A stretch of 64,000 nucleotides of DNA from Chlorobaculum parvum NCIB 8327 (GTDB lineage Bacteria; Bacteroidota; Chlorobiia; Chlorobiales; Chlorobiaceae), in NCBI RefSeq assembly GCF_000020505.1, contig NC_011027.1, positions 976,001 through 1,040,000 on the forward strand. The letters are read 5' to 3'. Position 1 is the first letter of the stretch. Each line of letters starts with the position of its first letter. The position numbers were made by a program, and so were the translations under genes. The notes below the pieces were generated by a model that made no database searches, had not been told where the DNA came from, and saw only the letters and a list, made by a program, of their open reading frames with translations. Below, piece after piece: positions 1 through 64,000 of the stretch.

Positions 1-555
1 TTCGTGCAGGCTGTCCAGAAAACTGGTCGGAACGAGCAGCTTGCGCACGCGCTCGGTTACCGTTGTTCCCTGATCTTCGCATGAGCTTGGCGTGCAGGTT
101 TTCAGGCTGGTTTCGAGCCGCTCGACGTAGAGTAAAACAGCCATCCCGGAAAGGCTCGTAGCATCGATCGTGGAGCTGTCATCGTCGTCGTAGAGTTCGT
201 GGTCGCTGTCGAGCAGTTCGAGCAGCTCGGCCTCTTCGTCTTCGTCCACGAGCAAGGGAGTATAGTCATCCTCGATGGTCAGTTTCCTGCACCGGTCAGC
301 CTGAAATCCCTCGTCGCCGATGATGACGGCGTACCCTTCCGAGGTAACGCCGTACCCTTTGGAGATCGCAATGGTTGCGTTTCCGCCGCTCTTGCTTACC
401 GAAATCTCCAACCCGCAGACGATGCCGATGCCGTGCAGCGTGGCTCGCGTCAGGCGGTTCTGTTCGTCGAGCCGGTCGTGGAGCGTATTGAGGTGTGAGG
501 CGCTCAGCACCTGGTTGACCTCGAATAACGGATAGTAGTTGTTCTCAGGGATCAT
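1..555 (-). CDS. CIS-cluster protein of unknown function, partial (3' end off window)
   Basis: The reverse strand reads from an ATG at 553-555 (MIPENNYYPLFEVNQVL) through 185 codons without a stop to the left edge, so the C-terminus is missing. It begins 36 nt after the stop of the second J-like baseplate gene and has the same strand and codon style, so it is very likely part of the same operon. The first ~75 residues look like a compact fold with glycine-rich strands. A strongly acidic stretch follows at about residues 95-125, and there are two cysteines near residue 160. I recognise no catalytic motif. From its position after the baseplate genes it could be a fibre, a baseplate accessory or a payload-related protein, but this is inference from gene order only. 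Confidence 0.65.
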   Translation of the reverse strand, partial: MIPENNYYPLFEVNQVLSASHLNTLHDRLDEQNRLTRATLHGIGIVCGLEISVSKSGGNATIAISKGYGVTSEGYAVIIGDEGFQADRCRKLTIEDDYTPLLVDEDEEAELLELLDSDHELYDDDDSSTIDATSLSGMAVLLYVERLETSLKTCTPSSCEDQGTTVTERVRKLLVPTSFLDSLHE

Positions 556-591
556 GACAAGCTGTTGTTTAGCGATTGATGACCATGGTTT

Positions 592-3500
592 TTACCCGCC
601 GAGCATGGTGCTGTCGAGCCGGACCGGGTTGATATCGTTGCCCTCTTTGCAGTCGTGCAGGGTTGCCGACGGGTAGATGCTTCGCAGTCTTGCGAGCATC
701 GAAACCACGTCGCGCAACAGGAGGCTTTGTTCGATGCGTGGTGCGTAGAAGTCGATGAAAAGTTCTTTCAGCTGCTGCTTTTCCGAATCCGACAGCGAGC
801 GGTTGTTGAGCGGTTCGTAGCCTGTTGCCGTATCGAAAACGCTGCCGACAAACTTTTTTGGATCGTCGAGGCTCTCGCTTTTGGCGCCCGGCTGGTTCAG
901 GGCTTTCGAGAAGAGCTCGCCGAACTGCCCGACAGCCTGCCGGGCGGTTTCAGCCGGATCGAGCCATGGGCCGATTTTGCCGATCATAGCTTTCCGGACC
1001 TGTTCGATAAAGTCGTTCGAGCGCTCCGGCGCCTGATGCTCTTCATTCGGCACCGTGAGCCATGCGTTCCAGACTTCGGTGAAACGGTCGTGCAGGTGCC
1101 AGCGGTCATCGGTAACCAGATCGATAAAGTGGTCGGTAAGATACTCGAACACGTCTTCGGCGATGGTGTCGTAGTTGCTGACGCCGCCGTAGATTGCCGA
1201 CAAAGGATCGAGCTTTTCGCTGAGCAGTTCGCGCAGCGCTGTTTTAACCGTCCCGCCCTGGTAAAGCCGGTACTCTCCGCTCTCCAGCCACGCTGTGACC
1301 ACCGGTAGCGCGGCATCGTGGATCAGTCCCGCTCCGTTGCTGGCGCTCGTGATGGTCGGCATGGCGTTGCCTGCGGTTTTGCCCTTTTTGCGCAGATAGG
1401 TGGTCAGCAGTTCGACGAATTTGTTGCGCTCGCTCGACGGGTACTCCTGATTGTCGATCCAGCAGATTTTGCCGAGCAGGTGCGCCGGGATTTCCTGCCT
1501 GATGGTGCGCTCAATGGAGCGGCGCAGGTCGATGTTGCTGTCGAACGGCGCATGCCAGCCAGGCATGATGACCGTAAGCTGGAACGAGTACGGATCCTGC
1601 CTGCCGCATGAGGTGGCGCTGCTTCCGTCGAGGCACACCTCCAGCAGGGCATCTCCGTGGAAGCGCGGCCTGAGCAGGAGGTGCTCCACAATGATGATCT
1701 TCTCTTCGCTCTCTTCGGCCATGCCGGCAAGCAGTGCGATCCGCTTTTTCAGCACAGCCTCTTCTTCGCTGTTCAGGCCTCTGGCGCGGTTGCGGCTCAG
1801 CGATGGCAGTGCTGACAGGAGCGTCAGCTTGTCCTTGATGAGCTGCGCGGCCGATTTCTGTTTGCCGTCATACCCGGTGAGGTGCAGGGCGTAATCGGTG
1901 ATGCGCTCCCCGAAGCGTGCAAGGAGATGGTCGAGGAAAAGGTTCCGGCGCTCCTGCATGGTCGAATCGCTTTCCACCATGCTGTGCAGCGTCGATGCGT
2001 CAAGCTCCGCTTTGAGGATGTCACTGACCCCGCGGATGAGCTCTTCGTGGTTCAGATCCTTGACGAACAGGGTTTGCTCCACACCTGGGTCGAGCGAAAA
2101 GAGGTGCCGCGCATTTGCCAGCTGCGAGTAGGCGTTGGCCAGAAGCTGCTCGAAGACCATCAGGTAGGTCTTGAGCTGCTTTACCTGCGCCCGCCGCTCC
2201 TCCGTTGCCGGTTCGCGAACCCCGTCGGGGCCGGTGCCGTAGATCGCAGGCAGCTCGTACTGCACGGGGCTGTAGTCGCCCGGATTGCGCCAGGTGCCCT
2301 CCGGAGCAGGAAGGTCGAGGACACTCTTTTGCTCGATTTTCAGCTGCTCGGCCTGTCCACGGAGCAGGTTGAGCGTATCGCGAACCTCAAGGAAATCGGC
2401 CGTGAACGGTAGCTCGTTTTTGTAGAAGGTGAAGGCCGAGTTTTCAATCGACAATACCGGCAAGTGGTTGTCGCTGATCTTGAGCGTCCATTCGGCGCTC
2501 ACCTTGTCCTTGTCCGTACCCGTTCCGGTATCGGCCACGCCGCTGACCGCTTTGCCGGTGCTGTCCAGACGGGTCAGGCGCAGGTTCCGTACCGCGATGA
2601 TGCCATCGATTTCAACCAGCTCGTTGATGATGTCTGAAGTTCGCAGCCCTTGACGCAGTTGCGCTTCGTCCAGTTCATCCTGCCGGATGAAGCCATGGTT
2701 CAGCATCGGGCCTTCGAAGATTTCATCGACCGCCACGCCTTCGTCCAAAAGTTCCTGCAGCGAGTGGAACGGCACCTGCGGATTAAAATGGTTTTCGATG
2801 GTGAAGAGCACCGAGGCCAGTGCCTGTTCGATGTCGGCGTCCGCCGCTACGACGATGTCCGCGCAAACGGCAACCTCCTCGACCTGGATCGGCTTGATGC
2901 TGCAGAACTCTTCGCAGAGGTTCCTGTGGCTTTGCAGCGTTGCGGAAACCTGCTCCATGATTTGCCGGACAGCGGCTGACTTCAGGATGAACGGTTCGGC
3001 CAGTGCCTGCACCAGCTCCTGTTCGAAGAAGCTGTTCGATTCAAACGCAGCGCCGAAGCTTTTGATCGCCGTTGAGGTGCCGTACAGGCTTACCGGAACC
3101 TGTTCAAGCACGATCGAAGGTTGGGTTTCATTATCGATAAAGAGCTCGATATCGACGGTGTAGCTTCGTTTCTGTCCGGCGGAACTGGCCGCGTTTTTGA
3201 GTGAGACTTTCGAGACCGATTTCAGCAGCTTGCCATCGCTATCGACGTATCCGGATGGTTGGCCCCATGCTTCGGAATCCCATTCGGGCAGCCTGAACTC
3301 CAAGGTGACGAACAGCGACTGGCTCGGGTCGGTCTCTACGGCAAGGGTGTACGTTGCCTTCCGCTCGTTCAGGTCTCCGAGTTCCGGGTGCGTTTCGAAC
3401 TGGAGATGGATGTCCCACATGCCAAGCGGCCAGATTGCCGATACGTTTTTCTTGAGAACGGAGGGCAAAAAGCTCAGCCGATCCTCCTTGAAATCCGGAT

Positions 3501-3897
3501 ACCAGTAGCTTTCGCATACGGATTTTCGCGGCGTGGCCCATGCGTTCCGCACACCGTCGTGGTCGATGAGCAGACGCCGGAAATCGTCCGCCGTGAGCGG
3601 ATTGACCGTCAACGTTTGCCTTGCCGTGAAAAAGGGTTGGGTCGATTTCGCAGCATCCTTTCCAGGCGGATCAGCAAGAAGATCCTGCACATTCCAGCCG
3701 ATGCGATAGCCGAGATCGGTGATGGCGTAACAGAGCGCTTCGAGAATGGTGATGCCCGGATCGTGACTGTTGTAGTCGGTCCACCACTTGCTGCTCATCC
3801 GTTCGATCAGCTCGATTCCCTGGTGTCGAAGCAGAGTGAAGTTCTGATCCGGCTGGCGCTTTGGCTCCTTCGGTATGGTTACGCTCTTTTCAGGCAT
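592..3897 (-). CDS. large baseplate J-like protein of contractile injection system (Afp12-like position)
   Basis: This 1101-aa protein is predicted to be a baseplate wedge component of a phage-tail-like contractile injection system. Near the N-terminus (about residues 37-67) it carries a stretch around NSHDPGITILEALCYAITDLGYR, split here as NSHDPGITILEAL then CYAITDLGYR. This recalls the start of J/gp47-type and Afp12-type proteins. The rest is a long mixed alpha/beta protein with no signal peptide or membrane segment. It follows a still larger J-like gene by 33 nt, matching the afp11-afp12 order of known systems. At about 1100 residues it is longer than many Afp12 proteins, and such enlarged forms occur in CIS of Bacteroidetes/Chlorobi relatives (family knowledge). 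The assignment to the CIS is firm from context; the exact Afp12 equivalence is inference. Confidence 0.8.
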   Translation of the reverse strand: MPEKSVTIPKEPKRQPDQNFTLLRHQGIELIERMSSKWWTDYNSHDPGITILEALCYAITDLGYRIGWNVQDLLADPPGKDAAKSTQPFFTARQTLTVNPLTADDFRRLLIDHDGVRNAWATPRKSVCESYWYPDFKEDRLSFLPSVLKKNVSAIWPLGMWDIHLQFETHPELGDLNERKATYTLAVETDPSQSLFVTLEFRLPEWDSEAWGQPSGYVDSDGKLLKSVSKVSLKNAASSAGQKRSYTVDIELFIDNETQPSIVLEQVPVSLYGTSTAIKSFGAAFESNSFFEQELVQALAEPFILKSAAVRQIMEQVSATLQSHRNLCEEFCSIKPIQVEEVAVCADIVVAADADIEQALASVLFTIENHFNPQVPFHSLQELLDEGVAVDEIFEGPMLNHGFIRQDELDEAQLRQGLRTSDIINELVEIDGIIAVRNLRLTRLDSTGKAVSGVADTGTGTDKDKVSAEWTLKISDNHLPVLSIENSAFTFYKNELPFTADFLEVRDTLNLLRGQAEQLKIEQKSVLDLPAPEGTWRNPGDYSPVQYELPAIYGTGPDGVREPATEERRAQVKQLKTYLMVFEQLLANAYSQLANARHLFSLDPGVEQTLFVKDLNHEELIRGVSDILKAELDASTLHSMVESDSTMQERRNLFLDHLLARFGERITDYALHLTGYDGKQKSAAQLIKDKLTLLSALPSLSRNRARGLNSEEEAVLKKRIALLAGMAEESEEKIIIVEHLLLRPRFHGDALLEVCLDGSSATSCGRQDPYSFQLTVIMPGWHAPFDSNIDLRRSIERTIRQEIPAHLLGKICWIDNQEYPSSERNKFVELLTTYLRKKGKTAGNAMPTITSASNGAGLIHDAALPVVTAWLESGEYRLYQGGTVKTALRELLSEKLDPLSAIYGGVSNYDTIAEDVFEYLTDHFIDLVTDDRWHLHDRFTEVWNAWLTVPNEEHQAPERSNDFIEQVRKAMIGKIGPWLDPAETARQAVGQFGELFSKALNQPGAKSESLDDPKKFVGSVFDTATGYEPLNNRSLSDSEKQQLKELFIDFYAPRIEQSLLLRDVVSMLARLRSIYPSATLHDCKEGNDINPVRLDSTMLGG

Positions 3898-3930
3898 CGC
3901 GGAATGGTTGTTTGAAACGTCGTCAGTGCG

Positions 3931-6900
3931 CTATGATTGCTGGCCGGTGACGCTTTCCTCGTCGGAAATCGTCTCGATCAGGTGTTGGCCCGCCTCCACC
4001 GAGACAAGAATCGAGATCGGCAGGGAGGCTTCGGCTTCATCGGTGTCGTCGCTTTTCTTTTCGTTGCCGTCGATGTGGTACATCCGGAAATCGGTGACGT
4101 AGTCCACATAGGCGCGCTCTTCGACGAAATCGATGAGCGAGGACTTATGAATTTTTCCCCCGAAGCTGATATCCGCCCCCTCCTCGAAGGCCCAGGGCGA
4201 GAGGTGACGCATCAGCTCCTGCCGAAGCAGTTCGATATGGTAATTCTCATCAAAACCGGGCAGCAAGCGGACTTTGAACTCTGTCTGTACCGACTCAAAC
4301 ACCGGATTCTCCACATGCAGGGTCACCATGTCGGAGGCGTGCGCTTCGAGGTGCGTTTTGACGAGATCGAGATCGCCGAGGCTTGTGTACGGGCGCAGTG
4401 GATCGATGGCGTTGTTGTTGCGCAGGTTCGGAATCGCCACGATGGTGACATGGCCGGGCGCAAGCTCGCGGTAGATGCCGGTGCCGGCATCGTCGGGCTC
4501 GAACCAGGTGTGGTTCAGGCACTTGACCTTGTAGATGTTCGGGAAGGCTTGCAGCACAAGGCGCTCGTAATCCCACATCGTGATGGCGCGGTTCCGGTGC
4601 CTTAGCCGTTCGCTCACTCTGGTGCGGAATGCGGTTTCATCTTCCGCCGCACGACCGCCGAAGGTTGCGTAGGGCTGCGTGATTTTTTTGATTGCCGCAT
4701 CGGGCGTGACCGCTTTGGTGACGGTACCAGCAGCCAACTGTTCGCTCTGCTGGTCATCACTGGACTCCTCTGAAAGGAGCTGCGTCGCTCTGGCAGCCTG
4801 GGCCGAAATGGTGATGATCTTGCAGACCGCTTCCGGTTTTTCGCTGACCACGGCTCGCAGCCAGTGCAGATTCTCAGCGCCGAATAGCGAATCCCCGGTC
4901 GTAGCTGCTGAGGGTACGGCAAAGCGGATAATGCCGGAGCGGGTGAGCTGTGCGGTGTCGTCCGAGAGTTCGGTGGTGGCGAAGTCAACCCATTCTCCGG
5001 AACAGAGGTAACTCCACTGGATATGCTCTTCAGGCTTGGCGACGGTCGGCGCAGCGCTGCCTTCGGCGAGCTGGAAGAGCAGCGAAAGCGTGCTGCCGGC
5101 TTGCAAATCTTTGATTCCGATGTAGAATTCGCCTTCGTTCTTGAACGGGTAGAGCAACGTAGGCTTGGTTTCTTCCGAGACCTCCGTGCTTCCAAACGGG
5201 GTGAGATGGTATAGCGTGGTGTCGGATAGCGCAACCGTTGCCCGGTAGCTCAGCGTCAGCGACTCGATGAGGGGCGTGTAGGGCTCGACCGGCATGCATT
5301 TCGAGAACGCTTCGACAAACTGCTGGGTGAAATTCTTTGGGTCTTTCGGCTCTTTTCGTCCGTCTTTCCAGACATACAGATCGTTGCGTACCTGTTTCCA
5401 CAAGCTCATGCAGTCATCAGCCATCTCTTCGCCCGATGCCTTGCGTATGAGGTATTGGCTGAGCGTCAGGGGATAGAGCTCGTGGCCGAAATCGTCTTCG
5501 AGGTTGAGTTTCATGAATCCGCAACGGCTGTCGAGCGTGTAGCGGGTCGTATCGAAATGAGCTTCCGTCACGGTCTGCACCGGCAGGGTTGTGTTGCTGT
5601 CCGGAATGGTCAGATCTGCATGGTTCCACCGGAACAGCGAGAGCCGTTCCTTGTCGGGAGTTTCAGGCCAGGAGCCCTTCTTCAGAAAGCTCAGCGAGAC
5701 TTTCGGATAAAATTCGTTGACCCAGTCGAAATCGATGTTGCCTCTCCAGAAGGGCAAGCCTTTCCAGACGACGCGCAGTTGGAAACGGGCATTCTTTTTC
5801 TGGAACAGTTCGTCCGAGCCGATAATGAGCGCGTCGCCGGTTTCGGGCGTTGCACCAAAGGGCTGGAACGGCTTGTCGGTTTTGAGGTCGCCGAACTTGT
5901 TCGAGACGCTCAGGTTTTTCAGGCCAGTGCCGTCAGGCTTGTTGTCGCTGCCGTAACCGACGCGCACGTCAAGCGTTGCCTTGGCCAGGTTCAGATGCAG
6001 TCCCTGTAGCGTTTCGAAAGAGAGGCTCTTTGCATCCTGCTTCAGGACGGCCTTGAGCATCGGCAGGTCGGAAGGGAGGGCATTGCCCGGATCTGCCCCG
6101 GTCATCGGCACCACTGCCGGCATGGAGCCGTCGAGCGTAAGCGGAATGATAATCTTGCTGCTCGTCGAACCTGACAGTTTGCTTGTGTCGATGGTTGCCT
6201 TGCTCCACTCTTTTTCTCCTGAAACGTAAAACTCGAAACTGTTGCAGAACTCCTGCGTCGAAATGGTTTTTTCCTTGCATTCAAGCGTCAGAGTGATGGT
6301 GCGGCTTCCCTCACGGAGCAAAAGGTAGTGTGAGGCGATGACGAATCCAGCACTGGCCAGATTTTCCGTGCCGGTGACGTTGATGAACGGGTGCCATGCG
6401 CCATCCGCCGTCGTCAGCTCTCCTCCAATGCCGTCGCTGGAGTTCATCATGGGCCAGGCGTAGAGGCGGGGTGTTGCGTCCGTCGTCGAGCGCCCCACCG
6501 CTTTCATGGCGTCAACCGATGCTTTGTTGGCTACGAGCTGCTCGTTCAGCGCGTACTGAACGGTCTGGCCCGCCGCATTTTTGCCCTTGAACAGTGTGCC
6601 ACTCTCCAGCCGTGCGCTGTCACGGTTTTTGGCCAGCTCGAACAGCAGATGTACTTCGTTGGCTACCGAGGCGTTCGGCTTGAGTTGCAGCACCTCCTTG
6701 TAGTAGTGATCCAGATGCCTGCCGGTGAGTGTATTCAGGTGCTCACGCGAGTGTTCCATGAGCTGCAGGAAGGCGAGGAACAGGCCGTAATGGGGCTGAT
6801 GGTCGTTTTGGCCGGTCATCAGGCCAGGAAGCGCGGCGTTGGCATCGGCAACCGTTCGGGCGAAGGCTTTCAGAAACAGATCGAACAGCGAGGCGAAGAG

Positions 6901-7644
6901 GTTATGCGTTGCCAGATGGCTGTAGACGTCCTGTCCTGAATCGACCGAATAGAGGCTTTCATCGGCATCGATGGCTGAATGGAACGCTGCCCAGGTTGCC
7001 GAGCCGTTGGTTATCCAAGTTTTCGACAGCCCTGTGTCGCAGATGCTCTGGAACGATCCAGTGGCAGCGTCGAAGATGAGCAATTGCTCGTCGGTTGCAT
7101 CGGTATCGATCAGGTCGCTTGCGCATCCACCCTTGTAGATAGCGATCAGCTTCCTGAACGCCGGGGCAAGGCGGGTAGTGATCAGCTTGTTCAGGGTTGC
7201 CTTGAGCGCGAGGCTGTCGTCGAGCTCGTCCTTGAGCCGGTCGAGCTCTCGGGCCAGGGTTCCGACGTTGCTGAACAGCATGCCGAGGCTGGCGCGAAAA
7301 TCGGTTCCCGATGGTGCGCTTCGGGAGTTTTTGAGCAGCTCGAACAGCGTTTTTGTTCTGATGCGATACCGATCGACCTTCTCGATGGCAGTGCAGGCAA
7401 CCCCGACGAGCGCGTCCTGGCTGAAGAAGCGCTGCCAGTCGTCAACTTCGGCGTTGTTCAGATCATGGAAACGCAGCCATGCCGAATAGTTTCGGGCAAA
7501 TGCAACGGCGTGTTCCGGCATTCGCCCGTCAATTGGCGCACTGGCCGGATCGAGCGCGGCAGGGAATCGCTGCTTCTGGCTCGTTCCTTCGCGCGTGAGG
7601 CGGTTCGGGTCCTGTTGCATCTGGCACTTGTTACCACCGGCCAT
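3931..7644 (-). CDS. large baseplate J-like protein of contractile injection system (Afp11-like)
   Basis: This 1237-aa protein is predicted to be a baseplate wedge component. The baseplate-J signature lies towards the C-terminus from about residue 1000 (RTRVSERLRHRNRAITMWDYE), followed by a segment with FPNIYKVKCLNH and a terminal region with WAFEEGADISFGGKI, typical of gp47/J-like proteins. About 1000 residues precede it, including a helical N-terminal domain (residues 40-180) and a large beta-rich middle region. There is no signal peptide or membrane segment. The gene begins 3 nt after the gp25-like gene and is followed 33 nt later by the second J-like gene, so translation is probably coupled. 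Size and order fit Afp11/Pvc11-type proteins; the large N-terminal part may contact neighbouring wedges or fibres, which is inference. Confidence 0.85.
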   Translation of the reverse strand: MAGGNKCQMQQDPNRLTREGTSQKQRFPAALDPASAPIDGRMPEHAVAFARNYSAWLRFHDLNNAEVDDWQRFFSQDALVGVACTAIEKVDRYRIRTKTLFELLKNSRSAPSGTDFRASLGMLFSNVGTLARELDRLKDELDDSLALKATLNKLITTRLAPAFRKLIAIYKGGCASDLIDTDATDEQLLIFDAATGSFQSICDTGLSKTWITNGSATWAAFHSAIDADESLYSVDSGQDVYSHLATHNLFASLFDLFLKAFARTVADANAALPGLMTGQNDHQPHYGLFLAFLQLMEHSREHLNTLTGRHLDHYYKEVLQLKPNASVANEVHLLFELAKNRDSARLESGTLFKGKNAAGQTVQYALNEQLVANKASVDAMKAVGRSTTDATPRLYAWPMMNSSDGIGGELTTADGAWHPFINVTGTENLASAGFVIASHYLLLREGSRTITLTLECKEKTISTQEFCNSFEFYVSGEKEWSKATIDTSKLSGSTSSKIIIPLTLDGSMPAVVPMTGADPGNALPSDLPMLKAVLKQDAKSLSFETLQGLHLNLAKATLDVRVGYGSDNKPDGTGLKNLSVSNKFGDLKTDKPFQPFGATPETGDALIIGSDELFQKKNARFQLRVVWKGLPFWRGNIDFDWVNEFYPKVSLSFLKKGSWPETPDKERLSLFRWNHADLTIPDSNTTLPVQTVTEAHFDTTRYTLDSRCGFMKLNLEDDFGHELYPLTLSQYLIRKASGEEMADDCMSLWKQVRNDLYVWKDGRKEPKDPKNFTQQFVEAFSKCMPVEPYTPLIESLTLSYRATVALSDTTLYHLTPFGSTEVSEETKPTLLYPFKNEGEFYIGIKDLQAGSTLSLLFQLAEGSAAPTVAKPEEHIQWSYLCSGEWVDFATTELSDDTAQLTRSGIIRFAVPSAATTGDSLFGAENLHWLRAVVSEKPEAVCKIITISAQAARATQLLSEESSDDQQSEQLAAGTVTKAVTPDAAIKKITQPYATFGGRAAEDETAFRTRVSERLRHRNRAITMWDYERLVLQAFPNIYKVKCLNHTWFEPDDAGTGIYRELAPGHVTIVAIPNLRNNNAIDPLRPYTSLGDLDLVKTHLEAHASDMVTLHVENPVFESVQTEFKVRLLPGFDENYHIELLRQELMRHLSPWAFEEGADISFGGKIHKSSLIDFVEERAYVDYVTDFRMYHIDGNEKKSDDTDEAEASLPISILVSVEAGQHLIETISDEESVTGQQS

Positions 7645-7647
7645 ACT

Positions 7648-8088
7648 TCAGCTCTCCCCCAAAGGATTGACGGTTATTGCCAGATCGATGTCGGTTCCTT
7701 CCTGAATGTAGTATGGATAGACCATGTTGAATCGTGAGTTGGTTGCCTTGATCAGGTAGTCGATGCTGATCAGCAGCACGCCATTCTGTTCCTCGTGAGT
7801 CTCTATCGAGATTTTTTCAGCCCTGATGCGCGGCTCGAAGTAAAGCAGGGATGACTCGATCTTGTCGGCGACAAGGGTTTTGATGCGCGTGTCGAGGTTT
7901 TCGAAAATCAGTTCGTCAAGGTTGCAGCCGTACCATGGAATCATGACGCGCTCGCCCTGCAAGGTGCCGAGCAGCACGGCAAGGCTCGAGGCGATCTCGG
8001 CTTCGTCCTCAAGCATCTGCACGCCGGGCACGTTCCGGTCGAATGCCGGGGGAAAGGCCCATCCACGTCCAAGAAACGGCAATTGCAT
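7648..8088 (-). CDS. gp25/GPW-family baseplate protein (Afp9-like)
   Basis: This 146-aa protein matches the gp25/W lysozyme-like baseplate family in length and pattern. A short N-terminal strand region with GWAFPPAF is followed by an aliphatic helix (EIASSLAVLLGTLQGERVM) and the family signature IPWYGCNLDELIFENL at about residues 56-71. The C-terminal half is an amphipathic beta region. In phage T4 and CIS particles this protein forms part of the inner baseplate that nucleates the sheath; despite the family name it is not a lysozyme. It sits between the PAAR gene upstream and the Afp11-like gene 3 nt downstream. A hairpin lies between it and the PAAR gene. Confidence 0.9.
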   Translation of the reverse strand: MQLPFLGRGWAFPPAFDRNVPGVQMLEDEAEIASSLAVLLGTLQGERVMIPWYGCNLDELIFENLDTRIKTLVADKIESSLLYFEPRIRAEKISIETHEEQNGVLLISIDYLIKATNSRFNMVYPYYIQEGTDIDLAITVNPLGES

Positions 8089-8135
8089 GATGGTATCTGT
8101 TTAAAAAAGAGTTACAGTTTATGATTGATTTTCGG

Positions 8136-8164
8136 GCAGGGCAGGCGCAAGGCCTGCCCCTACA
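8136..8164. repeat. short palindromic (REP-like) element inside the CIS operon
   Basis: GGGCAGGC (8139-8146) and GCCTGCCC (8152-8159) form a perfect 8-bp stem with a 5-nt loop, followed by CTACAGG. The CCCCTAC flank resembles those of the palindromes at 53791 and 63463, so this is probably a member of a dispersed family. It lies between two CIS genes and could modulate mRNA stability or read-through. Confidence 0.6.
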
Positions 8165-8208
8165 GGGATTTTCTTATGGGTGATGACCAGTCGTCTGCCC
8201 ATTATCAA

Positions 8209-8478
8209 CTATCCTCCGATCATCACCGTGGTTGCGCCTGGCGGCATGACCGTGCCGCCTCCTGCGGTCGGGTCGCCGACTCTGGCTGCCGGCATGCCGC
8301 CGATCGACACGCTGGTCGATCCCATCACGATGGAGTCCGCGCCGCACGTATCGCCCAGCCGTGCAGCTGGCATGCCGCCGATGAGCACCGTCGGCGCTCC
8401 GGGCGGGATGATGGGGATCGGTGCCCCCTGGGTTGCTGTGCTGACGATCATGTCGCCGACGCGTGCTGCAAAAGGCAT
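8209..8478 (-). CDS. PAAR-domain spike tip protein
   Basis: This 89-aa protein is almost entirely a PAAR repeat domain. It starts with MPFAARVGDMIV and contains two copies of GGMPAARxGD plus a proline/glycine-rich PPGAPTVLIGG and a closing PPGATTVMIGG. Such proteins fold as a small cone, usually zinc-stabilised, that caps the VgrG-like spike and pierces the target membrane. The gene lies directly between the spike gene (15-nt gap) and the gp25 gene. There is no toxin extension, so any payload must be separate. Confidence 0.92.
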   Translation of the reverse strand: MPFAARVGDMIVSTATQGAPIPIIPPGAPTVLIGGMPAARLGDTCGADSIVMGSTSVSIGGMPAARVGDPTAGGGTVMPPGATTVMIGG

Positions 8479-8493
8479 CTCGTTTTCCGGTTT

Positions 8494-10260
8494 TCAGTTA
8501 ATCTGTACCATTCCGCCGCTGATCTTTGTCGTGCCGCTGCCCTTGACCTCTGTGCTGGCTCCGGAGAGTTCGGCGGTCGCCGCTCCTTCGGCCTTGAAGC
8601 CGCTCTGCGCCGAGAACTCGATGTTCGCCCCTTCGGCCTTGATGTCTCCGGTCGCTTTCAGCACGATGTCGCTTGCGCTTTCGATGGTGATGCCGTTGTC
8701 GTCGAGGGTGATTTTGTTGCCGTTCATATCCTCGACGAGAATGCCATTGTCTTCATCCGAAAGTGAGAGCTTGTTGCCGCCGGGCGTTTCGAGATGGATG
8801 ATCTTTTTATCATCATCGAAAGTGAGCATCATCTTTTCGCGGCTGACGTAGCCTTTCCGGTGGTTATCGTCCGAGGCGGTTTCCGGCGCGGGTTTTGCTG
8901 CGCTGTGGCACATGCCGAGCACCACCGGATGGCGCGGGTCGTCGCCGAGGAATCCCACGACCACCTCGTCGTTGATCTCGGGGCGGAAAAAGGTGCCGCG
9001 CTCCTCGCCGGCGTCGAGCGTGGCGAGCCGCGCCCAGACGCCTTCGTCCGCGTCGCTGATCATCGGCAGCCGCACTTTGATGCGCTCCATGCCTGCCGGG
9101 TCGCCTTCGAGCACCGTGACCACTCCCATCTGCAAGCCGCCGACGCCGGGCAAGAGACCCGCGGCGGGCAGGGGACGGAGGTTGTAGCGCTCCGGGAAGA
9201 GCTCCGGATCGAGGCCGAACTGCACATCGGTCTCCCAGTTGCCACCGCTGACCGTGTGCCGGATGCCCGAAACGTAGAGGTTGCCCTCGAACCGCGCGCC
9301 GATGCCGGTCACTTCGATCACCTGGCCGGGCACGATGGTGGCCAGACCCTGAAACCGCACCCGTCCGCGAACCTTGGCGAGCCGCTCCTTGGTTAGCCGC
9401 GCGTCCGCCCAGGCCTGAAGCTCTGGCTGGCTCAGATTTCCGCCGTGGCGGATGACGTTCGCTTCGCCACCAAGCACGTCGGCAAGGTCGCTCGGTGAAA
9501 GGTTGCCGTTGCCGGTGGTCGATGGTTCGGTGGCCTCCGTTTCCACGATCTCCTGATCAGCAGGGCTCCATGCCGACGCCGTGATTCCTGTCTCCTGCAC
9601 GCGAGCATCCAGCTCTGCATCGAGCTCCAGCACTGTTGCTCCGTAGCGCACGGTCACCGATGGTTCTGCTGAAGCATCGGGCGGGCCGACCGTCACGGAG
9701 TCATTCGAGGCCATGACCACCATGCCGTTGGCTTCGGCGCGGCAGAGCAGGAAGTCCCAGTCGGTCGATTCATACTGCACCACCGATTCTGGCTCCGGCG
9801 TGGTCGCCGCTACGTCACTTTGCAGGCCGTACGCGCCGATGATCTCCTCCATCACGTCACTATCCTTCACGTCGTTGAAGTAGCGGTTTTTGATGCCGCG
9901 GGTCATTTTGATCGCCTTGCCCCGGCACTCCACCGACAGGAAACTGCCGTTTTTTCGGATTTTCAGGCTCTGCTTGATCACAAGGCCGCTGAAAACCGAA
10001 TCATTCTGGGCGCGATAGCCGAGCTGAATTTCGATCTCTTTGCCCGGCACGAACAGCTCCTCGTCGCTTGCCTCGAAGGTGCCTTTGGAGGCCTCGCCAT
10101 CGAGAAACTGCAACACTGCCGACGGAATGCGGTTCAGCTCATGCGACACCGAGAGCGCCACGATCTGGAACCGGCCCGGAATTTCCGCGCCGTCGATCAG
10201 CACCGCAATGGTGCAGACATCCGGTGTTGCCGGGGTCGGAATGGTGTTCTCGGGGCTCAC
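8494..10260 (-). CDS. VgrG-like central spike protein (Afp8-like)
   Basis: A gp27/gp5-type spike of 588 aa if it starts at the GTG at 10258-10260. I chose this GTG because it overlaps the upstream LysM gene stop in a GTGA arrangement, and the in-frame ATG at 10392 would force a 135-nt overlap. The N-terminal ~330 residues resemble the gp27/VgrG hub (VLIDGAEIPGRFQIVALSV; VYVSGIRHTVSGG-like region). Next comes an OB-like gp5 region with a PGVGGLQMGVVTVL start and the family pattern DEVVVGFLGDDPRHPVVLG. A C-terminal beta-helix of short repeats follows (KLSLSDEDNGILVEDMNG, KITLDDNGITIES). The PAAR gene follows immediately. There is no toxin domain at the C-terminus. Confidence 0.88.
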   Translation of the reverse strand: MSPENTIPTPATPDVCTIAVLIDGAEIPGRFQIVALSVSHELNRIPSAVLQFLDGEASKGTFEASDEELFVPGKEIEIQLGYRAQNDSVFSGLVIKQSLKIRKNGSFLSVECRGKAIKMTRGIKNRYFNDVKDSDVMEEIIGAYGLQSDVAATTPEPESVVQYESTDWDFLLCRAEANGMVVMASNDSVTVGPPDASAEPSVTVRYGATVLELDAELDARVQETGITASAWSPADQEIVETEATEPSTTGNGNLSPSDLADVLGGEANVIRHGGNLSQPELQAWADARLTKERLAKVRGRVRFQGLATIVPGQVIEVTGIGARFEGNLYVSGIRHTVSGGNWETDVQFGLDPELFPERYNLRPLPAAGLLPGVGGLQMGVVTVLEGDPAGMERIKVRLPMISDADEGVWARLATLDAGEERGTFFRPEINDEVVVGFLGDDPRHPVVLGMCHSAAKPAPETASDDNHRKGYVSREKMMLTFDDDKKIIHLETPGGNKLSLSDEDNGILVEDMNGNKITLDDNGITIESASDIVLKATGDIKAEGANIEFSAQSGFKAEGAATAELSGASTEVKGSGTTKISGGMVQIN

Positions 10261-10967
10261 GATGACTTGCTCTTTTTCTCGATGGACGGAAATCTGATTT
10301 TCATGCCGGGTTCGAGCGATCGGAAGTTGTCGAGTCTGTTCGCCGCGGCTACGTCGAGATAGTACTTCGAGTTGCCGTAAATCCGGAAGCACATCAGCGG
10401 CAGGGTGTCGCCCGCCTTGACCGTCCGGATGTGGGTCAGGTCGGCGGACTGCCGGTCTTCGGATGCGGCGCGTTTCTCCTCTTCGATGCTGCTCTTGAAG
10501 GTCACTTTCGCCGTGGCGCGCAGGGGAGTGCCGTCCGGTTTGAAGAGCTTGTAGGTTATTTCAAGCTCGGTGACTCGCCCTTTGAAGATGGAGTTTTCAC
10601 CCCACACCAGCTTGAAGTGGCGAGGTTCGTGCGCGTCGCCCTTGTAGTCGATCAGCACCTCGCGGAATTTCTTCAGATCACCGGCGATGGAGTCCCGGCT
10701 CTCACCGTCGATAATGCCGGTGTTGTCGAACAGGAACTCGAAGCTCATCTCCCCGGGCTCCGAATACTCGTACTTCAACTGCTGGCCACTGGTGCCCTGT
10801 CCCTGCCCCGATTTCGAGAACTTCAGTTTGTAACTCTGGGTGTAGCTCTCGGGATTGATCAACGCCTCGACGTAGGCGTCGGCCTCTTGCTTGCCGCCGC
10901 TTTCGGCCTTCCGGGAATCGGAGAATGCCAGGATCAGCATTTTTTCAAGTTGTCCGCTCTCAGCCAT
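10257..10967 (-). CDS. LysM-domain tube/spike adaptor (Afp7/gp53-like)
   Basis: A 236-aa protein starting at the ATG at 10965-10967 (MAESGQLEKMLILAF), which overlaps the preceding TGA by one base (TGATG); the longer reading upstream is unlikely. The N-terminal two thirds are beta-rich and similar to CIS tube-end proteins (FEFLFDNTGIIDG). A C-terminal LysM-like module follows at about residues 180-230 (VKAGDTLPLMCFRIYGN; LDNFRSLEPGMKIRFP). In known particles the LysM/gp53-type protein joins the last tube ring to the spike and baseplate, and its LysM fold is not thought to act on peptidoglycan there. The spike gene overlaps its end by 4 nt (GTGA), indicating translational coupling. Confidence 0.88.
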   Translation of the reverse strand: MAESGQLEKMLILAFSDSRKAESGGKQEADAYVEALINPESYTQSYKLKFSKSGQGQGTSGQQLKYEYSEPGEMSFEFLFDNTGIIDGESRDSIAGDLKKFREVLIDYKGDAHEPRHFKLVWGENSIFKGRVTELEITYKLFKPDGTPLRATAKVTFKSSIEEEKRAASEDRQSADLTHIRTVKAGDTLPLMCFRIYGNSKYYLDVAAANRLDNFRSLEPGMKIRFPSIEKKSKSS

Positions 10968-11152
10968 CACCGTTCGCGTTTGTTTTCCATGATCTTCACC
11001 ATCTGCTCGATGCACTCGGCCACCAGCTCCTCGCGAGCTGTTTCATTGCCGGCACCTTCGGCGCTCCGGCTCACACTGTTCCGGTTGTTATCCGGCGTTC
11101 CGGATTCGTTGACCGTCACCTTGATATGCAGCTCTCTGATCTCTATTGGCAT
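10967..11152 (-). CDS. DUF5908 family CIS-associated small protein
   Basis: This 61-aa peptide starts MPIEIRELHIKVTV, the conserved beginning of the small DUF5908 proteins encoded beside CIS tube and adaptor genes. The middle is Ser/Asn/Glu-rich and probably disordered, and the C-terminus is a charged helix (REELVAECIEQMVKIMENKRER). Its stop overlaps the start of the LysM adaptor by one base. It is probably a small chaperone or structural peptide at the tube-baseplate joint. That role is inferred from gene order; the family's function is unknown to me. Confidence 0.8.
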   Translation of the reverse strand: MPIEIRELHIKVTVNESGTPDNNRNSVSRSAEGAGNETAREELVAECIEQMVKIMENKRER

Positions 11153-11157
11153 CGTGT

Positions 11158-11601
11158 TTACCCCTTCTGGACGGTGAAGTAACGGTAACTCAGTTCCATC
11201 GTTTCGATGACCACGCCGTTTTCATTGGCGTTGAAATCGCTGACGAGCCACTTTTTGGGTATGGCGTGAACCACGTTCCAGGTTTGCAGCGGCTCGCCTT
11301 TTTCGTTCAACAGGTTGACGGTCAGATCCGTGGGGCTGAACGTGCGGTCGCGGAACGCCTTGAGCGCCCAGTCGATGACGGCCGAGTCGGTCAAGAGACC
11401 GCGCTTGAGTACCAGGTCGGCATACTTCGTCCTCACCGGCAGTTTGTGCTCGAAGCGGTTCTCGCCGCCCTCCTTGAAGGTCTCGAAATCGTACTCGACC
11501 GACAGGCCTGAGACCGACTGGAAACGCGCGTCGTTCTTGTCTTTGCTGATATCAAAGACAACCCGAAAATAGAAGCCCCACGGCGGATAGTAGTCAACCA
11601 T
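11158..11601 (-). CDS. CIS inner tube protein (gp19-like), second copy
   Basis: This 147-aa T4-gp19/DUF842-type tube protein has GFYFRVVFD at the N-terminus, the loop SVSGLSVEYDFETF, VLKRGLLTDSAVIDWALKAF at about residues 66-85, and a terminal beta pair with ETMELSYRYFTVQ. Hexameric rings of such proteins stack to form the rigid tube propelled through the target membrane. It is paralogous to the adjacent upstream tube protein (14-nt gap). In related systems the second type forms the layer at the baseplate end (Afp5-like) while the first forms most of the shaft (Afp1-like). That division is likely here but unproven. Confidence 0.9.
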   Translation of the reverse strand: MVDYYPPWGFYFRVVFDISKDKNDARFQSVSGLSVEYDFETFKEGGENRFEHKLPVRTKYADLVLKRGLLTDSAVIDWALKAFRDRTFSPTDLTVNLLNEKGEPLQTWNVVHAIPKKWLVSDFNANENGVVIETMELSYRYFTVQKG

Positions 11602-11614
11602 AACGCTGTTCCGC

Positions 11615-12052
11615 TCAGACCTTCATCAGTTTCAGCCCCTCGTGCGCCAGCTCGATGCTTTCGATGGCCACCTCGTTGGCGTCGGATTTCAGGTCGGGCG
11701 CGGTGATCTTGACCGGGAAGCAGCGCGCTGCCGTCCATGCCGCAACCGGTGCGTGCTTCTCGTTGAGCAGCCGGATGGTGACGTCACGCCGGTTTTCGAC
11801 GCGCTCGTTTGCCACATCCTCAAGCCAGGTGTTGAAGTCGAAGTCGTTTTCAAACTTGCCCCGCTTGAGCGTGATGTTGCTGTTCTTGACCATGCCCGGC
11901 ATGGCGATTTTGTTGAAATCCTTGCTGTCGCTGTGGCGGTACTCGATCTTTTCGCGCTCCATCACCAGTCCGGTGACTTCGGTGAAGCTGAGTTTCGCGC
12001 CTCCCCAGTCAACCTGGAAGTGAAACCTTGGTATCGGATATTCCTGTGCCAT
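11615..12052 (-). CDS. CIS inner tube protein (gp19-like), first copy
   Basis: This 145-aa tube protein has the family pattern FHFQVDWGG, SFTEVTGLVMEREKIEYR, NITLKRGKFENDFDFNTWLEDV and a closing IESIELAHEGLKL. It lies directly after the sheath gene (57-nt gap), the usual position of the major tube subunit. The length matches Afp1/gp19 tube proteins. The second tube gene follows after 14 nt with the same architecture but limited sequence identity, consistent with specialised rings along one tube. Confidence 0.9.
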   Translation of the reverse strand: MAQEYPIPRFHFQVDWGGAKLSFTEVTGLVMEREKIEYRHSDSKDFNKIAMPGMVKNSNITLKRGKFENDFDFNTWLEDVANERVENRRDVTIRLLNEKHAPVAAWTAARCFPVKITAPDLKSDANEVAIESIELAHEGLKLMKV

Positions 12053-12109
12053 AATCGTGTGTGAGATTTATGGATTGATAAAACTGTTATCGATTTTTCA
12101 GTTCAGCGT

Positions 12110-14143
12110 TTACGATTCGGCCATCTTGTGCGAGAAGCGCAGGATGATGAACTCGGCGGGCCTGACGGCGGCCATGCCGATTTCGATGATCATGCGTCCT
12201 TCGAGGATGTCCAGCGCGGTCATGGTTTTGCCGAGGCCGACGGCGACGTAAAACGCATGTTCCGGTTTGATGCCCTGCAATGCGCCCTGGCGCCAGAGGA
12301 CGGTCAGGAAGTTCTCGATCATGGCCTGGATGCGTACCCAGGTGTTGGCGTCGTTGGGCTCGAAGACGAACTGCTCGGTCGCCTTTTTGACCGACTCTTC
12401 GACGAAGTTGAAGAAGCGCCGGACGTTAACATAGCGCCATTCGTTGTCGTTGCCTGCCAGCGTGCGGGCACCCCACACCAGCACGCCCTTGCCGGTGAAG
12501 CTGCGGATGATGTTGATCGATTTGCCGGCGTTGGCATCGACGTTGTAGTCGGCCTGCTGCTCCTGCGAAATTTTCGCGGCGGGGCTGATGACCGAGTTCA
12601 GGCTGACGTTTGCCGGCGCTTTCCAGACGCCGCGATCCGAGTCGACGGCCGCATAAACGCCCGCAATCGCGCCAGATGGCGGAAGCTGGTTGAGCGATTC
12701 GATCGCCTTGCTGACGAGGTTTTTGTAGGTGCCGAACGCGCCGAGGAGGGCGTCGTTGAACTTTTTCTCGTACTCCGCCGCGGAATTCTGCGCGAAGCGG
12801 AAGAGCGCGATGATGGAGCTGGCAGCCTGTATGGCAGCGTTTTTGGCCACGTCGGCCTGCTGCTTTTCGGTGATGCCCGAAACCGTGTACTTCGCGGTGA
12901 CTTCGGCGTTGGTTACGGCAAGGAATGCTGCCGAATCGGTATAACCCAACAGGGCGATTGCCTTACCGAGATCGGTCGTGGCGGTCGCCGGGTCGTCCGA
13001 GAAGAGGTTGATCGTGCCATTGGCCAGCACGTAGTTGTAGTTTGCGGCCAGCACGTCGAACACCGAACTTTTCAGCTTGGAGCTGCCGAGGTACTGCGTG
13101 ATGTCTTTTTTCAGGATGAAGTCTTTCGTTTCCGGAACCGACGGGTCGGGCGACGCGGTGACGACCGTCGGAAGTCCATCGATCATGTCGCTTACTTCGG
13201 CCACGATGTCGGCAAGGAGGTCATAGATGCCTTGCAACGGGGCTTCCAGAGCGGCCAGCGTTGTGGCTGCCGAGGAGTTGTAGGCGTCTGTCATCTCTTT
13301 CAGTTTGTCCGACCAGCTCTTGCCTTCACCGGCGATGGCGGTTTCAGCGTCTTTGAGCTCATCGACAGCCTCCTGTGCTTCGGTGACATCCGAAAGCATT
13401 TGCAGAATTGCGGTGTCGCTGGTAAGGCTTGCAGCTTCGATGACGTCGCCAGCCGTGTCGCCGCGCTTGAGCGTGAGGTCGCGGAAGTAGAAGTAGCGGG
13501 GAAGGCTGGTGTTGATCCACGGCCCGTAAGCCGCGCCATACTTGAGGTTGTTGATGCCGATGTTGTCGCGCAGCTGCTGCACGTCGTCGCCGAAGTCATC
13601 CGATTTGACCGTGTCGCACACCGTCACCCTGTCCTGCAGCTTGTTGCACTGCGAGAGCGCGGCAACCTGCACGTCATGCAGCTCGTTGCCCGACAGGTTC
13701 ACGGCGTCGGGGAAGAGCAGAATGGTCGGCTCGTCCTCGCTCTCGACCGCTTCGAGGCCGTCGAGGAAGTCCTGTTTGTCGAGGCTGTCGTCATAACTGC
13801 CGATCGAGACGATGTAGCAGTTGCCTCCACCGTTGGCGTAGAACATCCTGAGGCTGTCGTAGAGCAGACGGCCGCCGGTGCCGGATTGTCCGCACCCGAC
13901 ATAGTTGTTGTCCGAGTCGAGGTAGACTTCGATCTCCTGCGAAGGTCCCTCGCCGAACAGCTCGACGTACTCGGCAATGGATTCGATTTTCGTCGGTTTG
14001 TTTGTGAGCGACTCACCTTTGTTCAGCGCTTTTTCGGTGTAGCCGATAAAGGCCGGAATCGCCGTCTCCACGGGTGCAATCGAAGGTGGGAACTTCGGGA
14101 TCTCTTCGATATAGACGCCGGGGGTCTTATACGTTGTTGCCAT
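12110..14143 (-). CDS. contractile tail sheath protein with large central insertion
   Basis: This 677-aa sheath subunit starts with the hallmark MATTYKTPGVYIEEIP. The C-terminal sheath domain (about residues 500-677) contains ISPAAKIS, GVLVWGARTLAG, YVNVRRFFNFVEESV and NDANTWVRIQAMIENFLTVLW, ending in AAVRPAEFIILRFSHKM, the strand exchanged between neighbouring subunits. Residues about 60-210 form the usual outer region with GGGNCYIVSIG and AAYGPWI. Between about 215 and 480 lies a long, mainly helical, Ala/Asp-rich insertion absent from typical 350-500-aa sheaths. On energy release the sheath contracts to drive the tube. This is the only sheath gene in the window, whereas Afp/PVC loci carry three. 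Confidence 0.93.
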   Translation of the reverse strand: MATTYKTPGVYIEEIPKFPPSIAPVETAIPAFIGYTEKALNKGESLTNKPTKIESIAEYVELFGEGPSQEIEVYLDSDNNYVGCGQSGTGGRLLYDSLRMFYANGGGNCYIVSIGSYDDSLDKQDFLDGLEAVESEDEPTILLFPDAVNLSGNELHDVQVAALSQCNKLQDRVTVCDTVKSDDFGDDVQQLRDNIGINNLKYGAAYGPWINTSLPRYFYFRDLTLKRGDTAGDVIEAASLTSDTAILQMLSDVTEAQEAVDELKDAETAIAGEGKSWSDKLKEMTDAYNSSAATTLAALEAPLQGIYDLLADIVAEVSDMIDGLPTVVTASPDPSVPETKDFILKKDITQYLGSSKLKSSVFDVLAANYNYVLANGTINLFSDDPATATTDLGKAIALLGYTDSAAFLAVTNAEVTAKYTVSGITEKQQADVAKNAAIQAASSIIALFRFAQNSAAEYEKKFNDALLGAFGTYKNLVSKAIESLNQLPPSGAIAGVYAAVDSDRGVWKAPANVSLNSVISPAAKISQEQQADYNVDANAGKSINIIRSFTGKGVLVWGARTLAGNDNEWRYVNVRRFFNFVEESVKKATEQFVFEPNDANTWVRIQAMIENFLTVLWRQGALQGIKPEHAFYVAVGLGKTMTALDILEGRMIIEIGMAAVRPAEFIILRFSHKMAES

Positions 14144-14171
14144 GGTTTATCCCGTTTAGGTTGAGGTTACG

Positions 14172-15188
14172 TCAGATAAATATCTCGGAAACAAGTCTGG
14201 AAACCGCTTTCTGCTCATTCAAGTCAGCCTTGACCATGCCGGACGAGGGTTTTTTGCCGTTCGTTCCGGCGGCATTGCCGTGAAAGGTCAGGGGTAGCGG
14301 TTCAGATGAAAGGCTTTCGCTGCTGTCACGCTCGATCCATTTCCACCAGCTGTGGCGGTTTTTAAAGCGCAGGTGGAACACCGGGCACTTCGTCAGCGGT
14401 TTGCCTTCGTTGTCGATTAAGCTGAAATCGTTGTCATCGTCGCGTTTCGCCGTGAGCCTGATGAGCGCGAACAGATCGTCGGGCATATCGTCGTCGAGCT
14501 GGATGCCTTTTGCCGGGGCATCCGTTATGCCTTCTGGTGCGTCGATGTCCGGCACGTCGCGCTGGTTGGCGAAGACCGGCATGGCGGATTTATCGGCATC
14601 GAGTGTCTGCGAGGAGGGTGTGCTTCCGATCTGGTCAGCCGTTAGCTGGCAGAGTGCGCCGCTTTTTTCGAAAAGCGCTTCGACGCCATCCCCGGTCTCA
14701 AGCGCACCGATTTCGCTGGAGAGAAAACGCGTTTTATTCGCCCCGCTTCCCCTTGAAGCTCCGGTAATGTTGCTGAAGACCGGGACGTCCTCTTTGAAGC
14801 GGTAGCGGGTGCTTTTGTCAGCAGTGTAGCATTCGTGGAGTGCCTGTGGCCGGAAGGTCAGCGCCGTGTAGTTGAAAAAGTCTGAGGACGCAGGCGTCAG
14901 CATCCACTCCAGAACGGTCTCCTGTGGTATAACGGCGTCATCAGGCACGGCTACAAGGAAGCCGCGCTTCGTCTGGTGCCATGTCGCCCCGCAAGCCTTC
15001 AAGGTTTTTTTTGCTTTTTCAGTCGGCTCGATTTGAATCCATGCGGTGATGTCATAGTCGATGAGATAGCGCTCCTGCTCTTCGTCCGAAAGATTGTCGA
15101 ACAGCGTCGATCCCTTGTCCAGCCAGTAGTGGTGGAGCAGCCAAACCTCCAGCAGCCGGGAGTATTTCTGTTTGCGGCGTTCGCTCAT
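14172..15188 (-). CDS. CIS-cluster protein of unknown function between cap and sheath genes
   Basis: A 338-aa soluble protein with no recognised motif. The N-terminal ~100 residues are rich in aromatic residues (LLEVWLLHHYWLDKG; WIQIEPTEKAKKTLKACGA; RGFLVAVPDDAVI) and probably form a folded domain. The middle (residues ~130-240) is low-complexity Ser/Asp/Thr-rich and likely flexible. The C-terminal ~80 residues have a second folded segment (HLRFKNRHSWWKWIERD) and a predicted terminal helix. It sits between the cap gene (10-nt gap) and the sheath gene (28-nt gap), so it is co-transcribed with the structural genes. An assembly or baseplate accessory role is inference; Afp/PVC loci have no gene in this position. 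Confidence 0.7.
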   Translation of the reverse strand: MSERRKQKYSRLLEVWLLHHYWLDKGSTLFDNLSDEEQERYLIDYDITAWIQIEPTEKAKKTLKACGATWHQTKRGFLVAVPDDAVIPQETVLEWMLTPASSDFFNYTALTFRPQALHECYTADKSTRYRFKEDVPVFSNITGASRGSGANKTRFLSSEIGALETGDGVEALFEKSGALCQLTADQIGSTPSSQTLDADKSAMPVFANQRDVPDIDAPEGITDAPAKGIQLDDDMPDDLFALIRLTAKRDDDNDFSLIDNEGKPLTKCPVFHLRFKNRHSWWKWIERDSSESLSSEPLPLTFHGNAAGTNGKKPSSGMVKADLNEQKAVSRLVSEIFI

Positions 15189-15198
15189 GGTTTGGGGC

Positions 15199-15816
15199 TC
15201 AGGATTTGTGGCTGAAATCGGTGACGATCTCCGTAATCAGGCCGCTTTCATGCTGCCGGGAGGCGAACTTCAGGTCGAGCATGCGCATCCAGTAGATCAC
15301 GAAAGGGTACTGTTTGCCGCCGAGCGTTCCCCAGAGGTGGTTCACCTCCTCCATCGACGGAGAGTAGAGATCGAAAATCATCTTGAACGATTCGAGGCGG
15401 TCGAGGCTGTTGGCCGGAGCGTCGCTGGTGATCGAGGCCGGAGCGACGTTGTCCTGCGTGAAGTGGTTTCTGAACTGGAAAAAGCGGATGACCCTTGAGA
15501 GTTGTAACAGGCCGCCGGTATAGCTTTTATTCGGGGCGATGATGAGAATCTGGAAATTGAGGAACACGGGCGGGTTTTCATACAGCGCTTTCAGCGCGCT
15601 CTCGTCCCGCACATAGTTCGGCTGGTTCTTGAGGGTTTTTTCTTCCCGGATATTGATGACCGAACAGATGACCGAGTCGCGCGAAAGGGCCGAACCTGAT
15701 GAGTCGAATCCGTCGGAGGGATTGCCCAGCGCCGCGTTGCCCGATCCCGTGCCATAGATGTCATCGAGATGCGCATTCAGTTCGTTGACCACGATGGACA
15801 GGCCGTGTGAAATCAT
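15199..15816 (-). CDS. DUF4255 / Pvc16-type tube terminator (cap) protein
   Basis: This 205-aa protein fits the Pvc16/DUF4255 N-terminal family in length and pattern: an N-terminal helix MISHGLSIVVNELNAHL, then SVINIREEKTLKNQPNY, PPVFLNFQILIIAPNK, QLSRVIRFFQ and an ending with YPFVIYWMRMLDLKF. In Afp/PVC particles this protein forms a hexameric cap that ends the tube and sheath at the distal tip. Here it is the first gene of the operon rather than the last, as in several non-Afp CIS clusters. An AGAGGG element lies about 8 nt before the ATG. A 505-nt gene-free region upstream probably holds the operon promoter. Confidence 0.85.
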   Translation of the reverse strand: MISHGLSIVVNELNAHLDDIYGTGSGNAALGNPSDGFDSSGSALSRDSVICSVINIREEKTLKNQPNYVRDESALKALYENPPVFLNFQILIIAPNKSYTGGLLQLSRVIRFFQFRNHFTQDNVAPASITSDAPANSLDRLESFKMIFDLYSPSMEEVNHLWGTLGGKQYPFVIYWMRMLDLKFASRQHESGLITEIVTDFSHKS

Positions 15817-16321
15817 GGGGAGCCCTCTGGATTTGTCTTTTCTGCGATTCGTTTCGTGTTTCGGGTTTTCAGGAACCCCTCACGATTTTCCGAATGCGTT
15901 TTTTTGTTGCATTGGCAGGCATGGTCAGGTTTCATGCGCCGTATGCTCGATGTCCGGCAGTGATGGCGAATATGATGGAAAAACGATATTCGCGCTTCGG
16001 GGTTACCGGGCAGCAATGCCAGTCAGCTCTAACTCGAAAGAACAGCGTTTGATTGAAAACCATCGTACGATACAACCAGCATACGGATAACTATAAATGC
16101 TGGATTTCGTTGTGGTTGAGTGGCTGTATCTACCAATACAAAAAGCTACCATTATCACTGCTTGTGTCAAAATGGAAAAACCGGACGCGAGCCCGGCTCT
16201 CTATGTGAAATACAGGTTGGACGGTTGAGTTTGCTCAAAAAAACTTTATGAATATGTATATGTGCGGAAGATTTTTTTTGTTGCTTCGGGCAACGTAGTG
16301 ATTTGCAAACAGCAGTGAGGT
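15817..16321. other. gene-free region upstream of the CIS operon
   Basis: I see no convincing gene in these 505 nt. The stretch is AT-rich compared with its flanks, and short readings on both strands lack family features or ribosome sites. It probably contains the promoter and leader of the minus-strand CIS operon and the 3' end of the trmH transcript. I could not place a reliable -35/-10 pair. A small hairpin (GGGTT/AACCC, minus strand) lies near 15874-15889. Confidence 0.5.
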
Positions 16322-16987
16322 CTATTCCGCAACATCGCCTGTGTGGAATGAGCCCTGCTCGTCAAGTTGCGGATAAGGTTTACCCTGTTCGCGCAACACA
16401 GCGCTCAGGCGAGGGTAGGCGTATTCGAACAGCAGGCGCTCGAACTCTGCGTCGCTGAAGTGCCGTGAGTCGTACAAGTCGGCCGCCTTGCGCTGCCGTT
16501 GTGCTTCGAACAAAATCAGGGCTGCCGCGACCGAGACGTTCAGCGATTCAACCATGCCGAACATGGGAATGTACACGAAATGGTCGGCCAGGTTCATCGC
16601 CTCTTCGGACGGGCCGGTCAGCTCTTCGCCCATCACGATGGCTGTCGGACGGGTGTAGTCGATCGAGCGGAAGTCGACCGCATCGGGCCGGTAGGTGGCG
16701 ACGAGAATCTGCATGCCCGCTTCCCGGATCTTTTCGCCGACCGGCACGATCGAATCGCTCAGGCCGACCTTGACCCAGCGGCTTGCGCCGGCGGCGGTGT
16801 GCTGCTTGGTTCTGATCGAGGAGCGCCGGGAGATGGCGTGCACCTGGTGGATGCCGACCGCGTCGCAACTCCGGATGATGGCCGCCAGGTTGTGCGGCTT
16901 GTTGACGTTGTCCATGACGAGCGTCAGGTCGGTCTGGCGCCTTTCAAGAAGCTGGTGGATTTTCTGAAATCGTTCGGGGGCTATCAA
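16322..16987 (-). CDS. trmH: tRNA (guanosine-2'-O-)-methyltransferase TrmH
   Basis: A 221-aa SPOUT-class methyltransferase predicted to methylate the 2'-O of G18 in the tRNA D-loop using S-adenosylmethionine. The three SpoU motifs are present: motif 1 NVNKPHNLAAIIRSCDAVG near residue 27, motif 2 AIVMGEELTGPS near residue 135, and motif 3 IPMFGMVESLNVSVAAAL near residue 155, which forms the trefoil-knot cofactor pocket. A C-terminal charged extension with EYAYPRL resembles the TrmH-type C-terminal region. The length is normal for bacterial TrmH. It reads towards the CIS operon and appears to be a stand-alone gene. A related rRNA-specific SpoU enzyme is possible but less likely given the short N-terminus. 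Confidence 0.88.
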   Translation of the reverse strand: MIAPERFQKIHQLLERRQTDLTLVMDNVNKPHNLAAIIRSCDAVGIHQVHAISRRSSIRTKQHTAAGASRWVKVGLSDSIVPVGEKIREAGMQILVATYRPDAVDFRSIDYTRPTAIVMGEELTGPSEEAMNLADHFVYIPMFGMVESLNVSVAAALILFEAQRQRKAADLYDSRHFSDAEFERLLFEYAYPRLSAVLREQGKPYPQLDEQGSFHTGDVAE

Positions 16988-17236
16988 GGGCGTTGGGTTT
17001 CGTTAAATGAAGCCTTCCAAACAAGAAAGCCTTTTTTCGTAAAATCTTCAATCAGATCAGGGGAGCGGGTTTCCCGAAGTGGCCGTTGATGCTATATTAT
17101 GAGCGTTTTGGCCGTGCTCAATAGTGCTCTTTTTCCGGCAGGGGATTCGAGAACCATTGAGCGTTTCCGGAGGTTAAAAATCATAAAGCCTGTATGAGTT
17201 ATCGCTAACGCAGGCAGTACGAACATTATTGCCTAT

Positions 17237-18310
17237 ATGCGTCTGCATCAGAAAAAACATCCTCATCTTGAGAAGTTGCTGTCAACAGCCAAGACGGTTC
17301 AGCTCGACAGCTCTTCAAAGGTGCTGATTCTCAGTGATTTACACATGGGCAATGGTGGTCGCCGGGATGAATTCCGGAGGAATGCGCGGCTGGTGCGTTC
17401 GATGCTGCGCGACTATTACCTTCCCGGCAGTTACAGTCTTGCCCTGAACGGCGATGTCGAAGAGTTATTCAAGTTTTCAGTGGACAGCATTACCGAGCGC
17501 TGGGCGGAGATGTACGATCTGTTTCTCCGCTTTGAAAAGAACGGTTTCCTCTGGAAGACCTACGGCAATCACGATTCCGATCTTGACGGAGAGCGCGGTT
17601 ACCGGCTTGCGCCCTACCTGCAGGAGGCGGTCAAGTTTGTCTATGGCGACGAGACGTTGCTGCTCTTTCATGGCCACCAGGCTTCGATTCTGCTCTGGGA
17701 AACCTATCCGCTCGTGAGCCGTGCAATCATTCTGTTCCTGCGCTACATCGCCAAACCCATCGGTATCCGTAACTTCTCCTCTGCCTACAACAGCCGCCGC
17801 CGTTTCGCCATTGAAAAGTCGATCTACGATTTTTCCAACCAGGCCAAGATTGTCTCGATCATCGGTCACACGCACCGCCCGCTGTTCGAATCGCTCTCGA
17901 AGGTCGATCATCTCAACTACCGGATCGAGGAGCTCTGCCGTCTCTACGCCTCGGCTGATGGCGGGGAGAAGCAGGGGATTCAGGAGCAGATCAGCGAACT
18001 GAAAGCCGAGCTGGACGCCTGTTTTTCGCAGGGCAAAAGAATCGGTCTGCGCAGCGGGCGGTACAACAACATCGTCATTCCGAGCGTGTTCAACTCCGGC
18101 TGCGCTATCGGCAAGCGCGGTGTGACCGCCATCGAAATCGACGGTGACCGCATTCGGCTGGTTTACTGGTTCAAGGGCAAGCCGGGCAGGCGCTACGTCA
18201 GCGACCGCAACCACGAGCCAGAACAGCTCGGAAACACCGGTTTTTACCGCATCGTGCTTAACGAGGACCAACTCGACTACGTGTTTTCGCGGATTCACCT
18301 GTTGGCTTGA
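17237..18310 (+). CDS. calcineurin-like metallophosphoesterase, first of tandem pair
   Basis: This 357-aa soluble enzyme has the complete binuclear-metal motif set of calcineurin-type phosphoesterases: SDLHMGNGG (about residue 30), NGDVEEL (72), YGNHDSD (110), LLFHGHQA (144) and IIGHTHRP (210). An insertion between the last two motifs (residues ~155-205) contains a hydrophobic segment (AIILFLRYIAKPIGI) that may contact membranes. The C-terminal part has a helical region of alternating charge. The substrate is unknown; LpxH-like pyrophosphatases share this motif pattern, but the length is larger. A close paralogue starts 100 nt downstream on the same strand. Confidence 0.85.
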   Translation: MRLHQKKHPHLEKLLSTAKTVQLDSSSKVLILSDLHMGNGGRRDEFRRNARLVRSMLRDYYLPGSYSLALNGDVEELFKFSVDSITERWAEMYDLFLRFEKNGFLWKTYGNHDSDLDGERGYRLAPYLQEAVKFVYGDETLLLFHGHQASILLWETYPLVSRAIILFLRYIAKPIGIRNFSSAYNSRRRFAIEKSIYDFSNQAKIVSIIGHTHRPLFESLSKVDHLNYRIEELCRLYASADGGEKQGIQEQISELKAELDACFSQGKRIGLRSGRYNNIVIPSVFNSGCAIGKRGVTAIEIDGDRIRLVYWFKGKPGRRYVSDRNHEPEQLGNTGFYRIVLNEDQLDYVFSRIHLLA

Positions 18311-18410
18311 GCTCATCAGAGTTTACCTGATGTTTGCAGTGTGCCCGCCCGAAATGGTGTACCTTTGGTGATTCGAACACAAAGCCTCCCGTTCATTCAT
18401 CAGGCGGTCC

Positions 18411-19472
18411 ATGAAGTGCTTCTCCAATCTTGAACGACTGCTTCACGCTTCCGAAACCATCGATATCAGCCGCGATTCGAGGATCGTCGTCTTCAGTGAT
18501 CTGCATCTGGGTGACGGCGGGCGTAATGACGAATTCCGGCATAACGGGCCGCTATTCGAAACGCTTCTGCGCAACCATTACCTTTCCGGCAGATTCAGTC
18601 TGGTGCTGAACGGCGATATCGAGGAGCTGTTCAAGTTCGACCTGCACAGCATCGAGGCCGCGTGGGGCGAGCTGTGGGAGCTTTTTTTGCTGTTCAGGCG
18701 AAACGGGTTCGTGCGCAAGCTCTACGGCAACCACGACCATGCACTTCTTGATCACAGCGATTACCGTCTCGCCGATGTGCTGGCCGAGTCGCTCTGCCTG
18801 CACTACGAAGGTCAGCGTCTGTTGCTGTTCCATGGCCATCAGGCTTCGCCCTATCTGAACGAACCGAGTTCGATTTTCAGCCGATCGCTGTTCTATCTTC
18901 TCCGCTACTTTGCCCGCCCGTTCGGCTTTCGCAACTACTCGGTTTCATACAGCAACCGCAAGCGCTACGCCATCGAGCGTTCGGTCTATGAGTTTTCCAA
19001 CCGTTCGAAGGTGATTTCAATCATTGGCCACACCCACCGGCCGCTGTTCGAATCGATGTCGAAGCTCGATTATCTGAACTACCGCATCGAGGAGCTGTGC
19101 CGCAGCTACACCGAAGCGGACGTCGCGCTCCAGCAGTCGATCGAGCATGAAATCGGCGAGCTGCGGCGTGAGCTTGAATCGTGCTACCGAGATGGTTCCC
19201 GCAAAAGTCTGAGAAGCGGCCGTTACGACACCATCGCTATTCCGAGCATCTTCAATTCGGGCTGTTGCATCGGTAAACGCGGCGTGACGGCTCTCGAAAT
19301 CGAGGACGGCATGATCCGGCTGGTCTATTGGACAAAAGACGGGATGAGAGGCACCTATCCCGGGGAGCGCCTCCACAAGGCCGAAGAGCTGGGCAGCAGC
19401 GGCATTTACCGCATCGTGCTGAATGAAGACCGGCTCGATTATGTGTTTTCGCGGATTCGGCTGCTGGCGTGA
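18411..19472 (+). CDS. calcineurin-like metallophosphoesterase, second of tandem pair
   Basis: This 353-aa paralogue of the preceding gene is similar along its full length. It has SDLHLGDGG, NGDIEEL, YGNHDHA, LLFHGHQA and IIGHTHRP at matching positions, the same hydrophobic insertion (SLFYLLRYFARPFGF) and the same C-terminal ending (LNEDxLDYVFSRIxLLA). All predicted metal ligands are retained, so both copies are probably active. The pair arose by tandem duplication and has clearly diverged. It converges on the ParA-like gene 34 nt downstream. Substrate unknown; a role in lipid or nucleotide phosphate metabolism is possible. Confidence 0.85.
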   Translation: MKCFSNLERLLHASETIDISRDSRIVVFSDLHLGDGGRNDEFRHNGPLFETLLRNHYLSGRFSLVLNGDIEELFKFDLHSIEAAWGELWELFLLFRRNGFVRKLYGNHDHALLDHSDYRLADVLAESLCLHYEGQRLLLFHGHQASPYLNEPSSIFSRSLFYLLRYFARPFGFRNYSVSYSNRKRYAIERSVYEFSNRSKVISIIGHTHRPLFESMSKLDYLNYRIEELCRSYTEADVALQQSIEHEIGELRRELESCYRDGSRKSLRSGRYDTIAIPSIFNSGCCIGKRGVTALEIEDGMIRLVYWTKDGMRGTYPGERLHKAEELGSSGIYRIVLNEDRLDYVFSRIRLLA

Positions 19473-19506
19473 GCGGGGGATCGGTCGTCCCTACAAGATC
19501 GGGCTG

Positions 19507-20250
19507 TTAACGGTGAACCCGTTCTCGCACCTCATCCCATAAGCTCTGGTAAGCCTTCGCAGCCGGCGCGCTGGGATGGACGGCGTTGAGTGGGGCGCGG
19601 AAGTTGCCCATTTTTTCGACATCCGAGCTGTAGGGAATGGTCTGGTTCAGCATGACCGGGTCTTCGCGGAACTCGTCGACAATCTCCCTGTGCATGGTTT
19701 TGCGCTTCTCCTCCATCGAGAAAAAGCCGACAATTTTGCTTGTGTCCAGTCCGCTTTGCCTGAAAAAGTCGAGGAGCTGGTTGAAGGTGCGGATGGAGAG
19801 CGTTGTGGGGATGATCGGCACGAGAATCAGATCCGAGGCCCGGAACACGCTTTCCGAAAGCAGGGTGAGGTTCGGCGGGCAGTCGAAAAAGAGGTACTTG
19901 TACTCCTCTTCCAGCCCTTCGAGGTTTTTTGAGAGCTTTTTCTTCGGGTTTTTTGCTTCCGAAAGCTCAATGTCGAGGTTCCGGTACGACATGTCCGAAG
20001 GCAACAGGTCGAGATGGTCGAAATCGGTTGCCTTGATGTTGCGAATGATCTTCTGGTTGCCCTTCAGGAACTTCTCGCTGTTGTACTTCTTCGAGGCTTT
20101 AATCCTGAAATAAAAAGAACTTGCGCCCTGTGGATCGAGGTCGCAGATGAGCGATGGCGTCGAGGGAGAGGCGGCAAGGAACGAGAGGTTCACGGCGGCG
20201 GCTGTTTTGCCGACTCCGCCTTTGATGCTGTAGAGCGCGATGGTTTTCAT
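19507..20250 (-). CDS. ParA/MinD-like ATPase coupled to CHAD protein
   Basis: This 247-aa P-loop ATPase of the ParA class has the deviant Walker A motif KGGVGKT (residues 9-15, after MKTIALYSI), switch [13 protein letters not shown] (~38) and the Walker B-type [13 protein letters not shown] (~115). ParA proteins bind DNA non-specifically as ATP dimers and position plasmids, chromosomes or protein-based cargo along the nucleoid. No ParB or parS-like repeats are visible nearby. Its ATG overlaps the stop of the CHAD-domain gene by 4 nt (ATGA), so the two are translationally coupled. That arrangement suggests the cargo is CHAD-linked, most simply a polyphosphate body (inference). Confidence 0.88.
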
Positions 20251-21821
20251 GCTGAGGCAAGTCCGTTCAGGAGTTCATCGAACAGGTTTCCGGTCTCTTC
20301 GTTGTCGAAACCGGAAAAGATTTCATGGAAATGTTCTCTGACTTTCTCCCTTTCGTTGTACAGCGTGGTGAGCAGTCCGCCGATGGCCGCCGCCTCTTCG
20401 ATGCCGCCTCTGCCAGCCGGAATCTCTTCAAGGCGGCTTTGCAGGAAGGTCATCTGCACCGACATGTCCACGAAAGTGCCGAGGTTGTCCTGCAACGCTT
20501 TCATCTGTTTAAGCACTCTGGATGCCGCTTTCGGCGGAAAGAGCGATGAGAAGAATTCGAGCAGGTAGCGCAGCTTTTTGCAATCGATGCGCAGTTCATG
20601 CAGCTCGGCGTCGCTGGTTTCCTGTCCGGTTCTCCGGCCATGCACGAGCACCTTTTTCAGGGCTTTTCTGATCGTTTTGGCTGCAACAACCGCGGTTGGT
20701 TGGGCTGCCAGCGGAGCAAGTTCCTCATCCGGAAGTTTTTCGTCGTCGATAAACGCTTTCCAGGAGGTCATGAAGTCGAGATATTCCCTGCTTGAAAGGT
20801 AACGACAGAATTGTTTGTGATGCAAGCGTTTGGCAGCTTCAATGTCGCTGAAAAAGGGATTGAGCGCAGTCTGAAGCGACTGCGGCAGAAGCGAGGTGTA
20901 CTCGTCGCGGCGGAGCAGATAGACGTCGCTGTCGCGCAGCTCGTTGGTGCCCTTGCCCAGCTCGCGCAGCCCGGCCAGCGCCCAAGCGGTCTTTTCGGGC
21001 ACGAACGCGCCGTTGAGCAGCTTGATGATCGAGCGGCTCCGGCGGACGGCCACCCGGTAGTCGTGCAGAAATTCGGAGTCGATGTCTTTGCGGATGCCCG
21101 ACTCGTTGATCTCCATGATCGAGGTGGTGAAGCGCAGCAGCCGCTTGATGTTTTCGTGGATCGGCGCTTTCGGGTCGAGTTGCAGATGCAGCTTTGCAGA
21201 GTAGCCCTGCCCGAACGGTGCGGCGGCCTCCATGATGGTCATGTAGCGCTCTTTGAAGCTGACGATGCGGTAGGCATCGACCGGTTCGGGGAGCGCCATG
21301 AGCATCTGCGAAAGCTCCTTGTGGTAGCCTTTCAGTGGTGTGATCGAATAGTGGCGCGGAAAGACGGCATCACTGTTTTTGTCAACCGGGTGGATCGATT
21401 CGTATTCGAGCTTGGCGACGGTTTTATCGTCCTCGTCCAGCAGTCGCCATGAGGAGATGAAGTGGTCGATGGTGCAGCGGTTGATGAACGCGCGGAGGTC
21501 GCTGCATTTCAGGAGCAGCTTCTGCGCTGTGCCTTCCGGCAGGGAGGCAGCGAAAAATGAGGCTGGTGAGCCGGAAAAGGGGGCTTCGGCAAGCGTCAGG
21601 CCGGTGTCGAGCTCGATGACCAGCAGCTTGGCCTTCCTGCGCACGACGGCAAAACCATTGCGGAACGCCTCTTCCTCAAACGTATCGTAAAAAATCTGGC
21701 GCTCCCGTCGTGTGGAGATTTTAGCGATCTTCCAGCCATCAGGCAGGTTACGCCCGACGGTCTGATCCAGCGGATCGTCTCCGCTGACCCTGAAGTAAAG
21801 GCTTTCGGGAGCGGTGCTCAT
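20247..21821 (-). CDS. CYTH-like / CHAD-domain protein (predicted polyphosphate-binding)
   Basis: A 524-aa protein. The C-terminal part from about residue 225 is a CHAD domain, a helical bundle lined with conserved basic residues: [37 protein letters not shown] and [23 protein letters not shown] domains are known to bind polyphosphate and to target proteins to polyphosphate granules. The N-terminal ~215 residues resemble a degenerate CYTH/triphosphate-tunnel fold ([15 protein letters not shown] near residue 45) in which most acidic metal ligands are not evident. Triphosphatase activity is therefore doubtful. It lies 1 nt after the repeat-protein gene and overlaps the ParA-like gene by 4 nt; ppk1 lies upstream on the same strand. 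Confidence 0.85.
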
Positions 21822-21822
21822 A

Positions 21823-22818
21823 TCAGATTGCAGTGTTGATCGGTGGAGATGGCGGACTCAGCGCGACAGATTTTTCCGGGGTCGATTCCTGGCAGCAGCA
21901 GCGGGTCGAGCCACCCTGAACCAGCCGGACGCAACGGTTGCCGGGATCCTGCCGGACGGTATCGCACGACACGGCCGGATTTTCTGCGCAGTCGAGCGAG
22001 CCGATGACTTTTTTTGGGAACCGTTTCAGGTTCGTGAGCCGGTTGCCGGAACAGTTGAAATCACCCGTGACTTCGAGCGGACCGTGTTCGAGGTTCTCCA
22101 GCAGGTTGTTCGCGCAGGAGAAGTGGCCGTTGACGAATTCCGGGGCGCCGTCGAGCGTGGAGATCATGTTCGAGGAGCAGTCGAAGTCGAAGTGCACTTC
22201 GTCCGGCGCGCCGTGCAGGGTGCGCAGGCGGTTGTTCGAGCAGTTGAACGAACCGGTGATGAGCGGTGCTCCGTGAAGCGAAACGAGGTTGTTGCCGGAA
22301 CAGTCGAACAGTCCCTTCACCTTTTTCGGTGCACCGGTGAGCGCGATGAGGCGGTTGCGGGAGCAGTCGAACGATCCTTTCACCTTTGCCGGTGCGCCTT
22401 TCAGGCAGTTCAGCAAATTGTGGGAGCAGTTGAAGTCGCCGCTGACCTTGCGCGGCGCGCCTTCGAGCGAGGCGAGCTTGTTGCCGGAACAGTCAAAGCT
22501 GCCGGTGACGTGCGGTGCGCCTTCGAGCGAAGTCAGCTCGTTGCCGGAGCAGTTGAACGAGCCTTCCACGATTTCCGGGCAACCTTCGAGCGAGGTGAGC
22601 CCCATGTTCGAGCAGTCAATATCGGTGGTGCCGTCGAGCGTGCCCATCACATCCCTGAATGTGCGTTTCATTTCCGATCGATGTTGATTCGATGCCGACA
22701 TCGGGCGCAGCTCGCGCGTGGCGATGACGCGGCCGACCTGTGCGAGGGGTAAGGCTCCGTTTTCCGGGAGTCCCGCGTTTTGTCCGGCAATCGATGATTG
22801 AACAGAGTTATCAGACAT
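21823..22818 (-). CDS. LRR-like 21-residue-repeat protein
   Basis: A 331-aa protein with about eleven tandem units of 20-21 residues between residues ~58 and ~285. The consensus is [SDH]F[DN]CSxNxLxxLxGAPxxVxG. The spacing and the LxxLxG pattern suggest a short leucine-rich-repeat-like solenoid with a ladder of cysteine and asparagine. The first ~55 residues and the cysteine-rich last ~35 lie outside the repeats. There is no signal peptide, so it is predicted to be cytoplasmic. Its stop is 1 nt before the CHAD gene start, which implies one transcript. Function unknown; similar repeats occur in phage and bacterial hypothetical proteins. A protein-protein scaffold role is inference. Confidence 0.8.
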   Translation of the reverse strand: MSDNSVQSSIAGQNAGLPENGALPLAQVGRVIATRELRPMSASNQHRSEMKRTFRDVMGTLDGTTDIDCSNMGLTSLEGCPEIVEGSFNCSGNELTSLEGAPHVTGSFDCSGNKLASLEGAPRKVSGDFNCSHNLLNCLKGAPAKVKGSFDCSRNRLIALTGAPKKVKGLFDCSGNNLVSLHGAPLITGSFNCSNNRLRTLHGAPDEVHFDFDCSSNMISTLDGAPEFVNGHFSCANNLLENLEHGPLEVTGDFNCSGNRLTNLKRFPKKVIGSLDCAENPAVSCDTVRQDPGNRCVRLVQGGSTRCCCQESTPEKSVALSPPSPPINTAI

Positions 22819-22874
22819 TTTCGATCGTTAAGGTAGCTTGATACGCACCCCTTCCTCAGGAATGTCACATCGAG

Positions 22875-22903
22875 TTAACACATTCTTGACGGGTTCGTTA
22901 CAG
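22875..22903 (-). promoter_or_regulatory. candidate Pho-box-like tandem repeat upstream of repeat-protein/CHAD/ParA genes
   Basis: Read on the minus strand: CTGTAAC-gaac-CCGTCAA-gaat-GTGTTAA. These are three 7-mers with 4-nt spacers (11-bp period), ending 57 nt before the ATG at 22818. The 7+4+7 layout is that of PhoB/PhoP boxes, and related sites lie upstream of ppk1 and the porin. Assignment is by eye only. Confidence 0.4.
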
Positions 22904-22930
22904 TCAGTCAATCGGGCGTGAAACTCACGG

Positions 22931-25111
22931 TCAGTTCATCGTCAGGCCGCGCTTGATTCCGGTCGATTTCTTTTTCTGCTGACCGCGTTTCATGAAGCGA
23001 TCCTGGCTGTTGACCTTCGGCGCTTCGTTGACCAGCGGTTCGCAGGTGCCGTCGGGCCGGATGCGCCAGGCCTTCACGTTGTCCGACAGCATCAGGTCGA
23101 GATCGGCCTTTACCCGTTGTACCAGCTCGGGGTCGAAGATCGGGAAGAGAGTTTCGACCCGGTCGTCGAGGTTGCGCGGCATGATGTCGGCGCTGCCGAG
23201 GTACACCTCTGGCCTTCCGCCGTTGGCGAAATAGTAGGCGCGGCTGTGTTCGAGGTAGCGCCCGATGATGCTCACCACCCGGATGTTTTCGCTGACTCCC
23301 TGCACGCCCGGCTTGAGGCAGCAGATGCCCCTGACCACCAGATCGATCGTCACTCCGGCGCACGATGCTTTGTAGAGCGCCCGAATGGTGGCCGGATCGA
23401 CCAGCGAGTTCATCTTCATCATCACGTGGCCGCTTCCGGTTTTGGTTTTCCACTCGATTTCCCGCTCGATCATTTCGATGATCCGCTGCCGTGTGTTGAT
23501 CGGCGATACCAGCAGGTGGTGGTAGCCGGTGTGGCGGAAGTAGCCGGTCAGGGCGTTGAACAGCTCGGCCACTTCACCGGCCAGCGCTTCGTCGTCGGTA
23601 AAGAAGCTGTAGTCGGTGTAGAGCTTGCCGGTTGACGGGTTGTAGTTGCCCGTGCCGAGATGCAGGTAGCGTTTCAGGCCTACGGGTTCGCGGCGCACGA
23701 CCATCGTGAGCTTGGCGTGGGTTTTCAGCCCCGGCAGACCGTAGATGACGTGCGCACCGACCTCTTCGAGCGCCTTGGCCCAGACGATGTTGTTCTCCTC
23801 GTCGAAGCGCGCCTTCAACTCCACCAGCACGGCTACCTGCTTGCCCAATTCGGCCGCCTTCATCAGCGATTTGACGATGGGCGAGTTGCCTCCGACACGG
23901 TAGAGCGTCTGCTTGATGGAGAGCACATCCGGGTCACTGGCCGCGCGGTCGATGAAATCCACCACCGGCTGGAACGAGTCGTACGGGTGGTAGAGCAGAA
24001 TATCCCGGTCGCGAATCGCGTTGAACAGGTCGGTGGTGCGCTTCTCCTCAAACGGATTGAAAGGGATGAACGGCTCGTCCTTCAAACCGGGGAGGTCGAT
24101 TTTCAGCAGCTCGATCAGGCAGCTGAGCCCGAGCGTTCCATCGATTTCATAGACGTTTCGCTCGTCAACCTCAAGGTTGTTGATGAGCAGTTGCCGGATG
24201 AATGCGGGCATTTTCGGGCTGACGTCGAGCCTGACCACGTCGCCGTAGCGGCGCGAGCGCACCCCTTTTTCGATGGTCTGTAACAGGTCGCCAGCCTCGT
24301 CTTCCTCGATTTCGATATCGGCGTCCCGAATGATTCGGAACTGGTGCGAGCGGATGATTTTCATCTTCGGGAAGAGCCGCTCCAGGTTGTTCTGGATCAG
24401 GTCTTCCATCCAGAGGAAACGTATCGCGGAGTCGCTCGATTCGATGCCCTCGATGTCGTTGAGCTTGAGCAGGCGGGGCAGGATGTTTGGTACCTTGACG
24501 CGGGCGAATTTGATGTTGCCGTGCTCGCAATCCTCCAGCTCGATGGCCAGGTTCAGCGACAGGTTCGACATGAACGGGAACGGGTGGCCGGTGTCGAAGG
24601 CCAGCGGCGTGAGTACCGGATAGATCTCCTTGAAGAAATAGTCGGTCAGTGCGTCGCGCTCCTGTTGCGGTAACTCCCTGAACGAAACGAAGGTGATGCC
24701 TTCCGCCGCCATCGCCGGAATGAGGTCGTCGTAGAGGCAGGTGTGGCGCTGTTCGAGCTGTTTGAGCACCGCCGAGCGGATCTGTTCGAGCTGCTCGTTC
24801 GGGGTGAAGCCATCGACCGTTTTTTTCTGGATTCCCGCCTCGACCTGCTTTTCGATGCCCGCCACGCGGATCATGAAAAACTCGTCGAGGTTGGAGCTGA
24901 AGATCGAGATGAACTTGACCCGTTCGAGCAACGGATGCAGGCCGGGGCGCGTGGCCTCTTCGAGCACCCGCTGGTTGAAGAGCAGCCAGCTCAGCTCGCG
25001 GTTGATGTAGAGCGACGGATCGGAAAAATCCTCGATGCGGCCTTTGCCGTTGAGTTTTACCGGCTTCGGCGTGATGGTGTTCAGAAGGTTGTCGGAACTG
25101 GTTTCGCTCAT
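22931..25111 (-). CDS. ppk1: polyphosphate kinase 1
   Basis: This 726-aa protein is predicted to polymerise the gamma-phosphate of ATP into inorganic polyphosphate, reversibly. It shows the full PPK1 layout: N-terminal helical domain ([19 protein letters not shown]), head domain ([19 protein letters not shown]) and two phospholipase-D-like catalytic domains. The autophosphorylated histidine lies in [10 protein letters not shown] at about residue 464, followed by [11 protein letters not shown]. The second catalytic histidine lies in [10 protein letters not shown] at about residue 622. The length is typical. The C-terminus is Lys-rich. The repeat-protein, CHAD and ParA genes follow on the same strand after a 112-nt gap. 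Confidence 0.96.
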
Positions 25112-25265
25112 GGTTCAGAAGCGCAACTGATGTCGGTAAGGAGTGTAACCGTTTGTTGTATCGATCAGCCGAACGGTCATACGGAAACCGTTCAAAAGCA
25201 TTGCAATTGAACGAGTTCGATTAACTACTAATCTTTAAACGTAGTTAATCGTTGCATGCTGAAAT

Positions 25266-25283
25266 GTTACGGAATGGTTAAAT
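25266..25283 (-). promoter_or_regulatory. candidate Pho-box-like repeat upstream of ppk1
   Basis: On the minus strand ATTTAAC-catt-CCGTAAC: two 7-mers separated by 4 nt, about 155 nt before the ppk1 ATG. It is similar in sequence and period to the candidate boxes at 22875 and 28540. The distance to the start is longer than usual. Visual assignment. Confidence 0.35.
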
Positions 25284-25308
25284 CGTAACCCTGTATGGAG
25301 TTGCGGCC

Positions 25309-25983
25309 TTAAAAAGAGAGCAGCGGAATGATCTCTTCCGGTGTGGAAACCAGGTGCCGGGCTCCCGTGGCGAGCAGGTCTTCGGCCGGGCGGTAGCCCC
25401 AAAGCACGCCAAGCGGATACATGCCTGCTGCTACGGCGGTTTCCATGTCGACCCCGCTGTCGCCGACGTAGAGAATCGAGGAGGGGGAGACTCCGAGCAT
25501 ATCGGCGACGCGCAGGGCGCCCTGGGGATCTGGCTTGGCCGGAATCTCTTCCCGGAAGCCCATGATGGCGTCGAATGTCCACGGCGCGAGCAACTCTTCG
25601 GCGCACTGGCGGGTAAAGCGGTCGGGCTTGTTGGAGAGGACCGCCTTTTTCAGGCCGAGTTCGTCGATGGCGTTTAGCAGGGTGTCGATGCCGTCATAAG
25701 GCCGTGAACGTTCGTTCCAGTGCTCGGCGTAACAGGCCTGCATCTCCTTGAGCAACGGTTCGGTGATCGCCTCGTCGTGCGCCTCTTCCGGCACCGCTTT
25801 CTTTATCAGTACGCGCATCCCGAATCCAATCATTTCCCGGCAACGGTCAAGCGAGTGGGTAGGGTAGCCGTGTTGGTCGAGCACCGAGTTGAGGCAGTAC
25901 GAGATGTCTTCGATGGTGTTGAGCAGGGTGCCGTCCAGGTCGAACACCACAGCGGAGAACGGGGAGGTTTTTTGCTGGTTCAT
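25309..25983 (-). CDS. HAD-superfamily phosphatase, phosphoglycolate phosphatase-like
   Basis: This 224-aa protein starts at the ATG at 25981-25983 (MNQQKTSPFSAVVFDLDGTLLNT). The longer upstream reading runs into the methyltransferase gene in a different frame and is not credible. All HAD motifs are present: motif I FDLDGTLLNT (~14-23), motif II with AVLSNKP (~115), motif III lysine in EIPAKPDPQGAL (~150) and motif IV YVGDSGVDMETA (~175). The cap between motifs I and II is helical, typical of Gph/PGP-type enzymes. Phosphoglycolate, pyrophosphate or another small phosphoester could be the substrate. It starts 7 nt after the methyltransferase reading frame, suggesting an operon. Confidence 0.85.
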   Translation of the reverse strand: MNQQKTSPFSAVVFDLDGTLLNTIEDISYCLNSVLDQHGYPTHSLDRCREMIGFGMRVLIKKAVPEEAHDEAITEPLLKEMQACYAEHWNERSRPYDGIDTLLNAIDELGLKKAVLSNKPDRFTRQCAEELLAPWTFDAIMGFREEIPAKPDPQGALRVADMLGVSPSSILYVGDSGVDMETAVAAGMYPLGVLWGYRPAEDLLATGARHLVSTPEEIIPLLSF

Positions 25984-25990
25984 GGTGTCG

Positions 25991-26652
25991 TTATGGCTGA
26001 GGTTTGACTGCTGTGAGGAGGAAAATCGGGTAGGCGGTCTGCTTGCCTGCGCGGTTCTTTTTTTCGATGACGTGCGCCGTGATGAAGGCGACGTTTGCAA
26101 AGCCTGCCGATTCGAGGCTCGATTGCAACTCCTGTCGGTCGAAGCCGTGATGCACCTTTTCGGTCGCGTCGTCGTGGAACAACCCGTCCTCGGCGTCCAG
26201 ATCGGCAATGGAGAGCGTTCCGCCGGGCGACATGTGGCCGATCAGTTCCCGCAGGAAGCTTTCGGGGTCGGGAATGTGGTGCAGGGTCATGCTGCTGAAG
26301 ACGAAGTCGAAGTCACCGGCAAGTTCCGTAGCCTTTTCGGGGCGGCTGAAATCGAGATGCAAAGGCTCGATGTTGACGATGTTTCCGGCAGCGACTTTTT
26401 CATTGAGCATCCGGATCATTTCGCGCGAGCTGTCCACGGCGGTCAGCCGGGCGCAGTGGGGCGCGATGCGCGTGGTCACCAGGGGCCGGTGCCACAGCCG
26501 AATTCGAGCGCATTCTGCGGCTTGTTGATCGGCATATGGGCAATGATGGCGCGGGCCACCGCATCGGCCATTGCCGCGCGGCGTGCGTTGTCGTCCCACT
26601 CGGCAGCCTTGTCGTCAAAACGTTGGGTATCGGTCCAGTTTTTGTCGGTCAT
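25991..26652 (-). pseudogene. class I SAM-dependent methyltransferase, frameshifted
   Basis: The gene starts at the ATG at 26650-26652 (MTDKNWTDTQRFDDKAAEWD). This frame runs 58 codons to a TGA at 26476-26478, just after the cofactor motif EFGCGTG. The remainder (LVTTRIAPHCARLTAVDSS through IFLLTAVKPQP, stop at 25991) is in another frame. One base appears to be missing in the C-run at about 26480-26484 (minus strand GGCCCCTGG; GGCCCCCTGG would restore the frame as GTGPLVTTR). The joined product of about 219 aa has motif I, TAVDSS (motif II), FSSMTLHHIPD (motif IV) and GGTLSIADLDAEDG, a normal small-molecule methyltransferase of unknown substrate. Broken gene, sequencing error and programmed shift are all possible. 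Confidence 0.75.
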
Positions 26653-26948
26653 GGCGGTTCAAATCGTTTACATCATACAAGTTGAAATCGTAACGGCTGT
26701 GCGCAATATACAGTTCATCGCCAAAGCGTAAAAGGTGTGCCCGATAATCATTTCTTCCGGTCATTTCGCTGTTTTTGATACGATGTTTCACAATCGTTTC
26801 CAGCGCTCAACGGAGCCCCAACAATCGCCGGTTATCTTGACTTTCAACAATAAATAGAGTGTTTGGCGGATGCGGGAAGAGTGGTCACCGGCCTGCTCTT
26901 TTCGTTCCACAGGTCTCATGAGTTTTATAACAGTCTGTTGAGCTTCTC

Positions 26949-27764
26949 ATGAATCGATTGCTCGAACTGTTTCGCACACCGCTTCCGCATCTGACGGCGG
27001 GCAAGGCCTTGCTGCTCAGGATGCTCATGTTTCCCAATCTTTTTCTCATCAGGGTCGAAGGCGCCTCGCATCTCGAAGCGGTTGGCGGCAAGCCCTGCAT
27101 CTTTGCGTTCAATCATAACAATGCGTTCGAGTCGCTGTTTGTGCCGGTGCTGCTCTTTTACCTGCGCGGTGGGCGGACGGTGAGTTTCGTGATCGACTGG
27201 ATGTTCGGGCGGTTGCCGGTCATCGGCTGGATGATGAACCTTATCGATCCGGTCTATGTCCACCACAAGCGCTCCACCATGCCATTTCTCGAACGAACCC
27301 GCCTGCGGGAGGCTTCGTCGTCGAGCCGCGGAGAGTGCATCGGGCGGCTCGCTTCGGGGAAGAGTATCGGCATTTTTCCCGAAGGCACGCGCAATCCCGA
27401 TCCTTCCACGCTGCTAAAAGCCAAGCCGGGTATCGGCTACATCGCGCTCGAATCGGGCGCTCCAGTGCTGCCGGTAGGCATCGACTTTATCGCGAGCGGC
27501 AAGCGCAACCGTGTGCCCTCCATCGGGCGCATCGTGGTGCGTTTCGGTCGTCCCATGCAGTTCGAAGAGGAGCTTTCCAACTACCGTTCGCTGCCCGCTG
27601 AGGGCCAGAGAGTCCGCAAAAGTGAGCTTGCGCGGGAGGTGGCCGAACAGGTCATGCTCTCCATTTCGGTGCTGTGCGGCAAGGTGTATCCGCACGGCGG
27701 CCGTGAGGAATCTGAATCTATCACAAACGACAACCAAACCATGGAGGCTTTATGTCCCTCATAA
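26949..27764 (+). CDS. 1-acylglycerol-3-phosphate acyltransferase-like (PlsC family)
   Basis: A 271-aa membrane-associated acyltransferase of the PlsC/LPLAT family, predicted to transfer an acyl chain to a lysophospholipid or similar acceptor. The catalytic block reads FNHNNAFESL at about residue 55. This is HX4E rather than the usual HX4D, a conservative but notable change. Downstream blocks are present: FPEGTRNPDPSTLLKAKPG (~145) and APVLPVGIDF (~173). Hydrophobic N-terminal segments (LLLRMLMFPNLFLI) fit interfacial membrane binding. The 3' end overlaps the following GNAT gene by 13 nt. A role in aminolipid synthesis together with that gene is inference. Confidence 0.8.
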   Translation: MNRLLELFRTPLPHLTAGKALLLRMLMFPNLFLIRVEGASHLEAVGGKPCIFAFNHNNAFESLFVPVLLFYLRGGRTVSFVIDWMFGRLPVIGWMMNLIDPVYVHHKRSTMPFLERTRLREASSSSRGECIGRLASGKSIGIFPEGTRNPDPSTLLKAKPGIGYIALESGAPVLPVGIDFIASGKRNRVPSIGRIVVRFGRPMQFEEELSNYRSLPAEGQRVRKSELAREVAEQVMLSISVLCGKVYPHGGREESESITNDNQTMEALCPS

Positions 27765-28420
27765 CCGTTTCGAAGGTGCTGTCGTCCCGTGACCGGCTCG
27801 ATGCTCTTTCGGTGATCGAGGAGGTGTTTGTCCGGGAAAAGCAGTGGATGCAGGAGATCGAAGAGCAGATTCCGCACGAGTTGGCCGGAAACCAGCAGTT
27901 TTCGTGGTTCCTTGCCAGAGTGGGAGGCAAGCCCGCGGGCATCATGCGCCTCTATTACGATCCGTCGCTGGAGCTTCCCGAATCGTGCCAGGCGCGCTTT
28001 GAGCCGGGCATCGATCTCGAAACCCTCAAGGCGGCAGGGCAGTATGTGGAGATAGGTCGTTTCATGATTCGTCCGCAGTTCAGGCGGCAGTACCGGGTCG
28101 CCCTGCGCCTCATGCGGGCCGCAACGGCTGAGGTGGTCGAACGTGGCTACACGCACTTCATCACTGACGTGTTCAAGGGCGAGGAGCACTCGCCGCTGAA
28201 CTTTCACACCCGCGTGCTGGGGTTCGAGGTGATCGGCAGCCATCTGTTCGGTGAGCTCAATTGCAGCTCGACGCGCATCATCCTGACGCTCGATATTCTC
28301 AAACTCTACAACCGCATCAAGGACAGCCGTAGCCGATTGTATCAGGAGCTTGCGGAAGGATTGCGCGGCAAGATCGAAGTTGCGTATGCCAAACGGCGCG
28401 GCTTCAGACCGCAGGTCTGA
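27752..28420 (+). CDS. GNAT-like N-acyltransferase
   Basis: This 222-aa protein has an N-acyl-amino-acid-synthase/OlsB-like GNAT pattern. It contains AGIMRLYYDPS, a long acidic insertion, then the central strand-helix pair YVEIGRFMIRPQFRRQYRVALRLMRAA (residues ~96-122). The QFRRQYRVA part takes the place of the acyl-CoA pyrophosphate-binding loop. This is followed by FITDVFKGEEHSPLNFHTRVLGFEVIG. The C-terminal 40 residues are a basic helix. There is no membrane segment. The start overlaps the end of the PlsC-like gene by 13 nt, so the two are translationally coupled. An N-acyltransferase/O-acyltransferase pair is how ornithine-type lipids are made in other bacteria (OlsB/OlsA). The acceptor here is unknown. 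Confidence 0.65.
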   Translation: MSLITVSKVLSSRDRLDALSVIEEVFVREKQWMQEIEEQIPHELAGNQQFSWFLARVGGKPAGIMRLYYDPSLELPESCQARFEPGIDLETLKAAGQYVEIGRFMIRPQFRRQYRVALRLMRAATAEVVERGYTHFITDVFKGEEHSPLNFHTRVLGFEVIGSHLFGELNCSSTRIILTLDILKLYNRIKDSRSRLYQELAEGLRGKIEVAYAKRRGFRPQV

Positions 28421-28539
28421 ACGGGAACGGGAAAAAATCAGGGTTTCGGTGTTTTCCGGCCCCGCTTTTGAGTCGGATAGAGGGGTATCGTCTGTATTTC
28501 ATCTATACAAAAGCTGTTATTAACAATCTCTTTTCACTG

Positions 28540-28568
28540 CCTTAACAGTTCCTCAACAATTAACAGCG
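28540..28568 (+). promoter_or_regulatory. candidate Pho-box-like tandem repeat upstream of porin gene
   Basis: CCTTAAC-agtt-CCTCAAC-aatt-AACAGCG: two good and one weak 7-mer with 4-nt spacers. A further TTAACA at 28520 lies exactly 22 bp before that at 28542, in the same 11-bp register. The array ends about 95 nt before the porin ATG. The arrangement matches PhoB/PhoP-type direct repeats; visual assignment. Confidence 0.45.
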
Positions 28569-28662
28569 TAGATTAATGGCCATAAAAGGAGGGGCGCACT
28601 CCTCCGTGTTCAATCAGTTTTTCTCACAGCACAAAACAGCACAACACACAAAAGCTCTTATT

Positions 28663-29718
28663 ATGAAAAAAACTCTCTTTTTTGTAGCGCTTGCAACCGC
28701 TATGGGTTTCAACAACGCTCAGGCGGTTGATTGGGACTGGAAAGGTGATATCCGTTACCGTTACGAATCCAAGATCCAGGAGGATCAGGATCATAGCCGC
28801 GATCGTCATCGTATCCGTGTCCGTTTCGGTATGAACGCCTGGATCAACGAAGAGCTGTCCGCTGGTCTGCGTCTTGCTACCGGTGACGAGGATGATCCGA
28901 TCTCCCGCAACCAGACTCTCACGAATAATTTTGGCGGGAAGAACATCATGCTCGATGAGGCTTACATCAACTACCATCCGATGATGTTCGATGGCGATGT
29001 GAACCTGCTTCTCGGTAAGCGCGAGACCAAGAGCACCCTCTTTGTCGAGGATGATCTGCTCTGGGACGGCGACCTGACCCTGGAAGGTATCACCCTCCAG
29101 TATGGCAAGGATATCAACGGCAAGCAGAAGAGCGGTTTCGGCGCGATTGCCGGCTGGTACTCGATTAATGAAAGCAAGTCCGAGGGTGATCCTTACTTTG
29201 TTTCGCTTCAGGGTGCTTACAAAGGCGAAGCCAGCGATCTCAAGTACGACCTCGGTGTCGGTTACCATGATTTTGTGCACTACATGCCCGGTTACGACTT
29301 GAACATCGTCGAGTTCTTCGGCAGCATCGGTGGCGATCTTACCGAAACCGTGCCGTGGAAGCTCTATGGCCAGTATGCTTTCAACACCGCTTCGCATGAC
29401 GATAATTTCTTCATTGATGACAGTGAGCGTGACGGTTATCTGGTCGGTCTGAAGATCGGCAAGGCCAAGAAGCCGGGGCAGATCGAAGGTTCAGTTGAGT
29501 ATGTGCACCTCGAAAGCGATGCTGTTGCTTCCGAGTTCACCGATTCGGATCGTAACGGTGGTGGTACCAACTGCGAGGGCATCAAGCTCAACGCGAAATA
29601 TCAGTTGATCCAGAACATGACGCTCGGTGTGACCTACTTCAACTTCAACGATATCACCGGCCCTGACAAGGATCTGACCAATCACCTCCTGCAGGCTGAC
29701 GTTGTCGTGAAGTTCTAA
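28663..29718 (+). CDS. outer-membrane porin, probably phosphate-responsive
   Basis: This 351-aa precursor starts at the ATG at 28663, where a signal peptide begins (MKKTLFFVALATAMGFNNAQA, shown as MKKTLFFVALATA then MGFNNAQA, cleaved before VDWDWKG). The in-frame upstream ATG at 28576 would bury the signal peptide and is rejected. The mature part consists of alternating amphipathic beta strands (DIRYRYESK, IRVRFGMNAWINEELSAGLRLATG) and ends in VVVKF, the terminal aromatic used for outer-membrane insertion. Loops are rich in Asp/Glu. It is probably a 16-stranded porin. Its place before two pstS genes and behind a Pho-box-like array suggests phosphate uptake under starvation. Ion selectivity cannot be read from the sequence. 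Confidence 0.82.
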   Translation: MKKTLFFVALATAMGFNNAQAVDWDWKGDIRYRYESKIQEDQDHSRDRHRIRVRFGMNAWINEELSAGLRLATGDEDDPISRNQTLTNNFGGKNIMLDEAYINYHPMMFDGDVNLLLGKRETKSTLFVEDDLLWDGDLTLEGITLQYGKDINGKQKSGFGAIAGWYSINESKSEGDPYFVSLQGAYKGEASDLKYDLGVGYHDFVHYMPGYDLNIVEFFGSIGGDLTETVPWKLYGQYAFNTASHDDNFFIDDSERDGYLVGLKIGKAKKPGQIEGSVEYVHLESDAVASEFTDSDRNGGGTNCEGIKLNAKYQLIQNMTLGVTYFNFNDITGPDKDLTNHLLQADVVVKF

Positions 29719-29798
29719 GATTCTTTAACTGCTGTTCTTTTTGTGTGTAATGTTCTTTCCGTTGGGTGGGTGTGTGGTGCTCATCCGGATTGCTGCAA

Positions 29799-29830
29799 AG
29801 GCCGCCCGGGTATGGCCGGGCGACCTTTTT
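29799..29830 (+). terminator. rho-independent terminator after the porin gene
   Basis: GGCCGCCCGGG (29800-29810) pairs with GCCGGGCGACC (29815-29825) with one internal mismatch, followed by TTTTT. It ends the porin transcript about 100 nt after its stop, so the first pstS gene probably has its own promoter or receives read-through. Confidence 0.8.
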
Positions 29831-29906
29831 CGGAGATCGGCAGCATGGTGTCTATGAAAAGATTCTATTTCAAAACAAACCAATCATCTAACCAGGGATT
29901 ATCATT

Positions 29907-30725
29907 ATGAACCTGCTTAAGAAAATCGTTTTCGGTGCAGCTGTTATGGGCCTCATGGGTACCGGTAGCGCTTCCGCCGCCGGCAAGATCACCCTCGACG
30001 GTTCGACCACCGTTGGCCCGATCGCCAAGGCTTTCGCTGCCTACTACACCAAGAAGACCGGTGTTGACGTGACCGTCAGCGAGTCCGGTTCCGGTAACGG
30101 CGCCAAGAGCCTCATTAACGGCACTTGCGACATCGCCAACATGTCTCGCGCGATGAAGGATAACGAGATTGCTGCCGCCAAGTCGAAAGGCGTCAACCCG
30201 GTCGAGCACGTCGTTGCGCTCGACGGTATCGCCATCATCGTGCACCCCGGCAACAGGGTTGCTGCTCTCAGCCGCGCCCAGATTCGCGATATCTACTCCG
30301 GCAAAGTGCGCAACTGGAGCCAGGTCGGTGGCCCGAACGCTCCGATCGTCATGATCCAGCGTGAGTCGAACAGCGGTACCCAGGACTCCTTCAAGCACCT
30401 CGTTATGGGCAAAGAGGCTCCGATTTCGAAGCGTGCCGAAACCCAGGCCAGCAACGGCGCCGTCAAGAGCCGTGTTGCTTCGACCCCGACTGCTGTCGGT
30501 TTTGTCGGCCTCGGTTATGTTGACTCTTCGGTCAAAGCCCTCGCCGTTGATGGCGTCGAGCCGACTGTCGCGACGGTCAAGGCTGCCAAATACCCGGTTG
30601 CCCGCCCGCTCTTTATGTACACCAATGGCCAGCCGACCGGCGACGTGAAAGCGTTCATCGATCTGCCGAAAACCGAAGATGGCAAGAAGATGATCAGCGA
30701 GATCGGTTTCGTCAATAAGTACTGA
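29907..30725 (+). CDS. pstS: phosphate ABC transporter substrate-binding protein PstS (copy 1)
   Basis: A 272-aa periplasmic phosphate-binding protein with signal peptide MNLLKKIVFGAAVMGLMGTGSASA. The mature N-terminus KITLDGSTTVGPIAKAF carries the first phosphate loop. SESGSGNGAKSLINGTCDIANMSR contains the second (residues ~55-78, written here as SESGSGNGAKSL then INGTCDIANMSR). QRESNSGTQDSF (~152) is the third. It belongs to the short PstS family of about 270 residues. The stop is followed by a strong terminator, separating it from the second copy and the transporter genes. It captures phosphate in the periplasm and delivers it to PstCA. Confidence 0.95.
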   Translation: MNLLKKIVFGAAVMGLMGTGSASAAGKITLDGSTTVGPIAKAFAAYYTKKTGVDVTVSESGSGNGAKSLINGTCDIANMSRAMKDNEIAAAKSKGVNPVEHVVALDGIAIIVHPGNRVAALSRAQIRDIYSGKVRNWSQVGGPNAPIVMIQRESNSGTQDSFKHLVMGKEAPISKRAETQASNGAVKSRVASTPTAVGFVGLGYVDSSVKALAVDGVEPTVATVKAAKYPVARPLFMYTNGQPTGDVKAFIDLPKTEDGKKMISEIGFVNKY

Positions 30726-30763
30726 TTCTTCGACCTCACAGCGAAGCATCATGTCTTTTCTCT

Positions 30764-30801
30764 GCGGAAGCCTGCTTTCATCGGCAGACTTCCGTTTTTT
30801 G
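30764..30801 (+). terminator. terminator between the two pstS genes
   Basis: CGGAAGCCTGC (30765-30775) and GCAGACTTCCG (30784-30794) form a stem with one mismatch and an 8-nt loop, followed by six T. It would allow copy 1 of pstS to be expressed apart from, or far above, the downstream pst operon. Confidence 0.8.
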
Positions 30802-31005
30802 TCTGTAAAACATGGGGAATGCGAACCGTTTTTACACGATTGAGCCGCTCATCATTCCGTTGTCATTAACGAGCACAGCGTGGCCGATGATGCAGTTTGT
30901 AAAAGAAGGGGCGCATTGGTTAAATTCCGGCACATTAAACGCCCTCGACGCATCGGTTGTGCCGGGAGCGGTTTTCAACGACGAGTTAACGAGATGGAGA
31001 ATTGA

Positions 31006-31821
31006 ATGAGAAGAACTGGAATGGTATTGTTGCTGCTGGGAATGCTGATCGCCTGGGGTGGAAGTCCTGAGGCGGTTGCCAAGGGAATCATGATCGACGG
31101 ATCGACCACCGTCGGCCCGATTTCCAAATCTTTCGCGGCACTGTTTATGAAAAAGTACAAAGTGCCGGTGACGGTCAGCGAATCCGGCTCGGGCAATGGC
31201 GCCAAGAGCCTTATCAACGGCAGCTGCGATATTGCCGACATGTCCCGCTCGATGAAGCCGCAGGAGCTTGCGGCAGCTAAGGCCAAGGGCATCAACCCGG
31301 TTGCGCATGTGGCGGCTCTCGACGGCATCGCCATGGTTGTGCATCCTTCCAATCCCGTGCGTTCACTTACCAAAACGCAAATTGCCGATATCTATACCGG
31401 CAGGGTGACCAACTGGCGTCAGGTGGGCGGCCCCAACTTTCCGGTCGTGGTCATTCAGCGTGAATCCAACAGCGGTACCCAGGAGACTTTCAGGGAGCTC
31501 GTGCTCGACAAGCGCAAGGTGGTTCGCAGCGCCGAAACGCAGGCCAGCAATGGCGCGGTCAAGAATCGCGTCTCCCAGACGCGCGGAGCCATCGGCTTTC
31601 TTGGCCTCGGCTATGTGGATTCTTCCGTCAAGCCGATTGCGGTCAACAAGGTGATGCCTTCGGTCGCAACGGTCAAAAACAACACCTATCCTCTTTCCCG
31701 TCCTTTGTTTATGTACACCAACGGCACGCCTAAAGGGATGGTCGCCAAATTCATCGATCTGCCTAAAACGCCGGATGGTAAAAGGATTATCCGCGAGTTG
31801 GGTTTCGTTCCTAAATACTGA
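31006..31821 (+). CDS. pstS: phosphate ABC transporter substrate-binding protein PstS (copy 2)
   Basis: This 271-aa paralogue of the upstream PstS is colinear along its whole length, with IDGSTTVGPISKSF, SESGSGNGAKSLINGSCDIA, QRESNSGTQETF and the same C-terminus (PDGKRIIRELGFVPKY). The signal peptide is MRRTGMVLLLLGMLIAWGGSPEAVA; residues 1-13 are MRRTGMVLLLLGM. All phosphate-contacting loop residues seen in copy 1 are kept, so it should bind phosphate. It is the copy linked to pstC (262-nt gap with a hairpin). Two binding proteins may differ in affinity or expression level. Confidence 0.93.
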   Translation: MRRTGMVLLLLGMLIAWGGSPEAVAKGIMIDGSTTVGPISKSFAALFMKKYKVPVTVSESGSGNGAKSLINGSCDIADMSRSMKPQELAAAKAKGINPVAHVAALDGIAMVVHPSNPVRSLTKTQIADIYTGRVTNWRQVGGPNFPVVVIQRESNSGTQETFRELVLDKRKVVRSAETQASNGAVKNRVSQTRGAIGFLGLGYVDSSVKPIAVNKVMPSVATVKNNTYPLSRPLFMYTNGTPKGMVAKFIDLPKTPDGKRIIRELGFVPKY

Positions 31822-31861
31822 ATTTGGTTATCAATTCTTGCGTTCACTCTTCGCCGTGGCG

Positions 31862-31890
31862 GCAGGCTCCGTTTCACCGTGCGAGCCTGC
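31862..31890 (+). other. intergenic hairpin between pstS copy 2 and pstC
   Basis: GCAGGCTC (31862-31869) and GAGCCTGC (31883-31890) form a perfect 8-bp stem with a 13-nt loop and no following T-run. It is more likely a processing or mRNA-stability element that sets PstS above PstC than a full terminator. Confidence 0.45.
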
Positions 31891-32083
31891 TACCGGTTGA
31901 GCTGCTTTGAAGAGTGAATGTTCCCGAATTGTAACAATCCATCCTTTTTTTCTTTGCCTTCCAGCGTGTAGATTTGAGCGGCCTTAAACAGTATCATTTT
32001 GTTTATGATTGTAAGACGTGCCGCTCATATGTTTCCTGTCGAAGTAACGCGAACGGACCACAAACCTGCAAAACCGCAACGGT

Positions 32084-33247
32084 ATGAGTGATGAAGTAAA
32101 ACCAACCCAGGGCAGGTCGTCCGCATTCGTGGTCAGCGAACAAAAGCGCAAGACCCAGAAGTTCAAGCAGAAGACCGGTGAAGGAGTGCTGTTACTGATC
32201 GCTTCGTTCGTGGCGATTGTCGTGCTCTTCATCTTCTGGTTCGTGGCGCGTGATGCGGTACCATTCTTCCAGCTCAGGGGCTTCAGGGAGTTTTTCACCA
32301 GCACCAATTGGTATCCCGCAGATGATCCTGCGGAGTTCGGCGCACTGGCCATTATCTACGGTAGTGTTATGGTAACGGCCGGCTCGGCACTGCTTGCCGT
32401 GCCGATGGGCGTCATCGCTTCGATCTGTCTCTCCGATATTCTTCCTTTCTCGGTTCGCCAGTACGTCAAGCCGGTCATCGAAATGCTGGCGGCTATTCCA
32501 TCAGTTGCCTACGGCTTTTTCGCCCTCGTCGTGTTTGCGCCGCTGCTTCAGAACTACGGTGGCCCGATTCTGATGTGGACCTGGTGGGTTATTTCAGCGC
32601 CATTCCTGCTGATCGCGGTGATCGTTGTCGCCGAACTGATGACTGCCTCGATAGCCGATGAGTCAAAGAAAAAGAGGGCCACGCTTGTTACCGGCCTGGT
32701 GCTCGGCGCGATCTCCCTCGGCTTCCTTTATTTTGTGGGCAACAAGTTGAACAGCCTCACCATTCTCAGTGGCACCAACGCTCTGAACGTGTCGATCATC
32801 CTGAGCTTCATGGCTCTGCCGACCATCGTCAGCGTTTCCGAAGATGCGTTGCAGGCGGTCGGGCGCGATCTTCGCGAGGGCAGCTACGCGCTTGGCGCAA
32901 CCAGGGCTGAGACCATCGTGAAGACGATTCTTCCGGCGGCCAGCAGCGGCATTCTCGCCGCGGTCATTCTCGGCATCATGCGCGCCCTTGGCGAGACGAT
33001 GGTGGTCTGGATGGCGTCGGGTAACTCGTCAAGCATTCCCGTGCCTTTCTACAACTATCTCGATTCGGTTCGAACCCTGACGGCCACGATCGCCGGTGAC
33101 ATGGGCGAGGCCGACCAGGTGACCGGTTCGGCGAGGTTCCATGTGCTGTTCGCGATGGGCCTGTTGCTGCTCGTTGTCAGCTTTGTGAGTAACCTCATCA
33201 GTGAGCGCATTGTCGTCCGGCAGCGCAAGATTCTTTCCGGTCAGTGA
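32084..33247 (+). CDS. pstC: phosphate ABC transporter permease PstC
   Basis: A 387-aa inner-membrane permease with six main hydrophobic segments and an N-terminal cytoplasmic tail rich in Lys/Gln. Segment 1 is GVLLLIASFVAIVVLFIFWF. The ABC-permease coupling loop is EGSYALGATRAETIVKTILP (about residues 265-284), which contacts PstB. A polar stretch with a further hydrophobic helix near residues 185-220 (ADESKKKRATLVTGLVLGAI) interrupts the permease fold and makes the protein longer than the ~310-residue E. coli PstC. It starts the transporter part of the operon pstC-pstA-pstB-phoU, with a 28-nt gap to pstA. Confidence 0.93.
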   Translation: MSDEVKPTQGRSSAFVVSEQKRKTQKFKQKTGEGVLLLIASFVAIVVLFIFWFVARDAVPFFQLRGFREFFTSTNWYPADDPAEFGALAIIYGSVMVTAGSALLAVPMGVIASICLSDILPFSVRQYVKPVIEMLAAIPSVAYGFFALVVFAPLLQNYGGPILMWTWWVISAPFLLIAVIVVAELMTASIADESKKKRATLVTGLVLGAISLGFLYFVGNKLNSLTILSGTNALNVSIILSFMALPTIVSVSEDALQAVGRDLREGSYALGATRAETIVKTILPAASSGILAAVILGIMRALGETMVVWMASGNSSSIPVPFYNYLDSVRTLTATIAGDMGEADQVTGSARFHVLFAMGLLLLVVSFVSNLISERIVVRQRKILSGQ

Positions 33248-33275
33248 GGCCCAATCAAACCAATGAAGTGAACGT

Positions 33276-34622
33276 ATGAATCTCGGTACCAGAAAGCTTC
33301 TCGACCGCTCCTTCACAGCCCTCGGCTTCGGGTCGATCGTGATCATGGGTCTGGCGCTGCTTGTCGTGCTTGCTCCCATTGCCTCCAAAGGCATCGGCGC
33401 GATTGTTTTCAAAGGAACGATCGAGCATCGCAAACTCCTGCTAAACGAGTTCCATCGCGGAGATGCCGCCAAAATCGGCAAGGAGGAGGCCAGCGCCAAC
33501 GAGTATCGCCAGAAGGTATTCGACATGCTCAGCGAGTTCGATCAGGAACTCGACGGGATGGATTATGAACAGCAGTCGAAGTATCGCGGCAATTACGATC
33601 AGGTCAAAACTGCGCTGCGAGGTCTCTTCGGCCCGCTGCCCGGCGATACCGAGCCTGCCCTGACAAGGTTCCGCTACGGCCAGACCCGGTGGGACAAGGC
33701 TGAGGAAAAACTCCACGACCTGCTCTACGAACAGAAGTGGGACTACTCCAACCCTGACGTGATCGCCAAGCCTTACGACGTCAGCCGCGCGGCGGAATTC
33801 GAGGGTACTTCGTTAGTTAAGCTCTTCTCCTACGTCGAGGAGAACCTCGACAAGATGATGCTTCCCGAGTGGACGGTTTACTGGGGCTTCATCACCGATA
33901 AATCGATCGATGCGCACTTTTTTGGCGGCATCTGGCCTGAAATCCAGGGCACCATTTTCCTTGCCATCGGCGCGATGGTGTTTGCCTTTCCGCTGGGTGT
34001 CATTGCGGCGGTTTATTTTACCGAATATGCGAAAGATGGATTCCTGACCAGCATGTTGCGCAGTGCCAACAGTACGCTGGCCGGTGTGCCGAGCATCGTG
34101 TTCGGTCTGTTCGGTCTGGCCTTTTTCATCAATACCCTGCACGTTTCACACTCAAAAAGTGTGCTGGCCGGTTCGCTGACGCTGGCCATCATGATTCTGC
34201 CGACCATCATCCGCGCTGCTGAAGAGGCGATTCTGGCCGTACCGAAGACCTACAAGGAGGCCTCGCTCGGGCTCGGTTCCACCAAGTGGAATACGATCGT
34301 TACGGTGATTCTTCCGGCGGCCTTGCCGGGCATTCTGACCGGCGGCGTCATCAGCCTCGGCAGAGCAGCGGGCGAGACTGCGCCGATTATCTTTACGGCT
34401 GCCGTCAGCGTCGGTGCTGCCATCGGGCTCGGCGACGTGCTGAATTCACCGACACCTGCACTTTCGTGGAATATTTACAATCTTGCAAGTGAGCATGAAG
34501 CTGCCGCCGAGATTCGCCATGTCCAGTACGGCATGGTGCTCTCTCTGGTAACCATCGTCCTTCTGCTCAACCTGAGCGCAATCATTCTCAGGGCGCGCAT
34601 ATCCAAAAAACTTAAAGGGTGA
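33276..34622 (+). CDS. pstA: phosphate ABC transporter permease PstA with periplasmic insertion
   Basis: A 448-aa inner-membrane permease paired with PstC. After the first membrane helix ([19 protein letters not shown], residues ~19-37) there is a hydrophilic stretch of ~160 residues, highly charged and helical ([20 protein letters not shown]). The remaining permease helices start at about residue 225 ([20 protein letters not shown]). The coupling loop is [20 protein letters not shown] (~326-345). E. coli PstA is about 296 residues, so the insertion accounts for the extra size, and it should lie in the periplasm next to the PstS docking face. The gene ends 5 nt before the pstB ATG. Confidence 0.93.
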
Positions 34623-34627
34623 GACTC

Positions 34628-35485
34628 ATGCCAATGGCACTCGAAGCAACCGATACCAAGAAAAAGAGCAACGGTTCACCTGCGCTCGATATTTATCTTC
34701 CTCCTGAGCGAAAGAAGATCGATGATGGTGGCAAACCTCACGTTATGGCCAAGAACTTTTCGATCTATTACGGAGAGTTCGAAGCGGTCAAGAAGGTCAA
34801 TGCCGATATTCTCTCGAAGTACGTGACGGCTATCATTGGCCCCAGCGGCTGCGGCAAGAGTACCTTCCTTCGTTCCATCAACCGGATGAACGATCTGATT
34901 CCGAATTGCCACACCACCGGCGCGCTGATGTTTGATGGCGAGGATGTTTATGGTAAATTCACCGATGAAGTGCTCCTGCGCAAGAAGATCGGCATGGTGT
35001 TCCAGAAGCCGAATCCCTTCCCGAAATCGATCTTCGACAACATCGCCTACGGTCCGCGCCTGCATGGCGTGAGAGATCGCAAGACGCTCGAAGGCATCGT
35101 CGAACAGAGCCTTCGCAAGGCTGCGCTCTGGGACGAGGTCAGCGACCGGCTCGACAAGAACGCTCTCGGCTTGTCCGGTGGACAGCAGCAGCGCCTCTGC
35201 GTTGCCCGCACCCTTGCCGTCGAACCGGAGATTCTGCTGCTCGACGAACCGACCTCTGCGCTCGACCCGAAGGCTACGGCCAAGATCGAGGATCTGATTC
35301 AGGAGCTTCGCGGAAGCTATACCATCATGATTGTGACGCACAACATGCAGCAGGCTTCACGCGTTTCGGACCACACGATGTTCTTCTACGAAGGTGTTCT
35401 CGTGGAACATGCGCCTACAAGCGAGTTGTTTACCAGGCCGAAAGATCAAATGACCGAGGATTACATAACCGGAAGATTCAGCTAA
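34628..35485 (+). CDS. pstB: phosphate ABC transporter ATP-binding protein PstB
   Basis: This 285-aa ATPase energises phosphate import. It has Walker [10 protein letters not shown] (~73-81), the Q-loop in [12 protein letters not shown] (~125), signature LSGGQQQR (~183), Walker [14 protein letters not shown] (~203) and switch histidine VTHNMQQA (~237). I use the ATG at 34628, which has GGGTGAG as a ribosome site and lies 5 nt after the pstA stop. An in-frame GTG at 34619 overlapping that stop is possible. About 35 N-terminal residues precede the ABC fold, slightly longer than E. coli PstB. phoU follows after 18 nt. Confidence 0.95.
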
Positions 35486-35503
35486 CGAAACTCTACCACT
35501 CCC

Positions 35504-36193
35504 ATGCCGGAAAGACCCGTTCACGAGTACATCAAGGAACTTTCGGAAGCCCTCGTACAGCTTTCCGAGATGGTATTGCAGAACTTCAGGGAAGCTCTGG
35601 ACGCCGTTACGCACAATGATCTCCAGACCGCCCGGCGGATCAGGGTGGTCGATGACGAGATCGACCAGGCCGAGGTGAAGCTCGAAGAGCAGTGCCTTGA
35701 GTTCTTGGCTCTGCACCAGCCCGTCGCCCGCGACCTGCGCACGATGGTGACCATTATCAAGATCAACGACGACCTCGAACGCATCGGCGATTTGGCCGTG
35801 CACATCATCGAGCGCATGCCGGAACTCGGTCAGGAGGTCATGGAGACCTACGAGTTCGAGAAGATGGGCAATCTTGCGGCCGGTATGGTGAGGAAGTCGA
35901 TCGAGGCATTCATCCAAAGAGACAGGCCGCTTGCCGACAAGGTTTGCCTGATGGATGAAGATGTGGATGCCATGCACCGTGTTGTGTTCAAGAAGGTGGC
36001 CGAGGTCATGAAGAGCTGCTCTGCAACCGATACCGAGCAGTTGCTTGCGATCCTCAGCGTTTCACGTTACATCGAACGCATGGCCGACCACGCCACCCGC
36101 ATCGCTCGCGAAGTGATCTACCTGGTTACTGGCGAAATCGTCCGTCATAACGAAGACAGCTTCGAAAAGCTGATCCAGTCGCTTCAGGACTGA
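35504..36193 (+). CDS. phoU: phosphate signalling/regulatory protein PhoU
   Basis: This 229-aa all-helical protein has two PhoU three-helix bundles. The metal-binding signatures are DLRTMVTIIKINDDLERIGD (~75-94) with LAVHI after it, and YIERMADHATRIAREVIYL (~186-204). PhoU transmits the transport state of PstSCAB to the PhoR kinase and limits phosphate uptake. No phoB/phoR genes are in this window. It is the last gene of the pst operon and is followed by a strong terminator at 36232. Confidence 0.94.
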   Translation: MPERPVHEYIKELSEALVQLSEMVLQNFREALDAVTHNDLQTARRIRVVDDEIDQAEVKLEEQCLEFLALHQPVARDLRTMVTIIKINDDLERIGDLAVHIIERMPELGQEVMETYEFEKMGNLAAGMVRKSIEAFIQRDRPLADKVCLMDEDVDAMHRVVFKKVAEVMKSCSATDTEQLLAILSVSRYIERMADHATRIAREVIYLVTGEIVRHNEDSFEKLIQSLQD

Positions 36194-36231
36194 GTTTGGT
36201 CGCATAGCCGCTGACGCGGTTGAAATGATAT

Positions 36232-36286
36232 GAATCCTGCCATTGGAACAAGACGTGCGTTCCGGTGGCAGGATTTTTGTGTTGTG
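36232..36286 (+). terminator. terminator of the pst operon
   Basis: AATCCTGCCA (36233-36242) with TTGGAAC pairs with GTTCCGG and TGGCAGGATT, forming a long interrupted stem followed by TTTTTGTG. It lies 40 nt after the phoU stop. Confidence 0.8.
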
Positions 36287-36441
36287 GGGGTGGGGCGCGA
36301 AATTAAACCCCGCCATTGGAGAATGGTGGCCCAATGGCGGAAGTTGCTTTTGACCCATTTGCGTAGTTTCGACTGGAAATGCTACCTTGAGTTGGCAGCC
36401 TGTGCCGAAGGCGTAATATCGTCACCATAGCCTCAACAATC

Positions 36442-36936
36442 ATGAAGCCCGTCCACCTTTTTCCAGTCATCAGATCAGTTCTTGTTTCTATTCTGTTTTT
36501 GCTCATGCCTTTGACGGCGCTGCTTGCCGAGCCGTTGTCATGGTCAAAAGGGCAGACGGTGTATGTGCCGTCGTACTCGCATATCTTTGTTGGTGATCGC
36601 TTGAAAACCTTCGACCTGACGGCCTCTTTGGCGATCAGGAATTCGGATCCCGATACGCCGATTACGGTTACCAAAGTCGATTATTTCGATGCTTCAGGAC
36701 GTTTTATCCGCCACATGCTGAAAACCCCACGGATTGTCCGTCCTGTCTCGACGCTGGTTTATGTGATCGATGAGTCCGACAAAGCCGGAGGTGTCGGAGC
36801 GAGCTTCATTGTATCATGGAAATCGACGGTACGGGTCAGTTCGCCGATTGTGGAAACGGTGATGATCGGCACTGGTATGCAGCAGGGTATTTCGTTCACC
36901 TCGCGTGGGCAGGTGGTTCGGGAAGCGGAGCCATGA
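36442..36936 (+). CDS. DUF3124 family exported protein
   Basis: A 164-aa precursor with N-terminal signal segment SVLVSILFLLMPLTALLAEP. The DUF3124 pattern is visible: GQTVYVPSYSHIFVGDRLKTF (first part GQTVYVPSYSHIF), LTASLAIRNSDPDTPITVTKVDY, and GASFIVSWKSTVRVSSPIVETVMIGT-like strands (each shown in pieces). It is probably a small beta-sandwich in the periplasm. Family function is unknown. It lies between phoU and a PhoU-like gene on the same strand, but behind the pst terminator, so its link to phosphate is positional only. Confidence 0.75.
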   Translation: MKPVHLFPVIRSVLVSILFLLMPLTALLAEPLSWSKGQTVYVPSYSHIFVGDRLKTFDLTASLAIRNSDPDTPITVTKVDYFDASGRFIRHMLKTPRIVRPVSTLVYVIDESDKAGGVGASFIVSWKSTVRVSSPIVETVMIGTGMQQGISFTSRGQVVREAEP

Positions 36937-37157
36937 GCGAGTCCCTTACAGTGGACGGCAGGTCGGGCTGCCGAACGATTGCTTTCTGTCAGAGAAACGA
37001 ATGCAAATGCGCCTCTTTTGATGGCGGGCTTTTTTTGTCCCCAAGCCTTGCCTTAACCCATCCGGAAGCGTAAATTAAGGGCTGTCTAATTCGCCCTATA
37101 CTGCCGGTGCAGCGGGCGTACCTAACTCTTCCAATTTCTGCAACGAGCATCACCACT

Positions 37158-37886
37158 ATGGCACTGTTTGGTAAGAAATCTTCCGCATCTTCAAAATCAG
37201 CGGCTATCCCGAGCGCATTCACCATCCAGATAGACCCCTCGAAATTCAACCTTGCCACCAAACCCGCGGGGCCGGTGCACGAGCAGCTCGAAACCATGAA
37301 GCAGAGGCTCACCAAGCTCTCCTCGATGGTAGAAAACAATCTCATGAACGCCGTCAGGGCTTCGACCAAAAAGAACAAGGATCTTGCCGTTTCGATTTTT
37401 GCCACCGACGAGCAGTACATCCAGAAGCTGAAGTTCGAGGTGGAGTACATGACGCTCGCGTACCTGAACTTCCAGAGCCTCGATGAGGCTGCCAACAAGG
37501 CTGTGGCTGATGCGCGCTTTATTCTCGGACAGCTTGAAACCCTTGGTCAGTACGCGCTCAACATCGCCAACAAAACCGAGTACATTCAGCTCGCCAACAT
37601 CGAGATTCTGCACAAGGACGAGTACGACCTGAAGCCGATGGGTGACGACACCGCCGAAATGATCAAGAAGGCGGTCGAAGCCTACGTCAGCGGCAACTCG
37701 AAACACGCCACCGAGACGCTCGACATGATGAAAAAGATTGAAGGCATCTACCAGAAGGCAGTCGCAAAGCTCAAGGCAGAAGTCAACGATTCGAACATCA
37801 CCAACTACACCGGCATCCTGTCGGTTGTCGAGCACGTCTACGCCTCCGCCGAAATCTCCTGCGTGATCGCCAAGAGATTCTGCTGA
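37158..37886 (+). CDS. divergent PhoU-domain-like protein
   Basis: A 242-aa protein starting at the ATG at 37158 (MALFGKKSSASSKSA); the upstream in-frame start at 37107 lies in the leader. The helical pattern and repeated heptad-like structure resemble PhoU bundles: MENNLMNAVRA, ATDEQYIQKLKFEVEYMTL, then LGQLETLGQYALNIANKTEY in the place of PhoU's LERIGD helix, and YTGILSVVEHVYASAEISCV in the second. The acidic metal-cluster residues of true PhoU are largely replaced. It probably does not act as classical PhoU; it may be a related adaptor in phosphate or polyphosphate regulation (inference). Confidence 0.6.
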   Translation: MALFGKKSSASSKSAAIPSAFTIQIDPSKFNLATKPAGPVHEQLETMKQRLTKLSSMVENNLMNAVRASTKKNKDLAVSIFATDEQYIQKLKFEVEYMTLAYLNFQSLDEAANKAVADARFILGQLETLGQYALNIANKTEYIQLANIEILHKDEYDLKPMGDDTAEMIKKAVEAYVSGNSKHATETLDMMKKIEGIYQKAVAKLKAEVNDSNITNYTGILSVVEHVYASAEISCVIAKRFC

Positions 37887-37908
37887 GTCAACGCATGGAA
37901 AATTCTGA

Positions 37909-37940
37909 AAAGGCGGGCATGTCCCGCCTTTCTTTTTTTG
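37909..37940 (+). terminator. terminator after the PhoU-like gene
   Basis: AAAGGCGGG and CCCGCCTTT form a 9-bp stem around a short CATGT loop (about 37909-37931), followed by a run of T with one C. It closes the phosphate region. Confidence 0.85.
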
Positions 37941-38050
37941 ATGATTTCGGTTGATACGTCATATTATTGGACAAAGTTCTGTTTGAGGACGTGGAGCAAA
38001 GTGTTTCGGCATTCTTTGCCTGCTTTGTCCACCAAGTCTATTTTTCTCCT

Positions 38051-39130
38051 ATGAAGCATCGTAACCGAATCATCGCTGTCGTGCTGCTGCTGGCGGTAGC
38101 TGTGTTGGCTTTTCTGGCTTTGAATAAAAAGCCGAAGCCGACAACCCCATCTTCTGAAAGCGAGCGGGTTTCGGCGATGAGCATCGCCGTGAGCGTCGAA
38201 CCGGCAACGTTGGCTTCGGTGCGCGACAGCCTTTCCGTGGTTGCGCTGGTCGATGCGTGGCGGGACGTCGATCTTCACGCTGAGACCTCCGGTATTGTTC
38301 GCAAGGTAAACGTCGAGGTGGGCGAGAGGCTCAAGGCCGGTCAGCCGCTTTTCAATGTCGATGACGAGGTCGCGGCCTCGGCTCTGCGCAAAGCCCGGGT
38401 GAACCGCGAGCTGGCGTACCGCGATTTCGAACGCTACGAGCGGCTTCACAAGGAAGGCGCGGTGTCTGAATCTAGCTTCGAGGCGATGAGGCTCAAGTTC
38501 GCTGACGCGGAAGCCGATCTGGTTGCTGCCCGCCGCCGTCTTGAGGATACGGCGATCAAAGCGCCGTTTGCGGGCGTCGTTACGTCAAAACTTGTCGAGG
38601 TGGGCGACCTTGTGCAGCCGGGCGCGAAGGTGGCTAACATGGTCGATCTCTCGAAGCTCAAAATTCGCTCTTCGATTCCTGAAAAACAGGTCTCACTGGT
38701 CACCGAGGGTATGCCGGTGCAGATTACGACGGACGTTTGGCCGGGCAAGGTGTTCGAGGCCCGTGTGCTGTCGGTCAGCGCCAAATCGTCGCGCGATCAC
38801 ACCTACGAAGTAGAGTCGGTCATGCCCAATCCGCTGAAAACCCCGTTCCGCGCAGGGATGTTTGCCCGCACGGCCTTTGTCGGCAAACAGTCGCGAGAAG
38901 CTCTGCTCATCCCGCGTCAGGCGCTTGTCGGCAGCGCATCCGAGGCCGCGGTGTTCGTTGTTCGCGATGGCAAGGCGAAGCTCACGAAGCTCGTTGCCGG
39001 AGCCGAATACGGCACGCAGATTGAAGTGGTCCAGGGGCTTGCACCGGGCGACAAGGTGGTGGTGAGCGGCCAGAGCGATCTGGACGACGGCTCGCCGGTC
39101 GCCGTCACCGGTCCGGAGGAGGCGCGGTGA
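38051..39130 (+). CDS. RND efflux membrane-fusion (periplasmic adaptor) protein
   Basis: A 359-aa HlyD/AcrA-type adaptor starting at the ATG at 38051, where an uncleaved membrane anchor begins (IIAVVLLLAVAVLAFLAL, residues ~6-23); the longer upstream reading is rejected. The lipoyl halves are VDLHAETSGIVRKVNVEVGERLKAGQPL (residues ~75-102, quoted as AETSGIVRKVNVEVGERL) and IKAPFAGVVTSKLVEVGDLV. They flank a helical hairpin with KEGAVSESSFEAMRLKFADA. Beta-barrel and membrane-proximal domains follow. It links the inner-membrane pump to an outer-membrane channel not encoded here. The stop overlaps the RND gene start by 4 nt (GTGA). Confidence 0.9.
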   Translation: MKHRNRIIAVVLLLAVAVLAFLALNKKPKPTTPSSESERVSAMSIAVSVEPATLASVRDSLSVVALVDAWRDVDLHAETSGIVRKVNVEVGERLKAGQPLFNVDDEVAASALRKARVNRELAYRDFERYERLHKEGAVSESSFEAMRLKFADAEADLVAARRRLEDTAIKAPFAGVVTSKLVEVGDLVQPGAKVANMVDLSKLKIRSSIPEKQVSLVTEGMPVQITTDVWPGKVFEARVLSVSAKSSRDHTYEVESVMPNPLKTPFRAGMFARTAFVGKQSREALLIPRQALVGSASEAAVFVVRDGKAKLTKLVAGAEYGTQIEVVQGLAPGDKVVVSGQSDLDDGSPVAVTGPEEAR

Positions 39131-42100
39131 ACGGTTCCCTGACTGCGCTCGCCATCCGGCGTCCGACGCTGGTGGCGGTGTTGTTTTCGGTGATCGCCAT
39201 TCTCGGCTTCTTCAGCTACCGGCAGCTCCAGTACGAGCTGTTGCCGCGCATGAGCACGCCGTACGTCACCGTCACCACCATCTACGCGGGCGCGTCGCCG
39301 GACGAAATCGAGACCTCGATCACCATGAAGGTCGAAGAGGCGGTTTCGTCCATCGAAAAAATTTCCTCTATCAACTCCTCCTCCAGTGAAGGTCTGTCGC
39401 TGGTCACCATCGAATTCGACAGCGATGCCGACATCGACCTCGCCCTGCAGGATGTGCAGCGCAAGGTGAACGAAACGCGCGACGATCTTCCGGATGGGGC
39501 GAAGGAGCCGGTGGTGTCGCGCTTCGCCATCGACGAGATGCCTGTTTTGCGCATCGGCGCGACCTCAAACCTCTCCGATACCGACTTTTATCAGTTTCTC
39601 AAGGATGACGTCAAACCCGCGCTGTCGAACATTTCAGGCGTCGGGCAGGTGGCCATTCAGGGTGGGCGCGAGCGGGAGATTCGAGTCAACATCGATCTCG
39701 ACCGCCTCGAAAGCCTCGGCATGACGGTCGGCGATCTGCTGGATGCAGTCCGCAAGGCGAACCTCGATTTTCCGGCCGGGTCGGTCGAAGCGCCCGACCG
39801 AAAGTACGTTGTGCGCATGGCGGGAAAGTTCACGAGTCTCGACCAGATGCGAAACCTCGTGGTGCGTGACGGCGGGTCAGCCGGGCAGGTGCGCCTGCGA
39901 GACGTGGCCGAGGTGCAGGATACCTACCGCGACATCAAAACGCTGACGCGCATCAATGGCCGAAACGCCGTGGGTATTCTCGTGGTCAAACAGACCGACG
40001 CCAACACGGTTGAAGTGTGCCGCCTGGCGCGAGAGAAGCTCGCCGAGCTGGAACAGCGCTACGCCGGTAAGGGTCTGCACTTCGTGATCGGGCAGGACGC
40101 CTCGACCTTCACCGTTGATGCGGTCAACGCCGTGCAGCACGACCTTTTGCTTGCGATTCTGCTGGTTGCCGTCGTTATGCTGCTCTTCCTGCACAGCCTG
40201 CGCAACTCGCTCATCGTGATGGTTTCGATTCCGACTTCGCTCGTTTCGACCTTCATCGGGATGTACCTGTTCGATTTTTCGCTCAACCTGATGACGTTGC
40301 TGTCGCTGTCGCTGGTGATCGGTATTCTGGTGGATGACTCGATTGTGGTGCTGGAGAACATCTACCGCCACCTCGAACAGGGCGAAGCGCCGCGTGAAGC
40401 AGCGCTGGTGGGACGGAATGAGATCGGCTTTACGGCGGTTGCGATTACGCTGGTTGACGTGGTGGTGTTCCTGCCGCTCTCGCTGCTCAGCGGGCTGGTT
40501 GGCGACATCCTGCGCGAGTTCGCCGTGGTGATGGTGATTTCGACGCTGGTGAGCCTCTTTGTCTCCTTTACGGTGACGCCGCTGCTCGCCTCGCGCTTCT
40601 CCAAAGTCGAGCAGCTTTCCGAATCGTCTCTCGGGGGGCGCATCGCTCTTGGCTTCGAGCGCTGGTACGAGCGTGGGCGCGACTGGTATCTGCGCCTGCT
40701 TGGCTGGGGTTTGCAGCACCCGGTGAAGGTCGTCGTGACCGCCGTATTGCTGCTCGTCTCCTCGCTGGCGCTGGTGGTTTCCGGTAGAATCGGCGGTGAA
40801 TTCATCGAGGTGTCGGATCGCGGCGACTTTTCGATCATGCTCGAACTGGAGCCTGGCACGAGTCTGCGTCAGACCGATCGCTTTGTCCGAACGGTCGAGC
40901 GACGCCTCCGGAGCTATCCCGAAGTCGATAAAATCTTCGCTGTTACCGGCACTTCGAACGAAGGGTTCCTCGGCCAATCTTCTGACCACGTGGCCGAACT
41001 CAACGTTCAGTTGACGCCCAAGGATAAGCGTACGCGTTCGACCGACCAGCTCATGCAGCTTGTCCGCGAGGAGCTGGCCGGAACGCCGGGGCTGAAGGTG
41101 AGTGTCAACCCTATCGGCATCTTCGGCACGGCCAACGAAACGCCGGTTACGGTGATTCTGAGCGGCCCGTCGCGGAGCGAGGTTGCGCGTGTGGCCAATG
41201 CGCTGCAGGACAGCCTCAAAACGATTCGCGGCACAGCCGATGTTCGGCTGAGTTCGCAGCCTGGAATGCCCGAGATGCGCGTTGAGGTTGACCGCGAGCA
41301 GATGGCAGCCTTCGGGCTTAATCTCGCCGAGGTGGGGTCGGCCATGCGCATCGGTTTCGAGGGGGACGACACGAACAAGTATCGTGAAGAGGGCGACGAG
41401 TACGACATTCGCCTCATTCTCGACGAGCGCTTCCGCAAGCGCACCGGCAGTATCGGCGACCTCTCGTTCCGCACGCCGGCCGGTGATCTGGTGCGTCTCG
41501 GTCAGTTCGCCCGCCTTGAACAGTCGCGCGGCTACGCCCTGCTGCAACGCCACAACCGCAACGAATCGGTCTGGGTCAAGGCGCAGGTGGTGGGCCGTCC
41601 GGTCGGCGCAATCGGGCAGGAGATCGAGCGAGTCATTACCAACATGAAGCAGCAGGGGATCATGCCTGCCAGCGTCACTCGCGAATACCAGGCCGACCTC
41701 AAACGGCAGGGGGAGTCCAACGTCAGCCTGCTCTACGCTTTCATTGTGGCAATCCTTTTTGTCTATCTCATCATGGTTGCGCTCTACGACTCATGGCTCT
41801 GGCCTGGCGTGGTCATGTTCTCCATTCCGCTCGCCATCATCGGCGCGCTCTGGGCGCTGGCGCTGTTAGGCAAATCGCTCAGCATTTTCACCATTCTCGG
41901 CATTATCATGCTCGTCGGTCTCGTCGGTAAGAACGCGATTCTGCTGGTGGACTTCATCAACAAGTTCCGGGAGGAAGGACTTGAGCTTATTCCCGCCATC
42001 ACCGAAGCCGGGCGCGAACGCCTGCGCCCCATCCTTATGACGACGCTCACCCTTATTTTTGGACTCATGCCTATCGCTCTGTCCGGCAGCTCCGGCTCCG

Positions 42101-42246
42101 AATGGAAATCCGGTCTCGCCGTAGCCCTCGTCGGCGGCCTGTCGAGCTCAATGTTTCTCACGCTGCTGGTAATCCCGGTGGTGTACGTCTGGTTCGACAG
42201 GGTGAAGAATTTAGTTGCCGCAAAACTCGGGAGAATCGGGAGGTGA
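39127..42246 (+). CDS. RND-family efflux transporter (HAE1/AcrB-like)
   Basis: This 1039-aa inner-membrane proton antiporter starts at a GTG overlapping the adaptor stop. It has twelve predicted membrane helices and two large periplasmic loops. Helix 1 is TLVAVLFSVIAILGFFSYRQL. The proton-relay acidic pair is in GILVDDSIVVLENIYRHLE (~403). Helix 10-11 regions contain IIMLVGLVGKNAILLVDF (~933). The periplasmic start YVTVTTIYAGASPDEIE is typical of HAE-1 pumps for drugs, bile-like compounds or lipids rather than CusA-type metal pumps, because the methionine metal relay is not seen. Substrate unknown. No TolC-like gene follows. Confidence 0.93.
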   Translation: MNGSLTALAIRRPTLVAVLFSVIAILGFFSYRQLQYELLPRMSTPYVTVTTIYAGASPDEIETSITMKVEEAVSSIEKISSINSSSSEGLSLVTIEFDSDADIDLALQDVQRKVNETRDDLPDGAKEPVVSRFAIDEMPVLRIGATSNLSDTDFYQFLKDDVKPALSNISGVGQVAIQGGREREIRVNIDLDRLESLGMTVGDLLDAVRKANLDFPAGSVEAPDRKYVVRMAGKFTSLDQMRNLVVRDGGSAGQVRLRDVAEVQDTYRDIKTLTRINGRNAVGILVVKQTDANTVEVCRLAREKLAELEQRYAGKGLHFVIGQDASTFTVDAVNAVQHDLLLAILLVAVVMLLFLHSLRNSLIVMVSIPTSLVSTFIGMYLFDFSLNLMTLLSLSLVIGILVDDSIVVLENIYRHLEQGEAPREAALVGRNEIGFTAVAITLVDVVVFLPLSLLSGLVGDILREFAVVMVISTLVSLFVSFTVTPLLASRFSKVEQLSESSLGGRIALGFERWYERGRDWYLRLLGWGLQHPVKVVVTAVLLLVSSLALVVSGRIGGEFIEVSDRGDFSIMLELEPGTSLRQTDRFVRTVERRLRSYPEVDKIFAVTGTSNEGFLGQSSDHVAELNVQLTPKDKRTRSTDQLMQLVREELAGTPGLKVSVNPIGIFGTANETPVTVILSGPSRSEVARVANALQDSLKTIRGTADVRLSSQPGMPEMRVEVDREQMAAFGLNLAEVGSAMRIGFEGDDTNKYREEGDEYDIRLILDERFRKRTGSIGDLSFRTPAGDLVRLGQFARLEQSRGYALLQRHNRNESVWVKAQVVGRPVGAIGQEIERVITNMKQQGIMPASVTREYQADLKRQGESNVSLLYAFIVAILFVYLIMVALYDSWLWPGVVMFSIPLAIIGALWALALLGKSLSIFTILGIIMLVGLVGKNAILLVDFINKFREEGLELIPAITEAGRERLRPILMTTLTLIFGLMPIALSGSSGSEWKSGLAVALVGGLSSSMFLTLLVIPVVYVWFDRVKNLVAAKLGRIGR

Positions 42247-42384
42247 AGTGGAGGTTAATCGTTGTGAGGCTCCGCTGAAATCTGTCGCTTCTGTTGAGCA
42301 CTTTCAATGTGCCAATTGCGTTGGGGTTGGTGTATTTTGCCTGCAAGTCCTTATCTTCCAATCTCAATCCGAGAATTTTTTATC

Positions 42385-42780
42385 ATGATGAATTTTTTTG
42401 CCTCTCAGCCGCTGGTGGTGCTTATCTGCCGGGTTGCTCTTGCTTTTGTTTGGCTCTATCAGGGCGCCGTGCCGAAGCTGGTGTGCCCGAGTCCGGTCGA
42501 GTTGGGGCTGCTTTCACATCTGGGCCCGCTGTTCGGTTTTATGTGCTCGGTCATGGGATACGGTGAGATAGCGTTCGGGATTCTGCTGTTGTTGACCCCA
42601 TGGCGCTGGCCGTTTCTCTTGAACATTGCGGCCATGCTGAGCCTGTTTGGCTTTGTCGCGTGGCATGAACCGCATCTGTTGGCCGAAGCGTTCAATCCGG
42701 TGACGCTCAATGTGACGGTCATAGCCCTTTCTGTTATAGCTTACCGTGAGATGCGCAAATCCGTGGTGAGCACTCAATGA
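42385..42780 (+). CDS. DoxX-like small membrane protein
   Basis: A 131-aa protein with four hydrophobic helices: LVVLICRVALAFVWLYQGAV, the PLFGFMCSVMGYGEIAFGIL region, FLLNIAAMLSLFGFVA and VTVIALSVIAY. The start at the ATG at 42385 places the first helix at the N-terminus; the longer upstream reading lacks support. The pattern YQGAVPKL near the end of helix 1 and the GxxEI motif in helix 2 match the DoxX-like family, some members of which are linked to thiosulfate:quinone oxidoreductase or redox balance. Its stop overlaps the start of the next gene (ATGA), so the two membrane proteins probably form a unit. Confidence 0.7.
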   Translation: MMNFFASQPLVVLICRVALAFVWLYQGAVPKLVCPSPVELGLLSHLGPLFGFMCSVMGYGEIAFGILLLLTPWRWPFLLNIAAMLSLFGFVAWHEPHLLAEAFNPVTLNVTVIALSVIAYREMRKSVVSTQ

Positions 42781-44087
42781 AATCAGAACGATCCATGACT
42801 CCTGTGACTTCAGAACCTTCGCTTCGCGGAATCACCAGAACCTTTCTTGCCGTTTCGGTCATTATCATCTCCGTTGCCGTGCTTGTCGGCGGTTTGGGGG
42901 TGTTGACGGACAATGCGTTCCTGCTCAAGGTGCATCCCTATATCTTTTTTGTTGGATTCGGAAACCTCGCCATTCTGCTCTTCAACCGCTACCTGACCTC
43001 GGCAATCTATCCTGAGCTAAGGATTAATCCGGCGCGTCAGCGTGTGTTTATCGGCCTTGTGCTGCTGGCGCTGGTGATGGTTTCTGTCGCGGTGGCGTTC
43101 GAGCTGCCGTTGCTGAAAGCTGCTGCGGGTCTCATGCTGATGGGTGTGGTGGTTGTGCCGCTTTACGAAATTCTGACCACGCTTTCCGTCTCGAAGATCT
43201 GGAACGAGGTATCGGTGCGCTACTACATTTTCGACGTCGTGTTCCTCCTGAACGCCAACCTCGGTCTGTTCACCTTGGGTCTGAAAGAGGCGTTTCCCGA
43301 TAACGGCATCATTCCGTTCTTCGTGACGCAGTCCTCCTATTTCCTCGGCTCCTCCTTCCCGCTGAGCATCAGTGTGATGGGCTTTCTCTACACCTATGCC
43401 TGGCGGAAATCATCGAAAAAAGAGCTGGCCAAGCAGCTCTTCAGCCTCTGGTTTTACCTCTTCGTCGGCGGTGTGCTCTACTTCCTGATCGTCATCCTTT
43501 TGGGCGATTACCTCGGCATGATGCTTATCAGCCACATTCTGACCTTCGGCGTGATGGCGCTGCTCTACACCTTCGGGGTGTTCCTGCGCAACTATTTCCG
43601 TAACAACTTTGCCCATCCAGCGCTGGCGTTCCTGCTCGGCGGGCTGGCGTTTCTGTTCGCCACCAGCGCGTTCGGTATTCTGAATATCTACTACGCAAAG
43701 GGGATTCTGTTCGGCAGCTATCCGCCGATTCGTGGCGACAAGATGTGGATTTACCACTCCCACACCCACTCGGCGCTGCTGGGCTGGATCACCCTGTCGT
43801 TCACCGGGATGATCTACATTGTGCTGCCTGCGATCCAAAAGTTGGGTTCGCTCGACCTTTTGCATTCGGGTGATCCGCTGGACCAGTTGCTTGACGAGCA
43901 TACCATGAACCGTGCGTTCGTGCAACTTGCGCTTATGCTGGTTTCAGGCACCGTGATTATCGTGAGCTTCTTCACCGGCTCTGACCTTGCGCTGGGCTTC
44001 GGCGGGGTGGTGTATGCTTTCGCGGCTCTGTACCTGTTACGCAACCTTTTCCACGATCCGGTCTTCGAGACTGGTGATAACCAATAA
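42777..44087 (+). CDS. polytopic membrane protein resembling heme-copper oxidase subunit I
   Basis: A 436-aa protein with about twelve hydrophobic helices. One block, YHSHTHSALLGWITLSFTG (about residues 326-344), closely follows the CcoN/NorB helix X pattern HxHxxxLGW, where the two histidines bind the low- and high-spin hemes. An early helix has VHPYIFFVGFGNLAIL, possibly the other low-spin ligand. I cannot find the CuB ligands (HxxxY-like helix VI or the HH pair of helix VII). It may therefore bind heme without being an oxidase. It overlaps the DoxX-like gene by 4 nt and precedes the pentapeptide gene by 6 nt. Function unknown. Confidence 0.65.
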   Translation: MKSERSMTPVTSEPSLRGITRTFLAVSVIIISVAVLVGGLGVLTDNAFLLKVHPYIFFVGFGNLAILLFNRYLTSAIYPELRINPARQRVFIGLVLLALVMVSVAVAFELPLLKAAAGLMLMGVVVVPLYEILTTLSVSKIWNEVSVRYYIFDVVFLLNANLGLFTLGLKEAFPDNGIIPFFVTQSSYFLGSSFPLSISVMGFLYTYAWRKSSKKELAKQLFSLWFYLFVGGVLYFLIVILLGDYLGMMLISHILTFGVMALLYTFGVFLRNYFRNNFAHPALAFLLGGLAFLFATSAFGILNIYYAKGILFGSYPPIRGDKMWIYHSHTHSALLGWITLSFTGMIYIVLPAIQKLGSLDLLHSGDPLDQLLDEHTMNRAFVQLALMLVSGTVIIVSFFTGSDLALGFGGVVYAFAALYLLRNLFHDPVFETGDNQ

Positions 44088-44093
44088 CCTCCG

Positions 44094-45386
44094 ATGACAC
44101 CGTCACGTTACCGTTCCCTTGTCCTTGCCGCTTCTGCGACACTCGTGCTGACCAGCAGCCCGCAGCCGGTTTGCGCTGCCGATGCCCGGCAGGAAGCTGT
44201 GCTGCGCGAGGGCAGCTCCGAGTGGAACGAGATGCGAAAGGCTCAGCCGTCTGTGCCGGTTGATCTTTCCGAGGCGAAGCTGAAAGGTCGTCGTTTGCGC
44301 GAGGTCGATCTCAGCAAGGCCAAGCTTGTCGGAGCTGATCTGAGCCAGTCCGATTTAGGTGGTTCCGATTTCAGCGACGCTGATCTGCACGGCGCGATGC
44401 TGGACGAGGCGTATCTGGGGGGAAGCAGAATGGCGGGAGCCGATCTTTCAGGTGCATCCTTTGAACGCGCTTCGGCAGCGGAGGCCGATTTCAGCCGGGC
44501 AAAGATGCCTTCGAGCGTGCTTCGGCGCTCCGAGTTGACCGGCGCTCGATTCGCGGGGGCCGATCTTCGCGGAGCCGATCTTCGTGAGTCGAGAATGGAA
44601 CATGCCGACCTCAGCCATGCCGACCTCCGGGCAGCCAATTTCTGGCTGGCGAGCACCAGCGGGGTCAATTTCAACGGGGCGCTGATTTCCGACGAAACCG
44701 TGCTGCCGAACGGTAAGCCCGGTTCAGTGAAGTGGGCTGCCGAGCACGGCGTCGTGTTCATGCCGGTTTCAAAACCGGTTGCAGCGCCGAACAAAGCCGC
44801 CACTTCTTCCGTTGCAGCCTCATCGAAAGAAATGGCAGGCTCGTCGGCAACAGCTCCAGCATCAGCACCTCTCGCCGGGAAGCCAGCGCCGCAAGGCATG
44901 TCGCCAGAGCAGCCGCTTGCCGCCACGCTCAAGCCGCTTCGCGCATGGCGACCCGATCCTGAATCGATTGCTTATGACGCCGATCAGTACGAGCAGCTCA
45001 AATCGAATGTCACGAAATGGAACCGGATGAGGGAAGAGCAACCGAGCCTCAAGGTTATGCTCCGGGAAGCGCCGCTTGCCAACCGGGTACTGGCCTATGC
45101 CGATCTGCATGAGGCTGATCTGGAAAAGGCGTCCTTCAAGCGCACCGATCTGGATGAAGCCGATTTTCGCGGCGCCAATCTCCGGGGCGCTGACCTGCGT
45201 TCGGCCAATCTCCAGCAGGTCGATTTCCGCCAGGCCGATCTCCGGGGGGCGAATTTGTGGCTTGCCAATACCAGCCGCTCAAAATTTGACGGGGCGATTG
45301 TTTCGCCGGAAACGGTGCTCGATAATGGAAAGAAAGCCACCAGGGCCTGGGCTGATGAACATGCCGCCCGATTCACCGAAGAGTAG
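44094..45386 (+). CDS. exported pentapeptide-repeat protein with duplicated repeat domains
   Basis: A 430-aa protein with a signal peptide (SLVLAASATLVLTSSPQPVCAA). It has two pentapeptide-repeat (A[DN]LxG) domains: residues ~58-190 and ~335-405. Each begins with a related segment (SSEWNEMRKAQPSVPVDLSEA; VTKWNRMREEQPSLKVMLREA) and ends with the same motif (NFWLASTSGVNFNGA; NLWLANTSRSKFDGA) followed by S(D/P)ETVL(P/D)NGK. They are thus an internal duplication joined by an Ala/Ser/Pro-rich linker. The repeats form a right-handed beta-helix. It is likely periplasmic, with unknown role. Confidence 0.85.
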   Translation: MTPSRYRSLVLAASATLVLTSSPQPVCAADARQEAVLREGSSEWNEMRKAQPSVPVDLSEAKLKGRRLREVDLSKAKLVGADLSQSDLGGSDFSDADLHGAMLDEAYLGGSRMAGADLSGASFERASAAEADFSRAKMPSSVLRRSELTGARFAGADLRGADLRESRMEHADLSHADLRAANFWLASTSGVNFNGALISDETVLPNGKPGSVKWAAEHGVVFMPVSKPVAAPNKAATSSVAASSKEMAGSSATAPASAPLAGKPAPQGMSPEQPLAATLKPLRAWRPDPESIAYDADQYEQLKSNVTKWNRMREEQPSLKVMLREAPLANRVLAYADLHEADLEKASFKRTDLDEADFRGANLRGADLRSANLQQVDFRQADLRGANLWLANTSRSKFDGAIVSPETVLDNGKKATRAWADEHAARFTEE

Positions 45387-45428
45387 TTGCCAACGAGGTA
45401 GCGATGTTTTGCAGAAGGAGGATTTTTT

Positions 45429-46295
45429 ATGGTACGAAGCGCTTCGCCGCTGGTTACGGTCACCATACCGATGTACAACAATGAGCGCTATATCGCAGAA
45501 ACGATCGAGTCTGTTCTTGCGCAGACGATGCCCGATTTCGAACTGCTGATCTATGACGATCATTCGACCGACCGTTCGCTTGAGATAGCTCAGTCTTACG
45601 ACGACCGTCGGATCAGCGTTTTTACCAGCGAGAAAAACCTTGGCCCGGAGGCTAACTGGAACCGCTCAATCAGCGATGTGCGGGGGCGGTACGTCAAGCT
45701 GCTCTGCGCGGACGATCTGCTGTTCCCGGAGTGCCTTGAAAAGCAGTGTGCAGCCTACGAGCTTTCGGGTCAGGAGAAGGTGAGCCTGGTCTCGTCGTCG
45801 CGAACCATCATCGACCATGAGGGCAACCCGCTCATCAACAAAGTCAGTTTCCTCGATGATGGCCTGAAAAGCCCTTCGGATGTTGTCAGAAAAATGGTGC
45901 GTACAGGCACTAATATCATCGGCGAGCCGGTCTGCGGGCTCTATCCATCCAGCCTGATCGCTTCGACCAACGGCTATAGCGCACGCATTCCGTATACTAC
46001 CGATCTCGATTTCTGGGTACAGTTGTTGCGGCTCGGCAATCTCTGGATGATCGACGAAGCGCTCTGCGCGTTTCGGATTTCCGGCCGCTCGTGGTCGTCC
46101 AGAATAGGATCGATGCGCCATGAGCAGTTTGTTGAATTCATGAACGAGGTTGCCCTCGACGAGCAGTTTCAGGTCAACGAGCTCGATCTGTTTATCGGCC
46201 GCTTCAACTCTGCGGTGCAGTCCATGACCAGCCTTATGGGCTTTAAACTGTTCGCCGGATCGGCAAGTCAGAAACGGGTGATTCCGGTAACGTAA
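45429..46295 (+). CDS. family 2 glycosyltransferase
   Basis: A 288-aa GT-A fold glycosyltransferase. The N-terminal nucleotide-sugar site is [20 protein letters not shown] (~9-28), then [12 protein letters not shown] (~40) and the metal-binding [16 protein letters not shown] (~90). A later acidic segment, [12 protein letters not shown] (~190), is in the place of the ED base motif. A strong ribosome site (AGAAGGAGG) precedes the ATG. There is no membrane helix. It probably adds a sugar to a surface polysaccharide or glycolipid; donor and acceptor cannot be told. The frameshifted SDR gene follows after 46 nt. Confidence 0.85.
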
Positions 46296-46341
46296 CCAGA
46301 CTTGCCCGCAAAAACCCGCTAACCATTATTTCATTCAAGCT

Positions 46342-47099
46342 ATGAGACTGGAAGGCAAGGTCGCCATCGTGACCGGGGCGGCAGGGGGAATCGGCAGCGC
46401 CACGGCGCGCTGCTTCGCTCGTGAGGGCGCAACGGTGGTGATGGTGGATATCGACGGCGACGGTTGTCACCGCATGCTTGATGAGATTGTCGGGCTGGGC
46501 GGAAAGGCTCGTTGTTATCCTGCCGATCTGACTTCCGAACCCGAGGTCGTCGGGTTGTTCGAGGAGGTTCGGCGTGAGTACGGACGCTTGGATATTCTGG
46601 TCAATATAGCCGGGGGGATTGCCAGCCGGGTGCGCCCGTCGAGGAGATCGATCCAGAACTTGCCATGAAGAATTTCGAGCTCAATCTGAAATCCACCATG
46701 CTCTGTTGCCGTGAAGCGGTTAAAATCATGAAGCCGCAATCTTATGGCCGGATCGTCAATATGAGCTCGCTGGTGTATCGCGGGAGCCCGGGCCAGTTCA
46801 GTTACGCAGCCTCGAAAGGGGGGATCTTCTCGTTCACCCGCTCGCTTGCCCTGACGCTTGGGGCGCATAATATCACAGCCAATGCGCTTGCGCCCGCTCT
46901 GGTCGAGGTGGAGGTCTTTGTTCGCGCACTTGGCCCGGAACGGTGGGCAGCTCTCGCCAAAGCGTCAGCAGAACGCTATCCATTAGGCCGGATCGCTACG
47001 CCCGATGATGTGGCCAGAGCGGCACTCTTTTTCGCTTCGGACGATGCGGCGTTCATTACCGGCCAGATCCTCGAAATTTCCGGCGGCGCAAGACTGTAA
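46342..47099 (+). pseudogene. short-chain dehydrogenase/reductase (SDR), frameshifted
   Basis: The first frame (46342-46668) encodes the Rossmann start VAIVTGAAGGIGSATARCF and LDILVNIAGG, then goes out of frame and ends. The second frame (ATG at 46665, to 47099) continues with LNLKSTMLCCREAV, the catalytic serine in VNMSSLVYRG, YAASKGG with the YxxxK pair, and the C-terminal ISGGARL. Adding one G to the run of six G at about 46612-46617 restores one 253-aa protein with every classical SDR motif (FabG-like length). So either one base was lost or undercalled, or the gene is broken. Substrate unknown; a sugar or fatty-acid intermediate is possible given the glycosyltransferase neighbour. Confidence 0.8.
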
Positions 47100-47108
47100 G
47101 CAGTTGAT

Positions 47109-47218
47109 AATGGATAGTTGACAGTTGATAGTTTGAAGAGGAGGCGGTTACGTTGTCGTGTCAAATGAGTCGCCTGCGGCATGATCAACGATCCATTGCC
47201 AATTGTCAACTTTCCATT
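47109..47218. repeat. imperfect inverted repeat element (MITE/REP-like)
   Basis: AATGGATAGTTGACAGTTG (47109-47127) is matched on the opposite strand by CAATTGTCAACTTTCCATT (47200-47218), 17 of 19 positions. The arms enclose about 70 nt, and GTTGATA-type repeats flank the left arm. No gene is present. The element lies between the SDR stop and the Nif11 gene and resembles small non-coding repeats scattered in bacterial genomes; mobility is unproven. Confidence 0.5.
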
Positions 47219-47301
47219 GTTTCCTGTCCGCCGATTGTTCATATTTAGTGTTAATAGTGTATTGTTCCCCTGATTCTTCAGTTAATTATTCCTCATTCAT
47301 C

Positions 47302-47565
47302 ATGTCACTTTCTTCAGCCAGAGCATTCCTTGACAAAATTATGGCAGACGATGAACTGCGTCTTCAGCTTGTGGACGATCTCCTGAAGTCAAGAATGGAG
47401 CTTATCAAAAAGGCAGGATTCGAGTTTACCGAGGAGGAACTCGATCATGCAAAATCGAACATGCCTCCCGGAGCGCTTGGCCATGAGGGTGGGTGGTTCT
47501 GCCAGGTGCTGCTTGACGAGCGTAACAAGCGCGGTGGCTATTGCGGTGGCGGCGTATGGCACTGA
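47302..47565 (+). CDS. Nif11-type leader peptide (candidate RiPP precursor)
   Basis: An 87-aa protein starting at the ATG at 47302 (MSLSSARAFLDKIMADDELR). Residues 1-50 fit the Nif11-like leader pattern: FLDKI, ELRLQLVDDLL, and KKAGFEFTEEELDHA. The C-terminal ~35 residues are different: Gly-rich with two cysteines (HEGGWFCQVLLDERNKRGGYCGGGVWH, read as HEGGWFCQVL and RGGYCGGGVWH). Nif11 leaders guide lanthipeptide and other modifying enzymes in known RiPP systems. No such enzyme or peptidase-transporter is seen within this window. A non-RiPP role for the Nif11 fold is possible. Confidence 0.75.
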   Translation: MSLSSARAFLDKIMADDELRLQLVDDLLKSRMELIKKAGFEFTEEELDHAKSNMPPGALGHEGGWFCQVLLDERNKRGGYCGGGVWH

Positions 47566-47636
47566 GGCCATTTGGTCCGTTCGGTTATACTTTCCAATCA
47601 TGCGCGTGCAGTCGCGCTTAAACAGGAGGTCGGTTC

Positions 47637-48887
47637 ATGTATCCGATTCAGATAGGCAATTACGATTTCAAAAGGCTTTACCTCTGGTTGCAGCATTCCG
47701 ACAAGCTCCCGTTTTTCACGGAAATTGTCATCGAAGTGTTCTATCCGAACAACATGCAGGCCGACGGGCTAGTGATGTTCAACCATGGGTTTCTGATCGG
47801 TACCGACCTGTTATTTTATCCGAAGCAGTTCATCAGCAAGCTTACTAATCAGGATACGCCGCTTTTTCAGGTCAATCCCTCCTGGTACTACAACTACTCG
47901 CAGGCGGCTATCAACAACAACTGGGCCTTGGGCTTTGTGACCACCGCCCATTTGCAGTTCGACATGATGCCCTGGACCAATCTCGGCGGAAATCCGCGCG
48001 TCGGGCAGGCGGCGTATGCGGCCGCATCGTACCTCATCAAGTACGGCGCGACGCACAAGTACGACGATCACGAATCGGTCATGAAAGCGCGGTTCCTGCG
48101 TGCAGATGCCTCCAGCAACAACAGTATGCTCAACCGGGTCATCTTTGCGGGCCATTCGGTTGGCGGTGCTCATGCGCAGGTTGCTGCGACCGGGTTCGAT
48201 GCCTTGCAGGAGATCGGAGCCCGGAACCTGATGCCGTTCGATCCCGTTTTCTACAACCGTGAGGTGACGCCCGATCACACGCTTCCGATGTCGAAGTGGG
48301 ATGAATCGAGCCGGGCGCGTCCGATCGGTCTGCTTCAGCTTTCGCCGGTCGATGGCGCAGGAGGCAAGACCGTACCGTACCTTGCTCCTGGCATGAAGCC
48401 CTACCGTGAGCATCTGGCGAGCGTGGCCATGCCCAATCTGATGGTGACGGGCGCTTGCGACAGTGCATGCCTCGATCCGAAAAACTCCGATCCTCCGGCC
48501 TGGATCGATGTTGCTGACAGAAGCACCAGCCAGTACGCCCAGATGGCCTACGGTAGCAGCAATTCATGGGCTGCGACCTGCATGGTGGAGCGGGGAAGCC
48601 ATTGCGGTTATCTCGCCCACCACAATGATCTCTGCACGCAGGCCGACAAGAAGAGCCTGTGCGATCCGTCGGTTACCCCCTACACGGCCAAGCAGGAGGA
48701 GTACCGTTTCAGCAATGAACTGCTCGATCAGTACATCGGCTTCGTTGCCGGCAAAGATCCTGCGAACTGCTCATTTGATACCTGGAAAAACGGCAGCCTG
48801 ATGCAGTGGCTCAACAAGGAAAAGCCGGGAACCAGTGGCGTCAGCCTGAGGCAGTTCCCTGACGGCTACGTCCATTTTCCTAGCTGA
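47637..48887 (+). CDS. alpha/beta-hydrolase (lipase/chlorophyllase-like)
   Basis: A 416-aa protein with a clear ribosome site (AGGAGG about 8 nt before the ATG). The nucleophile elbow is FAGHSVGGAHAQ (serine at about 173), and the oxyanion region is VMFNHGFLIG (~45). A late HxC segment, GSHCGYLAHHN, may hold the catalytic histidine (~322). Six or more cysteines in the C-terminal half (TGACDSAC, AATCMVERGSHCG, HNDLCTQADKKSLCDPS) suggest disulfides or metal binding. Yet no N-terminal signal peptide is seen. It follows the Nif11 gene by 71 nt. Substrate unknown. Confidence 0.72.
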   Translation: MYPIQIGNYDFKRLYLWLQHSDKLPFFTEIVIEVFYPNNMQADGLVMFNHGFLIGTDLLFYPKQFISKLTNQDTPLFQVNPSWYYNYSQAAINNNWALGFVTTAHLQFDMMPWTNLGGNPRVGQAAYAAASYLIKYGATHKYDDHESVMKARFLRADASSNNSMLNRVIFAGHSVGGAHAQVAATGFDALQEIGARNLMPFDPVFYNREVTPDHTLPMSKWDESSRARPIGLLQLSPVDGAGGKTVPYLAPGMKPYREHLASVAMPNLMVTGACDSACLDPKNSDPPAWIDVADRSTSQYAQMAYGSSNSWAATCMVERGSHCGYLAHHNDLCTQADKKSLCDPSVTPYTAKQEEYRFSNELLDQYIGFVAGKDPANCSFDTWKNGSLMQWLNKEKPGTSGVSLRQFPDGYVHFPS

Positions 48888-48946
48888 TGCTCACGGGAAC
48901 GGCTGTAGCGTTCCAACGGTTGAAGCGATAGAGTTTGCACAAAAAT

Positions 48947-48974
48947 GGCGGCTGTCAGTTTAACGACAGCCGCC
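48947..48974 (+). other. perfect hairpin between hydrolase and P-type ATPase genes
   Basis: GGCGGCTGTC (48947-48956) and GACAGCCGCC (48965-48974) form a 10-bp perfect stem with loop AGTTTAAC. The next T-run comes 13 nt later, so it is either an imperfect terminator of the hydrolase gene or a leader structure of the ATPase mRNA. Confidence 0.5.
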
Positions 48975-48994
48975 CGCTCAATCGCCTTTTTCTT

Positions 48995-51661
48995 ATGCCC
49001 GAAGCTGCCCACAGCATTTCCGTCGAGGCTGTTCTCAAACAGTTCAACACCTCTCCCCGCGGCCTCTCCGAAGAGGAGGCCTCCAGAAAGCTGGAGCAGT
49101 ACGGTTTCAATCAGCTCGATACCGCACCACCGGTCAGCCCCTGGAAGCTGCTCGTGCAGCAGTTCGCCAACGTGCTGATTATCACCCTCCTTGTCGCCAC
49201 GGTTCTCTCCGCATTTCTCGGCCACGGCATCGAAGCGATCGCTATCGCGGTGATTGTGCTGTTCGCCGTACTGCTCGGGTTCATTCAGGAGTATCGGGCC
49301 GAAAAGTCCATCGAGGCGTTGCGTCGCATGGCTGCTCCGGCGTCGCGCGTCATCCGGGATGGGGTTGAAAAGCTGATCCCTTCGCAGGAGGTGGTTCCGG
49401 GCGACATTGTGGTGCTGGCGACTGGCGACCGCATTCCTGCCGACGCTCGCCTCGTCGAGGCGGTGAACCTCCGCACCGACGAGGCAGCGCTGACCGGCGA
49501 GTCCCTGCCGGCTGAAAAGGAGGCGTCTGCCATGTTGTCGCCCCAGACCTCGGTCGGCGATCGGCGCAACATGGTTTTTTCCGGAACTTCGGTGGTGTAC
49601 GGCCGTGGGCTTGCCGTGGTGACCGCAACCGGGATGCAGACCGAGTTCGGGCGCATCGCCGGAATGCTTTCGCAGGTGAAGGTCGAAAAGACGCCGCTTC
49701 AGAAAAACCTCGACAAGGTAGGCGCGTCACTGGCGCGCGCTGCATTGGTGATCGTTGCGCTCATCGTTGCGCTCGGCATTTTCCGGGGCCAGCCGTTCAT
49801 CGAAATCCTCATCTTCGGCATTGCGCTCGCCGTGGCCGTGGTGCCCGAAGCGCTTCCCGCCGTGGTCACCATCTCGCTCGCTCTCGGCGTGCAGCGCATG
49901 GTTAAACGTAACGCGCTCATGCGCCGCCTGCCTGCGGTTGAAACGCTCGGCAGCACCACCGTCATCTGCTCGGATAAAACCGGCACGCTGACCCGCGACG
50001 AAATGACCGTCCGTCGCCTCTATGCTGGTGCGATTTCTGCGACGGTGAGCGGATCGGGGTACAAGCCCGAAGGTGCCATCACTTCCGAGATTGGCGATGG
50101 CTCGCTTGCTCATCCGTTCAATGCGTTGCTCGAAGCGGGCGTGTTGTGCAATGACTCACATCTTGAAGAATCGGAGAAAGGGGAGTGGGGCATCACTGGA
50201 GACCCGACCGAAGCGGCGCTGATCGTGGCCGCCCGCAAGGCTGGTCTCGACGAAGCCGCGCTCCAGCAGCGTTACCCGCGCATCGACGAGGAGCCGTTCG
50301 ATTCGGCAACGAAGCGTATGGTGACCGTGCATCGTTTCGGCGGCTCGACGTTTGCTGTGGTGAAGGGCGCTCCGGAGGTGATTCTGCCCTCATGCTCCGA
50401 TTATCTCGATGCTTCAGGAGAGCTCAAGCCATTCGATTCAACGGTGAGGGAAGAGGCTGTCCGGCAAGCTGATTCGATGGGACAGGAGGCGCTTCGTGTG
50501 CTGGCTGTTGCGCGCAAAGAGAATGCGTCCATCAGCGACTTTTCGGATGGCCTGACCTTTCTCGGCTTGTTCGGCATGATCGATCCGCCGCGCAGCGAGG
50601 CCGCAGAAGCAGTCGAACGCTGCATCGCAGCCGGTATCCGACCGGTCATGATTACCGGCGACCATCCTGTCACCGCGCAGGCCGTAGCACGCGAATTGGG
50701 CATCCTGCGGAACGATAAGGTGGTGACTGGCGCGGAGCTCGAAGCGATGGATGACGAAGCGCTCAGCCAGGCTGCCGGAAGCGTGGCGGTCTTCGCCAGA
50801 GTCTCGCCCGAACACAAGCTCCGTCTCGTGCAGGCGTTGCAGCAGCGTGGCGAAGTGGTGGCCATGACTGGCGATGGCGTCAACGATGCGCCAGCGCTCA
50901 AACGGGCCGATATCGGCATTTCGATGGGCATTGCGGGCACCGACGTTTCGCGCGAGGCCTCGGCCATGACGCTGCTCGACGACAACTTCGCCACCATCGT
51001 GTCGGCCATCGAGGAGGGACGAGGCATCTACGACAACATCAAAAAGTACCTCACCTACCTGCTTTCCTCCAACATCGGCGAGCTGGGCCTCATGGCCGGA
51101 GCGACGCTGTTCGGTCTGCCGCTGCCCTTGACCGCCGTGCAGATTCTCTACGTCAACCTCGCTACCGACGGCCTTCCGGCACTGGCGCTTGCCGTCGATC
51201 CTGCCGACCACGACATCATGCGGCGCCCGCCGAATGACCAGAAGCGCGGTATCTTCACCCGCACGGTGATGGCCCTGATGCTGGCCGGCGGCATCTGGTC
51301 AACTGCTGTGAACCTGCTTTTGTTCCAATGGGCGCGTCACTCGGGCCGCAGCCTCGACGAAGCGATGACGATGACCTTCGTCTCTCTGGTGCTTATCCAG
51401 TTTTTCAAGGCCTATAACTTCCGCTCTGAACGAGAGCATGTGTTCACGAATCTCTTCTCGAACCGCTGGCTCAACCTGGCTATTGTCTGGGAGCTGGCCG
51501 TTCTTTTCGCCATCATCTACGTGCCCGCGCTCGCCGCGCCCTTCGGCACCTTCATGATGCCGTTTTCAGACTGGCTGATTGTGCTTGGCGGTGCGTTGAC
51601 CGTGGTGCCGGTCATCGAACTGGTCAAATGGTTCATCCGAAAAGGGTGGATCGGGTCGTAA
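48995..51661 (+). CDS. P-type cation ATPase, Ca2+-transporting (PII) type
   Basis: An 888-aa pump. Landmarks: N-terminal cation-ATPase domain (PRGLSEEEASRKLEQYGFN), actuator loop LTGES (~165), phosphorylation site CSDKTGTLT (Asp ~328), nucleotide site KGAPEVI, hinge TGDGVNDAPALKRADIG (~624), and ten hydrophobic segments. Calcium-ligand positions of SERCA are conserved: VVPEALP in M4 (PEALP instead of PEGLP), SSNIGE in M5 and NLATDGLPA in M6. This supports Ca2+ (possibly Mn2+) export rather than Na+/K+ exchange. I prefer the ATG at 48995; a TTG reading from 48935 would cross a strong hairpin. It stands alone on the strand. Confidence 0.92.
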   Translation: MPEAAHSISVEAVLKQFNTSPRGLSEEEASRKLEQYGFNQLDTAPPVSPWKLLVQQFANVLIITLLVATVLSAFLGHGIEAIAIAVIVLFAVLLGFIQEYRAEKSIEALRRMAAPASRVIRDGVEKLIPSQEVVPGDIVVLATGDRIPADARLVEAVNLRTDEAALTGESLPAEKEASAMLSPQTSVGDRRNMVFSGTSVVYGRGLAVVTATGMQTEFGRIAGMLSQVKVEKTPLQKNLDKVGASLARAALVIVALIVALGIFRGQPFIEILIFGIALAVAVVPEALPAVVTISLALGVQRMVKRNALMRRLPAVETLGSTTVICSDKTGTLTRDEMTVRRLYAGAISATVSGSGYKPEGAITSEIGDGSLAHPFNALLEAGVLCNDSHLEESEKGEWGITGDPTEAALIVAARKAGLDEAALQQRYPRIDEEPFDSATKRMVTVHRFGGSTFAVVKGAPEVILPSCSDYLDASGELKPFDSTVREEAVRQADSMGQEALRVLAVARKENASISDFSDGLTFLGLFGMIDPPRSEAAEAVERCIAAGIRPVMITGDHPVTAQAVARELGILRNDKVVTGAELEAMDDEALSQAAGSVAVFARVSPEHKLRLVQALQQRGEVVAMTGDGVNDAPALKRADIGISMGIAGTDVSREASAMTLLDDNFATIVSAIEEGRGIYDNIKKYLTYLLSSNIGELGLMAGATLFGLPLPLTAVQILYVNLATDGLPALALAVDPADHDIMRRPPNDQKRGIFTRTVMALMLAGGIWSTAVNLLLFQWARHSGRSLDEAMTMTFVSLVLIQFFKAYNFRSEREHVFTNLFSNRWLNLAIVWELAVLFAIIYVPALAAPFGTFMMPFSDWLIVLGGALTVVPVIELVKWFIRKGWIGS

Positions 51662-51795
51662 CCAGCCGTTTGCAGGTACTTTTTCGTGTGATTTTTCTGA
51701 CTTGTAGGTCACAATAGATGACTTTATGTATATTATCACCCGGCTTTTACTGACAACAGATTATTAACCCACCATTTATCCGGAGGAACTACCAT

Positions 51796-52029
51796 ATGCA
51801 GACCATTTACGCTGATGGAATCGCCAACATGCTTCTTGTCGATGGCGTTGTTCGCGTCGATCTTGTGAATGTCACCTCGGTCGAAAAAGACAAAGAGCCC
51901 AATGTTCGCCCGAACGCAACACTTGCCATGTCGTTGCCTGCTCTTATCCGTGTTCACGACCAGTTCGGCAAGATGATCGACAAAATGGTTAGCGATGGCA
52001 TTCTCACCAAGAACCAGCAGCCGCAGTAA
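51796..52029 (+). CDS. small conserved-looking protein of unknown function
   Basis: A 77-aa protein with a strong ribosome site (CGGAGGAAC, about 8 nt before the ATG). An N-terminal beta-rich half with repeated V/D (MLLVDGVVRVDLVNVTSVEK) leads to LAMSLPALIRVHDQFGKMIDKMVSDGIL, a helix at about residues 45-70 (quoted in part as LPALIRVHDQFGKMIDKM). The strand-then-helix order faintly recalls DUF3467-type proteins. It has its own long AT-rich leader and a strong terminator, so it is a monocistronic, probably well-expressed gene. No function can be assigned. Confidence 0.75.
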   Translation: MQTIYADGIANMLLVDGVVRVDLVNVTSVEKDKEPNVRPNATLAMSLPALIRVHDQFGKMIDKMVSDGILTKNQQPQ

Positions 52030-52057
52030 CAAACGTATACTGGCTTAGAGATTTCAG

Positions 52058-52130
52058 GGACACCGAAGGCAACAACGAGGGATGTGTAACTGCACATCCT
52101 TCTGTTGGTTCCGGCGTCCTTTTCCTTTTT
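52058..52130 (+). terminator. large terminator hairpin after the 77-aa gene
   Basis: An inner perfect stem GGATGTG/CACATCC (52080-52099) sits inside an outer interrupted stem (GGAC-CCG-CAACA paired with TGTTG-CCGG-GTCC), followed by TTTTCCTTTTT. The inner arms alone would be sufficient. Confidence 0.75.
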
Positions 52131-52196
52131 GTCTGAATCGTTCCTACCTTTGACTTTGTTGTCGATTGCGCCAATCCTCCCAAGTATTCAGGCCTT

Positions 52197-53786
52197 ATGA
52201 ACACCGCTCCATTTGCCTGCCCGTTCCGTGAACATGTTGATCTTTCGACGGTAGGCTACTACGCGATCGGCGGAGAGGCCAGATGGCTGCTTTTGCCTCG
52301 AACCGTTGCGGAACTTGCCGCCGCTCTTGCGCAGTGCCGTCAGCATGCGATTCCGGTGATCATTGCAGGAAAGGGCACCAACATGCTTTTTTCGGATGAG
52401 CATTTTCCGGGAGCGGTGATTTTGCTTGAATCGATGAAGCGCATCATCCAGCTTTCAGAAAGCCTCTTTTTCTGCGAAGCGGGGGCTGAGAATAGTGATG
52501 TCGCCCTGCGGCTCCAGCAGGCGGGGAGAACAGATGGAGAGTGGCTTTACCGGCTTCCAGGCACCATTGGCGCCACGGTGCGCATGAACGGGCGTTGCTA
52601 CGGTCAAGAAGTTTCTGCTGTAACCCGGAGTGTGGTGACGGTCGGGCTTGACGGTACGGTTTGCTTTCGGGAAGGCTGCGAGGTGTTTCTCGGTTACAAG
52701 CACACCAGCCTGATGCAGAGTCCCGAGATCGTCGTCGGAGCGCTGCTCGAATTCGACAGCGAGGACGATCCAGAGGCGATCGGAAGGCGAATGCAGGAGT
52801 ATTCGGATGACCGCGAGGCGAAGCACCAGTTTGATTATCCAAGCTGCGGCTCGACCTTCAAGAACAGCTATGAAGCCGGACAGCCGAGCGGGCAGATTTT
52901 CGACGCTCTCGGCTTCAGGCGGCGGCGCGAGGCTGGGGCGCAGGTTAGCGAGCACCACGCCAACTTCATCTTCAACACCGGCGGCGCGAAAGCTGTCGAT
53001 GTACTTCGCCTTGCCGCAGCCATGCGCACCGCCGCCAGGGAGCAGGTTGGAGCTAATCTCGACCTCGAATTGCACTGCGCCGGCCTTTTCGAGATGGCGT
53101 TGCTCGACCAGTGCGGCATCGCCTCGACGCCAGAGCCATCACGCCCCGGTTACGGCTGGACTGGCCTCTTGCGCTTTCCGGATTTCGGGGCGGCGGTGTT
53201 CCCCCGAACGCTCCTCCACGGTCCGATGCTCGGTTACGCTTGTACCGATGCGGAATTTCCGTTCGGCATCACAGTGAGGGTCGAGCAGCTTGCGTCGCTC
53301 GAAGAGGCTCGGCGTGCGCCCGAAAAACCCTTTATCCGCTGGACGACTCGCGACGAGAGCGGCACAGCTTTTCCGCTTCGACCCGATGCTCCGGCAGGCG
53401 CATTCGTTGATCGCTTGTGGGCATTCAGCGTCTCGGAGCTTTTCATTGGTGGTAGAGATGGGGAAGGCTATCTCGAATTCGAGTTAACGCCCGAAGGCCA
53501 CTGGGTAGCGCTTCGTTTCGACGCCCCGCGCCACCGCGCCGCCGGGCACGAAACGCCTTCGGAAGCGCTGTGGCTAGGCAAGGTGCAGCCGTTTGCTGGT
53601 GACCAAGGCTTCGGCATGGAGCTCAGTTACGAAATGCTCGAACCCTTTATTCGTGATGGTTCCTTGCACCTGCAATGCGCTGCTAGCCTCGGAGGCGGGC
53701 GCTACGGCCTGTTCCCGTGGTGGTGCGACGAAGGCAAGCCCGATTTCCACCAGCCAGGCCGGTTCTGCGAGTTGGCGTTGGCGTGA
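52197..53786 (+). CDS. MurB-like flavoprotein with C-terminal extra domain
   Basis: A 529-aa protein whose first ~300 residues match UDP-N-acetylenolpyruvoylglucosamine reductase (MurB). FAD-binding GKGTNMLFSDEHF (~58), GTIGATVRMNGRCYG (~122), YPSCGSTFKN (catalytic Ser region, ~214) and LDLELHCAG with the late catalytic Glu (~291) are present. The conserved arginine of the GYRxS motif is lysine here (FLGYKHTSLM, ~165). Residues ~310-529 form a separate domain with WAFSVSELFIGGRDGEGYLEFELT, similar in style to DOMON/CBM9-like sugar- or heme-binding beta-sandwiches. It may be a second MurB or a repurposed paralogue; I do not assign a gene name for that reason. Confidence 0.75.
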   Translation: MNTAPFACPFREHVDLSTVGYYAIGGEARWLLLPRTVAELAAALAQCRQHAIPVIIAGKGTNMLFSDEHFPGAVILLESMKRIIQLSESLFFCEAGAENSDVALRLQQAGRTDGEWLYRLPGTIGATVRMNGRCYGQEVSAVTRSVVTVGLDGTVCFREGCEVFLGYKHTSLMQSPEIVVGALLEFDSEDDPEAIGRRMQEYSDDREAKHQFDYPSCGSTFKNSYEAGQPSGQIFDALGFRRRREAGAQVSEHHANFIFNTGGAKAVDVLRLAAAMRTAAREQVGANLDLELHCAGLFEMALLDQCGIASTPEPSRPGYGWTGLLRFPDFGAAVFPRTLLHGPMLGYACTDAEFPFGITVRVEQLASLEEARRAPEKPFIRWTTRDESGTAFPLRPDAPAGAFVDRLWAFSVSELFIGGRDGEGYLEFELTPEGHWVALRFDAPRHRAAGHETPSEALWLGKVQPFAGDQGFGMELSYEMLEPFIRDGSLHLQCAASLGGGRYGLFPWWCDEGKPDFHQPGRFCELALA

Positions 53787-53790
53787 GTTC

Positions 53791-53815
53791 GTAGGGGCGG
53801 GTTTTACACCCGCCC
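53791..53815. repeat. REP-like palindrome after the MurB-like gene
   Basis: GGGCGGGT (53795-53802) and ACCCGCCC (53808-53815) pair perfectly around TTTAC, preceded by GTAG. It shares its GTAGGGGC-type flank with the elements at 8136 and 63463. It may also stop transcription from the two converging genes. Confidence 0.6.
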
Positions 53816-53889
53816 ATCAAATACAACAAATTCGCTCATGCGCAGAATATGAAGCGGCTTGTTTGCTTTCAGACCAGCACCATTCCGGC

Positions 53890-54882
53890 TCACCTGACTT
53901 CCCCAGTTACTGGATGCTCAAACTCGCGGTCTCTCTCTCTTTGACGGTTTTCGGCCATTGCCAGATACTGCCTAGCTGTATTGTTGCCGGGATCAAGCCG
54001 GAGCGCCTCATTCATTTTTTCAATAGTCAGCTCAAGCTGACCTTTGTTATAGTAGGCAATGCCTGTTCGTACATATTCGTTAATTCTTCTTAACGCATCA
54101 TTACTCTGATCGATGTAACTCTGAGCAACCTGATTACCGGGGTCAAGCGTTAAAGCATCTCTCATATGTGCTTTTGATTGCTCGTATCGTTTTCTCTTGT
54201 AGGATGAAATCCCTTCAGAGATAGCATTGTCGATCTTTTGCTGCCGTTGCAATTCTGTGGAATTATCTGGCTTTATCTCGATTGAAGGCGGTGAGTATGG
54301 CGGTGATGTTACAAAAACCGCTGGTTGTTCTTTAACAGGTGCAGGAGGCGCCACTTCTGCCGGTGGTGCAGAAGGAGCTGGTTCTACGGCAGATGGAGGT
54401 ACCGGAACCGGGTCTAGTGGCGTTGGCTGTTTGTCTGTAAAAAGACTTTTAACAAAAAGGAGGCCAATAATCATAGCGACAGCAATGCCAGCATTGCGTA
54501 CGAATGGTGAGAGCGGCGGCGGTACAGGCTTCTGGCCCTCTTTATTCTTCCAACTATCATCTTCGTGTTTATGAGCTTCTGCCGTTTCATACTCCGGTAG
54601 ATTTATCTCCAATTCCGAAGAGTTCAACTCTTGATTTTGAGGTATAAGCTCAGGCCTTGATGACACAACCTCAGGTATAGAGGGTGTAACTTTAGGTTCA
54701 GATACTTCTTCTGAGGGCTGAGGCCGCTGAGGCCGCTTAGGCTGCGGGGGCTCAGCCGGTAGTACAGGAGGCGCTGCTATAATCTCCTGTAGCTCTCCAC
54801 AGAAAGGGCAATATTTCACAGGGCCGGAAATAGTTTGGCCACAGTGCTTACAGTTGAAGGGAAAATCGTTTTTCAACAGCAT
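53890..54882 (-). CDS. zinc-ribbon, membrane-anchored TPR protein
   Basis: A 330-aa protein. The N-terminal zinc ribbon has two CxxC pairs (FNCKHCGQTISGPVKYCPFCG, the cysteines at about residues 10, 13, 25 and 28). Next comes a Pro/Glu/Ser-rich linker, one membrane helix (AGIAVAMIIGLLFVKSLF, ~132-149), a Pro-rich spacer (PPAEVAPPAPVKEQP), and a C-terminal TPR array (residues ~205-320) with YEQSKAHMRDALTLDPGNQVA and LELTIEKMNEALRLDPGN. So a cytoplasmic metal-binding head and a TPR region are joined across the membrane. It is the last gene of the tubulin-like block on the minus strand, after a 148-nt gap with a hairpin. Confidence 0.8.
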   Translation of the reverse strand: MLLKNDFPFNCKHCGQTISGPVKYCPFCGELQEIIAAPPVLPAEPPQPKRPQRPQPSEEVSEPKVTPSIPEVVSSRPELIPQNQELNSSELEINLPEYETAEAHKHEDDSWKNKEGQKPVPPPLSPFVRNAGIAVAMIIGLLFVKSLFTDKQPTPLDPVPVPPSAVEPAPSAPPAEVAPPAPVKEQPAVFVTSPPYSPPSIEIKPDNSTELQRQQKIDNAISEGISSYKRKRYEQSKAHMRDALTLDPGNQVAQSYIDQSNDALRRINEYVRTGIAYYNKGQLELTIEKMNEALRLDPGNNTARQYLAMAENRQRERDREFEHPVTGEVR

Positions 54883-54964
54883 GAAATATCATCATTACAG
54901 GATTATGCACGTGTAACTGCAAATACTGATTTTTGTCTTTCCTGGCGCAACACCTGAATTTCAC

Positions 54965-55023
54965 GCAGCGAAGCCGGATCGGACTGCATCAGTTCATACG
55001 CAGGTCTGATCCGGCCTCGCTGC
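54965..55023. repeat. long imperfect intergenic hairpin in the tubulin-like block
   Basis: GCAGCGAAGCCGGATCGGA (54965-54983) pairs with TCTGATCCGGCCTCGCTGC (55005-55023), 17 of 19 positions. There is no T-run on either side, so it is not a simple terminator. It may reduce expression of the TPR gene relative to the tubulin-like gene, or be a dispersed repeat. Confidence 0.6.
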
Positions 55024-55030
55024 TCTCCCC

Positions 55031-58000
55031 TCAGTCCAGCAGAGGCGGACCGTCATTGAGTGCCGGAGGCGTTTCAAAAAATACTGATAACTCGGGTACT
55101 TCACTGGCAGTCAACCAGCTCGGCATACCTTTCTTCCAGACCTTGGTCGTTTCTGTCAACTGGCCCATACTGATCATCTGGAGCAATTTTTCTTCCATGA
55201 ACGGGCCTGCCGCATGGCCGTCCACAGCAACATGAAAACAGAGCTGCGGCCGTATGGGTTCCGGTTTGCTCACCTGTATTTCAGGTTCGGCTTCCTGTTT
55301 CCGACCAGTAAAAGACCAGCCATCATCAAAAACATCCAGTTGAAGCACTTTTTTTGCCATGCATTCCCTGAAGTTCACCTCGTATTCATAAACGTCTTTG
55401 ACCGAACCGGGCAGCTCTGCAGTCCATTCATTCAGCTTGTCGCTCGCTTCCCGGCGAAGGCGTTCGGCGTTCGCGCTTCCCGCCTTGGCCTCCAGACGGC
55501 CAGCCCACTCCTCGACAAGTTTTTCACAAATCAATGTCGGAAACTGTTTTTTATCAACATCGGTACCATCAAGCCTGAGCGTTGCCACAGGATAGACAAA
55601 GTTCACATAATAGTCGAGCAGTGCGACAAGCATCGCCAGTTGCTCCAGAGATGAGAGCTTCTCGATATCCAGGGACACCTGCTCCGTAATGATGGAACGG
55701 TAAGCGTCCGGTATTCCCATAAGCCGCAGCTTTTTCTCATCTCCGATCGCCTGGGTCCTTCCCTTTTTCGACACGCTGTACAAACCCGCGTCCGCACCGT
55801 TTTCCGTTCTTCTCAACACGCCGAGAGCTACGGCAAGCACAAACAATTTGAAATCTTCAGCACGGTTAGCCAGTTCATCCAGAGTCAACTCTCTCGCATG
55901 GACAAACGTACTGGTGATCCGATGTGTATGCACCGGTATTTTATCCTCGCTTCTGTAACTGACATACCATTGGTCAAGCGACTTGATCGACGGAATGGGG
56001 AGCCCGGAAAGTTCGGTATAACAGATCAGCTTTCCTGGCGCGTCTATTTCGACGAATCCAACCTCTTTTCTGGTCATCATCGTAACAGTAGGCAACTTGC
56101 TCAAGAGTTGCTCTCCGTATTTCTCCCTGAATTTCGAAGAGTCTTTCACGCCGATGAAGCATTTGTACTGATCGTTAGGATTCTGCGGTTTCAGATATCC
56201 GTCAACTTTAGCCGCAATCCAGGGCATGGCACGCTGAAAAAAGTCAGAAAAAAGCATTGACAGATTCTGATGCTGATCCAAGGCGGCAAACAACGGATTC
56301 TCTTCATCCTGCATTTCATCGTCGCCGATAAGATCCAAGGCACGGTTCCTCAGCTTTCCCAAGAGTTCGGAACGCCCATCTTCATCTTTGAGCATTTTAA
56401 ATAGCTCCTGAGTGCCGCCGAAATCTTCAAATGCTTCTTCCGCCCACTGACGGGCCTGGCTTGGCGGAAGCAACTCCAGTTCATCGATCTGGCTCTTCGG
56501 AGCGGGAAGAACGAAATACATGGCGTGATTCTGTTTCATCGCCTCGTTTGTCAGCGCGATCTGCTCTTCAGCACTTTCTATGATAGCGTTAACCAGACCC
56601 CGACCCTCTTGCAGCTCACCGATAAAGCCGCTCCAAACCGGTTCGCCATTTTCATCGGTACCCTGCTGCTTGCCGAGCGCCTCCGAAAGATCATGAATGA
56701 GTCTTGCTGCTTCCCTGCTGGCGGCAGCATAGAGGTGGTACCGAACGTAGAGTCTGACGGCATCGGATATTTGCTTGAGCTTCATCTCGGATTGAGACTG
56801 CGCTCCAAACAGCTGTCCTCTTGCTTGCTGGAGGTGGTCTTGCAGATTACGCGTTTCATCTTTTTGTAAAAATCCCGAAAGATCCTGAAACCAGTTTGCG
56901 TTCTCTTCAAGAACCCTGACAAGACCTGTGTTGGCGTTCTCCAGCCTGTCCTTGATCCTGCCGATTAGCTCTATGGTATAATCAAGTCCTCCCCGCTCCT
57001 TGTTGTCAACGCGCATCCACAGCGCCTTGATCAGACCATGCTCCCGATTCGGATCGAGCAGTTCGGCCAACAGCTCTCTTCTTCTCTTCTGGATAGCGTC
57101 TACATGCAATCCGCTGCCAGTCTCGACATCCTTGAAGGTGTCGTGATTGATGTTGGTAATGGCCTCTGAAATTTTTTCAGCCCATCCCTTGTAATTACCG
57201 CCTACGCGTATCTCCTCGAAACGATCCGCGATTCTCTTTTCGATATCATCGAATCGTGATATGCCATTGACCCTCAAAAGCTCGTTTACGATGGGATATG
57301 ATGTTCGCTCTATCCCCTTTCTGTACATTTCGTTCTTGAGTGAAAAATCGTAATCGATAATTTCGTTTTCCACCGAAAGATGCATTCTCGAAGCCAGCAG
57401 TTCATCTCGTTCGCCATCGGTTGGCATGTTGCTTTTCGGATCGTCGAGTGCTATGCCAAAAAATGCCTTAAGCATTCCGTTGACCTGACGGTACAATACA
57501 ACATTCTTTTTCTGCTCAAGCTGCGTATCGATGATTGCCTGCCCAAACGTTGAATAGGCACGGGAAAATGTGATGCTCATATCGCCATAGGTCTCCCTCG
57601 GCAACAGCATCTCATATGGTATGATTTTGTACTGATTCTGGTTGACCGATACTGAGCGTTTCCGATTGGCAAATACCGAGGTCGAATAATCCTCGAAAAG
57701 GGTATCGGCCACCATATCATAGAGATCCATGACTTCACCGGTCTTGGCTCCGGCAAGATTTGTCGTATCAATCAGATAGACGTCGCTATACGGTGAATTG
57801 GGCATGTTCCGGGGCACCTCGCCTGCGGCCCATTGTTTGATATAGCGAGATCCCTGACGCATGCAGGTTTCCAGTTCCATGAGTGCCGCATAGGTATTCG
57901 CCTCAGTACGGGTCAGGCCCGCCCCCTTGTAGCCGGATGGCAGCAGCAGCACAAGATTGGTCGTTACCCCCTGATTGGCTACATCGTTCCCGATGATGGT

Positions 58001-58657
58001 TGAGAGATATCCAAGATCAAGAAAACTTCCCGATCCGGTTCCACCAGCTGTAGACGCCACCACAACGATTTTCAATGCACCCGTCTGGACATTCAGACCC
58101 AGTCGCTTCTGGGCTGTTCCTGACTTGACATTGTCAAGAAGAGAGTCACATTTAGTTCTGATAGCCCCTTTGATCTCTTGATATTTATCAAAGAAAAACA
58201 GTCTTGAAAGCGCCCGTATCTGACCAGCACCCTTCTCAGGATCGATATTGAGTTCGTTTATGGTTTTTCTCGACAGCGGAAACCATTCGCGTATCAGCGG
58301 ATAACAGTCAAGAGCCTCCTCGCTTTTTATGTACTGATTGAGGTCAAGCTTTTTAACCAGGCGTTCTGACTCTTTGAATTTTATTTTGTTCGACAGGATA
58401 TCGTTTTTCTCCGCTTTTCCCTGTTCCGTCTCGAACGCGCTCAGGTCGATCTGCAGGAATTCCGCAAACGGGAATTCGGTCAGATTATCTATCCTGACAG
58501 CCTGACCGGTTCCTGAGCCCCACAGATTATTGATGATACGCCGTCTTATGCGCCATAAGACCTGAGCTCCAGTGCCACCAAGTGCGATGAACAGTGTCGG
58601 GACAACCTCCGTAAGAGTTACCTCCGTCTTTTTGCCAACTTTCAACTCTTCTACCAT
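55031..58657 (-). CDS. large tubulin/FtsZ-like protein with C-terminal GYF_2-like domain
   Basis: A 1208-aa protein. The N-terminal GTPase-like part has PTLFIALGGTGAQVLWRIRRR (~15-35, read as FIALGGTGAQ and VLWRIRRR) and VVVASTAGGTGSGSFLDLGYL (~200-220). The AGGTGSGS segment corresponds to the GGGTGTG/S tubulin signature. A long middle region is helical. At about residues 1137-1195 a GYF_2-type domain is seen: FHVAVDGHAAGPFMEEKLLQ and TTKVWKKGMPSWLTASEVPE. There is no membrane segment. It belongs to the large tubulin-like family associated in other bacteria with vWA-domain proteins and predicted membrane remodelling. The neighbouring vWA-like gene supports this. Confidence 0.85.
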   Translation of the reverse strand: MVEELKVGKKTEVTLTEVVPTLFIALGGTGAQVLWRIRRRIINNLWGSGTGQAVRIDNLTEFPFAEFLQIDLSAFETEQGKAEKNDILSNKIKFKESERLVKKLDLNQYIKSEEALDCYPLIREWFPLSRKTINELNIDPEKGAGQIRALSRLFFFDKYQEIKGAIRTKCDSLLDNVKSGTAQKRLGLNVQTGALKIVVVASTAGGTGSGSFLDLGYLSTIIGNDVANQGVTTNLVLLLPSGYKGAGLTRTEANTYAALMELETCMRQGSRYIKQWAAGEVPRNMPNSPYSDVYLIDTTNLAGAKTGEVMDLYDMVADTLFEDYSTSVFANRKRSVSVNQNQYKIIPYEMLLPRETYGDMSITFSRAYSTFGQAIIDTQLEQKKNVVLYRQVNGMLKAFFGIALDDPKSNMPTDGERDELLASRMHLSVENEIIDYDFSLKNEMYRKGIERTSYPIVNELLRVNGISRFDDIEKRIADRFEEIRVGGNYKGWAEKISEAITNINHDTFKDVETGSGLHVDAIQKRRRELLAELLDPNREHGLIKALWMRVDNKERGGLDYTIELIGRIKDRLENANTGLVRVLEENANWFQDLSGFLQKDETRNLQDHLQQARGQLFGAQSQSEMKLKQISDAVRLYVRYHLYAAASREAARLIHDLSEALGKQQGTDENGEPVWSGFIGELQEGRGLVNAIIESAEEQIALTNEAMKQNHAMYFVLPAPKSQIDELELLPPSQARQWAEEAFEDFGGTQELFKMLKDEDGRSELLGKLRNRALDLIGDDEMQDEENPLFAALDQHQNLSMLFSDFFQRAMPWIAAKVDGYLKPQNPNDQYKCFIGVKDSSKFREKYGEQLLSKLPTVTMMTRKEVGFVEIDAPGKLICYTELSGLPIPSIKSLDQWYVSYRSEDKIPVHTHRITSTFVHARELTLDELANRAEDFKLFVLAVALGVLRRTENGADAGLYSVSKKGRTQAIGDEKKLRLMGIPDAYRSIITEQVSLDIEKLSSLEQLAMLVALLDYYVNFVYPVATLRLDGTDVDKKQFPTLICEKLVEEWAGRLEAKAGSANAERLRREASDKLNEWTAELPGSVKDVYEYEVNFRECMAKKVLQLDVFDDGWSFTGRKQEAEPEIQVSKPEPIRPQLCFHVAVDGHAAGPFMEEKLLQMISMGQLTETTKVWKKGMPSWLTASEVPELSVFFETPPALNDGPPLLD

Positions 58658-58691
58658 ATTCGATTCTCTTTTAAAGATTCAAGCAGATATT

Positions 58692-59093
58692 TCACTTTTT
58701 GGCAGACATAACGACTGCAAGTACGAAACAAAGAATCATTGCTATTGATAACGGAATGACCACAAACATGGTCAGAAAAATCTTTCCGAAAAGAGCGACG
58801 CACAAAATGGCAGATGCAAAAAACAGCCCACCGAACAGTCCCCAGCCAGCCATAGCAGCATTATTCGGAGAGCGCTTCATGGCGGGGCCTACCAGATATC
58901 CAACAAAAGCGTTTCGGATGAAAAAAAACACAACAGACAGGATCAGGAGCAACCCGACCCCCATGAGCACCTCTTTGGTGCTCGGGCCGGTCAGCGCCTC
59001 GATGTCGCCTGAAATTTCTTGTAAACTTCCAAGCTCCGAACTATCCTGCCCCGATTTCACCGGAGGCAGTACCGATGCGTTCTTGTCTTCCAT
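58692..59093 (-). CDS. small three-helix membrane protein of the tubulin-like block
   Basis: A 133-aa protein with an acidic, Ser-rich cytoplasmic-looking N-terminus (~45 residues) and three hydrophobic helices: EVLMGVGLLLILSVVFFFIR, AGWGLFGGLFFASAILCVALF and FLTMFVVIPLSIAMILCFVLAVVM. The first two are joined by a polar loop with VGPAMKRSPNN. No family is recognised. It lies between the tubulin-like gene (34-nt gap) and the vWA-like gene (43-nt gap), and may be the membrane platform for the complex (inference). Confidence 0.75.
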   Translation of the reverse strand: MEDKNASVLPPVKSGQDSSELGSLQEISGDIEALTGPSTKEVLMGVGLLLILSVVFFFIRNAFVGYLVGPAMKRSPNNAAMAGWGLFGGLFFASAILCVALFGKIFLTMFVVIPLSIAMILCFVLAVVMSAKK

Positions 59094-59136
59094 AGGTATA
59101 CTCTTTTTGTATTGTTTTGCTGTTTTAAGTAAAAAA

Positions 59137-60630
59137 TCACATTAACCGTATGGTACAATTGGCATCCTTGTCTTTGATGATTTGCGGCTGTCCGATGCCG
59201 CGCTTCAGCATTCCGACCCGTTTCCCGTTCGCGTCATTGATGACCTGTTCGTGAAACATTTTCAGGGCAAAGTTCTTCTGAACACCGTCGACTGAGACCT
59301 TGTAAACCGTTTCTCCCTGCAACATCATCATTCCGAAAACAGCACCGCCAAGAGCTATAAAGATGATACCCCCAAAAACGAATAGCGGCCATGAAGGATA
59401 GAAAACCTTCACCAAGACAGATTGCTCGGTCAGAGAATTTCTTGAACTTTCGCCAGGGCTGAAGATATCCGGCAAAGGGTCTCCCGGAAACAACTCTGAC
59501 ATCTGCTTGATAAATCCTTTTGAAATGGCAAGTTTCTGATCTGACACTTCGAATTTTATCTTGCCTGTCGTTGTGTAGCCGGATTTGAAAATCACATTTG
59601 GGCTCCATATAGATGGTATCGGCGGTACTGATATAGTTACTGTCAGTTGAGGGGATACATCGCCTGCCTTGATAGCCAATTTGTCGATCACATCGTTTTT
59701 TGTTTCGATCCCGTTGTTATCGTGGTTTAACCCAGATGATATAGCAACTTTGGCGGATTGAATATCGTATGGATAAAAATCGTTTCGCAACTGCCCGATA
59801 ATCCGGGCTGCTTCAGGCCGTCGTGCCGCATTAAAGCTAAGCATTAGTGTTTTATTCCCAACAATACTGGCCTTGACACCTTTGCCTCCCTGAACCCTGA
59901 GTGGCATGAAGGTCACGGCGTCGGCGTTCAGCGGCTTGAGTCGAGCCACCCTTGCTCCGAACGGAACATTGCCTTTAAGCATTTTCTGCAAAAGTTGGTC
60001 GGCATCGTCGCCGTAGGCCATTGCGTAGATCATCAGGCCATTGGCAGTATAATTTCCCGTAACCCCTTTTACCGCCATTTGATAGGGAAATGCGACTATT
60101 CTTTTGATTTGATCGGAATTTTGCAGAAATGCATAAAACTCCTTGTTTTTCTCAATTGTCTCAGGGCTATTGTCCGGACTGTTTTTATTGTTCGTGATAA
60201 TCCACAAAATACAGGGTTGACCAGCGGAGTACTGCGTGATCGCTCCGACGATAGCTTCCTTGAAATCCGTATCAGCATAGGTCGTTTTACCAGGCTTGCG
60301 AACCGGCATGATCGATTGTATTGCCGCATTAACCTTGTTCTGATCGCTTCCGTGATAAACCATTTTTGGAGACTTATTATCCTGGATGCTCTGATTGAAA
60401 CTCGCCACAACCTGATCGGTTTGGCCGTATTTGGCAATTCTTTCAGCAATCACTATGCCGAGTTCTTTAAACTTGGATGAGCGATCCTCGTAAAATGGTA
60501 GCATCCAGCCCGAATTCTGTATCAGGTATATCTGCTTGACTGGCGTTTTGGCCATCAGCTGTACAGGTCGTGATATCGATGCAAGAACCAGTATCAAAGA
60601 CAGCCTGGATATGTTACGGATAGCACCCAC
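59137..60630 (-). CDS. vWA-like membrane protein of the tubulin-like block
   Basis: A 497-aa protein. I start it at the GTG at 60628-60630, 2 nt after the upstream stop and preceded by GGAG at the right distance. The ATG at 60669 would overlap the upstream gene by 37 nt. The N-terminus is a signal-like helix (ISRLSLILVLASISRPVQLMA). A vWA-type Rossmann region follows (KQIYLIQNSGWMLPFY; TYADTDFKEAIVGAI; PCILWIITNNKNSPDN), where the MIDAS DxSxS is degenerate (QNSGW). Beta-rich domains follow, then one membrane helix (WPLFVFGGIIFIALGGAVFG, ~425) and a short cytoplasmic tail. It is probably periplasmic and anchored. Confidence 0.75.
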   Translation of the reverse strand: MGAIRNISRLSLILVLASISRPVQLMAKTPVKQIYLIQNSGWMLPFYEDRSSKFKELGIVIAERIAKYGQTDQVVASFNQSIQDNKSPKMVYHGSDQNKVNAAIQSIMPVRKPGKTTYADTDFKEAIVGAITQYSAGQPCILWIITNNKNSPDNSPETIEKNKEFYAFLQNSDQIKRIVAFPYQMAVKGVTGNYTANGLMIYAMAYGDDADQLLQKMLKGNVPFGARVARLKPLNADAVTFMPLRVQGGKGVKASIVGNKTLMLSFNAARRPEAARIIGQLRNDFYPYDIQSAKVAISSGLNHDNNGIETKNDVIDKLAIKAGDVSPQLTVTISVPPIPSIWSPNVIFKSGYTTTGKIKFEVSDQKLAISKGFIKQMSELFPGDPLPDIFSPGESSRNSLTEQSVLVKVFYPSWPLFVFGGIIFIALGGAVFGMMMLQGETVYKVSVDGVQKNFALKMFHEQVINDANGKRVGMLKRGIGQPQIIKDKDANCTIRLM

Positions 60631-60632
60631 GA

Positions 60633-62228
60633 TTATTTCTCCGTTATCTCGATTGGCCAGGAAAAGCAATGATTATTTTCAGGAAAATGCACGTAGAGCA
60701 TCTTGTTATAGATAAATGCGCGTATTTCAGGCAGATGCGCAAGACTGATCCTGAAGGAGCTACCTTTTTCAGTTTTGACCGAACCGGAAAGCTCTTCTGC
60801 AAAAAGTGGTCGCTCAGGCACTCCGGCACCTTCCAGCACCAACCTGACTCTCGTACTCACTGGTAAATCCGTTTTATAGAAATGCTCGCTGAAGGCTCCC
60901 AATGCATCGCGGCCTGCCCATTGATCCACCTTCGCTAACAAAACCATCCCGTTTTCGCCGAATTGCAAAAGCGGATATCTCAACTCTTCCTGAGGGCGCG
61001 TGTTCGTATTAAGACCGTTGATATCATTCCAGTAATCATCGACCCATGAAAAACTGCTTCGGCCAGTGGTAACAAACTCGCCAAACTCGATCTTCTGGGA
61101 ATCGACAACTTCGTCACCATCGATTTTGATAATTTTGTAGATCTCGCCGTCTCTAACTTCTTTGTCTTTATCTTTACACAGTTGCCAGAACCCCCCTTTC
61201 AAGCCATTCGTGCGATACGGAGGTCCAAGCTCGATCAGTGCCGTTGCAGGATATTCATCAGTTTCCCAAGCCCTGAACTTCCACTGAACGCTCGATGAAA
61301 ATTCATCGACGATGACGCTCACGTAACCACCACGGCATGACCAGTACGCGGTCTTTTTTGCCGCATGGAGATAGGGAATACCGAGATAAGCCTGCTGGTC
61401 AGCACGTTGCGTCAACTGCGTCATGACCTCGACACGGTCTGACACCGAAGGACAATCAAGCCATTCTGATTCTCCTTCTTTTTTGTAAGCCATGGCGAAA
61501 CAGCCATCCTTCTCAACAGGCGCAAAAATATACTCTGCGATCCGGATGGGGCCCCCGATCGATCTGCCCACATTTCGACTGACCTGGATACTGTTCGATG
61601 GCCAGTCAAACGTAACCCATAACGGTCCGTCATCTGTTGGCAGGCACAGCCCCGATTCAGCTTTGTCAGTTGCCATTGACCATGACCAACCTGGAAGCGA
61701 ATCTTTGCCGACGCTGGCAGGAATGCGGCTCCATCGTTTTTCTTCATGGTTTCGATACACCCACAGCAGCCCCAAGTCACGCTGCAGCGCAAGAAGCATG
61801 CGCTGTTTGGCGCCGAGTTTCAGTGAACAGAAAGCAAAAATCCCGTCCCTTCCTGGCAACGGGAAAAGCTTTGCCTGATGATCTTTGGATATGCAAACGT
61901 CCTTGATAGTATGAGGATGATGGCTGACATCAGGGCCCTGCATGATTTTCAGGCCAGTGCCATCTCCGTAAGGAGGTAGCCAGAGATTGCAAGGCTCCTC
62001 TTCGAGACTGATTAATTTTGCCTGACAAAAAGGACAATACTGGAACTCAGGAGGATATTTCTGTCTGGCGCAATCAAGGCCGTTATCTGGATGAAGCTTT
62101 GCGCCCACCAGAAGTTCGATAGGCGCAACCTGAACGGGATCACAATTCTTTCCAAAAATGCTTTGTATGGTGAATCTCTTTTTAAGCTCATCCTGCACCC
62201 AGATTGTCTCCTTGAATCTCCACAACAT
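60633..62228 (-). CDS. zinc-ribbon beta-rich protein of unknown function
   Basis: A 531-aa protein with CxxC-type pairs near the N-terminus (LDCARQKYPPEFQYCPFCQAK, cysteines at about residues 54, 66 and 69). After this a long series of beta strands with aspartate and tryptophan at regular spacing suggests a seven-bladed propeller-like fold (GRDGIFAFCSLKLGAKQRML, LGLLWVYRNHEEKRWSRIP, KKTAYWSCRGGYVSVIVDE). There is no signal peptide or membrane helix. It ends 2 nt before the vWA-like gene start, implying coupling. I recognise no family; a scaffold or sensor role is inference. Confidence 0.75.
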   Translation of the reverse strand: MLWRFKETIWVQDELKKRFTIQSIFGKNCDPVQVAPIELLVGAKLHPDNGLDCARQKYPPEFQYCPFCQAKLISLEEEPCNLWLPPYGDGTGLKIMQGPDVSHHPHTIKDVCISKDHQAKLFPLPGRDGIFAFCSLKLGAKQRMLLALQRDLGLLWVYRNHEEKRWSRIPASVGKDSLPGWSWSMATDKAESGLCLPTDDGPLWVTFDWPSNSIQVSRNVGRSIGGPIRIAEYIFAPVEKDGCFAMAYKKEGESEWLDCPSVSDRVEVMTQLTQRADQQAYLGIPYLHAAKKTAYWSCRGGYVSVIVDEFSSSVQWKFRAWETDEYPATALIELGPPYRTNGLKGGFWQLCKDKDKEVRDGEIYKIIKIDGDEVVDSQKIEFGEFVTTGRSSFSWVDDYWNDINGLNTNTRPQEELRYPLLQFGENGMVLLAKVDQWAGRDALGAFSEHFYKTDLPVSTRVRLVLEGAGVPERPLFAEELSGSVKTEKGSSFRISLAHLPEIRAFIYNKMLYVHFPENNHCFSWPIEITEK

Positions 62229-62273
62229 CAGCTATAAAAGGATAATAATGGTTGATTTCAAACCTCTGCGTCT

Positions 62274-62990
62274 TTAGTTAACGGCGTAAAAATTCATAAC
62301 GCCATCAACTTTCACAACCTGGATTTTACGCTGTACCTTGTATGGCTCTCTGCCTTCAATCTGAACTATTGCCGTGTGCGTGTAAATACCCTCTTTAGCG
62401 TTTCTTGGAAGCGTAAACTGAATACCTGCATCGACACCGCCACACTGCCTTCTCATCGTTCGTTTCATATCATTTGTCCGAGTTGTCAAGCCATCTGGAT
62501 CAGTAAGTATGTTGATCTCAACAACATCAACCGCACTGAGATTACTATATTTCGGAATTTCCAACTGATACTTTGTTCCAAGCCACACTTGCTGCCCTCC
62601 TCTGAGCACCCTTAGCGGTCGATTGTTGGTGTCGGTAATAGTAGGGACTATACTTGTTACACGTGGAGGCATGCTGGCCGAAGATGGCTTTGCAAGCACT
62701 GGCTTCTCCCTGTAAATCTGGGCCGAAGACTTATACTCACGCGCCCTAATCTCTCCAACTATATATCCGACGATTAAACCTGCAGCAGCAGCCTTAATTC
62801 CAGTCCTCAACGCTTTATTAACGTCACCAGTTGCTAAATAACTAGCCAAAAAGCCCCCTAAGCCAGCTGCAGCGCCGGTCTTAACTGCAGTCTTGCCAGA
62901 ATCTGGAGCTCCTGCCTGATTAGTAGCAGTACAGCCGGACATTGATACCAAATATGACAAAAGGGTGATAACTATAATGCTCTTTTTCAT
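62274..62990 (-). CDS. glycine-zipper lipoprotein, first gene of the tubulin-like block
   Basis: A 238-aa lipoprotein. Signal peptide MKKSIIVITLLSYLVSMSGC ends in a lipobox (VSMSGC, Cys at 20). Residues ~38-85 hold a glycine-zipper-like Ala/Gly-rich pair of helices (TGAAAGLGGFLASYLATGDV, TGIKAAAAGLIVGYIVGEI), able to insert into a membrane. The C-terminal half is a beta-sandwich-like domain ending in VDGVMNFYAVN. It precedes the zinc-ribbon gene by 45 nt. It may connect the system to the outer membrane or the periplasm (inference). Confidence 0.8.
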   Translation of the reverse strand: MKKSIIVITLLSYLVSMSGCTATNQAGAPDSGKTAVKTGAAAGLGGFLASYLATGDVNKALRTGIKAAAAGLIVGYIVGEIRAREYKSSAQIYREKPVLAKPSSASMPPRVTSIVPTITDTNNRPLRVLRGGQQVWLGTKYQLEIPKYSNLSAVDVVEINILTDPDGLTTRTNDMKRTMRRQCGGVDAGIQFTLPRNAKEGIYTHTAIVQIEGREPYKVQRKIQVVKVDGVMNFYAVN

Positions 62991-63462
62991 ACCTGTATTT
63001 TTTGTATTTATAATTCTTCACTCTTAAAATCCGTAATCAAAAAACGCACTTTTTTGTTGATCATTATATTCGCGGAACACTTTTTGATATTAATTTAAAT
63101 AACATATCAAAAAGTAAAAAGAGTAATACTCTCGGAAATAAAAAAAGAATACTCTTGTCGTTGCAAAAGGAATACTAAATATGTTTTTTCCAAGGAATCA
63201 TGGCATTAAGGGTAATGTTTATAACCAATACTAATATGTACTCGGCCAAACTAATGCCTTGACGTATTTTAATAAAAATAAGCACTTTGCCAAAATTTTT
63301 TTATTTTTTTTCCGAAAGGGCACCGCTAAAAAAGTAATTTTTTCTCGTTCTGAACCATTAATCACAGATCTTCAAAAACAGATAGTAAGTTGCCCGTCAA
63401 ATTTTCAACGTCCTGCAGATTTCGCCAACGCTGATGCCGTTATTATGACTCATCTTTTTTGC

Positions 63463-63504
63463 CATCTTTGTAAGGGCGACCGGCCGGTCGCCCTTACAAA
63501 GATG
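63463..63504. repeat. 42-bp perfect palindrome (REP-like)
   Basis: The 42 nt are a perfect inverted repeat: CATCTTTGTAAGGGCGACC, then GGCC at the centre, then GGTCGCCCTTACAAAGATG. The core GTAAGGGCGACC resembles the palindromes at 8136 and 53791. A homodimer binding site or cruciform is possible. Confidence 0.85.
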
Positions 63505-63544
63505 CACGGACGGAGTGGACAATATTGCGGGAAAAACGGAGAAT

Positions 63545-63578
63545 AAAAAAGGGAGCGAAAATGCTCCCTTTTTTTTGT
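63545..63578 (-). terminator. bidirectional terminator downstream of the oxidoreductase gene
   Basis: GGGAGC (63551-63556) and GCTCCC (63563-63568) form a 6-bp stem with A-runs on the left and eight T on the right, so it can terminate on both strands. It lies just past the minus-strand gene stop at 63603. Confidence 0.85.
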
Positions 63579-63602
63579 GTCCGTGTCAATCCACGCCGTC
63601 CA

Positions 63603-64000
63603 TCACAAATCAGCCTGTGGCATTGCCTGCACTTCGGCGGCGGTGAAGACCGGGCCTTCTTTGCAGATGTAAACCGAGCCGACGTTGCAGCGGCCGCATT
63701 TGCCTACGCCGCATTTCATCCGGTTCTCCAGTGTCGTGTACACATTTTCTGCCGTGAAACCGAGCTTTTCGAGCGCTGCGAGCGTGAACTTGATCATGAT
63801 CGGCGGGCCACAGAGGACGGCGATGGTGTTTTCTGGCGACGGGGCAGCCTGTTCGAGCACGGTGGGCACGAAGCCGACGTGGTCGTGCCAGTCGGGGGTT
63901 TCGCCTCCGGGATCGACCGTGAGCACCAGGTTGACATCGTCGCGCTGTTTCCACTCCTCAAGCTCGTGCTTGTACACGAGGTCAGCTACGGTTCTTGCGC
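63603..64000 (-). CDS. flavin/[2Fe-2S] oxidoreductase subunit, sulfhydrogenase-gamma/AsrB-like, partial (5' end off window)
   Basis: The reading frame is open to the right edge (…ARTVADLVYKHELEEW), so the N-terminal FAD-binding domain is missing. The visible 132 codons cover the NAD(P)-binding half (RTVADLVYKHELEEW, VLCGPPIMIKFTLAALEKLGF) and a C-terminal [2Fe-2S] cysteine cluster (MKCGVGKCGRCNVGSVYICK, four cysteines). This is the layout of sulfhydrogenase gamma, AsrB and related electron-transfer subunits that pass electrons between NAD(P)H, FAD and iron-sulfur partners. In green sulfur bacteria such subunits occur with hydrogenase-like genes (general knowledge). The partner genes lie outside the window. 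Confidence 0.85.
   Translation of the reverse strand, partial: ARTVADLVYKHELEEWKQRDDVNLVLTVDPGGETPDWHDHVGFVPTVLEQAAPSPENTIAVLCGPPIMIKFTLAALEKLGFTAENVYTTLENRMKCGVGKCGRCNVGSVYICKEGPVFTAAEVQAMPQADL

Follow-up and report, generated by a model that had tools for sequence, protein, structure and literature searches.

Genome annotation names proteins that match TIGR03798 or Nif11 as RiPP precursors. In the available text of Haft, Basu and Mitchell (2010; PMC2887384), the Nif11 precursors of Chlorobium luteolum adjoin TOMM genes and transporters. Leaders of this kind serve as docking modules: according to the part of PMC12455567 at hand, MprE7, a nitrile-hydratase-like leader, adopts a stable tertiary fold and makes contact with the RRE domain of the enzyme that it serves. 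No publication on Nif11 in Chlorobaculum was found in the open-access literature, and one was found for Chlorobium. Here, we describe a Nif11 gene in a window of 64,000 nucleotides from Chlorobaculum parvum NCIB 8327 (NC_011027.1, positions 976,001 to 1,040,000); coordinates are those of the window, and all features given lie on its plus strand. The C. parvum protein has the N-terminal Nif11 domain in common with the N11P family (TIGR03798). Unlike N11P, as the available text of PMC2887384 presents it, the protein has no Gly-Gly, no hypervariable tail, and no paralogous expansion in its own genome, and neither a transporter nor a recognised modification enzyme lies beside the gene. The closest solved relative by profile is the MppE leader from Moorena producens, which belongs to a Nif11 RiPP (PDB 9zn4; E 0.012, profile positions 1-49); this alignment is limited to the Nif11 domain, and Foldseek gives no significant match (E 4.1).

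The gene (47302..47565; ATG start at 47302, TGA stop at 47563-47565) encodes a protein of 87 aa, MSLSSARAF...GGWFC...RGGYCGGGVWH. Pfam Nif11 (33.5 bits, E 5e-8, cut-off 23.8) and TIGR03798 (39.2 bits, E 6e-10, cut-off 32.3) both match over their cut-offs, which confirms the original prediction that the N-terminal half is Nif11-like; the TIGR03798 alignment reaches no further than position 56 of the 68 in the profile. The Nif11 domain (aa 1-51; 47302..47454) is modelled by AlphaFold2 with high pLDDT (block means of 83-90 over residues 1-50), and three confident helices are predicted across residues 3-52 (3-15, 17-37 and 44-52). Confidence is low in the tail, with block means of 38-56 from residue 61 on, and the tail is probably disordered, to judge by this model. 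Other Nif11 peptides, which the original prediction had suggested looking for, do not occur in the genome at up to E 10: on its single contig of 2,289,249 bases, this protein is the sole Nif11 match. Judged from sequence, the ORF is a real gene and not a chance one, because full-length orthologs with 48-98% identity occur in 24 other genomes and the codons are under purifying selection.

Counting C. parvum itself, full-length orthologs are present in 25 of 86 Chlorobiaceae genomes, nearly all at the same locus. Searched with a profile, 98 genomes of the class returned the same 25 at 145-160 bits, with the next best match at 46 bits. At E 0.01, the protein has matches in 54 of the 86 family genomes; those beyond the 25 are other Nif11 peptides. 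In 84,980 species genomes, scanned by a method that requires exact short patterns and so could let distant relatives escape, 22 loci turned up, each assigned by record title to green sulfur bacteria. We found no plasmid homologs, no viral-contig homolog was confirmed, and PADLOC gave no anti-phage defence match for either the Nif11 protein or the hydrolase encoded downstream.

Behind the Nif11 domain, the orthologs share a tail of two conserved motifs. Motif 1 (aa 52-67; 47455..47502), with the consensus PPGA(L/F)GHxAxW(F/L)C, occupies the place of the Gly-Gly in classical Nif11 leaders. No Gly-Gly cleavage site was found there in any of the 25 orthologs, where K51 is followed by a (P/S/A)(P/H)GA(L/F)GH stretch. 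Residues G57, A58, G60, H61 and W65 are identical in all 25, and C67 is kept in 24 and lost in G010. Motif 2 (aa 78-87; 47533..47562) forms the C-terminus, with the consensus G-x-x-C-(GG/SS)-G-(L/V)-W-H; C81, G84, W86 and the last residue, H87, are likewise identical in 25/25. Two tail types can be told apart, ending in CGGG(L/V)WH (17/25) or in CSSG(L/V)WH behind a second Cys (8/25). Free variation is confined to the spacer between the motifs (aa 68-77; 47503..47532), which carries a one-residue deletion in five orthologs. The all-pair average pN/pS is 0.34 for the Nif11 domain, 0.23 for residues 52-67, 0.78 for 68-77 and 0.23 for 78-87, figures that are relative only, since pS is near saturation at 0.64-0.68. 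Purifying selection is thus stronger on both tail motifs than on the Nif11 domain. The stop codon is TGA in all 25 orthologs, with mixed stops in the neighbouring GT2, SDR and ATPase genes. Stop-codon readthrough was considered for this reason and rejected, as an alignment inspected by eye has no in-frame conservation downstream.

For contrast, we read 32 other Nif11 peptides from 25 Chlorobiaceae loci, after three non-Nif11 rows had been dropped by eye. Most (25/32) have Gly-Gly after helix three and a differing tail, and one (L153) has AAGAG. The remaining six (L138, L140, L141, L147, L148 and L150) make up a second family that lacks Gly-Gly. Like the protein at 47302-47565, its members combine a Nif11 domain with a conserved tail; they differ in their length of 73 aa and in the tail itself, which is quite different, fixed as HFERWSWEA(K/R)L(L/I)A(D/N)WL, and free of Cys. 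The L140 peptide passes TIGR03798 with 51.3 bits, though it does not look like a RiPP precursor; thus, the model name alone is no proof of a RiPP. Two fixed-tail Nif11 families in the Chlorobiaceae, both without recognised RiPP machinery, point to other, conserved roles of the Nif11 domain.

To the original prediction, the C-terminus looked like a core peptide. In its classical form, this would make the protein the precursor of an antibiotic-type Nif11 RiPP, either a lanthipeptide or a thiazole/oxazole peptide, with modification in trans; the leader homology and the Cys/Gly-rich C-terminus speak for it. The gene is single-copy, however, and the supposed core is strongly conserved and not preceded by Gly-Gly. 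The enzyme searches also argue against it: LanC and MNIO are each absent from all 86 family genomes (two controls matched for each), and YcaO, found in 9 of 86, occurs among the 25 ortholog genomes only in C. parvum (G000), G003, G004 and G015, missing from 21. The C39 peptidase is encoded in 32/86 family genomes and 5/25 ortholog genomes, and no C39 export peptidase was found in the C. parvum genome. Lant_dehydr_N (LanB/PEARL) also gave 0/86, but its controls gave no match either. SPASM radical SAM proteins are common, in 71/86 family genomes and 23/25 with the ortholog; the two without are G026 (99% complete) and G048 (85%). The search for modification enzymes covered these classes, i.e., LanC, MNIO, YcaO, Lant_dehydr_N and SPASM proteins. 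Neither YcaO nor SPASM enzymes track the Nif11 gene. C. parvum has two SPASM matches, and the NCBIfam comparison covers one of them (G000:C1:939622-940710; L132:3622-4710). Among the matches listed, this protein is below every NCBIfam cut-off; it scores best, with 78.6 bits where the cut-off is 380, against a model for a tungsten-cofactor maturase.

These results bear on several parts of the original prediction. Its statement that LanM, YcaO and radical SAM enzymes are absent nearby agrees with our scan of eight neighbouring ORFs, none of which is such an enzyme. It had proposed a search for distant LanM or radical SAM enzymes: LanC is missing throughout the family, and SPASM proteins occur in 23 of the 25 ortholog genomes. 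It had also said that a genome free of modification enzymes, together with a core strongly conserved as a normal protein domain, would refute it. Most of that is what we found (a conserved core, no LanC or MNIO, YcaO in 4/25), except that the tail is predicted to be disordered and not a normal domain. Altogether, the conserved tail, the absent Gly-Gly and the enzyme searches largely refute the classical Nif11 RiPP, which we regard as highly improbable, and they lend no support to a C-terminal core peptide of the ordinary Nif11-RiPP kind. A glycocin made with the GT2 neighbour was also tried and set aside (SunS model 15.2 bits against a cut-off of 350, E 0.0075); the best NCBIfam matches of the GT2 protein are polysaccharide GT2 models, which are also below cut-off.

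PQQ and mycofactocin are RiPP pathways that give one conserved product, and in the nosiheptide pathway the alpha/beta-hydrolase NosK acylates the RiPP precursor. The C. parvum protein could similarly be a RiPP-like precursor with one fixed product instead of a family of antibiotics. Behind the Nif11 leader, the conserved tail would then be the substrate of an enzyme that is unrecognised or whose gene lies elsewhere, and the hydrolase could release or acylate the peptide. A single product would predict a conserved core, and the modelled combination of a folded Nif11 domain with a probably disordered Cys/Trp/His tail has a leader-core architecture. TIGR03798, moreover, is matched by 25/25 orthologs at E 1e-3 or better, and the SPASM proteins of 23 of these genomes might supply an enzyme. 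Against such a precursor stand the missing Gly-Gly site, the lack of LanC and MNIO in the family, the restriction of YcaO to 4/25, the lack of C39 in C. parvum, and the absence of SPASM from G048 and from the nearly complete G026. The conserved neighbourhood contains no recognised modification enzyme either, the GT2 protein resembling SunS only at the E-value given above. We consider a fixed-product precursor, the main rival of the explanation that we prefer, possible, if on the whole somewhat unlikely. More specifically, one conserved, ribosomally encoded small molecule or cofactor-like peptide of green sulfur bacteria might derive from the 87-residue protein or be carried by it. The Nif11 domain would dock this protein on an enzyme that belongs to none of the known RiPP modifying families, possibly the adjacent hydrolase as an acyltransferase or peptidase for the invariant C-terminal CxxGxWH; this version we hold to be unlikely. 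Should the tail be modified, a well-studied group of phototrophs would have a RiPP with one fixed product and an unrecognised enzyme to make it.

The gene that follows (47637..48887) starts 71 bases past the Nif11 stop, behind a good ribosome site, AGGAGG at 47624-47629. Its product of 416 aa, a putative esterase-like alpha/beta-hydrolase, contains the nucleophile elbow GHSVGG and scores over cut-off with neither a Pfam nor an NCBIfam family; sequence searches of solved structures returned nothing below E 0.3. Its AlphaFold2 model (pTM 0.83, mean pLDDT 71) finds esterases as best Foldseek matches (E 2e-6; TM 0.35 and 0.43 for the first row). The hydrolase thus has the fold and the GxSxG elbow in common with HSL/carboxylesterase-type alpha/beta-hydrolases, but only about 10% identity to the solved esterases and, as noted, no family assignment. 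S174, D239, D275 and H322 are invariant in 19 homologs, and S174 as nucleophile with D275 and H322 is a candidate triad assigned from conservation, with D275 a tentative choice for the acid. The original description of a Cys-rich alpha/beta-hydrolase holds for the fold and is overstated for the cysteines (seven in 416 residues, with only C333 invariant in the 19); that the hydrolase lacks a signal peptide stands after inspection of its N-terminus by eye.

It had been left undecided at first whether this neighbour is coincidental, and our comparison makes a connection probable. By match coordinates, a hydrolase lies within 200 bases downstream of the Nif11 ortholog in 19 of 25 genomes, and two separate hydrolase lineages are found beside Nif11. 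In a tree of 43 hydrolases (quick method; the family has 71 matches in 63 genomes), the Nif11-adjacent hydrolases fall into a Chlorobaculum-type clade of 13 (100% SH-aLRT including the G016 copy) and a Chlorobium-type group of 6 (91% support), labels that we assigned in the present analysis, partly from synteny. The hydrolase family is encoded in 25/25 ortholog genomes, compared with 38/61 others (8e-5, hypergeometric, uncorrected for the relatedness of the genomes). Since the genomes are related, this co-occurrence is no more than suggestive of a link. The link is not strict, because five genomes (G005, G009, G010, G013 and G018) carry the Nif11 gene without an adjoining hydrolase and G016 has none downstream; there, the Nif11 contig ends on the 5' side and the hydrolase, which holds a stop codon, is on another contig. 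The 38 genomes that encode the hydrolase family without a 47302-type Nif11 gene also count against the pairing.

The wider locus has a recurring order: a DoxX-like protein, a 436-aa membrane protein, a pentapeptide protein, GT2, SDR, Nif11, hydrolase and P-type ATPase. The GT2 glycosyltransferase (45429..46295; PF00535, E 2e-26) and the SDR-family oxidoreductase (46342..47099) are syntenic neighbours, and the SDR lies within 600 bases upstream of Nif11 in 21/25 orthologs. This arrangement invites another reading, in which the hydrolase is a mere syntenic neighbour and the Nif11 gene, inserted into a GT2-SDR-hydrolase module, encodes a small protein that acts independently (e.g., a regulator). 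SDR orthologs with at least 59% identity occur in 73 of the 86 family genomes, and 11 of the 61 genomes that have no Nif11 ortholog carry the hydrolase immediately after the SDR. The order thus exists without Nif11, and therefore the gene was either inserted or lost. Its persistence without an adjoining hydrolase in five or six genomes fits an independent protein as well. However, G007, G008 and G017 keep the Nif11-hydrolase pair without the upstream SDR, which counts against pure hitch-hiking, and an independent protein is also disfavoured by two hydrolase clades that both follow Nif11 and by a hydrolase family present in every ortholog genome. We judge independence to be decidedly unlikely.

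Our best explanation, to which we give about even confidence, is that this is a single-copy, Chlorobiaceae-specific Nif11 protein with a docking domain for a fixed partner and a fixed Cys/His/Trp tail, and not a classical natural-product precursor; it possibly works together with the neighbouring esterase. By analogy with MprE7 (PMC12455567, as far as the available part describes it), the Nif11 domain would be a docking module for a fixed partner, as such leaders are for their enzymes, and the tail would carry the function. The flexible tail may be presented to that one partner, for which the family of the neighbouring alpha/beta-hydrolase is the likeliest candidate, and act via its conserved Cys, His and Trp in binding, metal coordination or one fixed chemical modification. 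H61, C67, C81 and H87 are candidate metal ligands, whose site is not modellable because the tail pLDDT is low; alternatively, W86-H87-COOH may be a recognition end. This explanation is weakened in that shared ancestry and synteny alone could account for much of the hydrolase linkage, and in that C67, one of the candidate ligands, is lost in G010.

Several minor features of the locus were also observed. The stretch upstream of the Nif11 gene (47180..47301) has partly conserved A+T-rich blocks in an alignment read by eye and may hold the gene's own promoter; a sigma-70 scan of this stretch found no excess over shuffles. Before the ribosome site of the hydrolase, ten Chlorobaculum-type genomes have a short GC hairpin (47613-47632), which we do not put forward as a conserved structure: 88% of cells pair, but covariation is not above shuffles. 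The 436-aa membrane protein conserved at the locus (42777-44087) has an HSHTH motif and no Pfam or NCBIfam match. A frameshift, or else a sequencing error, divides the SDR gene of C. parvum in two (46342-46668 and 46665-47099); G002 and other relatives have it in one piece. Among genomes with other contents behind the SDR, the complete, Nif11-less genome G019 has deletion-like remnants of the P-type ATPase gene there (L120:6257-7085). G035 has a DUF2784 gene (PF10861; L089:10696-11073) between SDR and hydrolase, in the place of Nif11, and ORFs resembling it lie between the same two genes in G039 and G044.

Follow-up and report, generated by a model that had tools for sequence, protein, structure and literature searches.

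What joint function, if any, is served by six adjacent genes of a green sulfur bacterium, one of which encodes a large tubulin-like protein? The genes (g1 to g6) lie on the minus strand at positions 53890-62990 of the window, the whole 64,000-nucleotide stretch of Chlorobaculum parvum NCIB 8327 DNA that was analysed. All six ORFs placed here by the initial annotation are present, and their frames are intact. The gaps, given there as 2-148 nt, were inexact: from g1 to g6 the spacing is 45, -37, 43, 34, and 148 nt, the negative value being an overlap of g2 and g3 given the TTG start of g3. Promoter and terminator scans of the operon yielded signals at or below the chance level, and NCBIfam gave no assignment for the six proteins. 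A literature search found neither a description of the six-gene set in its present form nor any paper on the operon, and no experiment on any of its members.

The lack of a conserved neighbourhood in relatives had been named beforehand as one of two findings that would overturn the proposal of a six-gene system, but such a neighbourhood is present. Relatives were retrieved with an alignment query (a single-protein scan of genome contigs gave none); phage records contain no relative. Of the 41 related loci with enough flanking sequence, 40 keep g2-g3-g4-g5 together, and 31, from about a dozen proteobacterial genera, contain all six genes in one fixed order. In 10 of the 41, g1, g6, or g3 was not detected in place; together with an Azospirillum locus that has no g3, these indicate that not every part is indispensable. 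Among the loci compared, no further neighbour is common beyond one genus or a few related genera. Since the same set recurs in 31 flank-complete loci, the block is far from a chance association; the six genes constitute a real, conserved module. It is highly improbable that the genes came together by chance, or that they are decaying foreign DNA without a common role in this host. Consistent with such decay, g1 sits at the other end of the block (upstream of g2 in the window, last in the operon in Proteobacteria), g1 and g6 have strongly diverged from their closest relative, and a single species in the genus sample has the operon. However, intact frames, kept motifs, and the recurrence of the same six genes across those genera all argue against it.

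The largest protein, g5 (1208 aa; 55031..58657, minus strand), is tubulin/FtsZ-like, of the FtsZl1 type. Failure of this protein to show a tubulin-like fold would likewise have overturned the proposal, but its tubulin-like nature, proposed initially from the letters, is recognised by profile: residues 22-391 (57485..58594, minus strand) match Tubulin_2 (PF13809) with E=1.2e-51. Full-length relatives are ~28-67% identical, and the T1 loop (LGGTG) and T4 loop (AGGTGSG) are kept; the GTP-binding loop is AGGTGSG or SGGTGSG in the window g5 and all aligned relatives, with GGTG or GGSG in T1. The g5 protein is predicted to bind and hydrolyse GTP and to assemble. Filament formation is not certain, because Makarova and Koonin (PMC2875224) found no T6-H7 elements in FtsZl1 proteins.

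Two further parts of g5 were missed by the initial annotation. A GYF_2 domain (PF14237; residues 1142-1190; 55088..55234, minus strand; E=8.7e-16) scores 57.9 bits versus a curated cut-off of 25.8, and 39 of the 40 family C-termini match it as well. Close behind it is a polyproline C-terminal tail (ETPPALNDGPPLLD; 55034..55075, minus strand); PPP occurs within the last 25 residues of 46 of 50 relatives. By extrapolation from eukaryotic GYF domains, the GYF_2 domain may bind proline-rich ligands, and it is co-conserved with both the PPP tail and a proline-rich linker in g6. The GYF region of g5 also has a weak alignment (E=0.031) to the profile of the gliding-motility protein GltJ (NF033761); this is far below the cut-off and a resemblance of this one domain only.

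Another member is g3 (510 aa, TTG start; 59137..60669, minus strand), which is predicted to comprise a signal peptide, a periplasmic vWA-type domain, a beta-sandwich region, one TM helix, and a small cytoplasmic beta domain. It had been annotated as a vWA-like anchored protein, and an AlphaFold2 model (pLDDT 88) agrees: the order of strands and helices in residues 45-232 (59974..60537, minus strand) fits a vWA-type alpha/beta domain. Relatives of g3 match the VWA_2, VWA, and VWA_3 profiles weakly, below curated cut-offs; the window g3 itself has no VWA profile match. A profile search of the PDB with g3 gave no match, a Foldseek search with the whole model found beta-domain and integrin-type structures instead of vWA, and an hhalign comparison with the Mg-chelatase-like vWA encoded in this genome extended over no more than the first strand and helix of the MIDAS (probability 10%). 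The profile of g3 does align with relatives that have a canonical MIDAS. These outgroup proteins, acidobacterial and other, keep DxSxS...TD (D56, S58, S60, T133, D162), whereas all 51 proteins of the clade have Q[ND]SGWM...TNN (S/T-x-N) instead. In the window this pseudo-MIDAS is QNSGWM (residues 51-56; 60502..60519, minus strand). From sequence and model together, we infer that g3 belongs to the vWA type, faces the periplasm, and has had its metal site replaced.

The remaining four proteins are described as follows. g2 (531 aa; 60633..62228, minus strand) belongs to a conserved family, has no signal peptide, and is predicted to be a cytoplasmic beta-propeller; its AlphaFold2 model has a pLDDT of 79 and a pTM of 0.85, and among the Foldseek matches listed almost all are beta-propellers. 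A zinc ribbon, previously ascribed to this beta-rich protein, is ruled out as a family trait, as 49 of 53 homologues (split fragments counted) have no CxxC in their first 130 residues. g1 (238 aa; 62274..62990, minus strand) is, as first described, a glycine-zipper lipoprotein: residues 10-81 weakly match YiaD_Gzip, and a beta-rich C-terminal part follows. Wherever the lipobox is matched in the g1 family, the residue after its Cys is A or T, never D. The description of g4 (133 aa; 58692..59093, minus strand) as a three-helix membrane protein also stands. Its family is found at E<1e-30 in 55 loci, and a short N-terminal motif containing LP is conserved in 50 of 53 homologues. Finally, g6 (330 aa; 53890..54882, minus strand) contains the zinc ribbon, TM helix, and TPR expected of it: a CxxC-x10-CxxC-type ribbon at residues 11-28, a linker that is 20% proline, the TM helix, and TPRs (TPR_2, E=2.9e-8). 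The g6 family is present in the loci of the clade, and nearly all members scored have the proline-rich linker. These predictions would place g5 and g2 in the cytoplasm and g3, g4, and g6 in the inner membrane, with g1 as a lipoprotein. A trans-envelope machine that reaches the outer membrane is therefore plausible, in that the predicted topologies allow it.

Large FtsZl1 proteins encoded with vWA genes have been predicted to remodel membranes (PMC2875224), and the tubulin-like g5 and vWA-type g3 bear out the proposed link to these systems. As set out in the main text of that paper, the systems share with the window operon a large Tubulin_2 protein with an alpha-helical C-terminal part, a linked gene for a vWA protein that has a signal peptide and a TM, additional membrane proteins, and a patchy, transferred distribution. 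However, its main text reports an intact MIDAS in most of the vWA proteins, whereas that of the g3 clade is degenerate, and it does not mention the GYF_2 domain and polyproline tail, the beta-propeller, or the glycine-zipper lipoprotein. It also lists a protein kinase, a second GTPase, and OmpA as frequent but not obligatory partners. None of these is found among the six proteins, and no such family is common across the loci, OmpA occurring only near the Azospirillum locus. A differing partner set, as the initial annotation had it, thus holds for these absences; it does not hold for the two zinc ribbons, since only g6 has one, and in some g6 homologues it is degenerate. The Azospirillum version (plasmid NZ_CP039644, and a second locus, L071) has g2, g4, and a GYF-bearing g5 adjacent and in the same order, but is without g3 and is surrounded by OmpA, DUF4384, PEGA, and caspase-family genes.

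One reviewer in PMC2875224 doubted that a cytoplasmic FtsZ-like protein can work with periplasmic partners, and a reviewer also argued there, from FtsZl1 neighbourhoods, for transport or signalling. Substrate-binding proteins are present in other FtsZl1-type loci. In such a scheme for the present operon, g3 and g1 would be the sensors or carriers of a ligand in the periplasm, and g5 and g2 an energised or signalling platform in the cytoplasm, with no remodelling. That argument, those substrate-binding proteins, and the folded parts that g3 has on both sides of the membrane in its model are in keeping with it. However, none of the six proteins is a channel, a substrate-binding protein, or an enzyme with a recognised signalling role, and there is no conserved seventh partner; we consider this reading distinctly unlikely.

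The module was acquired laterally by this green sulfur bacterium, as an FtsZl1 operon of proteobacterial type. This follows from its absence in congeners (0 of 20 sampled), from an inserted segment with a matching empty site, from base composition, and from the g5 tree. Alignment to a sibling genome (G012, L119) stops at window position 53787 and resumes at 63574, with ~147-150 bp in between; the ~9.8 kb segment (53787..63573) that carries the operon is AT-richer, with a GC content of 45-52% compared to 50-63% in the 14 kb to its left. In the tree the window g5 lies inside Proteobacteria, as sister to that of a Hydrogenophilales MAG (68% identity; support 100/100). The locus in this MAG (PFJY01000098) is the nearest relative found and has all six genes (g5 67-68% identical), but g1 follows g6, g6 lacks a strict double CxxC, and g6 and g1 are barely alignable to the window copies.

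A patchy distribution of this kind (the operon is in 7 of 299 Pseudomonas genomes as well as in none of the sampled congeners) also fits a conflict system, directed at phages or stress. On a trigger the GTPase would assemble and cause the membrane proteins, three-TM g4 and glycine-zipper g1, either to damage the envelope or to seal it; a scheme of this sort has been put forward for GTPase-centric conflict systems that include tubulins and vWA proteins. In favour of this, the chromosomal site of the operon carries a TIR-NB-ARC-TPR gene in one sibling and is almost empty in a second, the Azospirillum version is on a plasmid and adjoins caspase-family genes, and GAP1-N2 systems, with a tubulin-family gene adjoining membrane vWA genes and in some cases GYF domains, are classed as conflict systems (Kaur et al. 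2020, PMC7159879). However, the tubulin versions of GAP1-N2 systems are described in Firmicutes and Actinobacteria, and their GAP1 GTPase and FNIII-repeat protein have no counterpart here: no P-loop GTPase or FNIII family is found among the six window proteins. Moreover, PADLOC gives 0 matches at E<=0.01 for the six, none of them belongs to a family of nucleases, toxins, or other effectors, the site overlap comes from one sibling, and the Janthinobacterium and Pseudomonas copies are mostly in common chromosomal contexts with housekeeping neighbours. A role in conflict is on the unlikely side.

The reading we prefer, tentatively and at a little under an even chance, is that the six genes represent a variant form of the FtsZl1/vWA systems of Makarova and Koonin: a GTPase assembly, docked through GYF-polyproline contacts, that spans the envelope and most likely deforms or locally stabilises it. 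On this reading, g5, the tubulin-like GTPase, and the g2 beta-propeller are cytoplasmic. The GYF_2 domain would bind polyproline in the tails of neighbouring g5 subunits, in the g6 linker, and perhaps in the LP motif of g4, so that g5 would cluster at a complex formed in the inner membrane by g3, g4, and g6. On the periplasmic side, g3, with its replaced metal site, and the TPR part of g6 would contact g1, the lipoprotein of the outer membrane. The state of the scaffold would depend on how g5 assembles with GTP, with the envelope most likely deformed or locally stabilised as the output. Gene content, families, conserved motifs, and lateral origin are established, whereas these contacts, the GTP-driven assembly, and the remodelling are all inferred. 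It is rather unlikely, at the bolder end, that the module represents a distinct trans-envelope cytomotive machine of diderms, in which a tubulin polymer cross-linked by GYF-polyproline contacts, a metal-free pseudo-MIDAS vWA protein with a TPR protein, and an outer-membrane glycine-zipper lipoprotein would move or remodel the envelope from inside.

FtsZl1 proteins have been described since 2010 (PMC2875224), and apart from some cyanobacterial mutants our literature search found no functional study of them. The operon provides a minimal, self-contained six-gene version of an FtsZl1 system, which culturable species of Pseudomonas, Janthinobacterium, and Acinetobacter carry. Its three sequence handles, the GYF_2/polyproline pair, the pseudo-MIDAS, and the LP motif of g4, make the membrane-remodelling proposal directly testable.

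Six minus-strand genes at 53,890-62,990 (ORF calls) form a predicted operon that reads g1-g2-g3-g4-g5-g6 in the direction of transcription. A 238-aa lipoprotein, g1, is followed by g2 (531 aa), g3 (510 aa, with a TTG start and a 37-nt overlap with g2), g4 (133 aa), g5 (1208 aa), and g6 (330 aa). Profile searches of all six proteins place Tubulin_2 (PF13809, E=1.2e-51) at residues 22-391 of g5, bearing out the tubulin-like nature proposed in the initial annotation, and GYF_2 (PF14237, E=8.7e-16) at residues 1142-1190. The same searches find TPRs in g6 and no family over the curated cut-off in g1, g2, g3, or g4.

Iterative profile searches recover homologues of all six genes, and a search of genome contigs with a three-sequence alignment gives at least 80 loci, a lower bound in which close species are over-represented among the matches listed. 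Gene order was compared in the 41 loci, among these matches, that group with the window operon (the clade) and in which g5 is flanked by 4.5 kb or more upstream and 2.5 kb or more downstream. The order g2-g3-g4-g5 is kept in 40 of them and all six genes, as g2-g3-g4-g5-g6-g1, in 31; the suspected six-gene neighbourhood is indeed conserved. Only in the window, among the loci compared, does g1 come first, which amounts to a cyclic permutation of the gene order. Genera represented include Pseudomonas, Stenotrophomonas, Acinetobacter, Rhodanobacter, Azoarcus, Massilia, Duganella, Janthinobacterium, Rhodoferax, Variovorax, and Paraburkholderia, and among the matches listed every further neighbour family is confined to one genus or to a few related ones. 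In alphaproteobacterial loci, genes resembling g6 or g1 lie nearby, out of their usual place, and the Azospirillum version lacks g3; on an Azospirillum plasmid (NZ_CP039644, locus positions 7424-21493) this vWA-less module lies amid OmpA, DUF4384, PEGA, and caspase-family genes.

The g2 protein had been read as a zinc-ribbon protein, but CxxC is missing in 49 of 53 family entries and a ribbon is thus no family trait. The AlphaFold2 model of g2 (pLDDT 79, pTM 0.85) matches beta-propellers in nearly all PDB entries listed. The g3 model (pLDDT 88) contains a signal helix, an alpha/beta domain with vWA strand order (45-232), and beta-sandwich segments; its TM helix spans residues 427-451 and is followed by a small beta domain. 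Since a fold search with the whole model returned no vWA entries, the putative vWA-type assignment relies on model topology and relatives. VWA profiles give weak matches to acidobacterial relatives, the best of which (E=1.3e-3) falls short of the curated cut-off, and the g3 family aligns with canonical-MIDAS relatives at 100% hhalign probability over 481 columns, a value partly due to construction because several members are in both alignments. D56, S58, S60, T133, and D162 of the MIDAS are invariant in seven relatives outside the clade. All 51 clade proteins have Q[ND]SGWM as their first loop and Asn in place of the third-loop aspartate; judged from these sequences, this "pseudo-MIDAS" is a fixed replacement, not drift.

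The g5 loops LGGTG (T1) and AGGTGSG (T4) vary only slightly across the family. GYF_2 occupies the C-terminus in 39/40 members, and a PPP-containing C-terminal tail is present in 46/50. In g6, a proline-rich linker (10-45% proline in nearly all scored) joins the zinc ribbon, a strict double CxxC in 27 of 41 proteins, to the TM segment. Proline-rich peptides are ligands of eukaryotic GYF domains. Co-conservation of GYF_2 with its own polyproline tail and with the linker of its membrane partner suggests that g5 may self-cluster through GYF_2-polyproline contacts and dock on g6. SPFH-domain proteins of Vibrio plasmids match the g5 GYF_2 region, placing the same adaptor domain in another membrane-scaffold family. 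Directly after g1, Pseudomonas sp. MF4836 carries a second, shorter g5 paralogue (locus positions 15371-17800) with changed GTP-binding loops (GNTG, AGSYGSG), a GYF-like region, and a proline tail, possibly a pseudo-GTPase partner; similar 823-aa frames occur in two further Pseudomonas genomes. Elsewhere (L015:2331-6913), a different Tubulin_2 gene from the same bacterial family precedes a zinc-ribbon/TM/phosphate-binding-like/OmpA-like fusion protein.

A short N-terminal motif, F-x-L-P-x-P or S-x-L-P-x-P, marks 50 of 53 g4 proteins; a small signal-peptide membrane protein with g4-like layout lies near an Ignavibacteria-type tubulin locus (L016:11130-11642). Wherever the lipobox pattern matched in g1, Ala or Thr follows the cysteine. 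In E. coli the residue at this position bears on outer-membrane sorting, and by that rule the g1 sequences are compatible with an outer-membrane location.

A gene for the FMO antenna protein (E=1.2e-214) in the 2.29 Mb, single-contig genome identifies the host as a green sulfur bacterium. Tubulin_2 is absent from all 20 sampled genomes of the host's genus, present in 2/61 genomes of the same search (host included), and found across the phylum in 12/394 at E<=0.001, 9 of these over the curated cut-off. The operon occupies a small site, variable among siblings, that adjoins murB (52197-53786). In the host's genus, MurB carries ~230 extra conserved residues at its C-terminus, which matches in the order's other families lack. 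One green sulfur sibling aligns with the window to 53,787 and again from 63,574, with ~147 bp in between; another holds a TIR_2-NB-ARC-TPR gene (L116:6861-9467) at the site equivalent to 53787-63573. The inserted segment has a GC content of 45-52%, compared with 50-63% across the 14 kb on its left side. In the g5 tree (IQ-TREE), the window and a Hydrogenophilales MAG (PFJY01000098; support 100/100, identity 68%) form a sister pair, and both nest in a Beta-/Gammaproteobacteria clade (99/98). This MAG is the closest relative among the matches listed (g5 67%, g3 52%, g4 48%, g2 46% identity), with g6 and g1 hardly alignable. Given the absence in congeners, the near-empty sibling site, GC, and the g5 tree, lateral transfer from a proteobacterium is the most likely source.

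The main rival reading, a role in defence, draws on the sibling's TIR-NB-ARC gene, on patchy spread (7/299 Pseudomonas genomes), and, by analogy, on published conflict systems that pair tubulin with vWA (PMC7159879). Against it, PADLOC matches none of the six proteins, no recognised effector is among them, and housekeeping genes surround the operon in many hosts. A transport or signalling role, raised by a reviewer in PMC2875224, is possible.

The kind of system is already known, from the FtsZl1-vWA loci of Makarova and Koonin, who described adjacent vWA, kinase, GTPase, and OmpA genes as well as lateral transfer of the system (PMC2875224). In the main text of that paper no mention was found of the six-gene proteobacterial form, pseudo-MIDAS, propeller, GYF/polyproline features, or green-sulfur transfer, parts of which its supplementary tables may list. 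The only Tubulin_2 mutants found in a literature search are from Synechocystis, where, unlike in the window, the gene has a different context (PMC9880817). The six-gene set fits a putative GTPase-driven, envelope-spanning assembly whose contacts, GTP-driven formation, and output are all predicted, and in which g2 would be a cytoplasmic adaptor, g3 and g4 additional membrane parts, and g1 the component at the outer membrane.
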